From: Rhodococcus sp. Leaf247
GTDB lineage: Bacteria; Actinomycetota; Actinomycetes; Mycobacteriales; Mycobacteriaceae
Length of the DNA stretch: 64,000 bases
Direction: 5' to 3'
Assembly: GCF_001426185.1 (NCBI RefSeq)
Contig: NZ_LMRP01000004.1
Span: 539,525 to 603,524, forward strand
The notes under the pieces were generated by a model. That model made no database searches. It saw nothing but the letters and a program-made list of their open reading frames with translations, and had not been told where the DNA came from. The stretch's first letter is position 1. Each line of letters begins with the position of its first letter. The position numbers and the translations under genes were made by a program. Below, in pieces: positions 1-64,000 of this stretch.

Positions 1-243
1 CGGTCCGATCCGTCGCATCTGGCGGCGCCGTTCGCCGGGGTGGTCACCCTCACGGTGACGGAGGGGCAGTCGGTGTCGGCGGGGGAGACCGTCGCGACGA
101 TCGAGGCGATGAAGATGGAAGCAGCGGTCACCGCACCGCGGGCGGGCACCGTCACCCGGATCGCGTTGTCTGGTGTCGCCCAGGTCGAGGGCGGAGATTT
201 GATCTGCGTCATCGCCGTCGGGGACACCACCGACCGCTCCTGA
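1..243 (+). CDS. pyc: Biotin carboxyl carrier end of a biotin carboxylase, probably pyruvate carboxylase (5' end outside window)
   Basis: The frame is open from base 1 and stops with TGA at 241-243, leaving about 80 C-terminal residues. They form a biotinyl/lipoyl domain with the biotinylation motif EAMKMEA, whose Lys carries biotin, preceded by HLAAPFAGVV, a typical start of this domain in pyruvate carboxylase. Acyl-CoA carboxylase alpha subunits end in a similar domain, so the choice of pyruvate carboxylase rests on the wording around the motif and is an inference. The next gene is convergent, and no terminator is obvious in the 135-bp gap. Confidence 0.75.
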   Translation, partial: RSDPSHLAAPFAGVVTLTVTEGQSVSAGETVATIEAMKMEAAVTAPRAGTVTRIALSGVAQVEGGDLICVIAVGDTTDRS

Positions 244-378
244 CCCGCGGCGTATTGCAGTCGTTCCGCTCACACAGACAGCAGTTGATAGCCGGACAGT
301 TCAGTCCCACCTCGAGGTGCGCTTCTCGGTATGTGCACCTTCGACTTGCTCGTACACGCGGACTTCGTAGGACGCGCG

Positions 379-3195
379 TCAGCGCCGACCGGGCATTCGA
401 TCTGGACCATGCTGCAGGGCTGCGGTTGCGTCGAGGCGGACGGCGGCGGAGGGGCTCGATGTCAGTATGTGGGCGAGTGTTGCGGTTGCATCGTTGATTG
501 GGGTGCCGCGCAATGCCACTGCGACCATGCGTGACACCAGAGTGCCGCCGTCGGGGTCCAGCAGTCGCGTGAGCAGTAGGTTGGCTGTGTGGTTGTCCTG
601 GCCGGCGACTATCCAGCGTGCGAGGCAGTTTGCCACGACCGCGCGTACCCATGGATCGGCGTCGTGCGCCATGACGGCGAGCGTGTGCATCGCTGCACCC
701 GGTTCCTTTTGCGCCACCACAAGGGCGGCAGCGGCTCGTTGATTCGGGTCTCCTGCCATGAGAGCCCACAGTTCGCGATCCTCGAGAGCGTTCGGGTCGA
801 GTACGCCGAGTGCGGATGCGGCGTCACTTCGTATGTCGGTGCCGCCGAAGAATCGATGCTCCGGTTTCGCTTCGGTCATCAGCGTCTTCAAGAGGGGTGT
901 GATTCTGCCGATCACATCGGCAGGGACGCGGCCTGCATGACGCCGTAGAGCTTGCAGAGGTGCTTTCAGTTGGTGTGTGAAGACCTGGTAGTGCTTCAGC
1001 AGTTGCTCGATCTCGGTCCAGTGCGCGTGGGTCGGGTGCCAGGTGTTGAGGAGTATGAGCGTGCCGGCCGCGCTTCCGTCTCCGAATGTGCCGCGGCCCT
1101 GGTTCAATTCGGTGATCTGTCGGCCGATCCGCTCATCGAGAACACTTGCGAGGCTGTCCACGGTGTGCGCTGGTAGGTCTCGGACGTCGCCGTAGGCCTG
1201 GAGGGCGCCGAGGTCCCCTTCGGCTATCTGGCTCAATAAGTTCGTGCGTCGGTCGGCATCGCGCGATGCGAGTACTTCGATGACAGCTTCTGTGAATTCG
1301 AAGTTGTCAGATGAGCGAAGCGACCTGCTCGATAGAGCAGCGATCCGCGGGGGCGTCCACGCGTCATCGGGGATCGACTGGATGATCTTGGCGTACTCGT
1401 GGGCGACGGATTGGTCGTCGACCTCGGTTGCAGCCACGATCATCGACACCACCTTGTCGACCGTGGTGTGTGACGCGGCTGGTACGACTGCTGCTATCAG
1501 TTCGCGGATGCGACGGACCGAATGGTAGTTGCTGATGATCCTTCCGGATGCGCGCACTGGGTCGGGCAGGATGTCGAGGGCCCACTCGATGCATCGGTCG
1601 GCAGTCGACTCGCTGATGACGTCGGCACCGTGAATGAGGAGCTCCACGCCGGCGTCGAGGGTCGTCCGAGTGACGACGGACAGGTCGAGTGCCTCGGCGG
1701 TGTCTTTTACCGCCGATGTCGGTCCCACGTCCAGTAGGTGGGGCACCGCTAGCTTGATCGCGTCGACGTCCCCGGCGGTGTGCAGTGCTTCGAGCGCAGC
1801 ACGGAGATGTTCGGCGTCGGTGCTCACCGTCGCAGTGCGTTTGGCGAGCTGCGCGAAGGAGAGACGCCACGCGGCATGATCGGCGGCAGCGCCGGCAATC
1901 AGGGACGCCGCGCGAAGGTGGTTCCACGGCTGGCCGCTCACTCTTGCGTCAGCGCCGCGTCTGACTCCCCAACGCGTGAAGGTTTCGTCGGCTGTGTACT
2001 GCAGTCCGGATGCCATGTCCTGTGTGCGCCACCACGATGCATGGGTGTCTCGGTTGGTGATCGCTTCGCCGACGTTCTGGTTCGACCAGTCCGTGAGCTC
2101 GAACATGAGGTTGGTGCCGGCGCCCGCCAGGGCCAGTGCCGTCGGGTCCTGAGGGTGCGTGTGACGCAACGCTTGTGCTGTCACCGCTGATTCTCGGGCT
2201 TCGTCGAGTTGACCGGTGTCGGCCAGACATCTGGCGAGATGCATCGTCAGCCATGCGTGATCGACTGGTGAGGCGTCGTCGTAGGCGAGTGTGCGCCGGA
2301 GCACGTCGAGAGCTTCTGCGGGGTTGCGCTGTTCGATGAGTAGAGCTGCGGTCAGTGCTGTTGCAGCGGCGCGCTCGGCACCCGTGGCCGCGGTGGCAAT
2401 GAGGCTGGACACGCCATGGACCGCGTTGTCGGCTCCAGTGATGACTGCATCGTGGAGTGCGGCGTAGAGCTGCCATTGCCAGTTCGGTGATGTCCTGCAG
2501 TGATCGACGGTAGGAACCAATGAGGATCGCCCGGGTCGTTCCGTCAGGTCGTCTCGCCTCATCTTGATCAGACATGCGATGGCTTCGGGAGCGGTGAGTT
2601 CGGTGGTGTGCAGGTTCGGGTGCGGTGCGACCAGGCGAGGCGTGAGAAGTGCGTACCGCAGCCGGTCATGATGCAGGAGTTGGTGAGCACCGGTCCACGC
2701 GCTGCCCTCCCAATGTGGTGCTAGCCGCCCGGCGGTGGCAATTCGGACGAGCTCGTCCACGGTGCTCGGTGCGAGTGGGTTCGTCCGAGGGATCAGGATC
2801 TTGTAGCCGTTACCCGTCGAGGTGACGTTCGCTTCGGTGACGTGCACCCAGGTGGACTGCCCGGTGTCGGGGTCGTGCAGAACGATGATGTGCGGCACCT
2901 GATGGTTGAGCCAGTAGTCGAAGTGGTCACCGTCCGACTCGCGGAACCACCATCCGTCGACGGCCCCATCATCATTACGGGCAGTCGAATAGAACTGTGT
3001 GATGCCCGACTTGACCTGAACGCCGAGCAGCGACCCGAGATCCCAACGTCGAGAATCTCGCGCGGCGACCCACAGGTCGGTTCCGAGGTCGTGTTCGGTG
3101 GGGTTGGGCGCTACTCCCCAACCCAACGCGACGAATTGCTGTGCAACCGCCAGCTCGCCGGCGGAGCCTGTCAATCCGTTTTCGCTAGCACGCAT
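379..3195 (-). CDS. DUF4365 nuclease-like protein with large helical-repeat C-terminus, candidate defence protein
   Basis: The ATG at 3195 gives 938 residues. An upstream in-frame start at 3399 would add 68 low-complexity residues that run into the repeat element, so I prefer 3195. Residues ~8-150 match the DUF4365 pattern: Glu14, Asp36/Asp40, then a QVK strand at 60-62. These are the spaced acidic/Lys residues of the PD-(D/E)XK restriction-endonuclease fold. The rest is mainly short helical repeats: TPR-like around 300-400 and HEAT-like near the C-terminus. No membrane segment or signal peptide is visible. DUF4365 proteins often occur among anti-phage and mobile genes; a defence role here is inferred from domain and position. 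The gene stands alone, opposite to the preceding carboxylase and close to repeat copy 1, and looks somewhat less GC-rich than the catabolic genes. Confidence 0.7.
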   Translation of the reverse strand: MRASENGLTGSAGELAVAQQFVALGWGVAPNPTEHDLGTDLWVAARDSRRWDLGSLLGVQVKSGITQFYSTARNDDGAVDGWWFRESDGDHFDYWLNHQVPHIIVLHDPDTGQSTWVHVTEANVTSTGNGYKILIPRTNPLAPSTVDELVRIATAGRLAPHWEGSAWTGAHQLLHHDRLRYALLTPRLVAPHPNLHTTELTAPEAIACLIKMRRDDLTERPGRSSLVPTVDHCRTSPNWQWQLYAALHDAVITGADNAVHGVSSLIATAATGAERAAATALTAALLIEQRNPAEALDVLRRTLAYDDASPVDHAWLTMHLARCLADTGQLDEARESAVTAQALRHTHPQDPTALALAGAGTNLMFELTDWSNQNVGEAITNRDTHASWWRTQDMASGLQYTADETFTRWGVRRGADARVSGQPWNHLRAASLIAGAAADHAAWRLSFAQLAKRTATVSTDAEHLRAALEALHTAGDVDAIKLAVPHLLDVGPTSAVKDTAEALDLSVVTRTTLDAGVELLIHGADVISESTADRCIEWALDILPDPVRASGRIISNYHSVRRIRELIAAVVPAASHTTVDKVVSMIVAATEVDDQSVAHEYAKIIQSIPDDAWTPPRIAALSSRSLRSSDNFEFTEAVIEVLASRDADRRTNLLSQIAEGDLGALQAYGDVRDLPAHTVDSLASVLDERIGRQITELNQGRGTFGDGSAAGTLILLNTWHPTHAHWTEIEQLLKHYQVFTHQLKAPLQALRRHAGRVPADVIGRITPLLKTLMTEAKPEHRFFGGTDIRSDAASALGVLDPNALEDRELWALMAGDPNQRAAAALVVAQKEPGAAMHTLAVMAHDADPWVRAVVANCLARWIVAGQDNHTANLLLTRLLDPDGGTLVSRMVAVALRGTPINDATATLAHILTSSPSAAVRLDATAALQHGPDRMPGRR

Positions 3196-3559
3196 CGTGG
3201 TCCGCCCGCCATCGTCGTGGTCTCCGTTGCGACGAGCATGCCAGCCGGATCCGACAAAGCCCCCACGCACACAAGTCGGTTTCGAAGCCGCGTCGGGGAA
3301 CCCAAGCCCAATTTCATCGTTCGAGGGAAGCGGATCGAGCGCCGTAATCGGATCAGACCGCCGCCACAGAAGGCGACGGTGGGAACGATTGGCGGGCACT
3401 CGACACTCCGCGGGCCACTCATCACTTATTCATGACTTTCATTCCGGACTTACCCGGGCCATGGTGATCCCGTATGGTCATGCGACTCTTAATCCACGCT
3501 GGTCACATGGTCTTTCGTGGTCTCACTTGGATTCCTTGGCTTGGCCGGGCATAGTCACT

Positions 3560-3592
3560 GGGTCCGGGGTTCGAGTCCCTGTGGGCGCACCA
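3560..3592 (+). other. tRNA 3' half remnant (T-arm, acceptor strand, CCA)
   Basis: The segment reads as a T-arm (cgggg-TTCGAGT-ccctg) followed by tgggcgc and ACCA, exactly what the 3' end of a tRNA looks like. A matching 5' half is missing: the bases 70-80 nt upstream cannot pair with the acceptor strand. A Lys(CTT)-like anticodon loop lies about 70 bp further upstream than it should. It is therefore a fragment rather than a functional tRNA, as often left at integration sites. The same 33 bases recur at 23746-23778. Confidence 0.6.
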
Positions 3593-3594
3593 AA

Positions 3595-3634
3595 AAGGGC
3601 CCCTGATCTGCGGTGATGCTGATCAGGGGCCCTT
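3595..3634 (+). terminator. Strong hairpin terminator following the tRNA-like 3' end
   Basis: A perfect 14-bp stem (aagggcccctgatc / gatcaggggccctt) encloses a 12-nt loop. A-rich bases precede it and ctggttt follows. The stem is identical in the second copy (23781-23820) while the loop has changed, which shows selection on the structure or a recent shared origin. Confidence 0.7.
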
Positions 3635-3805
3635 CTGGTTTGGGTGGCACTCACTACTTATTCATGACTTTCAACTCGAAACTCACTCTTTCGGGCCTTC
3701 TCGGCGAGATCGGGCGATGCATTGCGCCTGGTCAGGCGGCTGCATAATTTTCTGTTCTGGGTCCAATAGACCGTTGGAATAAGAGTCGAGTAGCCATGGG
3801 CGTCC

Positions 3806-4242
3806 AGCACCGTCTCGACCGCCAGCTAACTCGCGCGCGCACATCGGAACGTTACGAGTCGTGCCGAACAGCACCCACCGGGCAGCCAAGGCGGCGGCTC
3901 CCCATTAAGGGTGGCTTGGTTCTCGTGTGCTCGATGGACGACTGAAATGCCATGGCGATGCGTGTCGCGACGAGGCTCTCGCGGTGATGGCGGTGATGGC
4001 GGTGATGGCGGTGATGGCGGTGATGGCGGTGATGCGGTTCGCGTACCGCTGGATTGTTGGTTTTTGAGGTTGCACGCGGCGCCACGCGCCTACGGAGACC
4101 CCAAAACCAAAACGACAATCATTGCCGATGCGTTTTGTCAGCTTAAGGAATCTTGTTGATACGGGTGCGAAGCGGGCGTCCCCACCAACTACTGCGTATC
4201 AACTCGTTCTCCTGCACCTGCCAGTTGTAGCGACTGCTGGAG
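3806..4242. other. Gene-free spacer with a 9-bp minisatellite
   Basis: There is no convincing coding frame here. The only structure is a tandem array of the 9-mer ggtgatggc (five perfect units from 3983 to 4027, then a broken one to 4035). The 437-bp stretch looks less GC-rich than the flanking genes. Confidence 0.6.
3983..4035. repeat. 9-bp tandem repeat, about 5.8 units
   Basis: Five head-to-tail copies of ggtgatggc plus a partial sixth. The array would code for Gly-Asp-Gly on one strand and His/Arg-rich peptide on the other, but neither frame sits in a gene. It is probably a slippage-prone microsatellite. Confidence 0.85.
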
Positions 4243-5307
4243 TCAGGTCAAAAATTTCGTTGGCACTGGAGCTTCCGTGCTACTTCTGATGATCAATTCT
4301 GGTTCTAGCAGGACCGGTTCCGGCTCCCTTCCCGCGAGGACATCAAGCAACAGGCCAAGCGAACGGCGGCCCATCTCGTGCATGGGGGACCGGACAGTGG
4401 TCAGAGGAACTGCTCCACCCTCAGCCAGGGGTGTGTCGTTGTAACCCACCATCGCCACGTCGTCCGGCACGCGAATTCCCCTATCGCGCAACGCGCCGAA
4501 GGCGCCGAGGGCGGCGAAGTCGTTCGTGGCGAAGATTGCTTCGGGAAGTGGTCCCGAGGCCAGAAGCTGATCGATCGCGGCTCGCCCACCAGCTGGATCG
4601 AAGCCCGAGTAAACGATTCGCTCAAGCGGTACATGAAGGCCGTTGTCGGCGAGAGCTTCCACCAGCCCCCGCGTGCGGTCCCGGGCAGTCGATGCGAAGG
4701 GCAGTCCGGCCAGTACCGCAACGTCTCGCCGACCGGTATCGACAAGATGTTGCCCGACGAGGCGACCACCCTTGAAGTCGTCGGTCGTCACCGAGGGGTA
4801 GCTCCCGGATCGTCGAGAGGTCAGCGTGAACTTGAGTCCGCGGGCGTGGACTTCGTCTAGGAAGACGTGGTCGAGGTGCGCGTCGCCGTAAATCAGCCCG
4901 TCCACGCGGCGATCGATCATCATCTGGGTGCGTTCGCGTTGCAACTCGACGAGGTCTCGGGAGTTCGTGACGAAGGTCGACAGACCTACTTCTGTCGCGG
5001 CCTCCTCGATTCCCTCATAGATGGTGGCGAGCACGTAGTCCTGCAGGCGCGGCACGAGCACGCCGATCAGGCCTGACCTGCGAGTCCGAAGGCTCGACGC
5101 CTGAGGGTTAGGCGAGTAACCCGTTTCTTCTGCATAGCTTCTGATGCGGGCGACAGTGTCCGGCGAACCCCATCGCGACGCCGCGTCGCCCCGCGAGTTG
5201 AGGACCCGGGACACAGTGGACGGGCTGACGCCGAGCTCGGTGGCGATCATGCGTAGCGTCACCGGCCCCCGCCGCGCAGGCTCTGGGCAATTCTCCTCCG
5301 TGCTCAC
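4243..5307 (-). CDS. LacI-family transcriptional regulator
   Basis: With the GTG at 5307 the protein has 354 residues, the usual LacI size. The upstream ATG at 5349 would add 14 residues and lie inside the operator region. An N-terminal helix-turn-helix is clear (VTLRMIATELGVSPSTVSRV), followed by a periplasmic-binding-protein-like effector domain (GLIGVLVPRL..., DGLIYGDAH, AIFATNDFAALG, VGYNDTPLAEG). It is divergent from the asparaginase operon. The 109-bp gap holds three LacI-style operator boxes, so it probably represses that operon and itself. The ligand is unknown; an imide, amide or amino-acid derivative would fit the neighbours. Confidence 0.9.
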   Translation of the reverse strand: MSTEENCPEPARRGPVTLRMIATELGVSPSTVSRVLNSRGDAASRWGSPDTVARIRSYAEETGYSPNPQASSLRTRRSGLIGVLVPRLQDYVLATIYEGIEEAATEVGLSTFVTNSRDLVELQRERTQMMIDRRVDGLIYGDAHLDHVFLDEVHARGLKFTLTSRRSGSYPSVTTDDFKGGRLVGQHLVDTGRRDVAVLAGLPFASTARDRTRGLVEALADNGLHVPLERIVYSGFDPAGGRAAIDQLLASGPLPEAIFATNDFAALGAFGALRDRGIRVPDDVAMVGYNDTPLAEGGAVPLTTVRSPMHEMGRRSLGLLLDVLAGREPEPVLLEPELIIRSSTEAPVPTKFLT

Positions 5308-5350
5308 ACGGCGAGCGTACCGAACAACCCATGTTACGAACTGGTTCACA

Positions 5351-5395
5351 CAAACGTTTGACCAAAGTTACACAAACGATTGCGTCAAACGATTG
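5351..5395. promoter_or_regulatory. LacI-type operator boxes between regulator and asparaginase operon
   Basis: A perfect palindrome CAAACGTTTG lies at 5351-5360, and two near-palindromic boxes CAAACGATTG lie at 5373-5382 and 5386-5395. The central CG in an AT-rich inverted repeat is the hallmark of LacI-family operators. The boxes are 22 and 13 bp apart and end 21 bp before the asparaginase ATG. Confidence 0.7.
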
Positions 5396-5416
5396 TGTCG
5401 TGCTTCACTACCTCAC

Positions 5417-6418
5417 ATGCAGTCACGAATCGCCGTCATCGCCACCGGCGGCACCATCGCATCGACGACCACAACCGGGGGCGTCGTGGCCAGCCGCACC
5501 GCCTCCGCACTCGTCGACGAACTCGATGTCTCGGGGGTTGTCATCGAGACTGTCGACCTGATGACGGTGGGTTCCTACAACCTGACCTTCGAACATCTGA
5601 GATCAATCAGCGACTGCGTCGCCGAACTGCTCGCCCGTGAGGTCGACCCCGTCGACGGCATCGTGATCACGCACGGCACCGACACACTCGAGGAAACGGC
5701 GATCCTCCTCGATCTGGTCCACGACGACCCGCGCGCAGTGGTCATGACCGGCGCCCAACGCGCCCACGACGCACTCGACGGCGACGGTCCACGCAATCTG
5801 AGAGATGCGATCGATGTCGCGGCGTCACCCGACGCGCGCGATCTCGGCGTCCTCGTGGTCTTCGCGGGCGACGTACTGGCAGCACGTGGCACACGCAAAT
5901 TGCACACCACGGCGCTCGCCGCCTTCGGTTCCACTGCGCATGGGGGCATTGGAACCGTCGGCGGCGGCCAAGTGTGTGTCACGTCGGTTCCGCGCCGCCC
6001 CAAGCCATTGGCGCGGCCGACCGCGCAGTTCGACACCACACGCGTCGACCTGGTGGAGATGTACCTCGGCGCCGACGGCGTCTTCGTGAATGCGGCCGTC
6101 GCCGCGGGCGCTGCGGGGATCGTCCTTGCAGGAACAGGAGTCGGCAACGCGAACGAGTCCGTCACCAGAACGGTGACAGAGGCGCTGGCGACCGGCATCG
6201 TCGTGGTCCTGTCCACCCGGGTGCCGGAAGGCCCCGTCGCCGGCGTCTACGGCAACGGCGGGGGTGCCGACCTGATCGCGGCCGGAGTCCCCGCAGCGTC
6301 GGGATTACCTGCAACCCAACTTCGAATCCTTCTGGCGCTCTGGCTCTCTCAACGCCACGATCGGTCCGAGGCACCCCAGTCCGCGATCGACATCTACTCA
6401 GACAACAAGGAGCTCTGA
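5417..6418 (+). CDS. L-asparaginase / short-chain amidase of the asparaginase family
   Basis: The protein has 333 residues from the ATG at 5417, where family similarity begins; upstream frames run through the operators. The first catalytic motif TGGTIA is at residues 10-15 and the second, THGTDT, at about 85-91. The C-terminal domain ([13 protein letters not shown]..., [10 protein letters not shown]) also fits. The family hydrolyses asparagine to aspartate and ammonia. With a cyclic-imide-hydrolase-type gene 4 bp downstream, it might instead hydrolyse a half-amide such as succinamate (inference). No signal peptide is visible, so it is probably cytoplasmic. It is the first gene of the LacI-controlled operon. 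Confidence 0.85.
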
Positions 6419-6422
6419 CCTC

Positions 6423-7301
6423 ATGGCCAAGGAAATTTTCGTCGCGTTCGGTATCGATGTCGACGCCGTCGGTGGTTGGCTCGGTTCGTACGGCGGTGAG
6501 AACTCACCAGGCGACATCTCGCGGGGAGTGTTCGCCGGCGAGGTGGGCGTCCCCCGACTGAACAACCTTCTGAAGAAGTACGACCTGCCGGCGACGTGGT
6601 TCTGGCCCGGCCACTCTGTGGAGACCTTCCCGGAACAGTTCGACGCCGTCGTCGCGAGCGGTCACGAGATCGGGGTGCACGGATACAGCCACGAGAACCC
6701 CATTGCGATGTCCCGCCAACAAGAATCCGACATTCTCGACCACTGCCTGGATCTCATCACCACCCGATCGGGTAACCGCCCCACGGGGTACGTCGCGCCG
6801 TGGTGGGAGTTCAGCAAGGTCACCAACGAACTGCTCGTCGAGCGCAACATCACCTACGACCACTCCCTTATGCACCGCGACTTCGAGCCGTACTACGTGC
6901 GGGTCGAGGATTCGTGGACGGCGATCGACTACGACAAGCCCGCGGCCGCGTGGATGAAGCCCTACATCCGCGGCACCGAGACCGACCTGGTCGAAATTCC
7001 GGCCAATTGGTACCTCGACGACCTGCCTCCGATGATGTTCATCAAAGGCAGTCCCAACAGCCACGGATTCGTCAATCCCCGTCACCTCGAAGAGATGTGG
7101 CGAGACCAGTTCGACTGGGTCTACCGGGAGAGCGAGTACGCCGTCTTCACCTTCACCATCCACCCCGATGTCGCCGGCAGACCGCAAGTGCTGCTCATGC
7201 TCGAGCGGCTCATCGAACACATCAACAAGCACGACGGCGTGACCTGGACGAACTTCAATTCTATCGCCGAAGACTTCAAGCACCGCTCGCCGCGCACCTG
7301 A
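6423..7301 (+). CDS. NodB-fold hydrolase of the polysaccharide deacetylase family, probable cyclic imide hydrolase
   Basis: The protein has 292 residues. The ribosome site aaggag lies inside the end of the asparaginase gene, so the two are coupled. NodB-type metal motifs are present: FGIDVDAV (residues ~9-16) and [13 protein letters not shown] (~82-94), plus GYVAPWWEF and a late TIHPDV. Bacterial imidases of ~293 aa belong to this family and open succinimide, maleimide or glutarimide to the half-amide; PuuE-type allantoinases are also related. Length, lack of a signal peptide and wording ([15 protein letters not shown]) favour imidase over a wall-polysaccharide deacetylase. This assignment is from memory of the family. 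Confidence 0.75.
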
Positions 7302-7342
7302 CTCGATCACCCCGAACCGCACCTCGACAGAAAGACTGGACA

Positions 7343-8707
7343 ATGTCCGAAACCACCCCTGGACCGGCCGCCGGCCTCCGGCGCGTCACCGGCAAGGAAA
7401 CCCGCCGCGCATCGGGAATCGCGTTCTTCGCGTGGACCGTCGCCGTCTACGACTTCATCCTCTTCGGCACACTCCTGCCACGCATCGAAGAATCCTTCGG
7501 CTGGACCACCAGCCACGCACTCCTCGTCTCGACACTCGTGAGCGTCGGCACCGCGGTCGTCGTCCTCCTCGTGGGACCACTCGTCGACAAACTGGGCCGC
7601 CGCAAGGGCATGATCATCTCGGTCGCAGGCACCGCGGCATCGTCCGCGGCCACCGCGGCCACCGTCGGTGCAGCATCGCTGATCGGCGTCCGCGCTATCA
7701 GCGGGCTCGGACTCGCCGAGCAGTCGGTCAACGCCACCTACCTCAACGAACTCTACGACGTGACCGAAGACGAGAAGATCAAGAAGCGCCGCGGTTTCGT
7801 CTACTCGATGGTCCAGACGGGCTGGCCCGCCGGAGCTCTCCTCGCAGCCGGGTTTGTAGCCATCGTCACCGCAATCTTCGGGGCCGAGTCGTGGCGCATC
7901 GTGTTCCTGCTAGCCACGATCCCCGCGGTGATCGTGGCCCTGGTGTGCCGCACCCTGAAGGAGAGCCCGCAGTTCGAGGCCCAGCACACGGTCAAGCAGC
8001 TGCGCAAAGCGGGAAGAAACGACGAGGCCGACGCTCTCGCGTCTAGCACGGCGACGGTCGAGCAGACCGCAGCACCGTTCAAGCGCATCTTCACCGGGCG
8101 ACACCTGCGCAACACGGTCGTGTTCTCCTTCGCCTGGCTGTTCAACTGGTTCGCCATCCAGACCTTCTCGGTCCTGGGAACGACTGTGCTGGAGACAGGC
8201 AAGGGCATCGACGCCTCGAGCACGCTGATCCTCGTCGTCCTGTCCAACCTCGTCGCCGTCGCCGGGTACCTCGCGCACGGGTGGGCCGGAGATCGCTTCG
8301 GGCGCCGCCCGACCATCGCTGTGGGGTGGACCCTGTCGGGGTTGTTCTTCGCCGCGATGCTCCTCGGACCGTCCAGCCAGATCTTCGTTCTCGTCACGTA
8401 CATGATGGGACTGTTCTTCCTCCTCGGCCCCTACGCCGCGATCCTGTTCTTCCAAGCCGAGTGCTTCGATACTGACTGCCGTGCAACGGGTTCGGCGTTC
8501 ATCGGCGCCATGTCCCAACCCGGCGCTATCATCGCCGGCTTCATCCTCACCGGCCTCACCGCATCGTCGATCGGGTACTCCACCGCCGCCCTGGCAGTCG
8601 GCGCGGTCGGCGCGATAGTGTCCGCCGGAGTCGTCCTGTTCGCCAAACCGGTCGTCGACGACACCCCGTCGATCATCTCGACCCCTGCAGTGGGTGTGCG
8701 CTCATGA
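7343..8707 (+). CDS. MFS transporter, metabolite:H+ symporter type
   Basis: The 454-residue protein has about 12 hydrophobic segments and the MFS loop motif DKLGRRKG between TM2 and TM3, repeated in the second half as GDRFGRRP. A cytoplasmic loop with conserved Glu/Arg ([17 protein letters not shown]) and the long central loop resemble small carboxylate/aromatic-acid symporters. It probably imports the substrate or an intermediate of the surrounding catabolic operon. The start at 7343 agrees with the onset of similarity; its last codons overlap the next gene (ATGA at 8704). Confidence 0.85.
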
Positions 8708-9468
8708 GCGAACAACCCGTCGCGATGATCACCGGCGCCGCCTCCGGCATCGGCGCCGCCACCGCCACCTGCCTCGCCGGACGCGGTATCCGGGTGGGCA
8801 TCGGCACCTTCGCAGGCGACCCCCACGACCCGGAAGCGACCTTGCGTGAGGTCCGCGATGGCGGCGGCGAGGGCCTGATAGTCGAGGTCGACGTCCGTTC
8901 CACCGACTCCGTCGACGCGTTCGCTCAAACTCTTGTCTCGACGTGGCAACGCCTCGACATTGCCGTCGCCAACGCCGGCATTCTCCGCGAAGCATCGTTC
9001 GACGCGATGTCGGACGAGCAGTGGCACGCGATGATGGACGTCGATCTGCACGGAGTGATGCGAACAGCACGCGCCGGACTCCGGCACATGGGACCCGGCG
9101 GGTCGGTCACCGCGATCTCGTCGATCGCCGGCGGCGTCTACGGCTGGCAGAACCACGCCCACTACGCAACCGCCAAAGCAGGCGTCATCGGGCTGGTACG
9201 CAGCCTCGCAGTGGAATACGGGCCCCGCGGCATCCGAGCCAACGCCATCATCCCCGGTCTCATCAGCACGCCCCAGTCGAACGACGCCGTCAACTCTCTG
9301 GGCCCCGAGGGTCTCGATCGCGCCGGCAGCTACATCCCGTGGGGTCGCGTCGGACATCCCCACGAGGTAGCCGAGGTCGTCGCGTTCCTGTCGAGTCCAC
9401 AGGCCTCCTACGTGAGCGGCCAGAGCATCGTCGTCGACGGCGCGCTGACCACAGCCATGCGGGACTGA
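8704..9468 (+). CDS. SDR-family oxidoreductase 1
   Basis: A classical short-chain dehydrogenase of 254 residues. It has the NAD(P) motif TGAASGIG near residue 10, the NAG motif, the catalytic Ser (AISSIAGG) and YATAK (Tyr-x3-Lys), and ends with a typical VDGALTTAM. It overlaps the MFS gene by ATGA, indicating translational coupling. The substrate cannot be read from the sequence; a hydroxy acid/keto acid step in the same pathway is plausible. Confidence 0.9.
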
Positions 9469-9481
9469 AAGGACCGGCGAC

Positions 9482-10219
9482 ATGTCAGCACTGCTCACAG
9501 GACGCCGCGCCCTCGTGACGGGCGCGGCGTCCGGAATAGGTCGCGCGATCGCACTCGCACTCCTCGCCGAGGGCGCGGCCGTCACGATCGCCGATCGCGA
9601 CCCGACCACACCTGAGCTGGCCGACGAGCTCGGGGTTGCCAGGGGTCTGGTGTTCGACGCCGCCTTCGAATCCGACACAGATCGCATCGTCGATCAGGTT
9701 GTGTCCGAGGACGGTGGGCTCGACATCCTGGTGTGCTCGCACGGCATCCTCACTCAATCGCCCGCCGCGGACATGACCACCGAACTGTGGCGAGAGACCA
9801 TCGACATCGACCTGACGAGCGTGTTCCTGCTCAACCGAGCAGCCCTGCGCCCCATGCTGGCGCAGCGCCACGGCAGGATCATCAACATCGCCTCCCAGCT
9901 GGGCATCAAAGGCGGTGTCTCGCTCGCCCACTATGCCGCGGCCAAAGCCGGTGTCATCGCACTGACGAAGTCGATCGCGCTGGAGAACGCATCTCACGGC
10001 ATCTTGGCCAACGTGATCGCGCCCGGTCCGGTCGACACACCCATGGTCGACGCCATCGACGATGACTGGAAACGGCACAAGCGAGGAGAACTTCCGCTCG
10101 GGAGATTCGGTACCCCGGACGAGATCGCACCGACAGCGGTCCTCCTGGCGTCCGAACCCGGCGGCAACCTGTTCGTCGGCCAGGTCCTCGGACCCAACTC
10201 CGGCGACGTGATGCCCTGA
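9482..10219 (+). CDS. SDR-family oxidoreductase 2
   Basis: A second classical SDR (245 residues), 13 bp after the first. Motifs are TGAASGIG (~15-22), the strand ending CSHGIL instead of NAG, the catalytic Ser in IASQLG, and YAAAK. The two SDRs differ clearly in sequence and are not a recent duplication. The final base of its TGA is the first base of the next start codon. Confidence 0.9.
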   Translation: MSALLTGRRALVTGAASGIGRAIALALLAEGAAVTIADRDPTTPELADELGVARGLVFDAAFESDTDRIVDQVVSEDGGLDILVCSHGILTQSPAADMTTELWRETIDIDLTSVFLLNRAALRPMLAQRHGRIINIASQLGIKGGVSLAHYAAAKAGVIALTKSIALENASHGILANVIAPGPVDTPMVDAIDDDWKRHKRGELPLGRFGTPDEIAPTAVLLASEPGGNLFVGQVLGPNSGDVMP

Positions 10220-10497
10220 TGTGCGGGGGATGCGCCGGCGCTCCACCCGACTGGGCCGCAGCCCACGTCAGTGGCGTCCGCCAGCGATTCGCGGTCGCGC
10301 GGCGAGTCTCGACTGCGCTGCGCCGGGACACCGTTCGGCCCATCACCTCTGGGTGGATAGTCGACGGACCCACCGGAGTGTCGGTCGTTTGCCGTACCTA
10401 CGACGATTTGGTCCGCATCGTCAGCGCGCGGTCCGGTCGACCGGGTCCCGAGATCCGAGACATCGGACTGGGTCTCGCGGCCGAAACCACCCACTAA
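10219..10497 (+). CDS. Small hypothetical protein with N-terminal CxxC
   Basis: The 92-residue product starts MCGGCAG, so it has a CxxC pair at the very N-terminus. It is otherwise a small alpha/beta-like soluble protein (VSVVCRTYDDLVRIVSA). The ATG overlaps the SDR stop (tgATG), and it lies between two enzymes of the operon, so it is probably expressed. I do not recognise the family; CxxC might bind metal or be redox active. Confidence 0.5.
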   Translation: MCGGCAGAPPDWAAAHVSGVRQRFAVARRVSTALRRDTVRPITSGWIVDGPTGVSVVCRTYDDLVRIVSARSGRPGPEIRDIGLGLAAETTH

Positions 10498-10550
10498 CTC
10501 ACACTTTCACCCACTCAAGCCGGTTTCGGCTTCCCCATTCGGAGGATTTC

Positions 10551-11663
10551 ATGACGCACGCAGCGACATCGATCGACGCGTTGTTCCAGACGGCCCGGTT
10601 GGGCCCGACCACACTGCCCAACAGAGTGGCGGTGGCGCCGATGACCCGCGTCAGCGGTGATCCCGACGGCTCGGCGAACGACAGGAACGCCGCCTACTAC
10701 GAGGTGTTCGCCCACGGCGGCTTCGGACTGGTGATCACCGAGGGCCTTTACCCCGACACCGCACACAGTCAGGGGTATCTGAACCAGCCGGGCCTGGCCA
10801 CCGAAACTCACGCACGGTCCTGGACACCTGTGGTGGACCGCGTTCATAAGGCAGGCGCAAAGATGTTCGCCCAGCTCATGCACGCGGGGGCGCAATCTCA
10901 GGGCAACCGCTACACCGACACGTCCGTGGCACCGTCCACCGTCCCCCCACGCGGGGAACAGCTGGGCTTCTACGGCGGCACCGGCTCGTATCCCACACCG
11001 CGAGCACTCACCGCATCCGACATCGCGGACGTGCGATCAGGATTTACACGCGCCGCCAGGAACGCCGTCAGAGCAGGGTTCGACGGCGTGGAAATCCACG
11101 GCGCGAACGGCTACCTTCTCGACCAGTTCCTCACCGACTACATGAACCAGCGCGACGACGTCTACGGTGGATCGGTCGAAAATCGCGTCCGGATCTTCCG
11201 CGAGGTCATTGCCGAGACCCGCGAGGAAGTCGGTTCCGAGATCACGATCGGCGTACGCATCTCGCAGTCCAAAGTCAGTGACTACCTCCATCGGTGGTCC
11301 GGAGGCGAGTCCGACGCCGCGGTGATCTTCACGGCCCTCGCCGAGGCCGGTGTCGACTACATCCACACCACGGAGTTCGACGCCACCGCCGCTGCGTTCC
11401 CCGACTCCGATCGGACGCTCGCCTCCCTCGCCGTCGAGCACTCGAAGCTGCCGGTGATCGCCAACGGGCAACTCGGCGATCCCGCCACCGCCGCGTCGAT
11501 GGTGGAGCGAGGGACCGCAGACGTTGTCGCGCTCGGCAAGCCGGCGCTCGCCAACCGAGACTGGGTGCGCCGCGCACAACAAGCACAAACGATCGAGACA
11601 GAGGTCGACGACTCAGTCTTCAACCCCATGGCCACAGTCAAGGATTGGGAAGTGAGCCGCTGA
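10551..11663 (+). CDS. Old Yellow Enzyme family NADH:flavin oxidoreductase
   Basis: The 370-residue protein has an excellent ribosome site (ggagg, 5 nt before the ATG). TIM-barrel OYE features are clear: NRVAVAPMTRV at the N-terminus, EIHGANGYLLDQFL with the His/Asn pair that holds the substrate carbonyl, YGGSVENRVR, and a late phosphate-binding region (GKPALANRDW). OYEs use FMN to reduce activated C=C bonds; maleimides, enones and unsaturated carbonyls are classical substrates. Beside an imide hydrolase, a maleimide-to-succinimide type reduction is an attractive but unproven role. It is the last gene of this block and convergent with the PucR gene. Confidence 0.9.
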   Translation: MTHAATSIDALFQTARLGPTTLPNRVAVAPMTRVSGDPDGSANDRNAAYYEVFAHGGFGLVITEGLYPDTAHSQGYLNQPGLATETHARSWTPVVDRVHKAGAKMFAQLMHAGAQSQGNRYTDTSVAPSTVPPRGEQLGFYGGTGSYPTPRALTASDIADVRSGFTRAARNAVRAGFDGVEIHGANGYLLDQFLTDYMNQRDDVYGGSVENRVRIFREVIAETREEVGSEITIGVRISQSKVSDYLHRWSGGESDAAVIFTALAEAGVDYIHTTEFDATAAAFPDSDRTLASLAVEHSKLPVIANGQLGDPATAASMVERGTADVVALGKPALANRDWVRRAQQAQTIETEVDDSVFNPMATVKDWEVSR

Positions 11664-11765
11664 TCCCCGGACGGAATTCCTCGCCGCCCGTCACCACGCC
11701 TCACCTGCGCCGGACGCGATGATTGCGGGTGGCACACCGATGCACGAGTCCGACACTTCTGGTGC

Positions 11766-13316
11766 TCACGGCAGCTTCCATGTCGTCACGGTGGAGCGCG
11801 GAATATCGGGCATGGCCTGGTCATCGTTTTCGCCGGAGTCGTGCATCCCCCAGACGGCCAAGGCCACCGAGCAGGTGGCTTTGCCGTCCATGGTGCTCAG
11901 GGACACTCCCAGAAGCTCGCCGATGCGGTTGATCCTGTAGGTCAGTGAGTTTCGGTGAATGAACAGCGCCGTAGCCGTGCGGGTCGGACTGCCGTCCGCG
12001 TCCAGGAATGCTCGCAGCGTGCGGACCAGTTCGGATCCGCTCTCGACGTCGTAGTCATTCAGCGGTCGGATGAACTCCAGAGCCTGTTCGACACCGCCGG
12101 TGGACAGTGCGGTGGCAAGAACGGACGGTAGATCGAAGGGCCGTGCGGCGGTGGGTTCCTGGACGCGGTCGAGCTGCCGCGGTGACGCCATCACCGCCGT
12201 GCGCAGGGCGCCGATGCCGGGCAAGGGCGCGGTGACGATCGCGGGTCTGCGCGGGGCGATGTCGTGCAGCCGTCGGAGTGTGGCGGGCTGGGCCGAGTCA
12301 CGATCGAAGTCCTGTCCGATCAACAGCGAGTAGCGCTCGGTTTCCAGCAGACCGAGGGTGGGGAAGATGTCGGTCAGGTCCAATCGCATCCGCCAGGAGT
12401 CGTGAGGATCGGCTCCCGTCCGTACTGTGATCAGGACGATCGGTTTCTGTGGGTCGAATCCGGCGGCCCGCATCAGCTTCTTCGTGAAACGAGGGGATTC
12501 CGAATCCGGGAGCCGCAGATGCTCGACCAAGGAACGCATGCGGTCGTTCTCGACGTTGTAGTGCTCGGCGGTGGAGTTCAGGTGAAGGCTCACTATCGAT
12601 CCCACGGGCCCCAGCAAGGAATCCACTACGGAATCGTTCTGCGGGGACCGAACGGCGATGGCGAATCGTTCGCTCCCGCGAACGGGGTTCAGGAGTCGCA
12701 GATGCTCGACGAGTGCATCCGTTTTCGCGGGCGCGCGTAGCCCCGGCACGTTCCATCGCATGCCGGCAGGTCGAGAAGCGACCATCCTGCCCTGAGAGTC
12801 CACCAGCCCCACGTCACCACCGACGACGATGCGGATCTCCTCGAGCAGTCCCAACAAGGTCGTGCCTCGAGCCTCGAGTTCCGCGCATCGATCCGCCAGG
12901 GCCAGCGAGCTACGCAGAACCGCATAGTGCTCGGCTTGGATGGTGTCGTTGACCAGGCGATGCACCTGCAGCAGATTGACCGGCGGCGCCACCTCCAGAA
13001 CAGGCACATCGAAAACGTTGCCCGCGTCGATGAGTCCCTGAGGGACCGCCGGGTGCACGACGCCGGAGTGGAACAAAATTCCCGTAACCGGCACCCGCGC
13101 CAACCGCTCCACGTAAGCGTTCCATGTCCGGGCATCCCCGAAGTTCATCCCGATACCCGACAACGTCAACAATTCGTTGCCACTGAGGTACCCGGTCGGC
13201 TCGATCAACTCGGTGGGGGCCACCGAGGAGATGGTGCGCGAGAGGCGTGTGGCATCGGTCGCAGTCTTCAGCCGGACATTCAAGTACTGGTTCGCCACCA
13301 GATCCGTCAATTGCAT
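11766..13316 (-). CDS. PucR-family transcriptional regulator
   Basis: The 516-residue protein has an N-terminal PucR (purine-catabolism regulator-like) domain, including GMNFGDARTW and FHSGVVHPAVPQ, a middle region, and the C-terminal PucR helix-turn-helix (ALFIHRNSLTYRINRIGELLG). It is divergent from the biotin-carrier/PxpBC operon with a 364-bp gap that must contain the promoters. PucR-type regulators commonly activate genes for nitrogen-ring catabolism (purines, hydantoin, GABA), in line with the lactam-type enzymes it faces. Confidence 0.88.
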   Translation of the reverse strand: MQLTDLVANQYLNVRLKTATDATRLSRTISSVAPTELIEPTGYLSGNELLTLSGIGMNFGDARTWNAYVERLARVPVTGILFHSGVVHPAVPQGLIDAGNVFDVPVLEVAPPVNLLQVHRLVNDTIQAEHYAVLRSSLALADRCAELEARGTTLLGLLEEIRIVVGGDVGLVDSQGRMVASRPAGMRWNVPGLRAPAKTDALVEHLRLLNPVRGSERFAIAVRSPQNDSVVDSLLGPVGSIVSLHLNSTAEHYNVENDRMRSLVEHLRLPDSESPRFTKKLMRAAGFDPQKPIVLITVRTGADPHDSWRMRLDLTDIFPTLGLLETERYSLLIGQDFDRDSAQPATLRRLHDIAPRRPAIVTAPLPGIGALRTAVMASPRQLDRVQEPTAARPFDLPSVLATALSTGGVEQALEFIRPLNDYDVESGSELVRTLRAFLDADGSPTRTATALFIHRNSLTYRINRIGELLGVSLSTMDGKATCSVALAVWGMHDSGENDDQAMPDIPRSTVTTWKLP

Positions 13317-13680
13317 GACTATGCCCCTACGAACAGGAAAAACAGCGACCTAGCGGTGTGTTTCGTCATCGTTACCTCGAAGTTTCCACCGACACGGGAA
13401 GCGGCGTGACTGGGCATCCGACCAACTAGCGGCCTGTGCTTTTCGTGCAAATGTACGCTGTCGCAGCCTCGTGTCGATCCATACCGTTCTCGTCATGCCC
13501 TCGCACCACAACGGTCGATCTCGGACCACGAGCATCCGGGAGAACCCGGTTCGAGGGCTGACACCGCCGGCGTCCGCGTCGACCCTTGTGACACCGCCGC
13601 CGCCGATGCCTGACCGTCGGTCGCAGCGCTCGCACGGACCGAGAAAACCCCGCCCGGTCAGAACTGGAAAGGCAGAACAA
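13317..13680. promoter_or_regulatory. Divergent control region between PucR gene and biotin-carrier operon
   Basis: This 364-bp gap carries no convincing gene. An open frame from 13471 continues into the carrier protein, but it lacks family similarity before 13681. It must hold the promoters of both directions. I see no clear operator palindrome. Confidence 0.45.
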
Positions 13681-13926
13681 TTGGCAACGCATGAGGTCTC
13701 GACACCAGTTCCGGGGATCTTCTACCGGAACCCCGGCCCGGGAAAACCGCCGTACGTCTCCGAGGGCGACCACGTCGACGCCGGCCAGGCCATCGGGCTG
13801 GTGGAGATCATGAAGCAGTTCAGTGAGGTCAAGACCGCCGTAGCCGGCGTGATCGACAAGTTCGTCGTCGCCGACGCCAGCGAAGTGAGCCCCGGAACCG
13901 TCATCGCCGAGCTGACGGAGGACTGA
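13681..13926 (+). CDS. Small biotin carboxyl carrier protein (81 aa)
   Basis: The single biotinyl domain contains VEIMKQF, with Lys in the biotinylation motif, and the conserved ending GTVIAEL. The start is chosen at TTG 13681: it follows a ggaaagg ribosome-like site and gives the typical short carrier, while an ATG at 13471 would add 70 unrelated residues. It overlaps the biotin carboxylase start (tgATGa). Stand-alone short carriers of this kind accompany PxpB/PxpC-type genes. It shuttles carboxybiotin made by the next gene. Confidence 0.85.
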   Translation: MATHEVSTPVPGIFYRNPGPGKPPYVSEGDHVDAGQAIGLVEIMKQFSEVKTAVAGVIDKFVVADASEVSPGTVIAELTED

Positions 13927-15287
13927 TGAAACGACTTCTGGTAGCCAATCGCGGTGAAATCGCGGTACGCATCATCCGCACGGCACACGAAATGGGGCTC
14001 GAAACAGTCCTGGCAGCGAGCGAGGCGGACACGGAATCCCTCGCGGCCGCGTTGTCCGACCACGTCGTGGTCATCGGCCCAGCACAGGCAGGGCACAGCT
14101 ACCTCGACTCGGCTGCAGTCATCGACGCGGTCCACAGTTCGGGTGCCGATGCGGTACACCCCGGGTACGGATTCCTCTCCGAGGATGCGAACTTCGCGCG
14201 GAGCGTCGAGGCCGCGGGTGTCACCTGGGTGGGCCCGAGCCCAGACTCCATCGCGCTGATGGGCAACAAGGCAGCCGCACGTGAGGCGGCGAGGGACGCC
14301 GGCGTTCCGGTTCTCGCGGGCAGTGACGGGGCGATCCTCGCCGACCAGGATGTGCGAGCGATCGCGGAGTCCATCGGGTTTCCGCTCCTGATCAAAGCGT
14401 CGGCCGGTGGCGGTGGCCGAGGTATTCGTATCGTGGAGACGGTCGATGCCCTCGAGGGCGAGATCCAGCTGGCCGTCGCCGAGGCCGGAGCGGCGTTCGG
14501 AGATTCCGCCATCTATCTCGAACGCTTCATCGACAGGGCACGCCATGTCGAGGTTCAGATCCTCGGCGACGGAACCGATGTCGTCCACCTCTTCGACAGG
14601 GACTGCTCGCTGCAGCGGCGCCAGCAGAAGATCGTCGAGGAGACTCCCGCCCCCAACTTGCCCGCACACCTGCGTGAGCAGATGCTGACCGCCGCGGTCG
14701 ACCTCGGCAAGCGGTGCGCGTACCGCGGAGCGGGAACCGTGGAGTTCCTCTACGACCAGGCTCGCGGTGAAATCTGCTTCATCGAGATGAACACCAGGCT
14801 TCAGGTCGAACACCCGGTCACCGAGATGATCACGGGAATGGACTTGGTGCGCGAGCAGCTACGCATCGCCAGCGGGGAGAAACTCGGCTACGACCAGCAA
14901 CAGATCACTCGGAACGGCCACGCCATCGAGATGCGCATCAATGCCGAGAATCCCGCGATGGGGTTCATGCCGAGCCCCGGGACGATCACCGACATCCGCT
15001 ACCCCGGTGGACCAGGTGTTCGGGTCGACAGCGGTGTCGTCGCCGGATCCGTCGTGTCGCCGTACTACGACTCCCTCGTCGCCAAGATCGTGGTGTGGCA
15101 TTCCGACCGCCCCTCCGCCCTCGGTCGCGCCCTGCGAGCACTGTCCGAACTTCGAGTCGATGGCGTAAATACCACGACGTCGTACCTGACATCCGTTCTC
15201 GCTCACCGATCCGTCGTCAACGCCACTCACCATACGAAGTTCCTCGAGCAGTCCGCCGATCAACTCCTCCAGGGGACGACGACGTGA
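13926..15287 (+). CDS. accC: Biotin carboxylase
   Basis: The protein has 453 residues, normal for AccC. It begins KRLLVANRGEIAVRIIR and has the ATP-grasp features (KASAGGGGRGIR glycine loop, HVEVQILGD, ERDCS-like FDRDCSLQRRQQK, EMNTRLQVEHPVTE). It carboxylates the biotin of the small carrier encoded just upstream, using ATP and bicarbonate. Linked to PxpB and PxpC rather than to a carboxyltransferase, it suggests ATP/bicarbonate-driven activation of a lactam or related amide (inference from clustering). The stop overlaps the next GTG. Confidence 0.93.
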   Translation: MKRLLVANRGEIAVRIIRTAHEMGLETVLAASEADTESLAAALSDHVVVIGPAQAGHSYLDSAAVIDAVHSSGADAVHPGYGFLSEDANFARSVEAAGVTWVGPSPDSIALMGNKAAAREAARDAGVPVLAGSDGAILADQDVRAIAESIGFPLLIKASAGGGGRGIRIVETVDALEGEIQLAVAEAGAAFGDSAIYLERFIDRARHVEVQILGDGTDVVHLFDRDCSLQRRQQKIVEETPAPNLPAHLREQMLTAAVDLGKRCAYRGAGTVEFLYDQARGEICFIEMNTRLQVEHPVTEMITGMDLVREQLRIASGEKLGYDQQQITRNGHAIEMRINAENPAMGFMPSPGTITDIRYPGGPGVRVDSGVVAGSVVSPYYDSLVAKIVVWHSDRPSALGRALRALSELRVDGVNTTTSYLTSVLAHRSVVNATHHTKFLEQSADQLLQGTTT

Positions 15288-16189
15288 GACGAGAAGGCCC
15301 ACCCGAGCGCGCCCGATACTCCTGGGGCGGCGACGAATTCCTGTTCATCGAGATCGACGAGTCGATGAGCCTGGATGGATACGTCATCGTCGGAGCGTTG
15401 GCGGACGCGATCCGCGCCGCCGCGATCGCAGGTATCAGCGACATCTGCCCCACGAACAACTCCCTGCTGCTGCGCTACGACCCGGACGTCATCGCACCAC
15501 GGTCGCTGCGCACGCAGATCGAAGAGATCGAATCGGCGGTACGAGCAGGCTCCGCGCAGGTGTCATCGACGCGAGTCATCGAGGTCCCCGTCTGGTATGA
15601 CGACCCGTACACCTCCGAGGTCGGATCGCGCTTCCGAGCCAACCATCAGACACCCGACATGAGCGACCTCGACTTCGCCGCCGAGGCCAACGGATGCGCC
15701 GACGCACAGGACTTCATCGAACGCCACCACCGCACACCCTGGATGGTCACCGCGGTCGGCTTCGTCGCAGCACTGCCTTTCATGTACCAGATGACCTCAC
15801 GCGCAGAGCAATTGGAAGTTCCCAAGTACCTCAGCCCACGTACTGACACCCCGCCGCTGACGGTGGGACACGGCGGCTGTTTCACCGTCATCTACTCCGT
15901 CCGCGGGGCGGGTGGTTATCAGATGTTCGGGATCGCGGCAGCGCCGGTATTTGCCCCCGACTCCGCCCTGGCGGATTTCCAGCAATCTCCGGTTCTGTTC
16001 CGCGCCGGCGACATCGTCAAGTTCACCCCGATCGAGCAGGACCGGTACGACGCCATCCGCCGCGAATGCGAGGACGGCACATTTCGGTACCGGATCACCG
16101 AGGTCGATTTCGACCTGGCGCGGTGGACAGCCGACCCGGAAACCTACAACACCAGCATCCTGGAGGCCCTCGATGGCGCTGCTCGTTGA
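15284..16189 (+). CDS. pxpB: 5-oxoprolinase subunit B-like protein (KipI/PxpB family)
   Basis: From the GTG at 15284, overlapping the AccC stop, the product has 301 residues, longer than the usual ~230. The start overlap and the wording YSWGGDEFLFIE at the N-terminus support this start. Family marks are RVIEVPVWYDDPYT and TAVGFVAALPFMY. PxpB and PxpC form the catalytic partner of PxpA in ATP-dependent opening of 5-oxoproline. With a carrier and a biotin carboxylase attached, the substrate may be a different lactam. Confidence 0.85.
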   Translation: MRREGPPERARYSWGGDEFLFIEIDESMSLDGYVIVGALADAIRAAAIAGISDICPTNNSLLLRYDPDVIAPRSLRTQIEEIESAVRAGSAQVSSTRVIEVPVWYDDPYTSEVGSRFRANHQTPDMSDLDFAAEANGCADAQDFIERHHRTPWMVTAVGFVAALPFMYQMTSRAEQLEVPKYLSPRTDTPPLTVGHGGCFTVIYSVRGAGGYQMFGIAAAPVFAPDSALADFQQSPVLFRAGDIVKFTPIEQDRYDAIRRECEDGTFRYRITEVDFDLARWTADPETYNTSILEALDGAAR

Positions 16190-17147
16190 CGAACCCGGAC
16201 TTCAATCGACCGTTCAGGACCTCGGTCGACCTGGCCACTACGACGTTGGAATTCCCCCCGGTGGCGCGTTGGACACGCTCTCGCATGAGATCGCGAACCT
16301 GCTCGTGGGAAACCCTGGCACCTACGCGACGATCGAAACGACCTACACCGCACCGACATTCACGGTGACAGCTGCGACTGTGATGGCCGTGACCGGCGCC
16401 GCGATGAAGGTCAAGGTCAACGGTTCGTCGGTGCCGCAGTGGACTGCCGTCCCCCTGCACGAAGGGGATGTCGTCTCTTTCGGCTTCGCCACGGCCGGCA
16501 CACGCACCTATCTGGCCTTCGCGGGCGGAATCGACGTCCCGGTCGTGCTGGGCAGCCGAAGCACCTACGCGCTGGGCAAGATCGGCGGTCTACACGGACG
16601 CGCCCTCTCCTCCGGAGACACCGTCCCCCTCGGGACCGAGCGGGCCGGCGTCACACACTTGGCCCTCGCAGACAATCTGCGGCCACGCTTCGCGCGTGAG
16701 GCGACCGTGCGGGTGGTCGTCGGCCTGTACGCACATCTGTTGACCACCGATTCGCTGGACATGCTGACCTCCGCGGAGTTCAAGCTCACCCCCCTCGCCG
16801 ATCGCACCGGGTTCCGATTCCAGGGCGCGGAGCCTTTTACCTTCGAAGAGCGCGAACAACCCTTCGGCGCAGGGTCCGATCCGTCGAACATCGTCGACGC
16901 GGGATATCCCGTGGGTTCCATTCAGCTCCCCGGCGGCAACCAACCCATCGTGCTCCACCGCGATGCCGTCTCCGCCGGCGGATACGCCATGGTGGCGACC
17001 GTGATCAGCGCCGACATGAATGTCCTCGCCCAGCTCGCACCGGGGTCCACGGCCGTCTTCGAAGCCGTCAGCATCGACCAGGCACTCGCGGCGCGGACCG
17101 ACGCTGCAGCACGCCGCGGCATGATTCGCCGCGCACTCTCCGCCTGA
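16173..17147 (+). CDS. pxpC: 5-oxoprolinase subunit C-like protein (KipA/PxpC family)
   Basis: The 324-residue protein begins with the PxpC signature LVDEPGLQSTVQDLGR, then GIPPGGALD, and has the later SNIVDAGYPVGSIQLPGG and QPIVLHRDAV. It overlaps PxpB by 17 bp in another frame, so the two are translationally coupled. The same domain forms half of urea amidolyase-type enzymes, fitting a biotin-linked amide-activation role. Confidence 0.9.
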   Translation: MALLVDEPGLQSTVQDLGRPGHYDVGIPPGGALDTLSHEIANLLVGNPGTYATIETTYTAPTFTVTAATVMAVTGAAMKVKVNGSSVPQWTAVPLHEGDVVSFGFATAGTRTYLAFAGGIDVPVVLGSRSTYALGKIGGLHGRALSSGDTVPLGTERAGVTHLALADNLRPRFAREATVRVVVGLYAHLLTTDSLDMLTSAEFKLTPLADRTGFRFQGAEPFTFEEREQPFGAGSDPSNIVDAGYPVGSIQLPGGNQPIVLHRDAVSAGGYAMVATVISADMNVLAQLAPGSTAVFEAVSIDQALAARTDAAARRGMIRRALSA

Positions 17148-17278
17148 TTCGACCCACCCCCTCACGACCTGCACCAAGTCGCTCCACAGAACACGCACCG
17201 ACTCATGCCCACCGCACACGCCATGGGTAGCTCTTCCGCGCTTCGACATGCCGAAGCCCAATCACAAAGGACGTGCCC

Positions 17279-18619
17279 ATGACGCTCGACGACGGCAAAG
17301 GGATGACGATCGAACCCCACGAAACAGCGAGACCACCGGCCTCCGACCGGGTCGGTCGATGGTCCGTGACGATGGCGTTCTGGGCCATGTTCTCGGCCAT
17401 GTTCTGGCTGTACATCGCGGTGGCATCCAACGCCGCGGTCGGGACGGTGAACACGCTCGTCGGAATGGCACTGACCATCGCGACATACGGGATCATCAAT
17501 TCCGTACTGGCGCGTCACGCGATCAAGACCGGACAAACCATCAGCTTGTTCTCCCGCGGCATATTCGGCCCCGTCGGCTCCGGACTGGCGGCACTGCTGT
17601 TCGCCGTCACAGCCATCTACTACGCAGTCTTCGAGGGCTCGATCATCGCAGTGGCACTACAGGAGTACTTCGGCGGGAACCTGAAGTTGTGGTACCTCGT
17701 CGTGGTGATCTACGCGATCCCCCTCGTGGCGGGGGGTGTGCGGAACTGGCTGGACAAACTCAACGGCGTCCTGCTTCCCCTCTACGTGGTGGGTCTGGTG
17801 GCGATCGTCATCGGCGCCACCGTCAAGCAGGGATACCCCACCGGCTGGCTCGGTCACACCGTCGCCGCGGGCCCCCTCCCCGGGTGGATGACCTCGTACC
17901 TGATCTACATGGGCGTCTGGGTCATGATGATGTACACCTTCGACTTCGCCCGACTGGGGAAACCCGAGGACGCCAAGTTCCACGGAACCGTCACGTTCGG
18001 ATGGGTGTTCTACGCGCTGACCTTCGGCTTGAACGGGTTGATCGGCATCTACCTCGTCAGCGCCTGGGACCTCGACAGCACCGAAACCGGGGTCGTCACG
18101 GCCGTCATCAATTCACTCGGCCTTCTCGGCGTCATCGTCATCGTCATCTCGCAGACGCGAATCAACACCGCGAACTACTACTCGGCCTCGGCCAACCTCC
18201 AGGACCTCTGGGCGATGATGTCCGGGAAAGCAACCCCACGATTCCTCTGGGTCGTCGTGTCGGGAATCGTCGCATACCTCTTCATGCTCACCGACGTCCT
18301 GACCTACCTGTTACGCGCCCTCGCATGGCAAGGCGTCTTCGTCACGTCCTGGGTGGCAATCGCACTCGCCTCGCTCTACTTCGCCCGACGAGTCGCAGCC
18401 GCCGGCTCCACCTCACCCACCACATCGCGCGGCCTCACAGCCCTGGGATGGCCGGTACTGGCGTGGGTCGTGTCCTCCGGAATCGGCATCGCCATGACCG
18501 AGCAGACCGCGTCGCCCGCAATGGCACTGCTCGCCCCGATCATCACCGTCGTCCTCGCAATCATCCTCTACCTACCGGCGACCCGTCGACAGCGGAGCAC
18601 CTCCGCGACGCCTCGATGA
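17279..18619 (+). CDS. NCS1-family permease (cytosine/hydantoin/allantoin type)
   Basis: A membrane protein of 446 residues with about 12 TM segments. The ATG at 17279 has aaagga 8 nt upstream; a GTG two codons earlier is the alternative. Features of nucleobase:cation symporter-1 include an early MAFWAMFSAMFWLYIA helix, SLFSRGIFGPVGSG, and QTRINTANYYSASANLQDL in TM8. NCS1 carriers import ring compounds such as cytosine, hydantoin and allantoin. Here it likely imports the cyclic amide processed by the PxpABC-like enzymes. It lies 131 bp after pxpC. Confidence 0.88.
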   Translation: MTLDDGKGMTIEPHETARPPASDRVGRWSVTMAFWAMFSAMFWLYIAVASNAAVGTVNTLVGMALTIATYGIINSVLARHAIKTGQTISLFSRGIFGPVGSGLAALLFAVTAIYYAVFEGSIIAVALQEYFGGNLKLWYLVVVIYAIPLVAGGVRNWLDKLNGVLLPLYVVGLVAIVIGATVKQGYPTGWLGHTVAAGPLPGWMTSYLIYMGVWVMMMYTFDFARLGKPEDAKFHGTVTFGWVFYALTFGLNGLIGIYLVSAWDLDSTETGVVTAVINSLGLLGVIVIVISQTRINTANYYSASANLQDLWAMMSGKATPRFLWVVVSGIVAYLFMLTDVLTYLLRALAWQGVFVTSWVAIALASLYFARRVAAAGSTSPTTSRGLTALGWPVLAWVVSSGIGIAMTEQTASPAMALLAPIITVVLAIILYLPATRRQRSTSATPR

Positions 18620-18662
18620 CCCTCACCAGACCACTACTCCACGACGACAGACAGGACACGCC

Positions 18663-18863
18663 ATGCCGTTCGTACGCATCGACTGGTTTCCGGGACGAAC
18701 TCTCGAACAGAAGCGAGAACTCGTGGACGTCCTGACTCCACAAATCGCCCGAATCGCCGAATGCAAGCCCGAAACGATCCAGTTCATCTTCACCGATGTC
18801 GAGCGCGAGAACTGGGGGCGGAACGGCAAACTCTTCACCGATTTCTACGAGTACGACAACTGA
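18663..18863 (+). CDS. 4-oxalocrotonate tautomerase-like small protein
   Basis: The 66-residue protein starts MPFVRIDWFPGRT. Pro2 is the catalytic base of the tautomerase superfamily once Met is removed, and the length matches 4-oxalocrotonate tautomerase. Its ending IFTDVERENWGRNGKLFTDF is typical of the family. Its place between a ring-compound permease and PxpA suggests it acts on an enol or imidic tautomer in this pathway, which would be unusual. Confidence 0.85.
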   Translation: MPFVRIDWFPGRTLEQKRELVDVLTPQIARIAECKPETIQFIFTDVERENWGRNGKLFTDFYEYDN

Positions 18864-18911
18864 CGTACATCGCCAGACCCCGAACCAACAACAAGAAAGC
18901 GTGCACACACC

Positions 18912-19634
18912 ATGGTCGACCTGAACTCCGATATGGGCGAATCCTTCGGTATCCATTCATTCGGTAACGACAACGAGCTGATCCCGATCATCGACACCGC
19001 GAACGTCGCGTGCGGTTTCCACGCGGGCGACCCCTCGACGATGCGAGAGACCGTCCGCCTCGCCCTGGCGGGCGGTGTGACGGTCGGCGCGCACCCCGGA
19101 CTCCCGGATCTGGTCGGGTTCGGCCGACGAGAGATGAAACTCGACCCGTCCGAAGCTGCCGACATCGTCCGTTACCAAGTAGGCGCGTTGGTTGCATTCC
19201 TGCGGTCCGAGGGCGCACCACTGCACCACATCAAGCCACACGGGTCGCTGTACGGACTCGCCGCCCGCGATGCGGACATCGCCGCAGCCATCGCGTCGGT
19301 CGCAGCGGACTACGAGGTACCTCTGTTCGGAATGGCCGGCACCGAACACGAACGCGCAGCGGCGAAGTACGACGTCCCGTTTGTCGCCGAGTTCTACGTA
19401 GACCTGAACTATCGCGCCGACGGGAGCCTCGTGATCACCAGGCGGCCTCACGCAACACCCATCGACGAAGCGCGTGAACGCGCTCGACGGGCGCTCGAAG
19501 ACGGTGTCGCCACTGCCATCACCGGCGAAGACTTCCCGATGCGGGTCGACTCGATCTGTGTTCACTCCGACACACCGAACGCCGTGCAGATCGCCGAGGC
19601 GGTACGAGAGGTCCTATCGACATCCCAGAGATAA
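18912..19634 (+). CDS. pxpA: 5-oxoprolinase subunit A-like protein (LamB/YcsF family)
   Basis: The 240-residue protein carries the family signature: VDLNSDMGESFG at the start, IDTANVACGFHAGDP (~31-45), GVTVGAHPGLPDL and HIKPHGSLY. PxpA is the metal-binding subunit that completes the ATP-dependent 5-oxoprolinase with PxpB and PxpC. It is separated from them by the permease and tautomerase, all on the same strand with small gaps, so one operon from 13681 to 19634 is likely. Confidence 0.93.
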   Translation: MVDLNSDMGESFGIHSFGNDNELIPIIDTANVACGFHAGDPSTMRETVRLALAGGVTVGAHPGLPDLVGFGRREMKLDPSEAADIVRYQVGALVAFLRSEGAPLHHIKPHGSLYGLAARDADIAAAIASVAADYEVPLFGMAGTEHERAAAKYDVPFVAEFYVDLNYRADGSLVITRRPHATPIDEARERARRALEDGVATAITGEDFPMRVDSICVHSDTPNAVQIAEAVREVLSTSQR

Positions 19635-19707
19635 AATAACAAATCCCGGGAGGGAGCGGCGATGCCGCTGTCCTTCATAACCATTAAGAAATAGATGGAG
19701 CCAAACC

Positions 19708-20025
19708 ATGCCTGCTTATGTCATCGTCAATTTCGACGTGCTCGATGAGGTAGCCGGCGCTGCCTATGCAGTCGCTGCGCAACAATCCATCCTCGCCTAT
19801 GGGGGACATCACCTGATCGCGGGACCAGTTCCCGAGCCCGCCGAAGGATCATGGGACTCCGCAGGGTTCGCGGTCATCGAGTTTCCTGACATGGTTACGA
19901 TTAAGACTTGGTACGACTCTTCCGAGTACCGCCGAGCAAGGGACATCCGGGAAGGCAAGGCTCGAGTGAGCATGCTGTTCGTTGACGGCATCTCGCCTGG
20001 AGGCTTCTCTCACCAGGCCCAGTAG
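19708..20025 (+). CDS. DUF1330 family protein
   Basis: The 105-residue protein matches the DUF1330 pattern: AYVIVNFDVLDE, then AYGGHHLIAGP, EGSWDSAGFAVIEFPD, SSEYRRARDIR and FVDGI. These are small dimeric alpha/beta-barrel (ferredoxin-like) proteins without a firm function, often in catabolic regions. It may be the last gene of the PxpABC-like operon. Directly after its stop, in the same frame, comes a fragment that looks like the end of another gene. Confidence 0.85.
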   Translation: MPAYVIVNFDVLDEVAGAAYAVAAQQSILAYGGHHLIAGPVPEPAEGSWDSAGFAVIEFPDMVTIKTWYDSSEYRRARDIREGKARVSMLFVDGISPGGFSHQAQ

Positions 20026-20040
20026 AACCGACGACATAAG

Positions 20041-20217
20041 GTCGTCGCCCAAACTCTTGCGGCGGTCGACGCGGTCGACGCCGAAGCCTCGGTGGCATCT
20101 GCGGTCTCGGCGACCGGCCGCCGCATCGGACGCCGCGGACAGTCCGTGATGTCGATCGTGTCCGGCATCTTGTTTCTGGTGTTCGCCACCGTCGGTCTTA
20201 CTGTCGAAAATGGATAG
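20041..20217 (+). pseudogene. Possible C-terminal remnant of a membrane protein
   Basis: An open stretch of 58 codons ends in TAG at 20215. It has coding-like composition, a charged RRIGRRG segment and one hydrophobic helix (SIVSGILFLVFATVGL). It has no good start, since it opens right after the DUF1330 stop. I read it as the 3' end of a truncated membrane-protein gene; the family is not recognised. Confidence 0.35.
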
Positions 20218-20530
20218 GCCAGCCGTCAAGGCCGTCATCATTTCAGACACATGCACCGCAAATGCAGCGGTAAATCACTTGCCAATATTTTGGATCTTGT
20301 CAGCTAAAGGCCTGTGCCTTGCTGCACCCTTAGTGGCGGGCCGACGTGACTTCCGGGTGCGAGCAATCTCCGCTCCCGACGGTGTGACAGCTCGTCGTTT
20401 CGCCGCAGGCCAGGAACTGACTATCGATCGTGGTCACGAGCACGCCATCCATTCGAGGAGTTGTATTCGAATCATCGGTATGGTTCACCGCTCACATCAG
20501 AGTCCACGTTCCTGCGACTTTCTCGATCTA
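20218..20530. other. AT-richer gene-free spacer
   Basis: There is no convincing gene, RNA or repeat in this 313-bp stretch. Its composition is clearly less GC-rich than the flanking genes, as in a degraded junction. Confidence 0.4.
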
Positions 20531-20998
20531 GTGCGCCCGCATGACGACACCGGCTCAAGGTCCGATTCTGATGTCGGGCGAAGGCCGTTTCTGGTGTGGT
20601 TGATCGACGACCGGGACACCGTGATCGTTAGACCGGCGGCATCGTTGGCAGCTGCCGTAGAGGTGGCGCGCGCCTACCGTGACGCGTGGGGCGGGCACGT
20701 CCGGTACGTCGAGCACCCGGACGGGGGAGTGGTAGCCCCCGACGAATGGGAACCGCTGCTGGAGACGCCGGCGCCGTTGCCGTACGTGTACACCGTGGAG
20801 CTGCGGACCTCGCGGTCCGCCGGGTGCGACGAGTTGGTTTCTGCGTTGTGGACAAGCACCGACCTCGACGAGGCCGTGCGTTGGCGGACGCTGCTCCCGG
20901 CAGCTCTGCGTGGACGCGCCTTGATCGTCAGCAACGCGCCCGACGGGCACTATCCACGCGCGGCGTCCGTGCTCAGTGAGGCGGACGTCCGTTCCTGA
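20531..20998 (+). CDS. Hypothetical protein, 155 aa
   Basis: Coding composition is clear from about 20580 on (PFLVWLIDDRDTVIVRPAASL, then AWGGHVRYVEHPDGGVV). I choose the GTG at 20531; a GTG at 20594 is also possible, and the same frame stays open upstream to 20210 but with unlikely composition. It is a soluble mixed alpha/beta protein without recognised motifs. It lies in the degraded zone right of the PxpABC operon, next to an ANTAR fragment. Confidence 0.5.
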   Translation: MRPHDDTGSRSDSDVGRRPFLVWLIDDRDTVIVRPAASLAAAVEVARAYRDAWGGHVRYVEHPDGGVVAPDEWEPLLETPAPLPYVYTVELRTSRSAGCDELVSALWTSTDLDEAVRWRTLLPAALRGRALIVSNAPDGHYPRAASVLSEADVRS

Positions 20999-21085
20999 CG
21001 ATAGGTGTACGGGCTCGGAGATCCGGGCGGCGCCGGGCGCGATCAGCCGGGGGAATTCTATGGACGCACGACGGACTCGATCAGG

Positions 21086-21280
21086 TCAACGGAGGTCGCG
21101 GACGTTGCGGTTTACCGCTTGCGACCGCTCGACCAACACCTGGAAGGCTTCGTCGGCGGTGACGCCGTGCACCGCCATCAGGATGCCCTTGACCTGTTCG
21201 ATCGGCCCACGATGCTCGCGCCTGATCAACACACTCGGCGAGACCTTGTCGAGCTGGCTGCCTCGCGTCCGAGTCGACAA
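21086..21280 (-). pseudogene. Fragment of an ANTAR-domain regulator
   Basis: The 64 residues include IEQVKGILMAVHGVTADEAF and VERSQAVNRNVRDLR. This is the ANTAR RNA-binding domain found at the C-terminus of GAF-ANTAR or response-regulator antiterminators in actinobacteria. The N-terminal sensor and the last helix are missing, so it is probably a remnant. A short free-standing ANTAR protein is the alternative. Confidence 0.6.
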
Positions 21281-21428
21281 AAACTCGCAACGATAATCAT
21301 TGCCGATAATAGTTAGTATGTAATTCAGACTTTCGAGAGCGCATCACGCAAGACTAATCCGGAGTCTGGATCGGGGGTGTGGGCTGGTCACCGTCCACGT
21401 GTGATGGGAGGGCTGCCCATTGCCTCGC

Positions 21429-23324
21429 CTACCGATCCAGCCGAACCCGGATCGCGTCGATAAGTTCGCGATGAAGACGGAAGGTTCTGGTCGGGATGGG
21501 CCGCTCAATCCCCGCTTCTGACAGATAATCCCGGAGTGAGATCGGTGGTGTTCCGGTAATTACTGTGCCGGTCATTGCCGCTCTACGCCATCCGACTAGC
21601 TCGTCGGCGATGTCGAGTCCCCTCACGCCGTAGTGCTCGGCGATCCCCTCCAGCAACACGAGGTCGGAGAGGGAAAGGACGGTCGGTGTGTAAAGGCAAC
21701 GAGCTCGAGCGAGGTCGCGGAATATCTCCTCGGTGCGCCACCAGAGGTCGCTCTCGACGGTACCCAGGTTGGGTACGCCACCAACCGGCACCACTACGAT
21801 CGGGACGAATACAGATCTATCTGTAGCACCGAATGCATTGCGCCGACGTATCTGGCGCATTGTCTCTGCGATCTGATCGCACTTCTTGACCAGTGAGCGT
21901 TCCGCATCCGCGGCATAGTCGTCGATGGTGCCCAGGCCCTGAGCGAGCGCGAAGTTCAAAGAATGATTTGTCGCATCGAGAGTAAGGAAGTACCCAGACG
22001 TCGTGGGGATCACGTAGTCGCATACCGAGGGCGGCCTTCCGACCTCCTCGGTCCACGAGGGCTGGAGTTCGTCTTCGCGTATCAGTCGGGTCATCTTCGG
22101 GCTGAGGTCGACGATCCGAGCAAGGACATCCGCAACTTCCTCCTCGAAGACATCGTTCATAGCGAGACTGAATGATTCCGCGGCGGAACCTGGAAGAGGA
22201 CGGCCCAGGTTGAAGAAGGTTTGCCAGTAGAGGTGCGATCCGAAAAATCTATCTAGGGCCCACTGGTAGCGGAGGAGTAGCGCTGTTCCGTCGTCCTGGA
22301 GAACGAAGGGGTGCTCTGTCATCGCGTAACGCTGGTTCGCGACGGACCCCCGACGGCGGTCGTCGGTCAGTCGGCGTTTGTAGGCAGGCAGCGTCTGGGC
22401 CATGTTGGCGAACATGAAATCAACTGCTTGTGGGAGGGCGCCGGCTTGCAGCAGGTCTGCTCGGCTGAATTCGTACTCGCCCTCAGTGGCGCGTTCGATG
22501 ACGAGGTGTCCGAGTGCGAGCACGTCGAGTAGTTCGACCCCGTTAGCAGTGAGAAAAGTGTCGGCGGGTTTCGCTCCGAGGCGCGGGTCGGTCACGCGGC
22601 TCGGCCACCGGTTGAACCAGACACGTTGCGTATCAGCCTGAAGAATCTCCCGCTTTTGGGGCATGTTGCTGTGGAGTATCGCGATCTCGTCGAGCATGAG
22701 TTCGCGGAGTGCGGTACGCGATTGTTCGAGGTCGAGGCTGAACGCCATTGCTTCGATGCGGTCCATGGCGTCCGGGTCCATGGTGCCGTCTTGGCTGTAC
22801 TCTGTGCGCAGGTGCTCGGTGTTGACCGACAGAATCAGTCGTACGAACTCAACCGGTGGAATTGCACCGGCTGACAGGTGGGTGGTCGAGGACTCGATTG
22901 CCTCTCGCAACAGTTGGGTCATGGACCGTGGCGGTACTAGTCGTCCGTTCGACCTCAACTGTCGGATGAGTAGTTCAACCCACGGTTCGTCAACGGCCGA
23001 CAGAATATTTCTTTCCACTTCAGCCTCGATCCACGTCGTCGAGGCGGCGATGTCGAGTCGCGACTGAATCACTGTCAGCGAACGCACAGTTTCCTGACCA
23101 TCGTGGCTCGACAACAGTGCTCGCCTTTCCAATTCCGTCAGAGCTGCGAGGCCGGCATGCGCTGAGACCACGGGGGTGAGTTGTCTCGCGAGTTCCGCCT
23201 CTAGGCGTCGACGTTCCTCGGGGGTTGCCAGATTGCCGCGGAGCGGGCCGTCCGTGCGTTCCGGTCGGGGTGCACGTTTCCTGGGTGGCCGATTCTGGTT
23301 CTTGCGTCCGTACTTTCTGGCCAC
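21429..23324 (-). CDS. Unknown 631-aa protein, possible nuclease-like C-terminal region
   Basis: The GTG at 23324 follows a strong ribosome site (gggaggt) and is preferred to the longer frame opening at 23417. The N-terminus is very basic (ARKYGRKNQNRPPRKRAPRP), suggesting nucleic-acid contact. The middle is helical. Around residues 430-480 a pattern CDYVIP...FLTLDATNH...KKCDQI resembles the D...D/E...K spacing of restriction-endonuclease-like or NERD-type folds, but this is weak. No membrane segments. It stands alone beside repeat copy 2, just as the DUF4365 gene stands beside copy 1 in the same orientation. A cargo or defence role is an inference. Confidence 0.6.
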   Translation of the reverse strand: MARKYGRKNQNRPPRKRAPRPERTDGPLRGNLATPEERRRLEAELARQLTPVVSAHAGLAALTELERRALLSSHDGQETVRSLTVIQSRLDIAASTTWIEAEVERNILSAVDEPWVELLIRQLRSNGRLVPPRSMTQLLREAIESSTTHLSAGAIPPVEFVRLILSVNTEHLRTEYSQDGTMDPDAMDRIEAMAFSLDLEQSRTALRELMLDEIAILHSNMPQKREILQADTQRVWFNRWPSRVTDPRLGAKPADTFLTANGVELLDVLALGHLVIERATEGEYEFSRADLLQAGALPQAVDFMFANMAQTLPAYKRRLTDDRRRGSVANQRYAMTEHPFVLQDDGTALLLRYQWALDRFFGSHLYWQTFFNLGRPLPGSAAESFSLAMNDVFEEEVADVLARIVDLSPKMTRLIREDELQPSWTEEVGRPPSVCDYVIPTTSGYFLTLDATNHSLNFALAQGLGTIDDYAADAERSLVKKCDQIAETMRQIRRRNAFGATDRSVFVPIVVVPVGGVPNLGTVESDLWWRTEEIFRDLARARCLYTPTVLSLSDLVLLEGIAEHYGVRGLDIADELVGWRRAAMTGTVITGTPPISLRDYLSEAGIERPIPTRTFRLHRELIDAIRVRLDR

Positions 23325-23745
23325 GAGACCTCCCGCGTTAACGACGATGGTGCGAGTACCACCCGTCTGCTCGAGTCGAGACTGAGTAGTGAGGAGGCTA
23401 GCTGCAAGCAACGACACGTACAGCTAACAGAAGCGAGGACGGATTGCGAATGAACATGGAGCTTCGAACTCTCGCCGGAAATGTGAGGCTGTTCGGTCCA
23501 ACGGGTGCGGCGTTCCCCACTTGCAACTCGTCTGGTCATCGATCCGCACGGTCCTTAGGGGTTCGACCCTTGCATAGGCGCCCACTCGACACTCCGGTGG
23601 CCACTCATCACTTATTCATGACTTTCAATCTGGTCCCACCCGCACCGTGGTGGCCCCGTGTGGTCATGTGACTCTTAATCCGCGCTGGTCAGGCGGACTT
23701 TCGTGGTCCCAATGGGATTCCTGGCATTCAGCGGGCATAGTCACT

Positions 23746-23778
23746 GGGTCCGGGGTTCGAGTCCCTGTGGGCGCACCA
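23746..23778 (+). other. tRNA 3' half remnant, second copy
   Basis: The bases are identical to 3560-3592: T-arm with TTCGAGT loop, acceptor strand tgggcgc and ACCA. A matching 5' half in register is again missing, so no complete tRNA is annotated. Confidence 0.6.
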
Positions 23779-23780
23779 AA

Positions 23781-23820
23781 AAGGGCCCCTGATCAGCGGT
23801 TATGCTGATCAGGGGCCCTT
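23781..23820 (+). terminator. Strong hairpin terminator, second copy
   Basis: It has the same 14-bp stem as at 3595-3634 (aagggcccctgatc / gatcaggggccctt), with a loop differing at two positions. Confidence 0.7.
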
Positions 23821-23991
23821 CTGGTTTCGGTGCCACTCACTACTTATTCATGACTTTCAGCTCGAAACTCACGCGTTCGGGCTCTCCGGGCAGAGACTGA
23901 CGGTGCATTACTGCTGGTCAGGGCGTCGCCATCTGGTCTGTACTGGGTCCAACAGACGGTGTGATCATGAGTCATGTAGCAACGGACGTCC

Positions 23992-24285
23992 TTCTTCGAT
24001 CCGCGGCCCCGGGACCCCGTTCACCCACCTCGAGGTCCTGCCCGAGACCGCTGCCCTCCGCGCCATCGCGGCATTCCGGCTCGCGCTCCCGCGCACGACG
24101 TTGCGTTTCACCGACGGCCGAAAGATCACAATCGGCGATCTCGGCGCGCGACAGGGCATTCTTGGCGCATCAACGCCATCATCGTCGGCAACTATCTGAC
24201 GACACTCGGTCGTCCGGCCGAATCCGATCTCGACCTGTTGGCAGAGCTGATGATGCCGGTCAAGGCACTCGATGCCGCGCTCTGA
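23992..24285 (+). pseudogene. bioB: Biotin synthase (BioB) C-terminal remnant, frameshifted
   Basis: Only about 95 C-terminal codons of biotin synthase are present: [20 protein letters not shown], then [16 protein letters not shown], and after a frame change [16 protein letters not shown] and [11 protein letters not shown] 1-bp deletion near 24166 breaks the frame. The extra C near 24010 also puts the beginning (FFDPRP) out of frame. The radical-SAM domain is absent. The homology begins where repeat copy 2 ends, suggesting that recombination or insertion at the repeat removed the 5' part. The ending still overlaps bsaP as in an intact operon. A working bioB would have to be elsewhere. Confidence 0.85.
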
Positions 24286-24460
24286 GTCCCCCGCGTACGA
24301 CGGGTGGACGGGCGCACCCTTGGCCGACGGGGCGCGACCACGGCCTCGTGACCTGGGGCCACCGCGGTACTGCGCGTGGTGCGGTCGCCGCATGGTGGTG
24401 CAGGTGTTCCCGTCCGGATGGTCCGCACAATGCTCGCGACATCCCGTTGTGGACGGCTGA
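24272..24460 (+). CDS. bsaP: Biotin synthase auxiliary protein BsaP-like
   Basis: The 62-residue protein has the core [19 protein letters not shown]...CSRHP, with the CxxC and third Cys expected of the actinobacterial BsaP family (M. tuberculosis Rv1590-like). BsaP is a small Fe-S protein that supports biotin synthase turnover and is normally encoded directly after bioB. Its ATG lies inside the end of the broken bioB. It appears intact but may be poorly expressed because its upstream partner is a remnant. Confidence 0.8.
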
Positions 24461-24748
24461 GCGGGTTGTCCAGCGGGTGGAGCACTCGCTGGGCACCGAC
24501 GAAACGTGAGAAGCGTTGTCACACGGTCCGGTTCGGCCGCAGTGGACAGGAGGTGCCGCGACCAGCGGACATGATGCGTGCGGGTGTCGACGGTCATACA
24601 GCGCCGTCTCGGGAACACGCGTCACACCGCTCCGGGTGGAAAGTTGTCCGTCCGCTGACACTTCCCTGACGCTGCGCTGGCAATCGCATCGCGATGCTTG
24701 ATCTGTCACCGAAAGTGGTTCGGTGACACCAGATCGAGAGGTAAGACC
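24461..24748. promoter_or_regulatory. Upstream region of the lipoprotein gene
   Basis: There is no coding frame with support here. It must contain the promoter of the lipoprotein and two-component genes; the only clear structure is the inverted repeat at 24705-24727. Confidence 0.4.
24705..24727. promoter_or_regulatory. Perfect 9-bp inverted repeat before lipoprotein gene
   Basis: GTCACCGAA and TTCGGTGAC are separated by AGTGG, 22 bp before the ATG at 24749. It could be an operator, for example for the response regulator encoded next, or a 5'-leader hairpin near the ribosome site. There is no T-run, so it is not a typical terminator. Confidence 0.5.
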
Positions 24749-25282
24749 ATGCGCACCAACACCGTCGTCCGCGCCACCTCCGTCGCTGCCGTCGTCGCAG
24801 CCGCCGTCGTTCTGTCGGCATGCGGCACCGGACAGGCATCCACGCCCGTCGCAGCCGACACCGTCACCGCCGCAGGCACCAACGCCTCCGTCGACGCGGT
24901 CGGCGAACTCACCCTCGACCGCATCGAGGACCAGTTCGATACCTGGCTCGATACCGTCGCGCAGGGCGACCCGCAGGCGATCAACGCTCTCTACCGAGAG
25001 GACGCGGTGCTTCTTCCGACGTTGTGGGCAGGGGTGTACAACAGCTCCGAAGAGCGACTGGCCTATTTCACCGACTTCGTCACCAAGAAGCCGACCGGCG
25101 AGGTCGACGAGTCCGTGCCGCAGCTGCTCAGCCCCACGTCGGGATCGCTGTCGGGCCTCTACACGTTCACCATGGGCGAGTCCGGGGACGAGGTGCCGGC
25201 GCGCTTCACTTTCGTCTTCGAGCTCGAGGACGACGGGGACGTCGTGATCGTCGACCACCACTCCTCGAAGTTGCCTGCCTGA
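24749..25282 (+). CDS. Lipoprotein with SnoaL/SgcJ-like (NTF2-fold) domain
   Basis: The 177-residue protein has a lipoprotein signal ending VVLSAC (lipid-anchored Cys25). It is followed by an NTF2-like domain of the SgcJ/EcaC or CaMKII-association type (FDTWLDTVAQGDPQAINALY..., ARFTFVFELEDDGDVVIVDHHSS). These domains bind small ligands but have no single function. It sits 43 bp upstream of a response regulator and histidine kinase on the same strand, so it may be an outside sensor partner or a target of that system. Confidence 0.8.
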   Translation: MRTNTVVRATSVAAVVAAAVVLSACGTGQASTPVAADTVTAAGTNASVDAVGELTLDRIEDQFDTWLDTVAQGDPQAINALYREDAVLLPTLWAGVYNSSEERLAYFTDFVTKKPTGEVDESVPQLLSPTSGSLSGLYTFTMGESGDEVPARFTFVFELEDDGDVVIVDHHSSKLPA

Positions 25283-25325
25283 TCTACCTGACACGGCGGA
25301 CACCGCCGGGATGGGACCATGACCC

Positions 25326-25985
25326 GTGCGCGTACTCCTGGTCGAAGACGACCCGTCGATCTCCGACCCTCTGACCGCGGGTCTGCGGCGATACGGCTAC
25401 GAGGTGCAGCAGGTGACGACGGGAGCGGACGCACTCGCGGCTCCGCTGCCCGACGTGGTTCTGCTCGACCTCGGGCTACCCGACATGGACGGGCTCGACG
25501 TGTGCCGTGAGATCCGCAGGAGCTCAGCGGTACCCATCGTCGTCATCACTGCACGAGACGACGAGATCGACACCGTGGCCGGTCTCGAGGTGGGTGCGGA
25601 CGACTACGTCAGCAAGCCGTTCGGGGTGCGCGAGATCATCGCCCGTATTCGAGCGGTGATGCGGCGCACCGGGTCCGACTCCGTTACGTCGGTGGCGGCG
25701 CCCCAGTCGCTCGGGCCGATCCTGCTCGACCGTGCTGCCCGCCGAGTAAGTGTGGACGGCGTCGAGATTCTGCTGGCGCCGAAGGAGTTCGACCTCCTCG
25801 CTCACCTCGCCGAGTCGCCGGGCGCGGTGTTCACCCGCGAACAGCTGATGGAGGCGGTGTGGGACGAGCACTGGTTCGGCCCCACGAGAACGCTGGACGT
25901 CCACGTCGCTGCGCTCCGGCAGAAGTTCGGCGACGCGCTCGCTCTGACGACCGTGCGCGGCGTCGGTTTCCGCCTGGAGGTCTGA
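25326..25985 (+). CDS. OmpR-family response regulator
   Basis: The 219-residue protein starts at GTG. The receiver domain has acidic residues ED near 7-9, the phospho-acceptor Asp48 (VVLLDLGLPD), and Lys in VSKPF. The C-terminal winged helix (LDRAARRVSVDG..., TREQLMEAVWDEHW, LDVHVAALRQKFG) is of OmpR/PhoB type. Its stop overlaps the kinase ATG, so the two are coupled. Confidence 0.95.
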   Translation: MRVLLVEDDPSISDPLTAGLRRYGYEVQQVTTGADALAAPLPDVVLLDLGLPDMDGLDVCREIRRSSAVPIVVITARDDEIDTVAGLEVGADDYVSKPFGVREIIARIRAVMRRTGSDSVTSVAAPQSLGPILLDRAARRVSVDGVEILLAPKEFDLLAHLAESPGAVFTREQLMEAVWDEHWFGPTRTLDVHVAALRQKFGDALALTTVRGVGFRLEV

Positions 25986-27403
25986 TGGTCCGCCGTCTCG
26001 TCGCGTCGTATCTCGCACTGGTGGCACTCGCGTTGGCGCTGTTCACCGTTCCCGAGGGCATCGGACTGGTGAACGCCCTGCTCGGCAACCAGGCGGAGGT
26101 GGGACTGCGTGAAGCGCGCACAGTCGCGGTCCTGCTCGCGACCGCTGATGCCGCCGATCCCGACTCGGCGGCGGGAGCGGACCTGGCGCTGCTCACACTG
26201 CGCAGCAACCTCGAGGAGCAGACGGGTGGCCGGGTGGAGTTGCTCTCCGCGGACGGGCGTCCCGCACTGGGACGTCCGGTGTCGAACCCTCTCGGAGTCG
26301 ACATCGGCGCGGCGCTGCAGGGGCGGGAAACCGTGACGCGTACGGACGATTCCGTGCTCGGTGAGCCCGGTCTGCAGGTCACCGTGCCGTCGAACGATCC
26401 GAACGGTACGACGGTCGGAGCGGTGCGTCTGACGTATCCGTCCGCTCCCGTCACCGCGCAGATCAAGGAGCTGTTCGGGTTCCAGCTGATCGTGGCGTTG
26501 GCGACGCTGGGTATCGCGGCGGCCGCGGCGTGGTGGCTCGCCCGGTCGATGACGCGTCCGTTGCGGCTTCTCGACGGTATGGCTCGGTCCCTGTCACGCG
26601 GGGACTTCGCCGCCCGCACGGATCCGTTGGACGCAGGGCCGGAAGAGACACGTCGGGTCGCCGAATCCATGAACGATGCCGCTCGGCGCATCAGCGACCT
26701 GATCGACGCGAAGAGGCAGTTCGTGGCCGACGCGTCGCACCAACTCCGCACACCGTTGACCGCTCTGCGATTGAGTCTCGACAACCTCCAGGACGAGGTG
26801 AGCGACCCCGACGCACGGGCGGCCGTGGACCGGTCGATCGCGGACACCGTGAGGATGACTCGACTGGTGCATGACCTGTTGACCCTTGCGCGCGCCCAGA
26901 AGCCGATCGACCGTCCGACAACGGTCGACGTTCAGGCCGTCGTCGACGAGCGCCTCGCCACCTGGTCCGCTGCGGCGAGTGCGCATGGCGTGGAACTGGT
27001 CTCGTGCGTTCCCGCCGGTACTCGGGCGGTCCTCGGCGACGGTCACCTCGAACAATTCCTGGACAATGTTCTGGCCAACGCGGTCGACGTCGCCCCACCG
27101 GGCACCGACATCGTCGTCGACGCCGCGGTCGGGGGTGAGTCCTTGCGCCTGACGATCACCGATAGAGGGCCGGGACTCTCGGCGGAGGACCGGCGCCATG
27201 CGCTCGACCGTTTCTGGACCCGACGCCCGGGTGGATCCGGCCTCGGATTGTCCATCGTCGATCAGCTCGCCCGCGAGAACAGGGGGAGTCTTTCGCTCGA
27301 ACCGAACCCGGACGGGGGACTGATCGTGGTGATCACGCTACCGACATCGACCCCGCTCCGCACTCGTCCGCGACCGTCCGGTTCGAGCGGCAGCACGTCG
27401 TGA
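25985..27403 (+). CDS. Sensor histidine kinase
   Basis: The 472-residue protein has an N-terminal TM helix, an extracellular loop of ~130 residues, a second TM helix (LIVALATLGIAAAAAWW), and a HAMP linker. The HisKA domain follows with the phosphorylated His252 in DASHQLRTPLTAL, and the ATPase domain has NVLANAVD (N box), DRGPGL (G1) and GGSGLGLSIV (G2). It is a complete kinase for the adjacent response regulator. The signal is unknown; nearby copper-type genes make metal or envelope stress possible. Confidence 0.93.
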   Translation: MVRRLVASYLALVALALALFTVPEGIGLVNALLGNQAEVGLREARTVAVLLATADAADPDSAAGADLALLTLRSNLEEQTGGRVELLSADGRPALGRPVSNPLGVDIGAALQGRETVTRTDDSVLGEPGLQVTVPSNDPNGTTVGAVRLTYPSAPVTAQIKELFGFQLIVALATLGIAAAAAWWLARSMTRPLRLLDGMARSLSRGDFAARTDPLDAGPEETRRVAESMNDAARRISDLIDAKRQFVADASHQLRTPLTALRLSLDNLQDEVSDPDARAAVDRSIADTVRMTRLVHDLLTLARAQKPIDRPTTVDVQAVVDERLATWSAAASAHGVELVSCVPAGTRAVLGDGHLEQFLDNVLANAVDVAPPGTDIVVDAAVGGESLRLTITDRGPGLSAEDRRHALDRFWTRRPGGSGLGLSIVDQLARENRGSLSLEPNPDGGLIVVITLPTSTPLRTRPRPSGSSGSTS

Positions 27404-27404
27404 C

Positions 27405-27545
27405 CCGGGCCGACGCTGCCACCGTGGGAGGTAGCGGGCGCTCGGTATCGCCGAGTCGGCCGGGTTCGCTGATGTCGAATGGTGCGTCGACGGTCACATC
27501 ACCTGCCTCCTCGAAGGTGACGGAGATCGAGGTTGCGTCGAAACT
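27405..27545 (-). pseudogene. Possible remnant of a copper chaperone (PCu(A)C-like) C-terminus
   Basis: Downstream of the PepSY gene, in the minus direction, a frame without a start reads SISVTFEEAGDVTVDAPF. This resembles the final beta strands of PCu(A)C-type periplasmic copper chaperones. The match is short and the rest of the domain is missing. Given the His-rich copper-like protein upstream, I note it as a possible decayed gene only. Confidence 0.3.
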
Positions 27546-27557
27546 CCATCGCGCTTC

Positions 27558-28991
27558 TCACACGCGTGCACTACGCGAGCGGAAGCCGGCGACGAGGTCG
27601 ACGGCGAGGAAGGCGAGCAGGGACAGACCCAGGAGCGGCACGAACCACCCCACGGCCACGGTGGCGACGACGAGTCCGACCGCAGCGACGGGCGGGATGC
27701 GCCAGAGGGCTCCCCGCTGCGGCGGCCGGCCCACCGGGGATGCGCCACTACGAACAGGTCTGCGCTGGAACCACATTCGATACCCGGCGACGATCATGGT
27801 CACCAGGACGGCCGCCAACGCCAGCAGGGCGAGTTGGCTGACGAGCCCGAACAGCACCCCCATGTGCAGGCTGATGCCCCAGGTGGTGAGTTGGGCGGCA
27901 AGGGGCCAGTCGGAGAAGCGCTGCACGTCGACGACCCTCTCGGACGCCCCGTCGACGGCGATCGAGTCTGTGGAGAACACCCACGGATTACGGAGTTGCG
28001 CCACCGTGAAGGCGGTGTCTCTCGAAGTGGGGATCGATGCTTCGACGGCGCCGGTGACGTCGTTCGCGCGAGCGACGGCGAGGACACCGTCGATCTGCCG
28101 GACATCCACCGGCTCGGCTGTCGTCGCGGCATCCGACGTGCCGTGTCCGGCGTGGCCTGCGTGCTGGTCGTCCGAGTGACCGGCGTGACCGGTGAGATCA
28201 GTGTCGACGGCGGGGGTTGTCCAGCTCAACGCGGATCGTAGGTCGTCGATGTTGGATCCGGCGTGGTTCGACCACGTCAGTCCGGTCGCGGACAGGAATA
28301 CCAGCCCGACGACGATCCACGCTCCGCTCGCCCCGTGCAGGCCGAGCGTGCGCCGTCGACCGCGGGCGGTGCGGTCGACGGTGAACAGGCGTGCATTGTC
28401 GGAGTTCCGCCTGCGCTGGCGTCGGTAGCGCTCCACCCAGAGGAATACCCCGCCCAGCGCGACGACGCCGAGCCAGGACGCGGCGAGTTCGCTGTAGAGG
28501 CGGCCGGTGTCGCCGAGGTGCAGGGTGCGGTGCAGCTCGCTGAGCCAGGTGCGCAGCGGAAGCGAGACCGACGAACCGTAGACCGTCGACTGCCCGACGG
28601 GGGCGGCGGTGACGGGGTCGAGGAACACGGCGGCGCGTTTCGACTCGCCGAGGCTCGAATCGGTGAACATGACGCGGGTGGTGTCGCCCGGCTCGATGGC
28701 CGGTCGGACGGCAGCGGCGGTGAGATCGGGTCGCTCTTGCTGTGCGGCGACGATCTGGTCGGACACCGGTAGTGCAGGTCCGGTGCTGTCGGTGTGGAGC
28801 AGGTCGCGGTACACGACGCTCTCGAGTGTGGGTGCGATCGCGTAGAGGCCGCCGGTCACCGCGGCGACGAGGATGAACGGTGCGATGAAGATGCCGGCGT
28901 AGAAGTGCAGGCGCAGGATCAGTGGTCGCCACGCTGACGTGGGCGGCGCTGGGGAAGCCGCGGTGGGCTCGGTCTTCTCGGGTGTGGACAT
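27558..28991 (-). CDS. PepSY-domain membrane protein with His-rich loop
   Basis: The ATG at 28991 gives 477 residues, and similarity starts at RLHFYAGIFIAPFILVAAVTG (TM1 of the PepSY-associated TM family, PiuB-like). Four TM helices flank two PepSY regions. A His-rich insert (GHAGHSDDQHAGHAGHG) in an outer loop is typical of copper-handling versions in actinobacteria. Longer upstream frames run through the neighbouring gene. It forms a likely operon with the small membrane protein upstream (29117-29638). Heme/iron reduction or copper binding are the usual suggestions for this family. Confidence 0.85.
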   Translation of the reverse strand: MSTPEKTEPTAASPAPPTSAWRPLILRLHFYAGIFIAPFILVAAVTGGLYAIAPTLESVVYRDLLHTDSTGPALPVSDQIVAAQQERPDLTAAAVRPAIEPGDTTRVMFTDSSLGESKRAAVFLDPVTAAPVGQSTVYGSSVSLPLRTWLSELHRTLHLGDTGRLYSELAASWLGVVALGGVFLWVERYRRQRRRNSDNARLFTVDRTARGRRRTLGLHGASGAWIVVGLVFLSATGLTWSNHAGSNIDDLRSALSWTTPAVDTDLTGHAGHSDDQHAGHAGHGTSDAATTAEPVDVRQIDGVLAVARANDVTGAVEASIPTSRDTAFTVAQLRNPWVFSTDSIAVDGASERVVDVQRFSDWPLAAQLTTWGISLHMGVLFGLVSQLALLALAAVLVTMIVAGYRMWFQRRPVRSGASPVGRPPQRGALWRIPPVAAVGLVVATVAVGWFVPLLGLSLLAFLAVDLVAGFRSRSARV

Positions 28992-29116
28992 GGTTGTGCT
29001 CGATTCCGGTGGTGGCGCGCGCGAGAGCGCCGAGTCTCGACACACGAGATCGGCGGTCGGCGAGGCAGGATGCATCACCCGACGGCGTGCTGCGTCGGGC
29101 GGCTGTCGAGGAAGGG

Positions 29117-29638
29117 TTACCGGAGTCGGGCGGGTGGGCCGCGGGTGCCGCGCCCGGAGAGGTCGAGCAGACGCGCGGGTGCGTCGACCCGGGTGACGGG
29201 TCGGGCTGGGCGGACCGTGTCGGTGTCGACGGCCGCCACGGCGAGAACGATCGGGAGGATGCGGCGCATCGCCCCGGCGGCGGCGATGATGCCGCGTTCG
29301 GCGCCGTGGACGGCGACGGCGCCGATACCGACGGCGCCGAGGTGGGCTGCGGCCATGCGGGGGTCGAGGAGCGGACCGTGGTGATGGCCGTCCACGACGG
29401 TCAGGGTGAGGTGTCCGAGCACCTGCGCTGCGACGAGGGCGACGACGAGGCGGCTCCTGCCGGCCGGCACTGTCGAGACCATCCACCCGACGCCGGCGCA
29501 GACCGCGAGCAGCGCGACCGCGGCGGACTGAGAGGGCAGTGCCGCTCCACCGAGATCATGAGCGGCGGCGACGACGAGCACGGACAGAGCGCCGACGACG
29601 ACGCCGCGCAGAGGCGCACTGGTCGCCGGGGTGCTCAT
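29117..29638 (-). CDS. Small multi-pass membrane protein
   Basis: With the ATG at 29638 it has 173 residues (a GTG at 29647 is the alternative). It has four hydrophobic segments with His-containing loops (VVDGHHHGPLLDP and AAAHDLGG). Such proteins are encoded next to PepSY and copper chaperone genes in actinobacteria, and a role in metal handling is inferred. The C-terminus is Arg/Pro-rich and soluble. Confidence 0.65.
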   Translation of the reverse strand: MSTPATSAPLRGVVVGALSVLVVAAAHDLGGAALPSQSAAVALLAVCAGVGWMVSTVPAGRSRLVVALVAAQVLGHLTLTVVDGHHHGPLLDPRMAAAHLGAVGIGAVAVHGAERGIIAAAGAMRRILPIVLAVAAVDTDTVRPARPVTRVDAPARLLDLSGRGTRGPPARLR

Positions 29639-29659
29639 CGCCGACACCCTACCCGGCTG

Positions 29660-29672
29660 CTACGCAACGTAG
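29660..29672. promoter_or_regulatory. Short palindrome upstream of the PepSY operon
   Basis: CTACG-CAA-CGTAG is a perfect 5-bp inverted repeat 22 bp before the ATG at 29638, in the gap facing the MarR gene. It could be an operator; TACnnnnnGTA cores are seen with winged-helix repressors. Confidence 0.35.
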
Positions 29673-29844
29673 TAGTTCTCGCGGTCGGATCGGCACTCCT
29701 GTTCTGCGTCTGCGGACCGCGGTGCTGCCGGCCGGACGCCAATTTCCACGCGCTCGCACTGCTCGCGGTGCAACCCCTGTCGCACCGCTGATCCGCACCG
29801 TCGTCTCGGTACAGGCGACGAGTCACGGCCGATAGTGTGACCAC

Positions 29845-30264
29845 ATGGTCGACCGAGTTCCCCTGAGCCCCACGACGGCACTGCTGGCAGTGGCCAAGGC
29901 GTGGGAATCCACGCTGAACGAGGCGCTCAAGGCCATGGGATTGACTGCTCGCAAGTACGGGATGCTCGCTCACATCGGATCCGCGCCCGGCATCTCGTTC
30001 AGTGAACTCGCCCGTCGCTCGTCCATCACGGTGCAAAGTGTGCACGTCACAGTCGCCGGTTTCATCTCGTCCGGACTGGTCGATGATCACACGGCGCACT
30101 CGGGATCCGCAGCGCACCTCAGTATTTCGAGTGACGGCGAGGAGCTGCTGGCTCGTGCCGCCGACGTGATGAAAACGGTGGACGACAAGTTCTCGACGGC
30201 GGCGCCCGATCTGGCCGAGGCGCTGCGCGTGCATGCGGAGCAATGGGCCGCCCGCGATCGGTAA
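29845..30264 (+). CDS. MarR-family transcriptional regulator
   Basis: The 139-residue protein has the winged-helix core ISFSELARRSSITVQSVHVTVAGFISSGLV, then the wing (SAAHLSISSDGEELL) and a C-terminal dimer helix. It is divergent from the PepSY operon. A TTCAGT-N3-ATTGAA palindrome 4 bp after its stop recurs before the SigC gene, making this regulator one candidate binder. Confidence 0.88.
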   Translation: MVDRVPLSPTTALLAVAKAWESTLNEALKAMGLTARKYGMLAHIGSAPGISFSELARRSSITVQSVHVTVAGFISSGLVDDHTAHSGSAAHLSISSDGEELLARAADVMKTVDDKFSTAAPDLAEALRVHAEQWAARDR

Positions 30265-30267
30265 GCC

Positions 30268-30282
30268 TTCAGTTAAATTGAA
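30268..30282. promoter_or_regulatory. Inverted-repeat operator candidate
   Basis: TTCAGTTAAATTGAA, within CCTTCA...TGAAGG, is an imperfect palindrome. The same TTCAGT-N3-ATTGAA pattern occurs at 36650-36664 in front of the SigC gene. Confidence 0.45.
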
Positions 30283-30340
30283 GGTGTGGAGGACCTCTTG
30301 CTGTCCGCCCAAGAACGACCGATACGTAGTGATTGCGGCG

Positions 30341-30526
30341 ATGGCTCTCACTGCAGTAGCCGGTGGCTTGCTGGCCTTCCGGATCGCTCCGCTGCAGCGA
30401 GAGGCGCTGACCTCACCGGACACGGGTGCGCGTCTGCGACGAATCGGGATGTCGACCGGTGCCTTCGACCTGGTGTGGGTCGTCGTCGTGGTGTTGATGG
30501 TCGTACGGCCCGGTGAGACCGCGTAA
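30341..30526 (+). pseudogene. Possible membrane-protein remnant 1
   Basis: A frame starting near ATG 30341 gives about 61 residues with two hydrophobic helices (ALTAVAGGLLAFRIAP and FDLVWVVVVVLMVV) and ends in TAA. It looks like two TM helices of a small integral membrane protein, or a fragment of a larger one. The function is unknown. Confidence 0.35.
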
Positions 30527-30533
30527 CTCCCGG

Positions 30534-30650
30534 GCTTCTGCGCGCGTTGTCGATCCTCTCGGTGATCGAAACAGTCACCGTCGTAGTACTCTTCGGTACC
30601 GCACTGTTGCACGTGAACGTCGACGCCACAACGCTGCGCCGCGCGACATG
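30534..30650 (+). pseudogene. Possible DUF3817-type remnant
   Basis: A frame without a clear start reads LRALSILSVIETVTVVVLFG, resembling the first helix and RxxxxxE motif of the small DUF3817 membrane proteins. It then runs into low-similarity sequence opposite the end of the UvrA-like gene. Probably a truncated gene. Confidence 0.3.
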
Positions 30651-30674
30651 TGAGTGTGGCGGTAGTGCCGCGGT

Positions 30675-33290
30675 TCACCCGCGAGAGTTGTGTCCCGCGT
30701 CCGCTCCAGCTCGTAGGTGCTCGTGAAGGTAGCGACCGGTGATGCTCGAGGGGTCGGCGGCGACGTCGTCGGGTGTGCCGGTGGCGACGATGCGTCCGCC
30801 GGCGTCACCGCCGCCGGGGCCCATGTCGATGATGTGGTCGGCGTTGGCGATCATGTCGAGGTCGTGTTCGATGACGACGACGGTGGCGCCGTTGTCGTTG
30901 AGGCGGTCGATGACGGTGAGCAGTGTGCGGACGTCGAGTGGGTGCAGTCCGACGCTGGGTTCGTCGAAGACGAAGAGGGTGTCGGCTTGGTCGCGACGTA
31001 GTTCGGTTGCCAATTTGAGGCGCTGTGCCTCGCCGCCGGAGAGGGCGGGTGTGGCTTCGCCGAGGGTGAGGTAGCCCAATCCGAGGTCGACGAGGGTCTG
31101 CAGGCGGGTGTGGACGCGCCGGAGGTCGGTGGTGAGATTCAGCGCCTCGGTCACCGTGCACGAGAGCAGGTCCGGGAGCGAGATGTCCGGTGGGCCGGAG
31201 GCCTTCTGGACAGGTCGGCGGATCTCGTGGGCGGCCGGGGAGTAGCGCGTGCCGGAGCAGTCGGGGCAGTCGATGTCGACATCCGGCAGGAACTGCACAT
31301 CGAGTGAGATCTGGCCGGTTCCCTCGCACCTGGGGCAGCGCAGGGACCCTGTGTTGTACGAGAAGTCGGCGGCCGTGAGACCGCGCTCTGCGGCCGCCGG
31401 TGTCGATGCGAAGGCGCGGCGCAGGTCGTCGAGGATCCCGCTGTACGTGGCGACGGTGGAGCGCACGTTGATCCCGATGGGGGTGGCGTCGACCACGTTG
31501 ACGCGCGTGATGCCCGGTGCGTCGAATGCTGTGACGTGTGCGGGTGGGCGTCCGCCGGCGCCGCGAGCGATCAGTGCGGGCACCAGGCTGTCGAGAACCA
31601 TCGTGGTCTTGCCGGACCCGGAGACGCCGGTCACCGCGGTGATACGCCCCGACGGGATGTCCACTGCGAGAGCGTGAACGGTATGCAGGGGACGGGTGGT
31701 CAGGTGAATCCGTCCGCGGGCGAACATCTGATCGGACGGTGCGCGATCGCGCACGACGATACCTTCGCGACCGACGAGGAAGCCGCCGAGCGAGGAGGCC
31801 GGATCGTCTCCCAGGTCGGCGGGAGTGCCGGTCGCCACCACGTGTCCGCCGTCTCTGCCCGCGCCGGGACCCATCTCGACGATCCAGTCGGCATCGCGTA
31901 GGACCTGCACGTCGTGGTCGACACACACCACGGAGTTCCCGTCCCGCAAGAGGTCTCGCATGATGTCGAGAAGGGCGTCGACGTTGGACGGGTGAAGTCC
32001 GATGGACGGTTCGTCCAACACGTAGAGCACACCGGTGGTTCGGTTACGCACCGCACGCGCGAGTTGAACGCGTTGCCGTTCGCCTGTGGAGAGGGTGGCA
32101 CTGCCGCGGTCGAGTGTCAGATAGCCCAGGCCGAGCCCGACGAGGCGCCGGGCCATCTCGAGGAGTGTGTCGACGAGGTTGCGCGCCATCTGCGTCATGT
32201 CCGCGGGCAAGGACGTTTCGATGGTGGTGACCCAGCCGGTGAGGTCGTCCAGAGTCTTGGCGGTGGCCTGGCCGAGATCGATGCCGCCGATGTGCGATCG
32301 GAGGGGCGAGTCGCTGAGACGGACGCCGTGGCAACTGGGGCAGGTGTGTGTGCTGATGTAACGGTCGACACGGCTCAGTCCCTTCTCGCTCGTCGCCTTG
32401 TTCACCGCTTCCTCCACCGCGCGTACGGCATTGCGGTAGGTGAAGTCCATCTCGAACAGCTTGCCGTTCTTGGTGGGAACGGTGATGTGCCGCTTCTCCT
32501 CCGCGCCGTGCATGACGATGTCGCGCTCCTCGGCGCGCAGTTCCTCGTAGGGCACATCGGTGCGTACGCCCATCTCGGCGACGACGCGAGGCATCACCGT
32601 GAGACCGAACATCGACCAGGGAGCCACCGCACCGGCGTCGATACTCAGGCTCGGATCGGGCACCAGCATGCGCTCGTCCACCTCGCGCACGACGCCGTTG
32701 CCCGAACATCGAGGGCAGGCGCCGTCGGAGTTGAAGGCGAGCGACTCGGCGCCGGGAGGGTAGAAGGTGGCTCCGCAGACCGGGCACGTCAGGTCGTGGT
32801 CGAGGGCGACCTCCACCGTGGGGGCGAGTCGGTGACCGTTCGGACAACAATGAGAACCCAACCGCGAGAACATCAGTCGCAGAACGTTGAGTAGCTCGGT
32901 CGACGTGCCGAAGGTGCTGCGCACGCCGGGCACGCCGGGTCTCTGGCGCAGGGCCAGTGCGGCCGGCACGTGCTCGACACTGTCGACGTCGGCGCGGGCG
33001 GACTGCGACATTCGGCGGCGAGTGTAGGTCGAGAGTGCCTCGATGTAGCGGCGCGAGCCCTCCGCGTACAGAACCCCCATCGCCAACGACGACTTTCCCG
33101 ACCCCGACACCCCCGCGACCGCGACAAGCGTGTGCAGGGGTATCGACACGTCGATGTCGGCGAGGTTGTGAACCTTCGCGCCGCGCACCTCGATGAACGA
33201 CGGCTGAGAATGCACGGACACAGGCTTGCGCCGAGCATCCGCACTGCAGCTCGTGCGCACCGTGGGCGCGGCCTTCTCGTCGCGTGTCAT
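30675..33290 (-). CDS. UvrA-like ABC excinuclease paralogue
   Basis: The 871-residue protein has two ABC cassettes with Walker A motifs GVSGSGKSS (~60) and GVSGSGKTT. Signature motifs are STGERQRV and SGGEAQRL, and Walker B motifs LYVLDEPSIGLHP and LFVFDEPSVGLHP. Zinc modules CPVCGATF, CPRCSGNG, CPRCEGTG and CPDCSG are present. It is shorter than housekeeping UvrA (about 950-970), matching the UvrA2/DrrC-like group linked to drug resistance or damage tolerance in actinomycetes. UvrB and UvrC are not nearby, so it acts alone or with the chromosomal proteins. Confidence 0.9.
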   Translation of the reverse strand: MTRDEKAAPTVRTSCSADARRKPVSVHSQPSFIEVRGAKVHNLADIDVSIPLHTLVAVAGVSGSGKSSLAMGVLYAEGSRRYIEALSTYTRRRMSQSARADVDSVEHVPAALALRQRPGVPGVRSTFGTSTELLNVLRLMFSRLGSHCCPNGHRLAPTVEVALDHDLTCPVCGATFYPPGAESLAFNSDGACPRCSGNGVVREVDERMLVPDPSLSIDAGAVAPWSMFGLTVMPRVVAEMGVRTDVPYEELRAEERDIVMHGAEEKRHITVPTKNGKLFEMDFTYRNAVRAVEEAVNKATSEKGLSRVDRYISTHTCPSCHGVRLSDSPLRSHIGGIDLGQATAKTLDDLTGWVTTIETSLPADMTQMARNLVDTLLEMARRLVGLGLGYLTLDRGSATLSTGERQRVQLARAVRNRTTGVLYVLDEPSIGLHPSNVDALLDIMRDLLRDGNSVVCVDHDVQVLRDADWIVEMGPGAGRDGGHVVATGTPADLGDDPASSLGGFLVGREGIVVRDRAPSDQMFARGRIHLTTRPLHTVHALAVDIPSGRITAVTGVSGSGKTTMVLDSLVPALIARGAGGRPPAHVTAFDAPGITRVNVVDATPIGINVRSTVATYSGILDDLRRAFASTPAAAERGLTAADFSYNTGSLRCPRCEGTGQISLDVQFLPDVDIDCPDCSGTRYSPAAHEIRRPVQKASGPPDISLPDLLSCTVTEALNLTTDLRRVHTRLQTLVDLGLGYLTLGEATPALSGGEAQRLKLATELRRDQADTLFVFDEPSVGLHPLDVRTLLTVIDRLNDNGATVVVIEHDLDMIANADHIIDMGPGGGDAGGRIVATGTPDDVAADPSSITGRYLHEHLRAGADAGHNSRG

Positions 33291-33538
33291 CGCTCCTCCT
33301 TCGTCGAGTGGTGCCGTGCAGATGCTCGTGAGGCCGACAACGAAATGTCTGTATGTCGAGGTTTCGAACAGTGTCCCGCGGCTTCGCCGAAAAGTCGGTA
33401 CTTCACCTGAAGAATTACGCTGAGCTTGTCTGCTGGCACGTATTCCGCGAGGTTCGCATGCCCGCGAGAACGTCGGCGGATACCGTGATGGAGCCGGGGG
33501 GGCACGGGGCGCCTCGACGACATTCTCGGGGGCCGCAC

Positions 33539-34774
33539 ATGACCGTTCGCACTACACTTCTCACCATCGCCACCGCGGCGCTCACGGCGATGGGCACCGT
33601 CGCGGTCGCGACGCCGGCCGCTGCTGCACCCGACCTGACCGACGTGCTGTTCGTGGCCAACAACTGGGACGGGACCGCGGACTACCTCACCCCCGACGGC
33701 AACCTGACCAGACTGGGTCGGTTGAACGTCGTGCCGGACAAAGAACAGCGCCTCGCGGAGATCTACCGGAATCCAGTGCGTGCCGCGTTCTACTTCGGAA
33801 TCCGGCAGCTGGTGGGCGAGGGGCACGACCAGTACGCCGACGACATGTACACCTCGAAGGACGGTAGAAAGCTGATCGTCTCGCGGCCCAGCTTCGCCGA
33901 CGTCGTCTCCCTCGACATCGCAACCGGTGCGATCGATTGGCGGTTCGCCGTCGACGGCCAGCGCGCCGATCACATGGCCATCTCGGATGACGGCACACAG
34001 GTCGCTGTCTCGGCGTCGACGGCCAACACGGTGCACATCCTGGATACGGCGAACGGCCGCGAGATCGGCAGATTCCCCACCGGCACTTCCCCGCACGAGA
34101 ACGTGTACACGAAAGACGGCCGATACATCATCAACGCGAGCATCGGCCGCGTCGAGTCACCCCTCGACGCGCCCGCTCTCGGCGTGACCAAGTTCCCGCG
34201 CTGGATCGCCTTCTACGACAGGACCACCGGGGCCGTCACGCGCCAGATCGACATCGGGCGCAAGCTGGCCGAGGCCGGGCACCCCGACATGAGTTCGTCC
34301 GTCCGCCCGATGACGCTCTCGCCGGACGAGCGTTTCCTCTACCTGCAGGTCTCCTTCTTCCACGGCATCGTGGAGTACGACCTGCAGCAGGACCGGGTCA
34401 CGCGGGTGGCCGATCTCCCCATCACCGCTGCGGCGGCGGCGCTTCCGCGCGAGTCCTACCTGCTCGACTCGGCCCATCACGGCATCGCGATGAACACCGC
34501 CGGCACCAAGATGTGCGTCGCGGGAACGATGTCGGACTACGCCACCGTGGTCTCGCGGGACACCCTGACGGCGGGGCCGCTGGTGACGTCCGGTGAGAAG
34601 CCCTACTGGTCCACGCGCAGTGCCGACGGTCAGTACTGCTTCGTGTCGTGGGCCGGTAGCGACAAGGTTTCCGCGATCTCGTTCGACACCGGTCTGGAAG
34701 TGGGTAGCGCTGCGGTCGGCGACCATCCGCAGCGGATGCGTACTGGCGTCGTCAGCAGCTCGATCATCGGCTGA
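33539..34774 (+). CDS. Secreted beta-propeller (YVTN-type) protein
   Basis: The 411-residue protein begins with a Sec-type signal peptide (TLLTIATAALTAMGTVAVATPAAAAP, described here in two pieces: hydrophobic core 6-23, cleavage near Ala29). It is followed by repeated blades such as DGRKLIVSRP, DIATGAIDWRF, SDDGTQVAVSAS, DGRYIINAS, SPDERFLYLQ and DGQYCFVSW. The upstream frame opening at 33353 is not supported. Such propellers bind proteins or small molecules outside the cell; no catalytic signature is visible. It is a single gene with its own upstream region facing the UvrA-like gene. Confidence 0.78.
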   Translation: MTVRTTLLTIATAALTAMGTVAVATPAAAAPDLTDVLFVANNWDGTADYLTPDGNLTRLGRLNVVPDKEQRLAEIYRNPVRAAFYFGIRQLVGEGHDQYADDMYTSKDGRKLIVSRPSFADVVSLDIATGAIDWRFAVDGQRADHMAISDDGTQVAVSASTANTVHILDTANGREIGRFPTGTSPHENVYTKDGRYIINASIGRVESPLDAPALGVTKFPRWIAFYDRTTGAVTRQIDIGRKLAEAGHPDMSSSVRPMTLSPDERFLYLQVSFFHGIVEYDLQQDRVTRVADLPITAAAAALPRESYLLDSAHHGIAMNTAGTKMCVAGTMSDYATVVSRDTLTAGPLVTSGEKPYWSTRSADGQYCFVSWAGSDKVSAISFDTGLEVGSAAVGDHPQRMRTGVVSSSIIG

Positions 34775-34801
34775 TCCTTCGCCGGACGCGCACACAGTGC
34801 G

Positions 34802-35644
34802 TCAGACGTCCAGGTCCGTCAGCCATTGCTGCACGGTGCGCGGGGTGATACCGAGCAGGTGCTGCGCGGACCTGTCCGGGGTGATGACCTCACCGGGCAG
34901 CGTGTATCGGTGGTGGTAGGACTCCACGACGGGCCCGGCGGCTCCTGCCCCGAACAGGGGAGTGATGAGGTCGCCGTAGTGGTCGGGGGTGATGGCGCGG
35001 AAGGTCACGGGCCGGTCGAGGTACGCGGCGAATCCTGCGGCGACGTCGGCACCGACGAGGCCGGGCAGTGCACCGACCGACACGACGCCGGTGACGGTGT
35101 GGTCGGTGAGCAGACGAACGGCGACGTCGGCGATGTCGAGGTGTGAGCTCCAGGACACGGCGTAGTCGTCCCGGATCGGGTACATGAGGACGCCGTCGTC
35201 GCGTACCGGTCCGAGGGATATGGGGAGCAGGAAGTTCTCGAGGAACACGCGGGGCTCGATCACGGCATGGGACACGCCGCTGTCGGCCAGCTCGCGGGCG
35301 AGGACCTCGGGAGCCGACGTCGGCGGGGTGGAGTCGTCGATGGTGGATCCACTGGTGGAGAACACGACTCGGGCAGGGCGCGCGCGCCGGACGGCCTCGG
35401 CGACAGCGTGGGCCGCGGCCATCTGGACATCGAGGGGACCGATGGGAATATGGACGAAGACGCCGTCCGCGCCGGTGTAGGCGTCGACGAGCGAGTCGAC
35501 GGAGGTGTAGTCGACGGCCACCGCCGGGCCCTCGACGGACGAGGTGTCGCGGACAGCGGCGGTGCCGGAGTGGCCGGCCGCGGTGAGTGCGGCGAGGACG
35601 GGAGAACCCTGAGCGCCCGTGGCGCCGTGAACGATGTAGGTCAT
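34802..35644 (-). CDS. NmrA-like NAD(P)-binding protein
   Basis: The 280-residue protein starts YIVHGATGAQGSPVLAAL, the nucleotide-binding GxTGxxG of atypical SDRs. It has FVHIPIGP, VVFSTSGSTID and ISLGPVRDDG. It resembles NmrA/quinone-reductase-2-type proteins (redox sensing or quinone reduction). It is divergent from an HxlR regulator at a 63-bp gap, a very common pairing for electrophile-responsive reductases. Confidence 0.85.
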   Translation of the reverse strand: MTYIVHGATGAQGSPVLAALTAAGHSGTAAVRDTSSVEGPAVAVDYTSVDSLVDAYTGADGVFVHIPIGPLDVQMAAAHAVAEAVRRARPARVVFSTSGSTIDDSTPPTSAPEVLARELADSGVSHAVIEPRVFLENFLLPISLGPVRDDGVLMYPIRDDYAVSWSSHLDIADVAVRLLTDHTVTGVVSVGALPGLVGADVAAGFAAYLDRPVTFRAITPDHYGDLITPLFGAGAAGPVVESYHHRYTLPGEVITPDRSAQHLLGITPRTVQQWLTDLDV

Positions 35645-35653
35645 GAACCCATT

Positions 35654-35688
35654 AGTGCATGCGATGCAGTGGTTACATCAAGTGCACT
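35654..35688. promoter_or_regulatory. Probable HxlR operator region
   Basis: The 63-bp divergent gap contains AGTGCA at 35654 and the perfect 8-bp palindrome AGTGCACT at 35681-35688, with GCAGT between. This is a plausible binding array for the adjacent HxlR regulator. Confidence 0.4.
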
Positions 35689-35707
35689 GGCTGTAACGTG
35701 GGGATAC

Positions 35708-36058
35708 ATGAGGCCGATCGCGTTCGAGGACTGCTCCGTCGAGACCTGCGGAGTGACGCGGTTCCTGAGTCTGCTGGACGGCCCGTGGGCCACGTTGATC
35801 GTGCGCGAACTGTTGGGTGGTCCCCACCGATTCGGCGAACTGCTCACTGCACTCGACGGAATCAGTGCCCACACGTTGACCAATCGTCTGCGCAAGTTCG
35901 AGACCCACGGGTTGCTCGTACGGACGGTGTACCCGGAGATTCCGCCGCGGGTGGTCTACGAACTCACGCCGCTGGGGCAGGGGCTCCGGCCGGTGTTGGA
36001 CGCCATGAACGCGTGGGCCATGACCGTGCCCATCGCCGGTGTGGTCGAACGCGCCTAA
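35708..36058 (+). CDS. HxlR-family transcriptional regulator
   Basis: The 116-residue protein has the family's N-terminal Cys residues (EDCSVETCGVTRFL) and winged helix (GPWATLIVRELLGGPHRFGELL, GISAHTLTNRLRKFETHGLL, YELTPLGQGL). HxlR proteins often sense electrophiles through such cysteines. It likely represses the divergent NmrA-like gene. Its end overlaps the 3' end of the convergent SigC gene by 4 bp. Confidence 0.92.
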   Translation: MRPIAFEDCSVETCGVTRFLSLLDGPWATLIVRELLGGPHRFGELLTALDGISAHTLTNRLRKFETHGLLVRTVYPEIPPRVVYELTPLGQGLRPVLDAMNAWAMTVPIAGVVERA

Positions 36059-36627
36059 CCCGTGTCGGAACCGACTTCGCCGACCCCGGCGATCAACTGT
36101 TCACGCGCACGCGCCACCCGTGAGCGGACTGTGCCGATGGGGCACCCGCACACATCAGCCGCCTCCTGGTAGGACAGCCCGAGCACCTGCGTCAGGATCA
36201 GTGCCTCGCGCCGGTCCGCGGGCAGATCGGCCAGCATCATGCGCACTTCCACCAGGTCCTCCGCGACGTTCGGCCCCGTGGAGGCACTCTGCGCGGAATC
36301 CGCCACGGCCACCCAGTCGTCGCTTCCGACGAGCCGCGGGCGAGCCATCGCCGACCTGACCTGATCGACCACCACGCGTCTGGCGATGGACAGGAGCCAG
36401 GTGCGCGCGGAGGACTGCGCCGCGAAACGCGGGAGGGATGTCATCGCGCGGAGGTACGTCTCCTGCGTGAGATCGTCCGCCGCGGACGGGGAGCTCAGAT
36501 GGGCGACGAATCGCCACACGTCACGCTGTGTCTCTCGAACGAAGGACTCGAGTGCGCGGTGATCACCTCGGCCGGCGGCGAGCGCCAACTTGGTGGTGTG
36601 CACGTCGTGCTCGGCTCGGGAACTCAC
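36055..36627 (-). CDS. sigC: ECF sigma factor, SigC-like
   Basis: The GTG at 36627 gives 190 residues, the size of mycobacterial SigC. Region 2 (DDLTQETYLRAMTSLPRF, SARTWLLSIARRVVVD) and region 4 (LGLSYQEAADVCGCPIGTVRSRVARAR) are clear. QRDVWRFVAHLS and the VCGCPxGTxRSRVAR wording match M. tuberculosis SigC closely. SigC in M. tuberculosis has been tied to the ctpB/nrp copper-acquisition genes. Here the gene is divergent from a zinc-finger membrane protein and a copper ATPase, so control of the copper/isonitrile genes is likely but inferred. Two repeats in its leader may control it. Confidence 0.88.
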   Translation of the reverse strand: MSSRAEHDVHTTKLALAAGRGDHRALESFVRETQRDVWRFVAHLSSPSAADDLTQETYLRAMTSLPRFAAQSSARTWLLSIARRVVVDQVRSAMARPRLVGSDDWVAVADSAQSASTGPNVAEDLVEVRMMLADLPADRREALILTQVLGLSYQEAADVCGCPIGTVRSRVARAREQLIAGVGEVGSDTG

Positions 36628-36630
36628 ACC

Positions 36631-36664
36631 TTCAGTGTAGTTGATGACCTTCAGTGCTATTGAA
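36631..36664. promoter_or_regulatory. Paired operator candidates between sigC and the zinc-finger gene
   Basis: The gap holds TTCAGTGTAGTTGAT (36631-36645) and TTCAGTGCTATTGAA (36650-36664), 19 bp apart. The second matches TTCAGT-N3-ATTGAA, as at 30268-30282. On the sigC strand this gives two CACTGAAGGT direct repeats just before the GTG. Confidence 0.45.
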
Positions 36665-36710
36665 AAGGCCCGTCGGGAACTTTTCCGCCGTCCCGGGCGA
36701 CCATTGACTC

Positions 36711-37469
36711 GTGGACTGCACACTCGCGCGAGAAGCGTTGTCGGCGCGCATCGACGGCGAACGGGAGCCCGTACCGTCCGCCCGGACCGACGAGCACCTG
36801 GAGTCCTGCGCCCGGTGCCAGAACTGGTACGCCTCCGCGACCGAGCTGACGCGCAGTCTCCGTGTCGGGTCCGCCCCACGCACCCCGGATCTGACGGCGC
36901 AGATACTCGACGCCGTCGGCGTCCGTGCGCCGCGCGGTCGTCCCCGTCGCGTAGCGCGGTGGGTGTGCCGAGACCATCCGTGGAGAGCCGCCCTCGTTCT
37001 CGTGGCCATGGCGCAGATCTCGCTCGGCGTCGCACAACTCCTCGGAGTAGGACACACCCCTACGGCCGACCCCATGGCGATGGGTCACGAGTCGATGGCC
37101 GGACACCTGTTCAACGAGAGCACCGCGTGGAACATCGCTGTCGGGATCGGATTCCTCGTCGCCGCGTGGCGACCGGCAGCGTCGGCAGGCTTGATGCCGG
37201 TCCTGGTCGCCTTCACCGGGCTGCTCGCGGTGTTCGTGATCACCGACTCGATATCCGGCCAGGTGACCATCCAACGCGTCGCGTCCCACGCCATCATCGC
37301 CGTCGGTGTCGCGGTCACCGCGATGGTCCGGCGCAGCGCGAACGGGTCGACATCACCATCACCGCAACGCGTGTCGCACAGCGACGACGAGGGCGTCATC
37401 GTTCCGGACGGCGCGCGCCAGGGGCGCCGACGCGGCCACCTGCGAGAGGCCGACGACTCCGCCGCGTGA
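36711..37469 (+). CDS. Zinc-finger (zf-HC2) membrane protein, possible SigC anti-sigma factor
   Basis: The GTG start gives 252 residues. The N-terminal domain has the anti-sigma-type zinc motif HLESCARC (His-x3-Cys-x2-Cys) near residues 29-36. It is followed by a linker and about four TM helices ([20 protein letters not shown]..., [33 protein letters not shown]), with a Met/His-rich loop ([13 protein letters not shown]) between TM1 and TM2 that could bind copper outside the cell. Being divergent from the SigC gene, it may sense copper and hold SigC; mycobacterial SigC is usually described without an anti-sigma factor, so this needs proof. Confidence 0.75.
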
Positions 37470-37518
37470 CATCCCCACTCCACCGAAACCGCAGTGTCGA
37501 ACGAAAGAGCTGATCACC

Positions 37519-39825
37519 ATGTCCGTCGGCACCCACCAGAACACCGTCCTCGCTGACATCGCCGGCGATGCGACGTTAGTGCGTGTCGCACTCGCCGTCG
37601 AGGGCATGACGTGCGGTGCCTGCGCCAACCGGATCGAGCGCAAGCTCAACAAGGTCGACGGGGTGAAGGCCTCGGTGAACTACGCCACCGCGGTCGCCAC
37701 CATCGAGGCTCCGCGGTCCGTCACCACAGCAGACCTGTGCGCGATGGTCGAGGCCGTCGGATTCACAGCCGCGGAGTTCACCGACGACACCCGCGTCGAC
37801 ACCACGGCCGAGGACGCGCATTCCCGAGACCTGTTCCGCCGCCTCGTCGTCGCCCTGGTTCTGTTCGTTCCGCTGGCCGATCTGTCCATCATGTTCGCCG
37901 TCGTGCCCGACACACGCATCACGGGGTGGCAGTTCATCCTGCTGGCGCTCGCTGCCCCGGTCGTCCTGTGGTCGGCGTTGCCGTTCCACCGGGCAGCGTT
38001 GTCCGGATTCGCGCACCGCACCACCACGATGGACACGTTGGTGTCCACGGGCATCATCGCGGCCACCGGGTGGTCCGTCTACTCGATGTTCTTCCAGGCC
38101 TCCACGGCGGATCAGACCCGGGGCATCTGGGCGGCTATCACGTCCAGCGACGCGATCTACCTCGAAGTGGCAGCCGGCGTCACAGTGTTCGTACTCGCCG
38201 GCCGCTACTTCGAGGCAAAGGCCAAACGCCGTGCCGGCGGCGCCCTTCGAGCCCTCGCCGCTCTCGGAGCTCGAGATGTCTCGGTGCTCGTCCGCGGTGG
38301 CGGCGAACTACGGATTCCCGTCTCGGAACTGAAGGAAGGGCAGCAGTTCGTCGTCCGTCCGGGGGAGGTGATCGCCGCGGACGGTCTCGTCGTGGACGGA
38401 CACTGCACTGTCGACACCAGTGCCATGACCGGTGAGTCGCTTCCCGTCGACAATGAGGTCGGCACGGCGGTGACCGGCGGCACCGTCGTGCTGGACGGAC
38501 GTCTCGTCGTCGAGGCCGCCGCGGTCGGGGCCGACACCGCGCTGGCCGGCATGATCAGGTTGGTCGACGCCGCCCAAACGGGCAAGGCCGATCTGCAGCG
38601 CCTGGCGGACCGCATCTCCGGCATCTTCGTTCCCGTAGTGTTCCTGCTCTCGGCCGCGACATTCGCCGGATGGGTTGTCGGCAGCGGCGACATGAACGCA
38701 GCGGTCAGCGCAGCACTCGCGGTCCTGATCATCGCCTGCCCCTGTGCGCTGGGCCTGGCCACACCCACAGCGTTGATGGTGGCCTCCGGCCGCGGGGCGC
38801 AACTGGGGGTGTTCATCAAGGGACATCAGGCGCTGGAGGCCACACGCACGGTCGACACCGTCGTCTTCGACAAGACCGGGACCATCACCACCGGAGCGCT
38901 GACGTTCGAATCGATCGTCGTCGCTCACGGGGAGAACGAGGACGATCTGCTCCGACTCGCCGGAGCCGTGGAGGTCGCATCCGAGCACGCGATCGCGGCC
39001 GCGATCGTCGGCGCCGCTCGTGACCGACTGGGGACACTTCCGTCGGTCGACGATTTCGTCGCGCTCCCCGGACTGGGGGCACGAGGGCTCGTGGACGGCC
39101 GAGCCGTGGAGATCGGACGGCGGCGATTGTTCGAGGACAGGCAGTGGCCCGTTCCAGGAATTCTCGCCCGTGCACAGCACGGAAGTGAGCGCAGGGGAGC
39201 GACAGCCGTCTATCTGGCAGTCGACGGCCGAGTGCGGGCAGTTCTCGTCGTCTCCGACACGGTCAAGCCGTCCGCCGCCGCGGCCGTCGCGCAGCTGCAC
39301 GCGCTCGGGCTCCGCACTTTGCTCGTCACGGGCGACAACGCCTACGCCGCGCAGGCAGTCGCCGACGCCGTGGGCATCACCGACGTCGTCGCCGAGGTGC
39401 TCCCCGAGGGCAAGGTCGAGATCGTCTCGTCGCTGCGCGAGAGCGGCCGCACGGTCGCCATGGTGGGCGACGGCATCAATGACGGACCGGCCCTCGCCAC
39501 AGCGGACCTCGGTCTGGCGATCGGTGCGGGGACCGATGTCGCCATCGGCGCCGCCGACATCATCGTCGTCCGGGACGACCTCGGTGCTGTGGTGGATTCT
39601 CTGGGCCTGGCGAAGGCCACGCTCGCGACGATCAAGGGAAACATGGTGTGGGCGTTCGGCTACAACGTCGCCGCCATCCCCGTCGCAGCGGCCGGACTGC
39701 TCACTCCGCTCCTGGCCGGGGCGGCCATGGCGTTCTCCTCGTTCTTCGTCGTCTCGAACTCTTTGCGACTACGCCGTTTTCGAAGCTCCAACTCGGTCAC
39801 CGGCGAGCGGGAATCGCCGCGCTGA
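37519..39825 (+). CDS. Copper-type P1B ATPase (CtpA/CtpB-like)
   Basis: The 768-residue protein is full length. It has an N-terminal metal-binding domain with GMTCGAC (M30-TC-GA-C35), eight TM helices, TGES actuator motif, CPC in the transport helix (C407-P-C409), phosphorylation site D451KTGT, SEHAIA where many copper pumps have SEHPLA, and [12 protein letters not shown]. The CPC and TM wording indicate Cu(I) transport. It lies 49 bp after the zinc-finger protein and before DsbA/VKOR genes, so it may load copper onto exported cuproenzymes rather than only detoxify (CtpB-like role, inferred). Confidence 0.93.
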
Positions 39826-39901
39826 GGGTTCGCGGGAACTTTCTCGATGGAGCGGCCGACTTCTCTTCCGTCACCACTCCACGAGAAGAGAGAACCACAT
39901 C

Positions 39902-40633
39902 GTGTCCAAGACCGACCGTGCCCAGCGTAATGCGCTGGCGGAAGCCGAACGCAGACGTTCGGTGCTCATCCGCGCCGGAATCACCGCCGCCCTGGTCGTT
40001 TTCGCGCTGATCGTGGGCATCGTGGTCATCTCCGGCCGCGACACCCCCGGCGCAGCGGCTGCGCCGGCGTCGGTCACCGATACCGGCGCCCTGCGCGCAG
40101 CCGAGCCCGACGTCGAGACCCTCGGCGGCGGGCAGACACCCACACGAGTCCTGACGATCTACGAGGACTTCCAGTGCCCGAGCTGCCGAGCCTTCGAAGC
40201 CACCTTCGGTAGTGCCCTCGACGAGCTCCGCACGAGCGGGGCCGCGGCGATCGACTACCACCCGATCGCGATCCTCGACCGGATGTCGACCACCGACTAC
40301 TCCACACGCGCTGCCAACGCGTCCCTGTGCGTGGCTGATTCGTCGATGGACAACTGGCTGCGCTTCCATTCGTCAGCCTACGAACAGCAGCCCGCCGAAG
40401 GTGGTGCCGGACTGACGGACGATCAGCTCACCGAGATGGCAGTGGCGGCGGGTGCACCCGAGACGGTCGGCGAGTGCATCGCCGACGGAACCCACACCGA
40501 CTGGGTCGCCTCCTCCACCCAGTCGGTGCTAGAGACCAACGTGAATTCGACTCCGACCGTCCTGCTCAACGGCGAACCCCTCCAGCTGACAACCCCCGAG
40601 GCACTGACCGCCGCCGTGCTCGCGATCTCGTGA
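39902..40633 (+). CDS. Membrane-anchored DsbA-like thiol oxidoreductase
   Basis: The GTG at 39902 gives 243 residues. It has a cytoplasmic basic N-terminus, one TM anchor (21-43), and a thioredoxin_4 domain with the active site C92-P-S-C95 and the cis-Pro segment NSTPTVLLNG. It introduces or reshuffles disulfides outside the membrane. The next gene, VKOR, overlaps its stop (GTGA) and is the standard re-oxidising partner in actinobacteria. Confidence 0.92.
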   Translation: MSKTDRAQRNALAEAERRRSVLIRAGITAALVVFALIVGIVVISGRDTPGAAAAPASVTDTGALRAAEPDVETLGGGQTPTRVLTIYEDFQCPSCRAFEATFGSALDELRTSGAAAIDYHPIAILDRMSTTDYSTRAANASLCVADSSMDNWLRFHSSAYEQQPAEGGAGLTDDQLTEMAVAAGAPETVGECIADGTHTDWVASSTQSVLETNVNSTPTVLLNGEPLQLTTPEALTAAVLAIS

Positions 40634-41217
40634 CCGACGTCCTCGCGAGCACCGAGGTGTCCGGACGCCCCCCGCTCGGCCGCGTCGCGGGCGGGGGGAT
40701 CCTCGTCGCCGGGGCGATCGGACTCCTGGCGGCGCTGGTGTTGGTCATCGAGCGATATCGGCTGTTGCTCGACCCCAGCTATGTACCGTCCTGCAGTCTC
40801 AACCCGGTTCTGTCGTGCGGGTCGGTGATGACCACGCCGCAGGCCGCGCTGTTCGGCTTCCCCAACCCCATCCTGGGAATCCCCGCGTTCACGGTGGTGG
40901 TGGTGACCGGCGTCCTCTGTCTCGGCGGTGTCCGTGTCCCGCGGTGGTACTGGGCGGGGTTGGCGATCGGACTGTCGGTCGGGGTGGTGTTCGTGCACTG
41001 GTTGATCTTTCAGAGCCTGTACCGGATCGGCGCACTGTGTCCCTACTGCATGGTCGTGTGGGCGGTCACCGTGCCGCTGTGGGTGGTCGCGGTCTCCCGC
41101 GCGACGCAGTGGGCACCGTTCGTCAGATGGAGATGGACCATCGTCGCCCTCTGGTTCACCGCAGTGATCCTGCTGTGCGGGGAACGATTCCTCGACTACT
41201 GGCAGACCCTGCTCTAG
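40630..41217 (+). CDS. VKOR-family disulfide bond generator
   Basis: The 195-residue membrane protein has about five TM helices, the loop cysteines C55 and C63 (PSCSLNPVLSC) and the quinone-site pair C137-P-Y-C140. It matches bacterial VKOR, which passes electrons from DsbA to quinone. Clustered with the copper pump, the pair may mature secreted copper proteins. It ends convergent to a small minus-strand gene that overlaps it by a few bases. Confidence 0.93.
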   Translation: MTDVLASTEVSGRPPLGRVAGGGILVAGAIGLLAALVLVIERYRLLLDPSYVPSCSLNPVLSCGSVMTTPQAALFGFPNPILGIPAFTVVVVTGVLCLGGVRVPRWYWAGLAIGLSVGVVFVHWLIFQSLYRIGALCPYCMVVWAVTVPLWVVAVSRATQWAPFVRWRWTIVALWFTAVILLCGERFLDYWQTLL

Positions 41218-41384
41218 CTCGGATGCGGCACTGTCCCGGCCGCATCGACGGCCACGACCACCGCGAGCAGGGCAATCGCCAGGATTCCGACCAGTCGCGC
41301 GTCCCGCCGGTGTTCGACCCGTGCTCCCAACCACGACGCCAACGCGACGAGAACGACGAGAACCACGAGATGGACGTCGATCAT
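41214..41384 (-). CDS. 56-residue membrane protein downstream of CopD/CtaG
   Basis: A short frame from ATG 41384 to TAG 41214-41216 encodes two hydrophobic helices (LVVLVVLVALASWLG and LVGILAIALLAVVVAV) joined by a basic loop (ARVEHRRDAR). It starts 10 bp after the CopD/CtaG stop on the same strand, as expected for the last gene of that operon. The family is not recognised; an accessory subunit of copper or oxidase assembly is a guess. Confidence 0.6.
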   Translation of the reverse strand: MIDVHLVVLVVLVALASWLGARVEHRRDARLVGILAIALLAVVVAVDAAGTVPHPS

Positions 41385-41394
41385 GCGCGCACGT

Positions 41395-43416
41395 TCACTT
41401 CCGCGTTCTGGCCAACTGGGCCAGCATCGCGTTGTAGGCCGCGAGCTCGTCGTCGTCGGTGCGATCGGCTGCCCGGTCCTCCCGCACCTCGGTCTTCCTG
41501 TCCTGGCGCGCCCACTGCGTCACCAGAGCGAGGACGACCATCACCAGCGGGACCTCGCTCGACGCCCACGCCAAGCCCCCGCCGAAGCGCTGATCACTCG
41601 CGAGGTCCTGGACCCAGGGGAGGTCGAGGTATCGATAGAACGTACCGCCGATGAGACGGTCCATCGTCATCACCGCGATACCGAAGAACGCGTGAAAAGG
41701 CATGGCCGCGAACAGCAACGCCAGCCGACCGAGGTGCGGTAGACGCTTCGGGCCCGGATCGATCCCGATGATGACCCAGTAGTAGAGGTACCCGGTGACG
41801 ATGAAATGGATGTTCATGAGTTCGTGACCCCAGTGGTACCGCACCAACTCGTCGAACAGTGGGCTGAAGTACACCGCGAACGGCGAGAGCACGAACAGTC
41901 CGACGGCGACAGCCGGGTTGGACAGAACCCGAAGTAGCGGTGAGTGCACGACCATGACGATCCATTCGCGCGGCCCGGGGGCGCTGCCGTCCCGCGCGGC
42001 CGGCAGTGCACGGAGCGCGAGAGTGACCGGCCCGCCGAGAACGAGTAGCACAGGAACGAACATGTTCAATGTCATGTGCACGCCCATGTGGACGCCGAAC
42101 ATCGCCGAACCGTAGGCGCCCACCCCGGAACTGGTCGTCACCAACAGGGTCAGGCACCCTGATGCCCAGGCGACGGTGCGTCCGAGCGGCCACGTGTCGC
42201 CGCGCCTGCGCAGGCGGACGACGGCCCACCCGTACAGCCCGGCCAACAGGACCGCGCCTGCGCCGGTGACGAAGTCGAAGCGCCAGAACGAGGCGAACTG
42301 CGAGAGCGACGGGGGACCAGTGGGCTGAAACCCGAGAAAGACGTCATAGACGGTGGATGCGGTGACCAGAAAAGCCGGAGCAGGCCGCACGGCCATGAGC
42401 ACGACCAGCGCCCAGACGAACACCAGGATCACCGACGACGCCTGTGCCGACACTCGCATGTACCGATCGGACGGAGGACGCCGAACAGCCGCAGTCACGG
42501 CGAGGACCGCGGAGACCAGGACGAGTGCCCCTGCCACGAGGGCGAATCGGCCGTACTCCGAATTGAACACAGCTCCCGACGGAAGGAGGATGACGGCCAC
42601 CACGATCGCTGGTCCCACGGTGAGAACCGCCGCGCACGAGGCGACGACACGATGCCGGGACACGGCCAGGTCGCATTCGCGCGCGTCGCGTCCGTCCACG
42701 CGCAGGATCATCGAGCGCAACGAGATCGCGGCGCCGGTCCACACGGAGAAGGCGACCATCGCCACGATGACTGCGCTGGTACCGATGTCGTGATCGCGGC
42801 CCTGCCCGGCGTTGCCGATCACCCAGGCCGGGAGAATCCCGATCACGGAGACAGCGGCCGACGCGGCTAGCGGTACCCAGTTCAGACTCCAACGCGTGAG
42901 GACGACCACGGCGAGAGCGGCGACTGCGCTCACCATCCACGCCTTCGGTGCCTCGTTCGGCGCCACGAGGTCGAGAAGTGCGCCGCGCCGCACGGCATCG
43001 CCCAGACCGATCCCGGTGGCATCCGCCGCGGACACCGGAATCAATGCTGCGGACGACATCAGCCAGACGGAGCTGGAACGCGCGGCGATCAACAGTGCCG
43101 CATAGCCCTCCGGGCCGATGCGCCCGGACTTGGTGACCCGTGTGCAGGTGAGTGCGTGCACCAGCGCCCCGAGCGTGACCGCGCCGGACAGGGCAGCGAC
43201 GAACCGCAGCACCACGTACAGCTGGGAGGTGACGATGCCGGGATACGAGTCTCCGCTCGCGAGGTAGCGGGTGTCACCGGAGACCGCGGTGACCGACACG
43301 ACGAGGCCGACTGCGACGACGATCGTCGCAGTGAGCACATGGGTCGACAGTGTGCGAGAGGGCCGCGACGACGCGTCTCCTGACGAACGCATCCCCGGTG
43401 TCATCGGCCGCTGCAC
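41395..43416 (-). CDS. CopD/CtaG fusion: copper and cytochrome oxidase assembly membrane protein
   Basis: Up to 673 residues (starts at 43416, 43404 or 43392 are all possible). The N-terminal half has about nine TM helices of the CopD type. The C-terminal half is a CtaG_Caa3-type domain (MFGVHMGVHMTLNMFVPVLL, YHWGHELMNIHFIVTGYLYYW, MPFHAFFGIAVMTMD) rich in His/Met copper ligands. The same fusion is Rv0102 in M. tuberculosis, beside ctpB and the isonitrile lipopeptide genes. It probably moves copper toward respiratory oxidase. DUF5134 lies upstream and a 56-aa protein downstream. Confidence 0.9.
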   Translation of the reverse strand: MQRPMTPGMRSSGDASSRPSRTLSTHVLTATIVVAVGLVVSVTAVSGDTRYLASGDSYPGIVTSQLYVVLRFVAALSGAVTLGALVHALTCTRVTKSGRIGPEGYAALLIAARSSSVWLMSSAALIPVSAADATGIGLGDAVRRGALLDLVAPNEAPKAWMVSAVAALAVVVLTRWSLNWVPLAASAAVSVIGILPAWVIGNAGQGRDHDIGTSAVIVAMVAFSVWTGAAISLRSMILRVDGRDARECDLAVSRHRVVASCAAVLTVGPAIVVAVILLPSGAVFNSEYGRFALVAGALVLVSAVLAVTAAVRRPPSDRYMRVSAQASSVILVFVWALVVLMAVRPAPAFLVTASTVYDVFLGFQPTGPPSLSQFASFWRFDFVTGAGAVLLAGLYGWAVVRLRRRGDTWPLGRTVAWASGCLTLLVTTSSGVGAYGSAMFGVHMGVHMTLNMFVPVLLVLGGPVTLALRALPAARDGSAPGPREWIVMVVHSPLLRVLSNPAVAVGLFVLSPFAVYFSPLFDELVRYHWGHELMNIHFIVTGYLYYWVIIGIDPGPKRLPHLGRLALLFAAMPFHAFFGIAVMTMDRLIGGTFYRYLDLPWVQDLASDQRFGGGLAWASSEVPLVMVVLALVTQWARQDRKTEVREDRAADRTDDDELAAYNAMLAQLARTRK

Positions 43417-43441
43417 TGGTCACGGTGGGTCGAGGAAGACG

Positions 43442-44146
43442 TCACATCACTCCCATCATGATGGCCATCCCGCCGGCCATGGCCACCTCGCACGCGGCGG
43501 CGAGGGTCAGCGGCTGGTACACGCGTCCCACGGTGGCCACTGCACCGCGCTTCGCGGTGGTGGGGGCCAGGGCGGCGTCCTGTTCGACTGCGAACATGCG
43601 GTGGAGCCAGAGGATCGCGGCCGCGGCGAACGCCAGCGTCAGAGCGTAAGATACGAGGGAGACCCACTCCGAACCCGCGCTCGTCCGAGCAGAAGTCTCC
43701 ATCGCCGCGTGATGGGCGTGCGCGGACGCGTCACCAGCCATCGAATCGCCACCGGAATGATCGTGTGCGGCGGTGTCGGGCAACCACCCGGCCATGACGA
43801 CCACCATCCACACCATCGCGGCCATCATGAATGCGTGATAAGCGGCCATCACGGGACCATGACGACCGACGTCCACCCGTCGCCGCACACTCGCGAGAAC
43901 ACCCTGCGCGGCCGTGAACACGAACCACAGGGTGGCCGCACCGAAGAAGACGCCCTGGGGGAGCAGGGGTACACCGAGGCCCCACGGCCACGCCATCGCG
44001 ATCATCGCCACACACATCGCCAGGTGCAGGCCATGATCGATCACACCGCGGGTCCGCCCGACGTGGGCCAGCCGCGACACGCAATAGCCGGCGGCGGCGA
44101 CGAACAGGGCCGTACAGATCCAGCGCAACGTGCCATCGGCGATCAC
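43442..44146 (-). CDS. DUF5134 His-rich membrane protein
   Basis: The GTG at 44146 gives 234 residues; longer frames upstream have no support. There are about six TM helices with His/Met-rich segments (HDHSGGDSMAGDASAHAHHAAM and helices such as YHAFMMAAMVWMVVVMAG, described in pieces). DUF5134 proteins sit in copper loci of mycolata. The 25-bp distance to CopD/CtaG suggests co-transcription. A copper-binding role is likely but not proven. Confidence 0.82.
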   Translation of the reverse strand: MIADGTLRWICTALFVAAAGYCVSRLAHVGRTRGVIDHGLHLAMCVAMIAMAWPWGLGVPLLPQGVFFGAATLWFVFTAAQGVLASVRRRVDVGRHGPVMAAYHAFMMAAMVWMVVVMAGWLPDTAAHDHSGGDSMAGDASAHAHHAAMETSARTSAGSEWVSLVSYALTLAFAAAAILWLHRMFAVEQDAALAPTTAKRGAVATVGRVYQPLTLAAACEVAMAGGMAIMMGVM

Positions 44147-44406
44147 GACCGGTCCTCGTCCACGATCGAGGTGGGCATCACACGTGGCTGCATGCGCGGT
44201 TCGTTCCTCTGCTCGGGCCGCACGGGCGCGTAGGCCCGTGATCGTCCACCAGTGGTCGGGTGCCGCGTACCGAAAGTTCCCGACAGTCCCGGTTCGACTC
44301 GACGACCGCGCTCTCGAAGCCGAAACCGATGCACCACAACCGCACTCGTCCGGACGAATTCCCGACGGAGGGGAACCCGACCGCGCCCACAGCCGACTAC
44401 CGAGGC
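44147..44406. promoter_or_regulatory. Divergent region between DUF5134 and the isonitrile operon
   Basis: The 260-bp gap must carry the promoters for the membrane-protein operon and the transport/biosynthesis operon. The clearest structure is a perfect 7-bp inverted repeat CACGGGC-N6-GCCCGTG at 44221-44240. I cannot assign a sigma consensus with confidence. Confidence 0.45.
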
Positions 44407-45447
44407 ATGAACACTCGTACCTTCTCGACGGCGCTCGTCGCTGTGGCCCTGGTGGCGTCCGCGTGCACACGGACCGTGGACGCACCCGATCCGACGGCGG
44501 ACGGAGGTGCCGTCCGGCCCGCGCCTTTCCCCGTCACGGTGGCGGACTGTGCCGGTGAGCCCACCACGTTCGACGGGCCACCGGCGACGGTGGTGACAGC
44601 CAATCTGGCCGCACTCGAGCTGGTGATCCGTCTGGGGCGGGCGGACAGTGTCGCCGGAACCGGGTGGGCGTCCGGAGTGTCCACGCTCCCGGACGACGTC
44701 CGCGAGGCCGCGGAGACGGTTCCCGTGTTGTCGACCGGCGGCATTCCCAAGGAGGTTCTGCTCACCACCGGAGCGCAGGCGTACATCGACGCCTTCGGGT
44801 CGATGCAGATGATGGGGGGAGACGGATTGTCCGAGGAGGAGATGACCGCCGCCGATATGCGACACGTCGTGCTGTCGTCGAGTGCCTGCGCAGCGACACT
44901 CCAGGGCGCCCGCACGGACCTGGACGCCGTCTACCGCGACATCGAGAGCATCGGCGCGATCCTCGACGCATCTGCCCCCGCAGCCGACCTCGTGGCCGAC
45001 ATGAAGGACACGATCGCCGAGGTCGCCGTCGCGCATCCACCGCGGGCCGACCGACCGACGGTGTTCTACTACTCGCCGGACCACACCACGCAGGGGATGA
45101 CCACGGTCGGCGGTAAGCAGATCGCGAACGCCATCTACGAACTCGCCGGTGCGCGTAACGCATTCACCGATGACGCGACGAGCATGCGTCCGGTGTCCTG
45201 GGAAGACGTCATCGCCGCCGACCCGGATTTCATCCAGATCGCTGTCAGGAACAAGGCATCCGCCGCGGAGCAGTCCGCCGCGTACGCTGCAGCGCTCGAG
45301 ACTCTCCGCAGCGATCCGCGAGCGCGTGACCTTCGCGCCGTCCGCGAGCAAAGTTTCATCGACCTGGGTGCGGAGGAGACCACGCTCCCCGGCATCGCCA
45401 ACGCGGCCGCCGTGGCGACCATCGCGAACGCCGTCGATGGTTCGTGA
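44407..45447 (+). CDS. FecB/BtuF-type substrate-binding lipoprotein
   Basis: The 346-residue protein has a lipoprotein signal ending LVASAC (Cys20) and a Peripla_BP_2 fold (PPATVVTANLAALELVIRLG, AEQSA...SDPRARDLRAV). It resembles binding proteins for siderophore-type metal chelates and cobalamin. A Met/His segment at residues 133-153 (M133, M135, M136, M146, M151, H153) is unusual and could contact copper. It is first in the operon leading to the isonitrile synthase, so its ligand is probably the metal-loaded product (inference). Confidence 0.88.
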   Translation: MNTRTFSTALVAVALVASACTRTVDAPDPTADGGAVRPAPFPVTVADCAGEPTTFDGPPATVVTANLAALELVIRLGRADSVAGTGWASGVSTLPDDVREAAETVPVLSTGGIPKEVLLTTGAQAYIDAFGSMQMMGGDGLSEEEMTAADMRHVVLSSSACAATLQGARTDLDAVYRDIESIGAILDASAPAADLVADMKDTIAEVAVAHPPRADRPTVFYYSPDHTTQGMTTVGGKQIANAIYELAGARNAFTDDATSMRPVSWEDVIAADPDFIQIAVRNKASAAEQSAAYAAALETLRSDPRARDLRAVREQSFIDLGAEETTLPGIANAAAVATIANAVDGS

Positions 45448-46501
45448 CCGCGGTGCCGCGCTGCTCACCGGCGCCACCACGGTCCTGCTCGTCGCGGGAT
45501 TCACACTGGCGGTGAGCTACGGATCGACGTCGGTTCCCGTGTCGACCGTGTGGTCGACCGTTCGAGGAGGTCTGCTCGGTACACCCTTCGCCCCCGGCAC
45601 GATCGATCTCATCGTGTGGCAGGTGCGCATCCCGCGCCCCATCCTCGCCGTCGTCGTGGGTGCCGGCCTCGGGACGGTCGGGGTCGCCGTGCAGGCGCTG
45701 GTGCGCAACGATCTCGCGGATCCGTACCTCCTCGGTATCTCCTCGGGAGCCTCCGTCGGTGCCGTGTGGGTGTTGGTGTTCGGGGGTGGCGTCGTCGGGA
45801 CGCTCGCCGGCATCATCGGATCCGCGGTGGTCCTTCCCGTTGCGGCGTTCCTCGGTGCTCTTATCGCCCTCGCGGTCGTGTGGTCGGTGACCAGAGCCGC
45901 GGGCGGCATCGGCGGAGCCTTCGGGCCCACCCGACTCGTCCTGACCGGAGTCACCGTCGGCCAGATCCTCACCGCGATCACCAGTTTCATGGTGCTGCAG
46001 ACCGACGACCAGGCGCAGACCCGCAGTGTCCTGTTCTGGCTGATGGGCTCGCTCGGCGGGGCCACCTGGTCGCAGCTACCTGTCACCGTCATCGGGGTCG
46101 CACTCGGCGCGGCAGTGCTCTACGGCCGTGCCCGCCACCTCAATGCTCTCGCGCTCGGCGACGAGACCGCGTCCTCTCTGGGCATCTCCGTGCTCCGTGT
46201 CCGCCGGGAGGTGTTCGTCGTCGTAAGCCTGATGACGGGGGTCATCGTCGCCGTGTCGGGAGCGATCGGATTCATCGGGTTGCTCGTCCCTCACCTGTGC
46301 CGCTTCGTCGTCGGCGTCGACCATCGCCGGCTGCTTCCCGCCGCGGCTCTGGTCGGGGCGACGCTGATGGTGTTCGTCGATCTGTCGTGCCGTGTCGCAG
46401 CGCGTCTAGTTCATCAGGAACTGCCCGTGAACGTGGTCACCGCCGCGCTCGGAGGCCCGGTCCTGCTCGTACTTCTCATGACACGGACCGGCCGCCCATG
46501 A
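45437..46501 (+). CDS. FecCD-type ABC transporter permease
   Basis: The 354-residue integral membrane protein with ~10 TM helices has family marks RIPRPILAVVVGAGLGTVGVAVQ and RNDLADPYLLGISSGAS, GxIGFIGLLVPHLCR (coupling helix) and GVDHRRLLPAAAL. It imports siderophore- or cobalamin-like ligands. It overlaps the binding protein by 11 bp and the ATPase by ATGA. Confidence 0.93.
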   Translation: MVRDRGAALLTGATTVLLVAGFTLAVSYGSTSVPVSTVWSTVRGGLLGTPFAPGTIDLIVWQVRIPRPILAVVVGAGLGTVGVAVQALVRNDLADPYLLGISSGASVGAVWVLVFGGGVVGTLAGIIGSAVVLPVAAFLGALIALAVVWSVTRAAGGIGGAFGPTRLVLTGVTVGQILTAITSFMVLQTDDQAQTRSVLFWLMGSLGGATWSQLPVTVIGVALGAAVLYGRARHLNALALGDETASSLGISVLRVRREVFVVVSLMTGVIVAVSGAIGFIGLLVPHLCRFVVGVDHRRLLPAAALVGATLMVFVDLSCRVAARLVHQELPVNVVTAALGGPVLLVLLMTRTGRP

Positions 46502-47298
46502 CCGACACCGGACCACCGCCCGTGCCGCTGTCGATCGAGAAGTTGTCGGTTCGACTGTCCGGCAACGACATCGTCTCCGATGTCTCCGTCCTCGCTCGGG
46601 CAGGGTGCATCACCGGGATCATCGGACCCAACGGCAGCGGCAAGTCGACCCTGCTCCGCACGGTCTACCGCCACGTGTCACCGACGCACGGGCGCATCGT
46701 CGTCGGTGATCGCGACCTGTCGGCCATGTCCACCGAGGCGTCGGCCCGCCTCGTCGCCGCGGTACCGCAGGAACGAGAGGGCGCACCGGGTGCGACCGTA
46801 CGTGACGTCGTCGCGCTCGGCCGGATCCCGCACCAGTCGAGCTTCCGCCGCGAGTCGTCGGAGGACCGCGCGGTGATCGATCGAGCTCTCGCCGATGTGG
46901 AGATCGAGGATCTCGCAGCCAGGACCTTCCAGTCGTTGTCCGGCGGGGAGAAGCAGAGAGCGCTGCTGGCTCGATGCTTCGCTCAGGGGGCCGGGGTGTT
47001 CGTGCTCGACGAGCCGACCAATCACCTCGACCTCGCGCACCAGGTGCAGATGCTGGCGTTGCTCGAGCGCACGGGCTGCACCTGCCTGATCACGCTGCAC
47101 GATCTCGGCGTCGCCGCTGCGGTGTGCGACGAGGTGCACGTGTTGTCGAAGGGCGCCATCGTGGCGTCAGGTCCGCCCTCGGCGGTCCTGACCGGTGCGC
47201 TGCTCCGAGACGTGTTCGGCGTGCGTGCGGCAATCGGAAGACATCCGCTCACCGGAGGCGTGCAGATCTCGGTGGACTACCTGAGCGAAGCGACATGA
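46498..47298 (+). CDS. FepC-type ABC transporter ATPase
   Basis: The 266-residue ATPase has Walker A GPNGSGKST, the Q-loop in AAVPQE, signature LSGGEKQRALLAR, Walker B VFVLDEPTNHLD, and the H-loop His in TLHDLG. It powers the adjacent FecCD permease. Overlaps of 4 bp on both sides place it firmly in the operon. Confidence 0.95.
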   Translation: MTDTGPPPVPLSIEKLSVRLSGNDIVSDVSVLARAGCITGIIGPNGSGKSTLLRTVYRHVSPTHGRIVVGDRDLSAMSTEASARLVAAVPQEREGAPGATVRDVVALGRIPHQSSFRRESSEDRAVIDRALADVEIEDLAARTFQSLSGGEKQRALLARCFAQGAGVFVLDEPTNHLDLAHQVQMLALLERTGCTCLITLHDLGVAAAVCDEVHVLSKGAIVASGPPSAVLTGALLRDVFGVRAAIGRHPLTGGVQISVDYLSEAT

Positions 47299-48518
47299 CG
47301 GCGAGCCCGATCGTCCGTAGCGGTGACCGTTGGATCGTCGTCGTCGCTGCCGGGATTCTCTCGTTCACGGCGATGATGGAGATGTCCGCGTTGAATCTCG
47401 CTCTGCCGGCGATCGCTCGACACACGGGGACGACGACAACGGTCGCGCAGATCGCCATCATCGGATATCAGGCGATGCTGACGATCTGCCTGATTCCGGC
47501 CGGGCGTTTCCTCGCCGCGCACGACGCGCGCCGCACTGTCCTCGGCGCACTGACTCTCTTCGCCGCCACCGGAGTGCTCGCCGCGTTCGCGCCCGGCGAC
47601 GAGATCGGCATCGTGTGGACCACGGCGTGGCGAACGCTGCAGGGTGCGGCGGCGGCGGTTCTGTTCGTCTGCATGCCGCTGCTGTCGACGGGAGCGGTGT
47701 CCCCGCAGCGTCGAGCTCGTGCCCTGAGCGTGACCACAGGACTCGGGTCACTCGGGATCGTGATGGGCCCGGTTCTGGCCGGTCCGCTCATCGACAATTT
47801 CGGTTGGCAGTCCGCGCTGCTCCTCAAGATTCCGGCGTGTGTCGCCGCCGGGTGGATTCTCGCGCGGACGCCGCCGGGGTCGCTCGCCGGGGCACGTGGC
47901 CGACCGCCGCGGAGCGACGGTGGCCGGCCGGAGGACGAGACACCGACGAAACACATCGTGCTGGCTGTGGGTCTGGTCGCGAGTGCTGCATCCGTGGTCC
48001 CGCTAGGGGTGTCGATCGCCCTGCAAGCGGCAGGCGGGTCCGCCACCGACGCAGCGATGGTCATCATCGTCCAGGCGGCCGCCATGGCTGCGGTCGGTCT
48101 CGTCGCGGGCATGCTCGCCGATCGCATCGGACCGTCTCGACTCGTCGTGATCGGGGTTGCGGCGGTGACTGTCGGACTCGTCGCGATGGTCCTGCACCGC
48201 GGCGACTGGAGCATCGGCGAGCTGGCATGGCGATTGGCGCTGGTCGGGGTAGGCATGGGGCTCTACGGAGGCCCTGCGCAGGCATGGGTGATGTCCTCGG
48301 TCGCTCCGGCACGGGCCGCGATCGCGGCATCGCACATGCAACTCGCCAGAACCACAGGCTTCATCGTCGGGCCTCTCGTCGCGGCGTCGCTCTGGACGGC
48401 GCCCGTCGTACCCAATCCCGCTCTCACCGTCGCCGCCGCGGTCGCCGCGTGCGCCGCCATCCTGCTTGCCCACCACCGAACTCACCATCGCACCACGTCA
48501 CGAGAGGACACCCGATGA
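47295..48518 (+). CDS. MFS transporter, drug/product efflux type
   Basis: The 407-residue protein has 12 hydrophobic segments. The first TM (VVVAAGILSFTAMMEMSALNLALP, described in pieces) and the motif AHDARRTVLG resemble DHA2/DHA1 efflux pumps. Loop 8-9 carries GMLADRIGPSR. Placed between the uptake ABC genes and the P450/isonitrile synthase with ATGA overlaps, it probably exports the product, giving an export-and-recapture cycle. Confidence 0.88.
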   Translation: MTASPIVRSGDRWIVVVAAGILSFTAMMEMSALNLALPAIARHTGTTTTVAQIAIIGYQAMLTICLIPAGRFLAAHDARRTVLGALTLFAATGVLAAFAPGDEIGIVWTTAWRTLQGAAAAVLFVCMPLLSTGAVSPQRRARALSVTTGLGSLGIVMGPVLAGPLIDNFGWQSALLLKIPACVAAGWILARTPPGSLAGARGRPPRSDGGRPEDETPTKHIVLAVGLVASAASVVPLGVSIALQAAGGSATDAAMVIIVQAAAMAAVGLVAGMLADRIGPSRLVVIGVAAVTVGLVAMVLHRGDWSIGELAWRLALVGVGMGLYGGPAQAWVMSSVAPARAAIAASHMQLARTTGFIVGPLVAASLWTAPVVPNPALTVAAAVAACAAILLAHHRTHHRTTSREDTR

Positions 48519-49747
48519 CAGACCGCACCCTGCTGGACGGATCTCGCTACCGCGCCGACCCGTATCCGCTGTTCGCAACCCTGACCTCGTCCGGGACCGT
48601 GCACGCGGTCTCCTTCCCGGCGCTCGACGCCTGGCTGATCACCGGACACGCCGCTGCACGACGCGCGCTGACGGACCAAAGACTGGGGAAGGACCACGCC
48701 AGAGCGAACTCCGAGTTCCTGGCCAAGGCGTCGATCATGCCCGAGCCGCAACGATCCCGGCTGCAGAAGCACCTGCTCCACAGGGACGAACCGCACCACA
48801 CACGGATGCGATCACTGGTCACAGACCACCTCTCGGCACGCCGATCCGAAGCCCACCGCGATGCGATCAGAGCCGACATCGATGCTTTGATCGACGCGAT
48901 GCCGGCGACGGCCGACGATCGACCGGTGGATCTGGTCGCTGCCGTCGCCGAGGCGCTGCCGATGCTCGCCCTCGCTCGCGCGATCGGGCTACCGGATCAT
49001 CTGCGGGACCGATTCGAGCCCGAGTGGCGGACCGTGGTCGCTCCGGTTCCGCCAGGACACCCGCGACGAGAGCGCTTCGAGAACAACCTCGTGGAACTGC
49101 AGGACTACATAAACGACGTGGTACGCGAGGCCCGTGACGAGACCGTGCTCGGCGACATCGTTCGCGCCGCCGACGCAGCGATCATCACTGTGCAGGAACG
49201 AGACTCGATGATCTTTCAACTGTTCGCCGCCGGCCAGGATCCGGTGGCCGCACAACTCGAACTGGCCCTCGTCGGAGTGCTCGAACGCCCGGTCGTTCTC
49301 CAGCAGCTTCGGAACCACCCCGACCTCGTACCGTCCGCCGTCGAAGAGCTGCTCCGCCACGATTCGGCCTTCAATCTGACGACGTGGAGGTTCCTCGAGG
49401 CGGACGATCACATCGACGGTGTGGCGGTGCCGGCCGGTGACTCGGTCATAGTGGCTCTGGGAGCGGCCAATCGGGACCCCGAGGTCTTCGAGTGTCCTCA
49501 CGACGTGCGCATCGACCGATCGCCGAATCCGCACCTCGCATTCGGATACGGGCGTCATGCGTGCCCGGCAGCGGGTCTGGCGCGCGTCGAGTTGCAGGAA
49601 GCGTTGACAGCATTGATCATTCGCCTGGACGGGCTCAGGCCTGGTTACGACCATAAAGACGACCTCGACTGGTCGAGTTCACCGATCACCCGGGCTGTCG
49701 CCGCGCTGCCGGTGCACTACTCGTGCCGACGGAGTGCGAGCGCATGA
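48515..49747 (+). CDS. Cytochrome P450 with atypical I-helix
   Basis: The 410-residue P450 has ExxR at E278-R281 and the heme loop FGYGRHAC with ligand Cys350. The oxygen-activation motif on helix I reads A239-G-Q-D-P243 where A-G-x-D/E-T is expected, so Pro replaces the usual Thr. Such a change occurs in P450s that couple phenols, decarboxylate or use peroxide. Beside an isonitrile synthase, oxidation, desaturation or dimerisation of an aromatic isonitrile (xanthocillin-like) is possible. It overlaps both neighbours by ATGA. Confidence 0.93.
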   Translation: MTDRTLLDGSRYRADPYPLFATLTSSGTVHAVSFPALDAWLITGHAAARRALTDQRLGKDHARANSEFLAKASIMPEPQRSRLQKHLLHRDEPHHTRMRSLVTDHLSARRSEAHRDAIRADIDALIDAMPATADDRPVDLVAAVAEALPMLALARAIGLPDHLRDRFEPEWRTVVAPVPPGHPRRERFENNLVELQDYINDVVREARDETVLGDIVRAADAAIITVQERDSMIFQLFAAGQDPVAAQLELALVGVLERPVVLQQLRNHPDLVPSAVEELLRHDSAFNLTTWRFLEADDHIDGVAVPAGDSVIVALGAANRDPEVFECPHDVRIDRSPNPHLAFGYGRHACPAAGLARVELQEALTALIIRLDGLRPGYDHKDDLDWSSSPITRAVAALPVHYSCRRSASA

Positions 49748-50694
49748 CCGTCACGCTTCCCCGTCATCTGAGAGACGACGTGACGATGGCGGAGAACATT
49801 CTCGAGATACTTCTCGGTCGCCGCCGCGCGGTGCCCGGCGAGGCACCGACCGCGGTTCCGGCAGCACTCGAGGCGTCGACGCAGTTCGCGCAGATCATGG
49901 CTCACGTTCTGCAGCAGCGTCCCATTCGGATGACGCTGCCCGCCTTTCCCTGTAAGTCGCCGAGTCCGGACAAGGTGTGTGGAGTTCTGCCCGACGAAGG
50001 AGAACGTCTCGCCCTGATGGAGCTCGATGATCTGTGTCGGCGCATCGGCGAGATCTACGAACCGGGGGCGACACTGACCATCTGCTCGGACGGTCACGTC
50101 TTCGCCGACCACATCGGTGTGGACGACGGCGCCATCACCGAGTACGGCACCGCCCTGCGTGCACTCCTCGACGCCCAGCGCCTCGGCCATCTCGAGTGGT
50201 TCGATCTCGGCGCACTCTGGCCGGGTCGCACCTTCGAGGACAAACGAACACTGCTCGACACCGCCTGGTGTGACGGACCCGAGGACGTTCGAGCACGCGC
50301 CCGACACGACGAGGCAGCCGCGCGGCAGCTCAGAGGGGTGATCAAGTTCCTGGCCGAGGACGCTCCGAGCGGTGACGGCCACACCAGGTCGTACCGACAT
50401 CGCCGAGCGAAGATCGCTGCGCGACACGTCGTGTCGCGAAGTCAAGGGTGGGGTCGGGTGATCGCCGCGCACCTTCCGAATCACGTGCGTCTGTCGATTC
50501 ACCCGCAACCGCGCGGAGCGGACAAGCTGGGGATTCGACTGCTCGACCATGCTGATGCGTGGACCACGCCGTGGCATTCCGTGGTTCTCTACAACGCCGA
50601 TGGAATGCCTGAACTGGTACGCCACGAACACGCGCGGCGCTGCGGCATCCCCCGATTACGCGACGGACGCATCTCGCACTACGTCGTCACGTGA
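49744..50694 (+). CDS. Isonitrile (isocyanide) synthase, PvcA/IsnA/Dit1 family
   Basis: The ATG at 49744 overlaps the P450 stop and gives 316 residues. The family pattern is strong: LPAFPCKSP (65-73), DKVCGVLPDEGE, TICSDGHVFAD (112-122), a later VRLSIHPQ near residue 255, and TPWHSVVLY. Members convert the amino group of tyrosine or tryptophan, with ribulose-5-phosphate, to an isonitrile. A separate PvcB-type dioxygenase is absent; the P450 may take that step. As the last gene before a strong terminator it closes the operon with the metal-chelate uptake genes, pointing to a metal-binding isonitrile. Confidence 0.9.
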   Translation: MTVTLPRHLRDDVTMAENILEILLGRRRAVPGEAPTAVPAALEASTQFAQIMAHVLQQRPIRMTLPAFPCKSPSPDKVCGVLPDEGERLALMELDDLCRRIGEIYEPGATLTICSDGHVFADHIGVDDGAITEYGTALRALLDAQRLGHLEWFDLGALWPGRTFEDKRTLLDTAWCDGPEDVRARARHDEAAARQLRGVIKFLAEDAPSGDGHTRSYRHRRAKIAARHVVSRSQGWGRVIAAHLPNHVRLSIHPQPRGADKLGIRLLDHADAWTTPWHSVVLYNADGMPELVRHEHARRCGIPRLRDGRISHYVVT

Positions 50695-50703
50695 CTCAGA
50701 CAA

Positions 50704-50761
50704 CCCCTTCGGCCGGTCCTGCAGCCGCCCCCTGCGGCGGTTACAGGACCGGCCGAAGGGG
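50704..50761. terminator. Long hairpin terminator between convergent operons
   Basis: A perfect 18-bp inverted repeat (ccccttcggccggtcctg and its complement) encloses a 22-nt loop that can itself pair (gccgcc/ggcggt). It starts 10 bp after the isonitrile synthase stop and lies 31 bp before the convergent SnoaL-like gene end, so it can serve both directions. Confidence 0.85.
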
Positions 50762-50791
50762 GCGTTCGTGACAATCCGCGAGGATGTGCTG

Positions 50792-51190
50792 TCAGGAACC
50801 GGCCCAGACGCAGTCGATGAAGAACCGCCATCCGCCGTCGGATCCGCGGTGCGCCACGTCTGCGCTCCGACCCGTCGTCTCGGCCGAAGTTCCGTCCGGC
50901 CCTACTACGGTGATCGCGTAGTCGTTGAGAACGAGGGCGTGGTCACCCACCTGTTGAACCCACGTCACGTTCGACTTCACGCTCGGTGGCGGATCGACCA
51001 TGGCGGTCACCACTGCCCTGATCTCATCTGTTCCTCGTGCCACAGTCCCGAACTCCGGTGAGAACGTGGCATCGTCGTCGTACATCGACATCAACCCTTC
51101 GACGTCGCCTGCATTGAGGTACTGCGAGTAGATGCGCACCAGGTCGGTGGGTGTCGCAGCCTTCTCGTATGTGACTGGGGGGGTGGACAT
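50792..51190 (-). CDS. SnoaL/NTF2-like protein
   Basis: The 132-residue NTF2-fold protein (VRIYSQYLNAGDVEGLMSMYDDDATFSP, described from its start; GTDEIRAVVTAMV; WRFFIDCVW) resembles DUF4440/SnoaL small-ligand-binding or isomerase proteins. It is the last gene of the minus-strand monooxygenase cluster, 42 bp after the oxygenase. The role is unknown; it may act on the hydroxylated product. Confidence 0.8.
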   Translation of the reverse strand: MSTPPVTYEKAATPTDLVRIYSQYLNAGDVEGLMSMYDDDATFSPEFGTVARGTDEIRAVVTAMVDPPPSVKSNVTWVQQVGDHALVLNDYAITVVGPDGTSAETTGRSADVAHRGSDGGWRFFIDCVWAGS

Positions 51191-51232
51191 TCTGATCCCT
51201 CTCTCATCGGGTGGACGGTGTAGGTGGTCGGC

Positions 51233-52423
51233 TCAGAAGTAGGGGTCACGGGTGGGCGGTTCCAGGCCGAGTTCGAGGCGACCGTAGAACTCGCCGACGG
51301 TCTGGAAGTTGAAGACGACATGGGTGGCGATGGCATGGGCGTCTCGCCATGCTCGCTGGATCGGGTTGCTCACGTACATTCCGCGCGCCCCGGCCATGCG
51401 CTGCATTCGATCGAGGGCAGAGAGGATCACCTTGACCGAGTAGACGTTGTCTCGTCGGCACTCGACGCGCGTCTTCAGATCCAGAGCGGCGGGATTCAAA
51501 ATTCGACGGCCGGTGCGCTCGAGCAGCAGCTGGGCGGAGTCGAGTTCGACTGCGGTCTCCGTGAGTTCCGCCTGTGTGGAGGGATGCTCGGCAACCCCGG
51601 CGCCGGTCACGCTGGAGGCGCGGGACTTGGTCCATTCCCGGAGGTACTCGTAGGCGCCGCGGGCCGCGCCGAGTGCGACGTACGCGGCGTTGTACGAGAA
51701 GCCGGGGGCCAGGGGAACCTGGTACAGCGAGCTTCCGAGGGACTCGACGCCCGGTCCGACGCCGTCACGGGCCCACTCGAACGGCATGACCCGGTGGGTG
51801 GGAACGAACGCATTCTCGACGACGGTGTCGTGGCTGCCGGACGCGGACAGGCCGACGTTGTGCCACGTGTCCTCCCACGTGAAATCGCCCGGGGCGATCA
51901 GGAACATGTGGAGCTTGGGCGGTGTCTGGCCTTCGATGAAGGCCCCCAGGATGGTCCACTCGTCGTGGATGATGCCGCTGCTCCACGGCCAACGGCCGTC
52001 GAGCACGTAGCCTCCGTCGACGGCTTTCGCCTTGCCCATCGGAGCGAAGATTCCGCCGATGCTGACATCGGGTCCGTCGGACCAGACGTCGGCCTGTGCC
52101 TGCTCGGGGAAGTGGGACAGAAGCCAGGAGTGGGCACCGAGGAACGAGGCGAGCCATGCAGACGAGGTGCAGCCTTTGGCCAGCTCCAGGCAGGTGTCGC
52201 TCACGGTCTCGAAACCGAGTTCGTACCCGCCCCACTTTCGAGGGGTCATCACGCGCCCCAGGCCGGCGGCGACGATGTCCGCCATGGTCTCGGCGGAGAC
52301 GTTGCGGTCCAGTTCTGCGGGGACGGCGCGTTCGCGCAGGATCGGGGCCAGCGCCCTCGCCCGCTCGACGAGTTCGTCGTGGGTTGCCATCGCGGCCGGG
52401 GCTTCGATGTCCATCGTGGTCAT
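51233..52423 (-). CDS. Group D flavin-dependent monooxygenase (HsaA/acyl-CoA dehydrogenase fold)
   Basis: The 396-residue protein has the acyl-CoA-dehydrogenase-like fold of two-component hydroxylases: GLGRVMTPRKWGGYELGFET, ELAKGCTSSAWLASFLGAH, GRWPWSSGIIHDEW, NVGLSASGSHDTVVENAFVP. It lacks the catalytic Glu context of dehydrogenases and resembles HsaA and phenol-type hydroxylases that use reduced flavin from a partner. The reductase is encoded just upstream (52483-52989). The substrate is probably a phenol or other aromatic. Confidence 0.88.
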   Translation of the reverse strand: MTTMDIEAPAAMATHDELVERARALAPILRERAVPAELDRNVSAETMADIVAAGLGRVMTPRKWGGYELGFETVSDTCLELAKGCTSSAWLASFLGAHSWLLSHFPEQAQADVWSDGPDVSIGGIFAPMGKAKAVDGGYVLDGRWPWSSGIIHDEWTILGAFIEGQTPPKLHMFLIAPGDFTWEDTWHNVGLSASGSHDTVVENAFVPTHRVMPFEWARDGVGPGVESLGSSLYQVPLAPGFSYNAAYVALGAARGAYEYLREWTKSRASSVTGAGVAEHPSTQAELTETAVELDSAQLLLERTGRRILNPAALDLKTRVECRRDNVYSVKVILSALDRMQRMAGARGMYVSNPIQRAWRDAHAIATHVVFNFQTVGEFYGRLELGLEPPTRDPYF

Positions 52424-52482
52424 GAGATCTCCTTGGTTCGACGCTGTTCCTGGTGGTATGGGGGATACGTTGTGTGAGAGAG

Positions 52483-52989
52483 CTATTCGGCGTGCATGTC
52501 ACTGAAAGTTCCGTACTTGCCGCGGAAGAACACGAGGGGGTCCATCACCTCCGACGCATCGACGTCGAGAACGTCGGCCACGACGATGGTGTGATCGCCC
52601 GCATCGTGTTCGTCTCGAACGGCGCACTCGATCCACGCCATCGCGCTGTCGAGCGCGGGGCCGGTGGGCCGATCGATCCAGCCGACGTCGGCGAACCGAT
52701 CGATTCCCTTCTGGCTGAAGCGTTGTGTGACGCTCGCATTCTCGCGACCCATGATGTTGATGCAGAACCGCCCGACCGAGCGAATGGCCGGCCACGTCGA
52801 CGAGTTTCGGCCGGGACACAACAGGATCAGTGGTGGGTCCAGGGACACCGACGTGAACGAGTTGGCCGCCATGCCGACCGGGCCGTCGCAACCGTGTGCC
52901 GTCACGATCGTGACGCCGGTTGCGAAGTGGCCGAGCACAGTTCGAAGGCGATCACCAGCCAGTGTCGGCGAGGTGTGGGTTGTGGTCAT
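52483..52989 (-). CDS. Flavin reductase partner of the monooxygenase
   Basis: The ATG at 52989 has gggaga 7 nt upstream and gives 168 residues. Family marks are LGHFATGVTIVTAHG, GMAANSFTSVSLDPPLILLC and FCINIMG, as in HsaB/HpaC FMN reductases. It supplies reduced flavin to the adjacent group D hydroxylase. Gap to the oxygenase is 59 bp. Confidence 0.9.
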   Translation of the reverse strand: MTTTHTSPTLAGDRLRTVLGHFATGVTIVTAHGCDGPVGMAANSFTSVSLDPPLILLCPGRNSSTWPAIRSVGRFCINIMGRENASVTQRFSQKGIDRFADVGWIDRPTGPALDSAMAWIECAVRDEHDAGDHTIVVADVLDVDASEVMDPLVFFRGKYGTFSDMHAE

Positions 52990-53023
52990 GAACTTCTCCC
53001 TTGGTGGGCGGTGCACGAGTCGC

Positions 53024-53812
53024 TCAGCGAGCGAGGTAGCCACCGTCGGCGACCCACGCCGCACCGGTGACGAACGAGGCCTCGTTCGAGGCGAGGAACA
53101 CCGCGACAGCGGCGATCTCCTCCGGTCGCGCGACACGTCCGAGGGGAATTACCGCATCCCCCGCGTGCCAGATGTCGTTCTCGTCCTCCTGTGACATATC
53201 GGGAACGAAGTGTCGAAGTTGATTGGTCCGAGTGGTGCCGGGAACCACCGAATTGACTCGGATACCGTCTCGCGCGTACCGGGTGGCCAACGAGGTCGCC
53301 AGCTGGCGACCGGCGGCCTTGGACGCGTTGTAGACGAAAGAGCTTTGCGCGCCGTCCGTTTCGCTCTCGAACTCCTGTCCGACGAACGCGGACACCGACG
53401 CCACGTTGACGATGGATCCGGACTGCTGGGCGATCATGGTCGGCAGCACGTGTTTGCAGGACAGGAACTGACCGCGCACGTTCGTTTCCATGACGCGATC
53501 CCAGTCCTCCACGCTCGTCTGGGTGACGTCCCCGAAGAACATCAGCCCGACGTTGGTCACGAGGACGTCGATGCGGTTCCATCGCTCCACGGCGGCCGCC
53601 GCCAGTGCCTGTGCCGTCGACTCCAGGGCGATGTCGCCCTCGACGATGATGTGATCGTCGCCGGGCAGAGTGACGACCAACTCTTCGAGGTACGACCGGC
53701 GCAAGTCGTTCAGGACCAGCTTGGCGCCTTCGTCCGCGAGACGTCGGGCTACCGCCGCGCCGATTCCGCTGCCGGCGCCGGTGATGATCGCTACCTGTGA
53801 TTCGAATCTCAT
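53024..53812 (-). CDS. SDR-family oxidoreductase 3
   Basis: The ATG at 53812 (MRFESQVAIITGAGSGIG) gives 262 residues; upstream frames lack similarity. It has TGAGSGIG, a strand ending VTNVG in place of NAG, catalytic Ser in VASVSA, and YNASK. It ends VTGAAWVADGGYL. It is probably the first enzyme gene of the minus-strand hydroxylase operon. Confidence 0.92.
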   Translation of the reverse strand: MRFESQVAIITGAGSGIGAAVARRLADEGAKLVLNDLRRSYLEELVVTLPGDDHIIVEGDIALESTAQALAAAAVERWNRIDVLVTNVGLMFFGDVTQTSVEDWDRVMETNVRGQFLSCKHVLPTMIAQQSGSIVNVASVSAFVGQEFESETDGAQSSFVYNASKAAGRQLATSLATRYARDGIRVNSVVPGTTRTNQLRHFVPDMSQEDENDIWHAGDAVIPLGRVARPEEIAAVAVFLASNEASFVTGAAWVADGGYLAR

Positions 53813-53954
53813 GAGAGTCAACGTATTTACTGTCCCCGCCGGCAGGTAGGCCCCGTACGGGTACGGCATCCACTCCCTCGAACGAGGGAGTCGGCCAGGC
53901 GGGCAGGCATCGCTCGACAGCAGCGACCCGGTCACCGCCCAGTGGTCATGGCCG

Positions 53955-55010
53955 TCACTCCCCGGAATCCTCCAGCGCCCGAAGGAACACGAGGCGTACC
54001 AGGTCGACACGGGAGCCCACCCCGAGCTTGCGATAGACGGACTTCAGGTACTGCTTCGCGGTGTGTTGGCTGATGGAGAGTCGCTGCGCGATGTCGATGT
54101 CGTGCAGCCCGTCCACCACCAGCGTGGCGACGTCGAGTTCACGTCGGCTCAGCAGGTGCGAGTAGACCTCGGGAATGTCGCATCGCCCGTGCGTGTGCAG
54201 CCTGAGCATGGTGATGGTCGTGGTGGGATCGTCGTCGGCGAGAACGGAGTGGACGGACAGCCGCAGCTGACCCCGATCCGACTCCGACACGGGAAGATCG
54301 ACGGTGGTCACGCCGTCCTGCCGAGGGCGTTCGGCGAGCAGGTCGTCGAAGTGCGTGACACCCAACGTCTCCAGCAGCGTCGTCGCCTGTCGATTGTGGT
54401 GGCGCTGTCCCGTGCGGGCATCGGTCACCACGACGGCTTCGTCCACGAGATCGAGCGCACGGACGACTTGATCTCTGTGCCGCTCCGCGGAGTCGATGCG
54501 GCGTTGGGTGGTCAGGGCTGCTCCCACGATGCGGCCGATGGCGGATGCGGCCGAGCGCAACTGTGCGCGCCCCTGCCAACGAGCGGTGCCGGCGAAGATG
54601 GCGATGCCCGCGATGTCGCCGGCACACAGGACCGGGATCTGGAGGATGTAGTCGAAGCTGTGGAGGTGGAGAACTTGCCGATACAGGGGGCTCGCACGCC
54701 ATTGCTCGTCGTTCATCAACTCATGGTTGTCGGCTGCCAGCTTGGTTTCGAGCACACGGGCCAGGACCGGGTCGAGATCGCGCCCGAGTTCTTCGTAGCG
54801 GCTGAGGAAGAAATCACTGACGCCGTAGGTCGCGACGCCTTGTACGGACAGCGAGTGCGGCTTGAGCGAATACAGAGCGACGGAGGGCGCACCGACCACG
54901 TCCCGGCCGAACTGGAGAAATCGAGCGTCGAGGTCTGCGACACCGTCGGCGGTCGACAGCAACTCGGTGAGCGTGGCGAGCCAGCCGGGGATCTCGGAAA
55001 CGTCGGTCAT
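53955..55010 (-). CDS. LuxR-family transcriptional regulator
   Basis: The 351-residue protein has an N-terminal GAF-like sensory region (VGAPSVALYSLKPHSLS..., FDYILQIPVLCAGDIAGIAIF) and a C-terminal LuxR helix-turn-helix (SRRELDVATLVVDGLHDIDIA, QHTAKQYLKSVYRKLG). It is divergent from the LLM oxidoreductase and upstream of the hydroxylase operon, so it may control either. No receiver domain is present. Confidence 0.88.
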   Translation of the reverse strand: MTDVSEIPGWLATLTELLSTADGVADLDARFLQFGRDVVGAPSVALYSLKPHSLSVQGVATYGVSDFFLSRYEELGRDLDPVLARVLETKLAADNHELMNDEQWRASPLYRQVLHLHSFDYILQIPVLCAGDIAGIAIFAGTARWQGRAQLRSAASAIGRIVGAALTTQRRIDSAERHRDQVVRALDLVDEAVVVTDARTGQRHHNRQATTLLETLGVTHFDDLLAERPRQDGVTTVDLPVSESDRGQLRLSVHSVLADDDPTTTITMLRLHTHGRCDIPEVYSHLLSRRELDVATLVVDGLHDIDIAQRLSISQHTAKQYLKSVYRKLGVGSRVDLVRLVFLRALEDSGE

Positions 55011-55066
55011 GGCGGGCCCTTCCTGACGAAAGTGGCGAAACACTGGACAGGCCGATCTCATACTCT

Positions 55067-55079
55067 ATGATTTGATCAT
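55067..55079. promoter_or_regulatory. GntR operator candidate in front of the LLM gene
   Basis: ATGAT-TTG-ATCAT is a perfect 5-bp inverted repeat with a 3-bp spacer, inside CTATGATTTGATCATAT. The same 17 bases occur at 57033-57049 before the nitrilase. The site lies 77 bp before the LLM ATG and overlaps a TATGAT -10-like box. Confidence 0.65.
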
Positions 55080-55155
55080 ATTAACGACTACCGGCGAGGC
55101 TCTCGCGTATGTGCAGAGTCCATCCGACAGACCACACGAATCAGGGGGCTTCGCA

Positions 55156-56157
55156 ATGAAGCTGGGAGTTTTCTTACCATCTCGAGGACGCATCGCCACT
55201 CTTCCCGCGTTGAAGGAGACGGCACTGGCCGCGGAGCGTCTCGGGTACGAGTCGGTCTGGGTCGGCGACCACCTGAGTTACGGCGAGGCGCACGCAAATC
55301 ACAGCCCTTCGTACCAGAAGGATCGTGCCGACAACGCGGAGATGAACTACTACGAAGGTCACACGACGCTCAGCTACCTGGCCGGCCTCACCGAACGGGT
55401 GAAGCTGGGGATGGCAGTGCTGGCGGTGCCGATCCGCGATCCTCGGGTCTACGCGAAGGAGGCGCTGACCCTGCAGACACTGTCCGACGGTCGCCTCGTC
55501 ATCGGCTGCGGCATGGGTGACTACGTGGGCGATTTCGCACTGACCGGCAGGTCGAAGAAGAATCGTGTGTCCATGACCGAGGAATACCTGGACTGCCTCA
55601 ACTCGCTCCTGCAAGGCGGAGAAGTCAGCTACGAGGGCAAGACCGTGAGCGTGGAGAAGGCGTACTTCTTCCCGAAGACCGCCAAGATTCCGCTGCTGTA
55701 CGGAGGTGGCGTGAGATTCGTGGGTGAAGGTGACGACCGAGAGTTCGCGCTGGCGGACAAAGCAATTCGACGGGCAGCCCAGTACTGCGACGGCATGATG
55801 CCGTACGGCCCCCCCGAGCTCGTGGTGAACATCCAGGACACGGCTCGCGACATCGCCGCGACCGAATTCGGCCGCAAGATGGAGCACGAAACAGTGGTCA
55901 TGGGCCATCACGCTCTGGTGTATCGGACCGATGAGGAGGCCCGCGAAGCGGCCGCTCCTTTCCGGGCGAACTCGGCAATCCCGTTTCACGAGAGCGACAT
56001 CATCGGCGGGGTCGAGACCGCAGCCGCGAAGCTTCAGAGCTATGTCGACGCCGGAATCGACCACCTCATTCTGATGTTCAGCGTCGCGACGGTCGACGAG
56101 CAACTGGAGATGATGAATCTCATTGCCGAAGAGGTCGTTCCACTTCTGAAGCCCTGA
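55156..56157 (+). CDS. LLM-class (luciferase-like) flavin or F420 oxidoreductase
   Basis: The 333-residue TIM-barrel protein begins MKLGVFLPSRGRIATLP and has ERLGYESVWVGDHL, LTERVKLGMAVLAVPIRDPR, ALTLQTLSDGRLVIGCGMGD and PLLYGGG. These are typical of bacterial luciferase-like monooxygenases and F420 enzymes. The cofactor cannot be decided. It shares the operator-like sequence of the nitrilase operon, so it likely serves the same pathway. It converges with the GntR gene. Confidence 0.9.
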   Translation: MKLGVFLPSRGRIATLPALKETALAAERLGYESVWVGDHLSYGEAHANHSPSYQKDRADNAEMNYYEGHTTLSYLAGLTERVKLGMAVLAVPIRDPRVYAKEALTLQTLSDGRLVIGCGMGDYVGDFALTGRSKKNRVSMTEEYLDCLNSLLQGGEVSYEGKTVSVEKAYFFPKTAKIPLLYGGGVRFVGEGDDREFALADKAIRRAAQYCDGMMPYGPPELVVNIQDTARDIAATEFGRKMEHETVVMGHHALVYRTDEEAREAAAPFRANSAIPFHESDIIGGVETAAAKLQSYVDAGIDHLILMFSVATVDEQLEMMNLIAEEVVPLLKP

Positions 56158-56178
56158 AGCCTCCTGTCGCCGGAGACG

Positions 56179-56877
56179 CTACCGGCCGTGCACGGCGAGC
56201 CTTTCCCGAATCCGATCGGCGATGGCAGGGTCGATCCCTTGCACGGTTGCCAGCAGATGTTCCTGCAGAGCATGGACGGCGCGGTCCGGGTCCCTGGCCA
56301 CGCAGGCGGCGAGGATGGACTCGTGTTCCGTGCGCCGAACGGCGACGCCGGCCTCGTCTGCCAGCGCGTGGGCTCGGTAGCGTTCGCTGTTCTGCCAGGT
56401 AGGCCCGATCGAGCGCATCAGCCAGCTGAGGTCCGCGGCGCGGTAGATGGTGAAGTGAAACTTCTCGTGAGCGATGCGTGCTGCGGTTCGGTCACCGAGT
56501 TGGAGCGCCAGCTGTTGGGCGTCGAGAGCCTGCATCGCGTCGCTCGCCACGGTGTCGTCGACCGAGAACGCAGCCTGTCGAACCAGGGTCCCCTCGAGCA
56601 TGATCCGCGTGAAGTAGGTGTCGGCGAGATCGTCGTCGGACAGCGGTCGGACCCGCGCTCCGCGGTGCCGCTCGACCTCGATGATACCCGTGGCCTCCAG
56701 GTGCCTGATGGCTTCTCGGATGGGCATCATCGACATACCGAGGTCGTCAGCGAGCTGCTGCAGTCGAAGGGGGCTTCCGGACGGGATTCGACCGTCGAGA
56801 ATCGCCCGCAGAATTGCCTCACGCGCCTGATCGGTCGTCGTCGTCCGTTCGGGGGCACTCAGCCCGTGCTTGCTCAC
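56179..56877 (-). CDS. GntR-family regulator (FCD/FadR type)
   Basis: The GTG start gives 232 residues. The winged helix (IPSGSPLRLQQLADDLGMSMMPIREAIRHLEATGII, given from its start) is followed by an all-helical FCD ligand domain with metal-binding His/Asp (HEKFHFTIY, HALQEHL). It is flanked by two target-like operators at 55067 and 57035. It probably represses the LLM gene and the nitrilase operon until an aromatic acid or nitrile product is present. Confidence 0.93.
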   Translation of the reverse strand: MSKHGLSAPERTTTTDQAREAILRAILDGRIPSGSPLRLQQLADDLGMSMMPIREAIRHLEATGIIEVERHRGARVRPLSDDDLADTYFTRIMLEGTLVRQAAFSVDDTVASDAMQALDAQQLALQLGDRTAARIAHEKFHFTIYRAADLSWLMRSIGPTWQNSERYRAHALADEAGVAVRRTEHESILAACVARDPDRAVHALQEHLLATVQGIDPAIADRIRERLAVHGR

Positions 56878-57034
56878 AGTGAAACCTCACAATTTTCTGC
56901 CACCCGAGCAGCGCGTTGTGCGCGTCGGCACCATCGAATCCTAAGTCGTCCGTGTTTATCGAACAACTTCATCAAATCCTATGACCTCGGCCCGCCCGTC
57001 CTTCGACGCAATTGACACTCCGACAACAGCTGCT

Positions 57035-57047
57035 ATGATTTGATCAT
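57035..57047. promoter_or_regulatory. GntR operator candidate in front of the nitrilase operon
   Basis: The second copy of ATGAT-TTG-ATCAT, 20 bp before the nitrilase ATG, in the divergent gap with the GntR gene. It again overlaps a TATGAT -10-like element. Confidence 0.65.
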
Positions 57048-57067
57048 ATAGTAGGAAAGTAGACAGG

Positions 57068-58201
57068 ATGGGAGATAACGTGAGCGACCACAGCGCAGCT
57101 CGCCGCACAGGCGAGGACGAATTTCCTCGCTTTCGAGCTGCGGCAGTGCAAGCGGCGCCGGCCTTCCTCGATCCGGCCGCAACCGTCGACAAGGCGTGCA
57201 TGCTGATTCGCGAGGCGGCCGACAACGGCGCCACTCTCGTCGCTTTTCCCGAGGTCTTCGTGGCCGGTTATCCGTACTGGAACTGGACCATGACGCCCAT
57301 CCAGGGCAGTCCGTGGTTCGAGAAGCTCTACCGAGCGTCGGTCAAACTCGACGGACCTGAGGTCTCCGCCCTCTGCGCAGCAGCCAGGGATGTCCACGCC
57401 ACCGTGGTCATCGGCATCAACGAGCGTGCCGCCGTGGGTGTCGGCACGCTGTACAACACCACGTTGACCATCTCGGACGACGGCACGGTGCTCGGCGTGC
57501 ATCGCAAGCTGGTGCCCACCTGGGCGGAGAAGCTGACGTGGGGTCAGGGTGACGGCAGTTCGCTCCAGGTGCACGACACGGCGGTGGGTCCGCTCGGGGT
57601 GCTCGCCTGTGGGGAGAACACGAACACACTGGCTCGGTTCGCGCTGCTGGCCCAAGGCGAGATGGTGCACGTCGCCGGCTACATCGCACTGCCGACTGCA
57701 CCGGCGGACTACGACATGGTCGAGGCCATCAAGACCCGATCCGCCGCCCACGCCTTCGAGGGAAAGGTATTCAACGTCGTCGCATGCTCGACCATCTCCC
57801 GTGAGATCGTCGACGCCGTCGCCGGTGTCGACGATGCCGCTCGGACGATGCTGACCCGTCCGCACAGCGCTTTCAGCGGCATCTTCGGACCGGACGGGCG
57901 ATTGATGACCGAACCGCTCATCGACGACGAAGGGATCGTCTACGCGGACATCGACCTCGCGAAATGCATACAGCCCAAGCAGATGCACGACATCATCGGG
58001 CACTACAACCGCTTCGACATCTTCGACTTGAGGGTCGACACCCGCGTCAGGAGTGCGGTGTCGATCCACAGCGGCCGCGCCGATGGTCCGCGACGGTCGG
58101 ACAACGGGATCGTCGGCACGGCGACCGGTGGTCGCGAGGGCAACGACGCGAGCGCCGACAACACATCACCAGTGAAGCACGACAGGAGACCGATCGGATG
58201 A
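57068..58201 (+). CDS. Nitrilase
   Basis: The 377-residue protein carries the complete nitrilase triad: E62 (FPEVF), K147 (HRKLVPT) and C181 (GVLACGENTN). The tail (~330-377) is less ordered, as in aliphatic/aromatic nitrilases. It hydrolyses a nitrile to the carboxylic acid and ammonia. The ATG at 57068 is used; a GTG at 57080 has a better ribosome site (ggag). The stop overlaps the next ATG. It heads an operon with a gentisate-dioxygenase-like bicupin, so a hydroxybenzonitrile- or phenolic-nitrile-like substrate is possible. Confidence 0.92.
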   Translation: MGDNVSDHSAARRTGEDEFPRFRAAAVQAAPAFLDPAATVDKACMLIREAADNGATLVAFPEVFVAGYPYWNWTMTPIQGSPWFEKLYRASVKLDGPEVSALCAAARDVHATVVIGINERAAVGVGTLYNTTLTISDDGTVLGVHRKLVPTWAEKLTWGQGDGSSLQVHDTAVGPLGVLACGENTNTLARFALLAQGEMVHVAGYIALPTAPADYDMVEAIKTRSAAHAFEGKVFNVVACSTISREIVDAVAGVDDAARTMLTRPHSAFSGIFGPDGRLMTEPLIDDEGIVYADIDLAKCIQPKQMHDIIGHYNRFDIFDLRVDTRVRSAVSIHSGRADGPRRSDNGIVGTATGGREGNDASADNTSPVKHDRRPIG

Positions 58202-59340
58202 CGACCAACGATGCACGAGTAGACGACGATGCACTCGCCGACGACCAGATCGGGCGCGCTCGCGTGCAGCAGACCGACGAGCTGCAGCGGTTCTACGACA
58301 GCCTCGAAGAACACGAGGCGGGCGCACTGTGGACCGTCGCCAACGACATCGAGCCCTGGTTCCCGCAGCCGAAGGGCATACCCATGCTCTGGTCCTACGA
58401 TGCGCTGCGACCCAAGCTGCTCGAGGCGGCCAGGTTGGTCACCGGAGACGACGCCGGCCGCCGGGTCATCTACATGGCCAACCCGGGTTTGCGGCACATC
58501 GCTGCGGCTGCGGGCCTGCTCTACACCGGCTTGCAGATCATGAACCCCGGCGAGTCGATGACCGCTCATCGTCACGCGGCGTCGGCATTGCGGTTCGTCC
58601 AGGAGGGTGACGGCGCGTGGACCATCGTCGACGGAGACAAGTTGAAGGTCGGTCCACGGGATTTCGCTATCACTCCGCGCGGCACGTGGCACGAGCACGG
58701 CAACGAATCGGGCACCGATCCGGTGATCTGGCAGGACGGACTGGACATCCCGCTGACCAACGCGTTGGACACCAACTTCTACGCGGTACACCCGGACCTC
58801 CATCAGGTGCCGGGCAAGCAGATCAACACCTCGCTGCTGCGCTACGGCGCCGGCACCCTGCGGCCCGTTCATGCGCCGAAGTGGTCGCGTAGCTACTCAC
58901 CGTTGTTCGCCTACCCGTGGGACAAGTCGTACGAGTCCCTGCTGAATCTGGCGAAGGTCGGCGAGGGCAGCCCCATCGACGGGCACGCGCTCGAATTCGT
59001 CAACCCCGTGACGGGTAAGTCGGTGATGCCGACGATGGGAGCGCAGATCCAGCTGCTCGACCCCGGATTCGAAGGAAAGTCGCACCGCCACACCGGAAAC
59101 GTCGTCTACACCGTCGCCAAGGGCACCGGTCACTCGATCATCCAGGGACAGCGATTCGACTGGACCGAGAAGGACATTTTCGTCGTCCCGTCGTGGGCAT
59201 GGCACGAGCACCACAACGCGAGCGCGACCGACGACGCAGTTCTGTTCCAATTCAACGACTTTCCCACGGTGAAGGCACTGGACCTCTACACCGAGGAAAT
59301 TTACGACGCCAACAGCGGTCAGCAGTTCCTGGACTTCTGA
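58198..59340 (+). CDS. Bicupin ring-cleavage dioxygenase, gentisate 1,2-dioxygenase-like
   Basis: The 380-residue protein has two cupin domains. The first has TAHRHAASALRFVQEG (metal His-x-His) and PRGTWHEHGN. The second has KSHRHTGNVVYTVAKG and VPSWAWHEHHN. Length and the start region (FYDSLEEHEAGALWTV) match gentisate 1,2-dioxygenases, which cleave gentisate to maleylpyruvate with Fe(II). A homologous salicylate-type dioxygenase is the alternative. The next genes (FAH hydrolase, maleate isomerase) fit the downstream steps. Confidence 0.9.
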   Translation: MTTNDARVDDDALADDQIGRARVQQTDELQRFYDSLEEHEAGALWTVANDIEPWFPQPKGIPMLWSYDALRPKLLEAARLVTGDDAGRRVIYMANPGLRHIAAAAGLLYTGLQIMNPGESMTAHRHAASALRFVQEGDGAWTIVDGDKLKVGPRDFAITPRGTWHEHGNESGTDPVIWQDGLDIPLTNALDTNFYAVHPDLHQVPGKQINTSLLRYGAGTLRPVHAPKWSRSYSPLFAYPWDKSYESLLNLAKVGEGSPIDGHALEFVNPVTGKSVMPTMGAQIQLLDPGFEGKSHRHTGNVVYTVAKGTGHSIIQGQRFDWTEKDIFVVPSWAWHEHHNASATDDAVLFQFNDFPTVKALDLYTEEIYDANSGQQFLDF

Positions 59341-59416
59341 CCACTTCCACACCACGGTTCGTCGGTCACTCTCGAAGCGATCGGCCATGCCACCATGCCT
59401 CGACGAGAGTAGTGAC

Positions 59417-60313
59417 GTGAAACTTCTGACCTATCGAATCGGTGACGACGCCCCCCGAGCCGGCGTTCTGATCGGCGACGACCGCGTGCTCGATGTCGCC
59501 ACCGTGGCCGCTGCCGGCGACCACGACATGCCCGACACCGTGCTCGAACTGATCGGTGACGCCGAAGCGCTCGGGAGGCTCCAGGGGATCGTCGACGCGG
59601 CAGAGTATCCCGCGAACGCCATGGCGGATCTCGACGACGTCACTCTCACGGCACCCATCCGCCCCGGCAAGGTCGTGGGCGTCGGTCTCAACTATGTTGC
59701 GCACGTCGCCGAGTCGTCGAGAACTCTCGATACCGACAAGGACAAGCCGACTCGGCCGGTGCTGTTCTCGAAGCCGAGCACGGCGGTCATCGGTCACGGC
59801 GAACCTATCCGGCACGACGCGGAACTGACTGCGCAACTGGATTGGGAGTGCGAACTCGCGGTCGTGATCGGACGGCGAGCCAGCCGAGTCTCGGTGGACG
59901 ACGCACTCGGCTACGTGTTCGGGTACTCCATCGTCAACGACATCAGTGCTCGCGATCAGCGGCGGTCGGGCCAGTGGTTCTTCTCCAAGGGGCAGGACAG
60001 CTACGCGCCGTTCGGCCCGTGGATCGTGACGGCGGACGAGATCGGCGATGCGCAGAATCTGGATTTCAGTCTGACGGTCAACGGCGAGCAGAAGCAGAAG
60101 TCGAACACGCGCCACATGCTGTTCTCCATCGCCGAGTTGATCGCGGACATCAGTTCCGGCGTGACACTCGAGCCCGGGGACGTCATCGCCACCGGAAGCG
60201 CGGAAGGCGTCGGCGCTGCCCAGACGCCGCCGCAGTTCCTGCAGCCGGGTGACAACGTCGTGCTGACGATCGATCGCATCGGCACCCTTACCAACCCCGT
60301 CGTCGCCGTCTGA
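59417..60313 (+). CDS. FAH-family hydrolase, probable maleylpyruvate/fumarylpyruvate hydrolase
   Basis: The GTG at 59417 gives 298 residues, where similarity begins (KLLTYRIGDDAPRAGVL). FAH-fold metal ligands are visible: ECELAVVIG, VNDISARDQ, and GDVIATGSAEGVG. With the dioxygenase upstream and maleate isomerase downstream, hydrolysis of maleylpyruvate to maleate and pyruvate is the simplest role. No glutathione- or mycothiol-dependent isomerase is present in the operon. Confidence 0.88.
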   Translation: MKLLTYRIGDDAPRAGVLIGDDRVLDVATVAAAGDHDMPDTVLELIGDAEALGRLQGIVDAAEYPANAMADLDDVTLTAPIRPGKVVGVGLNYVAHVAESSRTLDTDKDKPTRPVLFSKPSTAVIGHGEPIRHDAELTAQLDWECELAVVIGRRASRVSVDDALGYVFGYSIVNDISARDQRRSGQWFFSKGQDSYAPFGPWIVTADEIGDAQNLDFSLTVNGEQKQKSNTRHMLFSIAELIADISSGVTLEPGDVIATGSAEGVGAAQTPPQFLQPGDNVVLTIDRIGTLTNPVVAV

Positions 60314-60365
60314 CGCCAGGTAAGTCCGAGACCCACGAATCACACTCTCCCCGAGGACTATCGAC

Positions 60366-61118
60366 ATGACGACCACCTATCGCATCGGACAGATCGTGCC
60401 CAGCTCCAACGTGACGATGGAGACCGAGATCCCCGCCATGCTCCGCGCTCGCGAAGCTGTCCGGCCCGAGCGCTTCACCTTCCACTCCAGCCGGATGCGG
60501 ATGACCCAGGTGACCAAGGAGCAGCTCGCGGCAATGGACGACGATTCCGGGCGGTGTGCGGTCGAACTCGTGGACGCCCGCGTCGACGTCATGGGGTACG
60601 CGTGCCTGGTCGCGATCATGAGCCGCGGCAGCGGTTACCACGAGGTCTCCCGCACCAAGCTCGAGAAAGTCGCCGCGGACCACGGAGTCCCGACGCCCGT
60701 GGTCACCAGCGCGGGTGCCCTCGTCGAGGCGTTGCGCGCGCTCGGTGCCAAGAAGACCGCGCTCATCGCGCCCTACATGGAGCCGCTGACCCGAGAGGTC
60801 GTCGCGTATATCGAGAACGAGGGCATTCGAGTCCTCGACTACATCGCTCTCGAGATCCCGGACAACCTCGAGGTCGCGGCGCGTGATCCGCGCGCTCTGA
60901 TCGACATCGTCACCGGGCTCGACCACTCCGAGGCCGATGTGGTGGTGTTGTCGGCGTGCGTGCAGATGCCGTCTCTCGAGGCAGTGCAGGAGGTGGAGGA
61001 CGCCATCGGCAAGCCCGTGATCACGGCAGCAGTCGCCACGACCTGGCAGATGCTCCGAGCGCTCGGTCTCGACACGCACGTTCCCCGAGCGGGATCCCTG
61101 CTGTCCGGTCGATACTGA
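60366..61118 (+). CDS. Maleate cis-trans isomerase
   Basis: The 250-residue Asp/Glu-racemase-fold protein starts YRIGQIVPSSNVTMETEIP, the maleate isomerase signature. It has the two catalytic cysteines in GYACLVAIMS and LSACVQMPSL. It converts maleate to fumarate without cofactor. This links the gentisate-type branch to the TCA cycle. It has its own ribosome site (gagg) 52 bp after the FAH gene. Confidence 0.92.
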   Translation: MTTTYRIGQIVPSSNVTMETEIPAMLRAREAVRPERFTFHSSRMRMTQVTKEQLAAMDDDSGRCAVELVDARVDVMGYACLVAIMSRGSGYHEVSRTKLEKVAADHGVPTPVVTSAGALVEALRALGAKKTALIAPYMEPLTREVVAYIENEGIRVLDYIALEIPDNLEVAARDPRALIDIVTGLDHSEADVVVLSACVQMPSLEAVQEVEDAIGKPVITAAVATTWQMLRALGLDTHVPRAGSLLSGRY

Positions 61119-61149
61119 CGGACCACGAACTCGACAGAAGAGGAACACC

Positions 61150-61947
61150 ATGAGCGCAACAGCACCATCGGGTGACGAGTCGATCGCAGGGGTGCTCGCG
61201 GCACTGGCCGACGGGCGCGTGCGCGTGGTCGATCTCACCAACGAGCTCAGTGCCGACACCCCGACGTTGACGCTTCCGGAGCCCTTTGCCAATCTGATCG
61301 ATTTCAGTCTGGAAGAGGTCAGCGCCTTCGACGATTCCGGGCCGCTGTGGCGACACAACAACATTCATACCGGTGAACACATCGGAACCCACCTCGATGC
61401 GCCGAGGCACTGGATCTCCAATCGCGACGGCGCCGGCGTCTCCGACATCCCGGTGGGCAGGCTGGTCGGACCGGCCCACGTCGTCGACATCACGGCTCGG
61501 GTCGACGCCGACCCGGACTACCTGCTCGAGGTCGACGACATCCTCGCCTATCAATCGGAGCACGGACCGCTGAGTCCCGGAAGCTGGTTGCTGGTGCGAA
61601 GTGGGTGGGACCAGTTCGCCCGCGACGAGGCAGCGTTCCTCAACATCAGCGACGGGGTCAGCCACACCCCCGGAATCTCCGCTGCCGCAGCACGATGGTT
61701 GGCGCAGGAGTCGCCCATCGCCGGTTACGGGGTGGAGACCGTCGGCATCGACGCGGGCAATGCCTTCGTGCTCGAGCCGCCGATGCCGGCCCACCATTTC
61801 CTCCTCGAGGCGGACAGGTACGGCGTCACGTCGTTGCAGAACCTCGCGTCCCTTCCTGCGGCCGGTGCCGCGATCGTCGTCTGCCCACTCCCCATCGTCG
61901 GCGGAACCGGAAGTCCAGCCAGGGTATTGGCGCTCGTCGCCTCATGA
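61150..61947 (+). CDS. Cyclase-family metal hydrolase (kynurenine formamidase-like)
   Basis: The 265-residue protein has DLTNELSADTPTLTLPEPF at the start and the metal motif HTGEHIGTHLDAPRHW (HxGTHxDxPxH). The C-terminal part has a further GVETVGIDAGN. Members hydrolyse N-formyl, amide or lactone/isatin-like bonds. The specific substrate here is unknown; a formamide or cyclic intermediate is possible. The stop overlaps the next ATG (ATGA). Confidence 0.88.
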   Translation: MSATAPSGDESIAGVLAALADGRVRVVDLTNELSADTPTLTLPEPFANLIDFSLEEVSAFDDSGPLWRHNNIHTGEHIGTHLDAPRHWISNRDGAGVSDIPVGRLVGPAHVVDITARVDADPDYLLEVDDILAYQSEHGPLSPGSWLLVRSGWDQFARDEAAFLNISDGVSHTPGISAAAARWLAQESPIAGYGVETVGIDAGNAFVLEPPMPAHHFLLEADRYGVTSLQNLASLPAAGAAIVVCPLPIVGGTGSPARVLALVAS

Positions 61948-62585
61948 AGATCTACCCAGTGATTCACGTGCACGAGGTGGACGTGCACCGAGAGGTCGAC
62001 ATCGCGCGGCAACACGACGTCGCCGGTGTGTTCCTCATCGACCACGACAGGGACGATGCGCGGTTGATGGCGGCCGTGGCGGCCGTGACGCACGCGCACC
62101 CGGGATTCTTCGTCGGAGTCAACGTCATCCGACGCCCCCTGGCGGCTGCGATCGGCGTCCTCGAAAGTGCGTTCGGCGACGACCTTCCGGTCGATGCCAT
62201 CTGGGCGGACTTCATCGACCTCGACGCACCCCCCGCACCGACGCACTGGCGCGGCATGCACTTCGGCGGCGTCGCCTTCAAACACCAGCCGCCTGTGCCC
62301 CTCGGCGACCTACCGTCGGTGGGCGCAGCCGCCCGTGACCGAGCGGATGTCGTCACGACGTCGGGGGAGGGGACCGGCAGAGCCGCGGACCCGGTGCGCC
62401 TTCGTGCGCTCCGGGAGGGTCTCGCCGGTCGGCCGCTCGCGTTGGCGAGCGGTGTGACCCCGGACAACATCGTCGACTATCGCGGGCTCGTCGATCACGT
62501 TCTCGTGGCGTCGGGCATCGCCGGGGCCGAGGGGATGGACGAGCACAAGCTCGCGACACTGATGACCAAAGAAGGTGACTCGTGA
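61944..62585 (+). CDS. BtpA/SgcQ-like TIM-barrel protein
   Basis: The 213-residue protein starts MKIYPVIHVHEVDVHREV and has barrel strands GVFLIDHDRDD, FFVGVNVIRRP, WADFIDLDAP, VVTTSGEGTG and ALASGVTPDNIVDY. This looks like the BtpA/SgcQ or phosphoribosylanthranilate-isomerase-like superfamily with a C-terminal phosphate site. No firm function. ATGA and GTGA overlaps tie it to both neighbours. Confidence 0.65.
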   Translation: MKIYPVIHVHEVDVHREVDIARQHDVAGVFLIDHDRDDARLMAAVAAVTHAHPGFFVGVNVIRRPLAAAIGVLESAFGDDLPVDAIWADFIDLDAPPAPTHWRGMHFGGVAFKHQPPVPLGDLPSVGAAARDRADVVTTSGEGTGRAADPVRLRALREGLAGRPLALASGVTPDNIVDYRGLVDHVLVASGIAGAEGMDEHKLATLMTKEGDS

Positions 62586-64000
62586 ACGTTGCACATGCTG
62601 TCGGAGTGGCATTGGGCCGCTTCGGGGTTCGCCGATCGTTCGGCGTCGTCGGAAGCGGGAACTTCCACGTCACCAACGGTTTGATCGACGCCGGCGTCGA
62701 CTTCGTGGCCACGCGACACGAGGGTGGCGCCGCCACCATGGCCGACTCCTATTCCAGAATGAGCGGCGAGGTCAGCGTCGTGTCCCTGCACCAGGGGTGC
62801 GGACTCACGAACGCGATGACCGGGCTGGGGGAGGCCGCGAAGAGTCGTACGCCCCTCGTCGTCGTCGTGGGCGAAGCGACCGACCCGGCATCGAACTTCC
62901 ACATCGATCAGGATGCGTTGGTCCGCTCGGTAGGAGCGATCAGCATCGTCGTCCGGACGGCGGACTCGGCGGTGTCCGACACGCGTCGCGCCTACGCCAC
63001 TGCCCTCAACGAGCGACGAACGGTCGTCCTGCGGATGCCGCTCGACGTTCAGGAGCGCACCGTCGATTCGTCGCTGCTCGACCATCTCGTCGCGGTGACG
63101 CCGCTTGCGATGCCCGTCGCCGCAGCCGAGGACATCGCGGCTATGGCAGCACTTCTCGTCTCGGCGGAGCGTCCGGTGTTCATCTGTGGACGCGGTGCGC
63201 GCGGGGACGCGGCCCGTTCGGCACTGATCGCCTTGGCAGAGACGACGGGGGCATTGCTCGCCGAGGGGGCGGTGGCCAAGGGGCTCTTCGCCGGTGAGAA
63301 GTGGTCGATCGACGTGTCCGGCGGATTCTCGTCGCCGACGACGGCCGCGCTCATCACCGACGCCGATGTGGTGGTGGGGTGGGGGTCTGCGCTGAACAAC
63401 TGGACCACCGCACATGGCACCCTGATCGGCCCCTCCGCCACGCTGATCCAGGTGGATCTGGAGGCCTCCGCGCTCGGCCGGCACCGTCCGATCGGTCTCG
63501 GTGTGGTCGGTGACGTCGCAGGGACGGCCGAGGCAGTGAACCGACACCTCGTCGCCGCGGATCACCACGCCACCGGTTACCGGACCGACGCGGTCGGCGA
63601 CGAGATCGCCGCCCGGATACTGTGGCGCGACCACCCTTACGACGATGTGGGTACCGACGACGCGTTGGATCCGCGGACCCTGTCCATCGCTGTGGACGAC
63701 GCGATTCCCGCGGACCGTGTCGTCGGCGTCGACTCGGGGAACTTCATGGGCTACCCGAGCATGTATCTCGGAGTACCTGACGAGCGAAGTTTCTCGTTCA
63801 CCCAGGCGTTCCAATCGATCGGGTTGGGGCTCTCGACAGCCATCGGTGCCGCCCTCGCGCAGCCGGACCGGTTTCCGGTCGCCGCGTGTGGTGACGGTGG
63901 TTTCCTGATGGGCATCGCGGAACTCGAAACGCTGGTCCGACTCGACATCAAGATGCTCGTCGTCGTCTACGACGACCACGCGTACGGTGCCGAGGTCCAC
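62582..64000 (+). CDS. ThDP-dependent enzyme, acetolactate-synthase/decarboxylase type (3' end outside window)
   Basis: The GTG at 62582 overlaps the preceding stop, and the frame is open for 473 residues to the window edge. The PYR domain has the catalytic Glu in TRHEGGAATMADSY, the middle domain RPVFICGRGARGD, and the PP domain the ThDP motif starting ACGDGGFLMGIAELETL and ending YDDHAYG, with Asp where Asn is usual. It could be a carboligase, a decarboxylase of a 2-keto acid, or a sulfo/oxalyl-type enzyme. Its substrate in this operon is not evident. Confidence 0.88.
   Translation, partial: MNVAHAVGVALGRFGVRRSFGVVGSGNFHVTNGLIDAGVDFVATRHEGGAATMADSYSRMSGEVSVVSLHQGCGLTNAMTGLGEAAKSRTPLVVVVGEATDPASNFHIDQDALVRSVGAISIVVRTADSAVSDTRRAYATALNERRTVVLRMPLDVQERTVDSSLLDHLVAVTPLAMPVAAAEDIAAMAALLVSAERPVFICGRGARGDAARSALIALAETTGALLAEGAVAKGLFAGEKWSIDVSGGFSSPTTAALITDADVVVGWGSALNNWTTAHGTLIGPSATLIQVDLEASALGRHRPIGLGVVGDVAGTAEAVNRHLVAADHHATGYRTDAVGDEIAARILWRDHPYDDVGTDDALDPRTLSIAVDDAIPADRVVGVDSGNFMGYPSMYLGVPDERSFSFTQAFQSIGLGLSTAIGAALAQPDRFPVAACGDGGFLMGIAELETLVRLDIKMLVVVYDDHAYGAEVH

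Follow-up and report, generated by a model that had tools for sequence, protein, structure and literature searches.

What does a single gene do that encodes a DUF4365 domain joined to a long array of helical repeats and lies beside an integration-type repeat? The gene belongs to a 64,000-nucleotide stretch of the Rhodococcus sp. Leaf247 genome (the window), where an earlier note had suggested that it could be an anti-phage sensor-nuclease. We confirmed the observation on which that note was built, namely the ORF, the domain fusion and the adjoining repeat, and partly supported its interpretation. Our own reading, to which we give somewhat more belief than doubt, is that of a horizontally moving, one-gene defence protein against invaders, in which a solenoid would gate a DREN nuclease with no Argonaute involved.

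Domain architecture and the predicted active site

The mechanical ORF runs from 379 to 3399 on the minus strand, and we placed the start at the ATG at 3195 because homologues start at or near the same MRAS/MRGS motif. DUF4365 (PF14280) was assigned to residues 12-152 (Pfam; E 1.3e-22, 80.8 bits against a cut-off of 24.3), NCBIfam gave no match for the 938-residue protein, and the AlphaFold2 model of the whole protein had a pLDDT of 88.9. Pfam and the model agreed on a TPR/HEAT solenoid behind the nuclease domain, as had been claimed; the fusion itself thus stood, but the proposed length of about 800 helical residues came down to about 750, with modelled helices from about residue 175 to 928 (Table 1).

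Table 1. Features of the gene and its flank (window coordinates)
Feature	Position	Strand	Basis
CDS, 938 aa: DUF4365 nuclease domain and TPR/HEAT alpha-solenoid	379..3195	-	ORF, Pfam, model; stop codon included
DUF4365/DREN-like PD-(D/E)XK nuclease domain, residues 1-160 (predicted)	2716..3195	-	Pfam; fold match
D36-x-G-x-D40, acidic part of the predicted active site	3076..3090	-	D40 in 47/47; D36 in 43/47, Glu in 4
Q60-V-K62, remaining part of the predicted active site	3010..3018	-	Q60 and K62 in 47/47 each
All-helical TPR-like middle part, residues 156-460	1816..2730	-	Model m26086cfc4884, pLDDT 91.4; TPR matches; conservation
HEAT/ARM-type alpha-solenoid, residues 461-930	406..1815	-	Pfam, model, fold matches
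Repeat with tRNA-Lys 3'-end fragment (29 nt, 3564-3592) and hairpin (3595-3634): integration scar	3400..3700	+	Five genome copies
Second repeat copy, tRNA-Lys 3' end at 23750-23778, 88% identical	23586..23882	+	Sequence comparison

Among the matches listed, the closest solved folds to the N-terminus were SPARDA DREN-APAZ chains (Z 13.3-18.4), the best being 9qcc_Y (Z 18.4 over 148 residues, 2.7 A, 25% identity); I-Ssp6803I, a homing endonuclease that forms a tetramer and cuts pseudo-palindromic DNA (PMC12205087), also matched (Z 11.1). Compared with the solved DREN and I-Ssp6803I, the model has the PD-(D/E)XK core fold with the catalytic residues in place, and all four residues of the DxGxD...QxK motif quoted for DUF4365 (PMC11297309) are present (D36, D40, Q60 and K62). 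Sequence and model together make this a predicted nuclease with an intact catalytic motif.

The active site had been proposed as Glu14, Asp40 and QVK. Asp40 and QVK held throughout the alignment, no homologue lacking D40, Q60 or K62, but Glu14 did not hold: only 26 of 47 homologues have Glu at this position, and the motif is therefore D36xGxD40...Q60xK62. We rejected Glu14 as a catalytic residue; the catalytic residues given for NbaSPARDA in the cited part of PMC12205087 also do not include it. One solved DUF4365 structure also has Glu at the position aligned to Glu14, and E13 of NbaSPARDA, an interface residue, is a candidate counterpart.

D40, Q60 and K62 correspond to the catalytic D41, Q60 and K62 of the NbaSPARDA DREN, in which Ala mutants of D41 and Q60 abolish collateral activity and that of K62 impairs it; alone, this DREN is monomeric and inactive, and it works once tetramerised (PMC12205087). 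The equivalents of Q60 and K62 are Q62 and K64 in TmuRE, a DUF4365-APAZ protein that degrades DNA nonspecifically with its Argonaute (PMC10810196), and Q66 and K68 in EAT16, which is toxic to E. coli and lost this toxicity when three of the four motif residues were mutated singly (PMC11297309).

The helical arm and known defence systems

Two Pfam repeats in the arm were barely above their cut-offs, TPR_19 at residues 286-356 (26.8 against 25) and HEAT_2 at 839-928 (27.9 against 27.7). Within the middle part D312, W315, D350, D383 and W389 are invariant, and W388 and R390 nearly so. The nuclease part was closer than the solenoid to the window protein (P0001) in all 46 homologues, with mean identities of 0.46 and 0.32, respectively. 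Since the solenoid matched only generic repeat folds among the matches listed (Z about 10-14, in the range of common arrangements), a sensor role is drawn by analogy, and on that analogy the long arm probably detects invading phages or plasmids.

A PD-(D/E)XK nuclease beside a DNA-reading part is a common restriction design, and the fold relative I-Ssp6803I is a homing endonuclease; the protein could accordingly be imagined as a type IV-like restriction enzyme whose solenoid clamps modified or odd-structured DNA, which the nuclease then cuts without killing the cell. We judge this improbable: Pfam found no known DNA-reading domain in the protein, no neighbour family was common to more than nine of 59 loci, and characterised DUF4365 relatives cut nonspecifically after activation (PMC10810196, PMC12205087).

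The best reading of the architecture, by analogy, is of a protein built like DSR2 but with a DREN effector. As described, DSR2 shares the design of about 1000 residues with an N-terminal effector and a long helical-repeat arm, which in DSR2 binds a phage tail tube protein (PMC11263360), and a C-terminal helical/HEAT-repeat arm of the DSR1/DSR2 type is present here (Pfam, model). The effector differs, being a SIR2 NADase in DSR2 and a predicted nuclease here, with no SIR2 match at the N-terminus (Pfam). Avs proteins also combine an N-terminal nuclease with C-terminal repeats and occur in defence neighbourhoods; layout and neighbourhoods are alike, but their STAND NTPase domain has no match here, none of the seven Pfam families listed (E up to 1) being a STAND or other NTPase. 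DSR2 and Avs did not appear among the 50 best matches listed per model, an absence that is not evidence, and the two PADLOC families listed (E up to 1) did not include the Shedu DUF4263 model (SduA).

The nuclease domain is like that of SPARDA in Pfam family, in closest solved fold (among the matches listed) and in its D..QxK active site. In contrast, the protein lacks APAZ: residues 156-460 model as TPR-type helices and carry TPR_19, and the PADLOC model for a nuclease partner of Argonaute, Aga_REase, matched only residues 3-155 (model positions 5-145 of 429). A search for Piwi (PF02171), which could miss divergent short Argonautes, found none in ten carrier genomes, the window's own included, and one positive among 14 control genomes; at locus L047, outside those ten genomes, a PIWI-RE gene lies next door. 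EAT16 shares the N-terminal DUF4365 with DxGxD..QxK, but it is an injected cargo toxin of a contractile injection system, and the cited part of PMC11297309 describes no solenoid for it.

Integration, distribution and neighbourhoods

The integration-type repeat noted beside the gene is real and, containing 29 nt from the 3' end of a tRNA-Lys gene, is an integration scar. It recurs once in the window, the two copies bracketing a 20-kb segment, and at three more sites in the genome; one of the five has an intact tRNA-Lys(CTT). Within the window, Rfam gave nothing above gathering scores and ARAGORN no tRNA. The neighbours in the window are a pyruvate-carboxylase-like gene (pyc) on one side and, past the repeat, a LacI-type regulator, neither a recognised defence gene; a 662-residue protein of the window had no clear defence match (PADLOC). 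To the left of the window, this assembly shows pyc as a patchwork with N letters between repeated segments; contig C5 has an end that matches it in pieces at 91-100%, so that the left flank may be misjoined.

Scanning genome contigs with the single sequence gave nine pattern matches and no relative, and scanning with a profile (A1) gave 51 loci. The alignment of 47 rows omits ten of these as truncated, edge-cut or broken (L037, L042, L050, L056, L062, L066, L067, L070, L071 and L077) and retains L047, whose last part matches in another frame. Counting the window's own genome each time, the gene was carried by 3 of 37 genomes of the genus; any match occurred in 14 of 301 genomes (8 full length) and, in a further count, in 5 of 396 (3 full length). 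The two relatives in the genus (88% and 64% identical) occupy other sites, one distant from both pyc and tRNA-Lys (G013) and one on a contig without either (G020). Fourteen plasmid records matched, six over at least 80%, and in the tree a Gordonia sequence nests within a Micrococcales group and one from a Latescibacterota MAG within Actinomycetota. The gene moves horizontally between actinobacteria.

A housekeeping role in DNA repair or recombination, as a nuclease akin to the Holliday junction resolvases, would fit the resemblance of DUF4365 to resolvases (PMC11297309). It is hardly credible for a gene so patchy within its genus, which is found at varying sites and on plasmids, carries an IS3 interruption in three plasmid records and is split or truncated in several draft genomes. 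Phages yielded little: two phage records matched in the DUF4365 part alone and one viral contig gave a partial DUF4365 match, with no full-length copy seen in either set. When the whole model was compared with viral structures, nothing reached E 0.001; Leptospira phage LE1 has a DUF4365 protein that matched at 6e-3. We found no experimental work on any member of the solenoid-fused family.

Mobility raises the question of whether the target is rather a competing replicon: carried by plasmids and integrative elements, the protein would kill or exclude rival replicons instead of phages, and its solenoid would recognise the DNA of plasmids or structures formed in replication. A telomere-binding protein gene is found about 2 kb away in three Rhodococcus plasmid records (two linear), relaxase (TrwC) and integrase each account for 4 of 117 neighbours, and both plasmids and phages can activate SPARDA (PMC12205087). 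Some chromosomal copies, however, adjoin ordinary antiphage systems (Qat, Shedu, AbiL, restriction), and the two aims are not mutually exclusive; we regard exclusion as the main role as rather unlikely.

The expectation of defence islands was borne out in part. A known defence gene lay within 1 kb at no fewer than 7 of 59 loci (at least HsdR, a type IIG enzyme, AbiLi/AbiLii, AbiE, PIWI-RE, QatC and SduA), and candidate systems PDC-M54A and PDC-S02 at two further loci, but the gene's own locus and most others had no defence gene identified close by. The context of the homologues is thus one of mobile elements and, at some loci, known defence genes, not a housekeeping one. For gene calling we used our own codon-score caller instead of a standard program. 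Limiting the candidates to three per locus, 150-1600 aa long and no more than 4 kb away, left 169; of these we took 117, starting with the nearest and stopping at 50,000 residues, and they covered 55 of 59 loci. PADLOC listed 102 families over these against 12 over 91 control proteins from 13 arbitrary stretches of four genomes, figures that count models, several of which can match one protein. Neighbours picked as promising were also run singly. In a first set of ten (L040 twice, L091, L089 twice, L065 twice, L079, L057 and L096), four had no clear defence match (the L040 partner, L057, L096 and a relaxase/RecD-type L065 protein); the same held for four of six more (both partner genes, L036 and L035), a set run with two proteins of the own genome, and for seven of another ten, of which six matched no family and L039 gave a methyltransferase-type match.

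The partner genes encode a family of about 366-407 residues, lying 0-11 bp upstream on the same strand at six loci and nearby at three more, as would suit a toxin-antitoxin or immunity pair with the nuclease as toxin held by a small adjoining gene. In the remaining 50 of the 59 loci, among them the window, this family did not turn up (some of their flanks being cut by contig ends), and its label falls on 8 of 47 tree rows, requiring five gains or losses; such a pair seems distinctly improbable. A conserved two-gene operon for the family as a whole was rejected, with the partner at only 9 of 59 loci, while the six upstream genes mean that in one branch or more the system may need more than a single gene.

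A proposed solenoid-gated nuclease

For the Argonaute-free defence protein that we favour, the DUF4365/DREN domain would be a nuclease that depends on metal, cuts without sequence specificity and stays idle while monomeric. Its trigger would be something made by an invading phage or plasmid, most probably a protein, which the TPR/HEAT solenoid would bind; binding would gather several copies and let their nuclease domains pair in the manner of DREN domains in the SPARDA filament. The paired domains would then degrade DNA in the cell and stop the invader while sacrificing the cell or its growth, an abortive infection that would protect against phages. With the active site already mapped in SPARDA, this prediction can be tested directly.

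More broadly, and with slightly more doubt than confidence, we suggest that this family, nameless in the libraries searched, comprises Argonaute-free and NTPase-free one-gene immune proteins of Actinomycetota in which a TPR/HEAT solenoid recognising invader proteins gates DREN, itself a reusable module placed on unrelated sensors, like SIR2 and TIR. The DREN literature, in the parts cited here, concerns RNA-guided short Argonautes. If our reading is true, the solenoid-fused form would make DREN a general immune effector and provide a guide-free collateral nuclease whose trigger could be mapped by phage escape mutants, and actinobacteria would gain one more defence family.

The nuclease domain and its active site

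Pfam placed DUF4365 at residues 12-152 (E 1.3e-22), the only match to this family in the 4.53-Mb, five-contig Leaf247 assembly, and TPR_19 (286-356) and HEAT_2 (839-928) each barely above the cut-off; no model in PADLOC 2.0.0 or NCBIfam 20.0 matched the protein over its full length. An AlphaFold2 model built from 47 sequences (mean pLDDT 88.9, pTM 0.86) comprised an alpha/beta domain up to about residue 160 followed by helices to residue 928. By structure comparison of this model, the solved chains nearest to the N-terminal domain were those of the DREN-APAZ protein of SPARDA, a short-Argonaute defence system: 9qcc_Y (Z 18.4 over 148 residues, 2.7 A, 25% identity), 9vx6_P (Z 17.8) and 9jsz_J (Z 15.6), with the homing nuclease I-Ssp6803I far below them (Z 11.1). 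DREN chains were also matched by sequence profile (9qbq_A, E 3.5e-6; 9jsb_D, E 1.7e-4).

Across the 47-row homologue alignment, D40, Q60 and K62 were invariant, position 36 held Asp in 43 rows and Glu in the other 4, and position 14 was Glu in only 26. In published work, the catalytic residues of NbaSPARDA are D41, Q60 and K62, with collateral activity abolished by D41A and Q60A and impaired by K62A (PMC12205087); the predicted active site of TmuRE includes Q62 and K64, the double mutant serving as the inactive form (PMC10810196); and the injected toxin EAT16 carries a motif given as DxGxD...QxK, in which single mutation of three of the four residues eliminated toxicity (PMC11297309). The nuclease domain shares with SPARDA both the DREN fold and the D..QxK active-site motif, and the active site proposed in the earlier note, Glu14/Asp40/QVK, is borne out for D40 and QVK by conservation and by these counterparts, but not for Glu14.

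The helical-repeat arm

From about residue 414 to 906 the model resembled HEAT/ARM solenoids, importins, CAND1 and SF3b among them. Residues 156-460, modelled separately (pLDDT 91.4), resembled proteins of TPR type, including PlcR and kinesin light chain (Z up to 12.2), but Foldseek matched nothing to this shorter model at E 0.001 or better. For helical repeats, scores of this kind may reflect just a common arrangement, and no specific relative of the solenoid is therefore shown. The 18 invariant columns of the alignment included, from the nuclease part, the three catalytic residues plus W26, W82, W95 and W116 and, from the middle part, R180, P186, R187, D312, W315, D350, D383 and W389; the conservation of the latter suggests a specific interaction surface in the middle part. 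In 46 of 46 rows the nuclease part was nearer to that of the protein encoded here than the solenoid was, which would be expected of an arm that tracks changing targets.

Distribution and genomic setting of the gene

Counting the Leaf247 genome itself, the gene was carried by 3 of 37 genus genomes; 14 of 301 family genomes had any match (8 full length, 1 without the N-terminus), as did 5 of 396 in the phylum set (3 full length). A profile scan of species genomes returned 51 loci, nearly all from Actinomycetota going by record titles; the set also included a MAG contig each from Latescibacteria and Pseudomonadota and a MAG whose title names marine group Sva0996. Fourteen plasmid records matched, usually annotated 'DUF4365 domain-containing protein', and of the six that spanned 80% or more of the protein, five were from Rhodococcus and one from Glutamicibacter. 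In the maximum-likelihood tree, a Gordonia sequence fell amid Arthrobacter, Micrococcus, Brevibacterium and Arsenicicoccus, while Actinomycetota sequences surrounded the Latescibacterota MAG; the branches for both placements are starred. An IS3 element interrupted the gene in three plasmid records, and several chromosomal copies were split or truncated, some perhaps through draft-assembly error. This is the distribution of a mobile, conditionally useful gene. In three Rhodococcus plasmid records (L022, L024, L028) a telomere-binding protein gene lay about 2 kb from the homologue, in the last two close to one end of a linear record.

Among 59 homologue neighbourhoods, the widest-spread neighbour family reached at most 9 loci. 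Within the neighbours picked for scanning, a known defence gene was identified no more than 1 kb away at 7 loci, a lower bound and not a rate because the scanned proteins were hand-picked; of 26 neighbours run individually, 15 had no clear defence match. The AAA proteins at L079 and L040, of AriAB and Old type, are less specific as defence evidence. Searched as pools in PADLOC, 117 neighbours matched 102 families and 91 control proteins matched 12; as these totals count families and not proteins, the contrast is approximate. Among the 25 listed of 109 neighbour Pfam families were relaxases, integrases and transposases, although DnaB and a PQQ enzyme appeared there too. A partner gene family of about 366-407 residues lay 0-11 bp upstream of the homologue at six loci and near it at three, with no Pfam or PADLOC match in the members tested (L040, L048, L074).

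At the home locus, the repeat adjoining the gene occurs five times in the genome. The copy on contig C5 sits in an intact tRNA-Lys(CTT), and the remaining four contain the tRNA-Lys 3' end alone, with flanks in common; such a fragment is the usual scar of an element integrating at a tRNA 3' end. Two scars lie inside the window, 20.2 kb apart. Three scars have a minus-strand gene beginning a short way to their left, namely the DUF4365/solenoid gene, a 662-aa protein gene, and a 199-aa ORF with a 1540-aa protein gene behind it; the fourth scar is 532 bp from a contig end. Since part of the repeat was matched in all 37 genus genomes, and more than once in 22, the site is probably an accretion hotspot. 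The 662-aa protein, with no Pfam or PADLOC match, is patchy (5 of 37 genus genomes, 23 plasmid records) and is a candidate accessory or defence gene. The 1540-aa protein combines a STAND NTPase domain with HEAT repeats, is weakly related to the candidate defence system PDC-M54A, and is possibly an Avs-like or PDC-M54A-like defence gene. The pyruvate-carboxylase gene (pyc) left of the window (L002 11288-15243) is an assembly patchwork of repeated segments, matched piecewise by the end of contig C5, and the window's left flank is therefore uncertain.

Between the scars, window 4243-20025 holds catabolic-looking genes, with names read off the sequences: a LacI-type regulator, asparaginase-like and deacetylase-like proteins, transporters, short-chain dehydrogenases, a biotin carboxylase and 5-oxoprolinase-like subunits. 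A 9-base tandem repeat with GCGGTGATG units occupies window 3972-4043.

Features of the home locus and of homologue loci (L numbers; G000, the Leaf247 genome, with contigs C4 and C5)
Feature	Location	Strand	Remark
DUF4365/solenoid gene	window 379-3195	minus	938 residues counted from ATG
662-aa protein	window 21429-23417	minus	starts beside second tRNA-Lys scar
1540-aa protein	L111 1390-6012, G000 C4	minus	between two tRNA-Lys scars
Repeat copies	window 3400-3700; window 23586-23882; G000 C4:532-795; C4:6911-7202; C5:39654-39800		
Partner gene	L040 8831-9997, L038, L041, L043, L045, L025; also L048, L073, L074		
Type I restriction subunit	L091		44 bp from homologue
Type IIG enzyme	L065		52 bp from homologue
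AbiLii-like; AbiLi	L089		219 bp; 847 bp; closest relative, 88% identical
PIWI-RE	L047		129 bp from homologue
QatC	L067		871 bp from homologue
SduA	L075		4-bp overlap with homologue
AbiE	L025		272 bp from homologue; by annotation
Candidate system PDC-M54A	L027		186 bp from homologue
Candidate system PDC-S02	L054		292 bp from homologue

Proposed mechanism

No description of a DUF4365-TPR/HEAT fusion was found among titles and opening abstract text in the literature searched, which largely excluded subscription papers and lacked a preprint collection, and the fusion may already have been published; DUF4365 goes unmentioned in the available part of a review of antiphage nucleases (PMC12904381). 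In DSR2, HEAT repeats and a C-terminal domain are described as building a cavity used by phage proteins, with the tail tube protein as activator (PMC11263360), and by analogy this HEAT-repeat arm may serve as a model for the solenoid as sensor. For SPARDA, the DREN domain by itself is reported to be a monomer of undetectable activity, and disruption of the tetramer interfaces to abolish both activity and defence (PMC12205087). In a scheme combining the two, an invader protein would be bound by the solenoid, protomers would assemble, the DREN domains would tetramerise and DNA would be degraded, the last steps being shown for SPARDA only. The effector half of this scheme is based on studies of other proteins and the sensor half on analogy. 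The protein is classed here as a putative effector-plus-solenoid immune protein whose effector would be a DREN nuclease.
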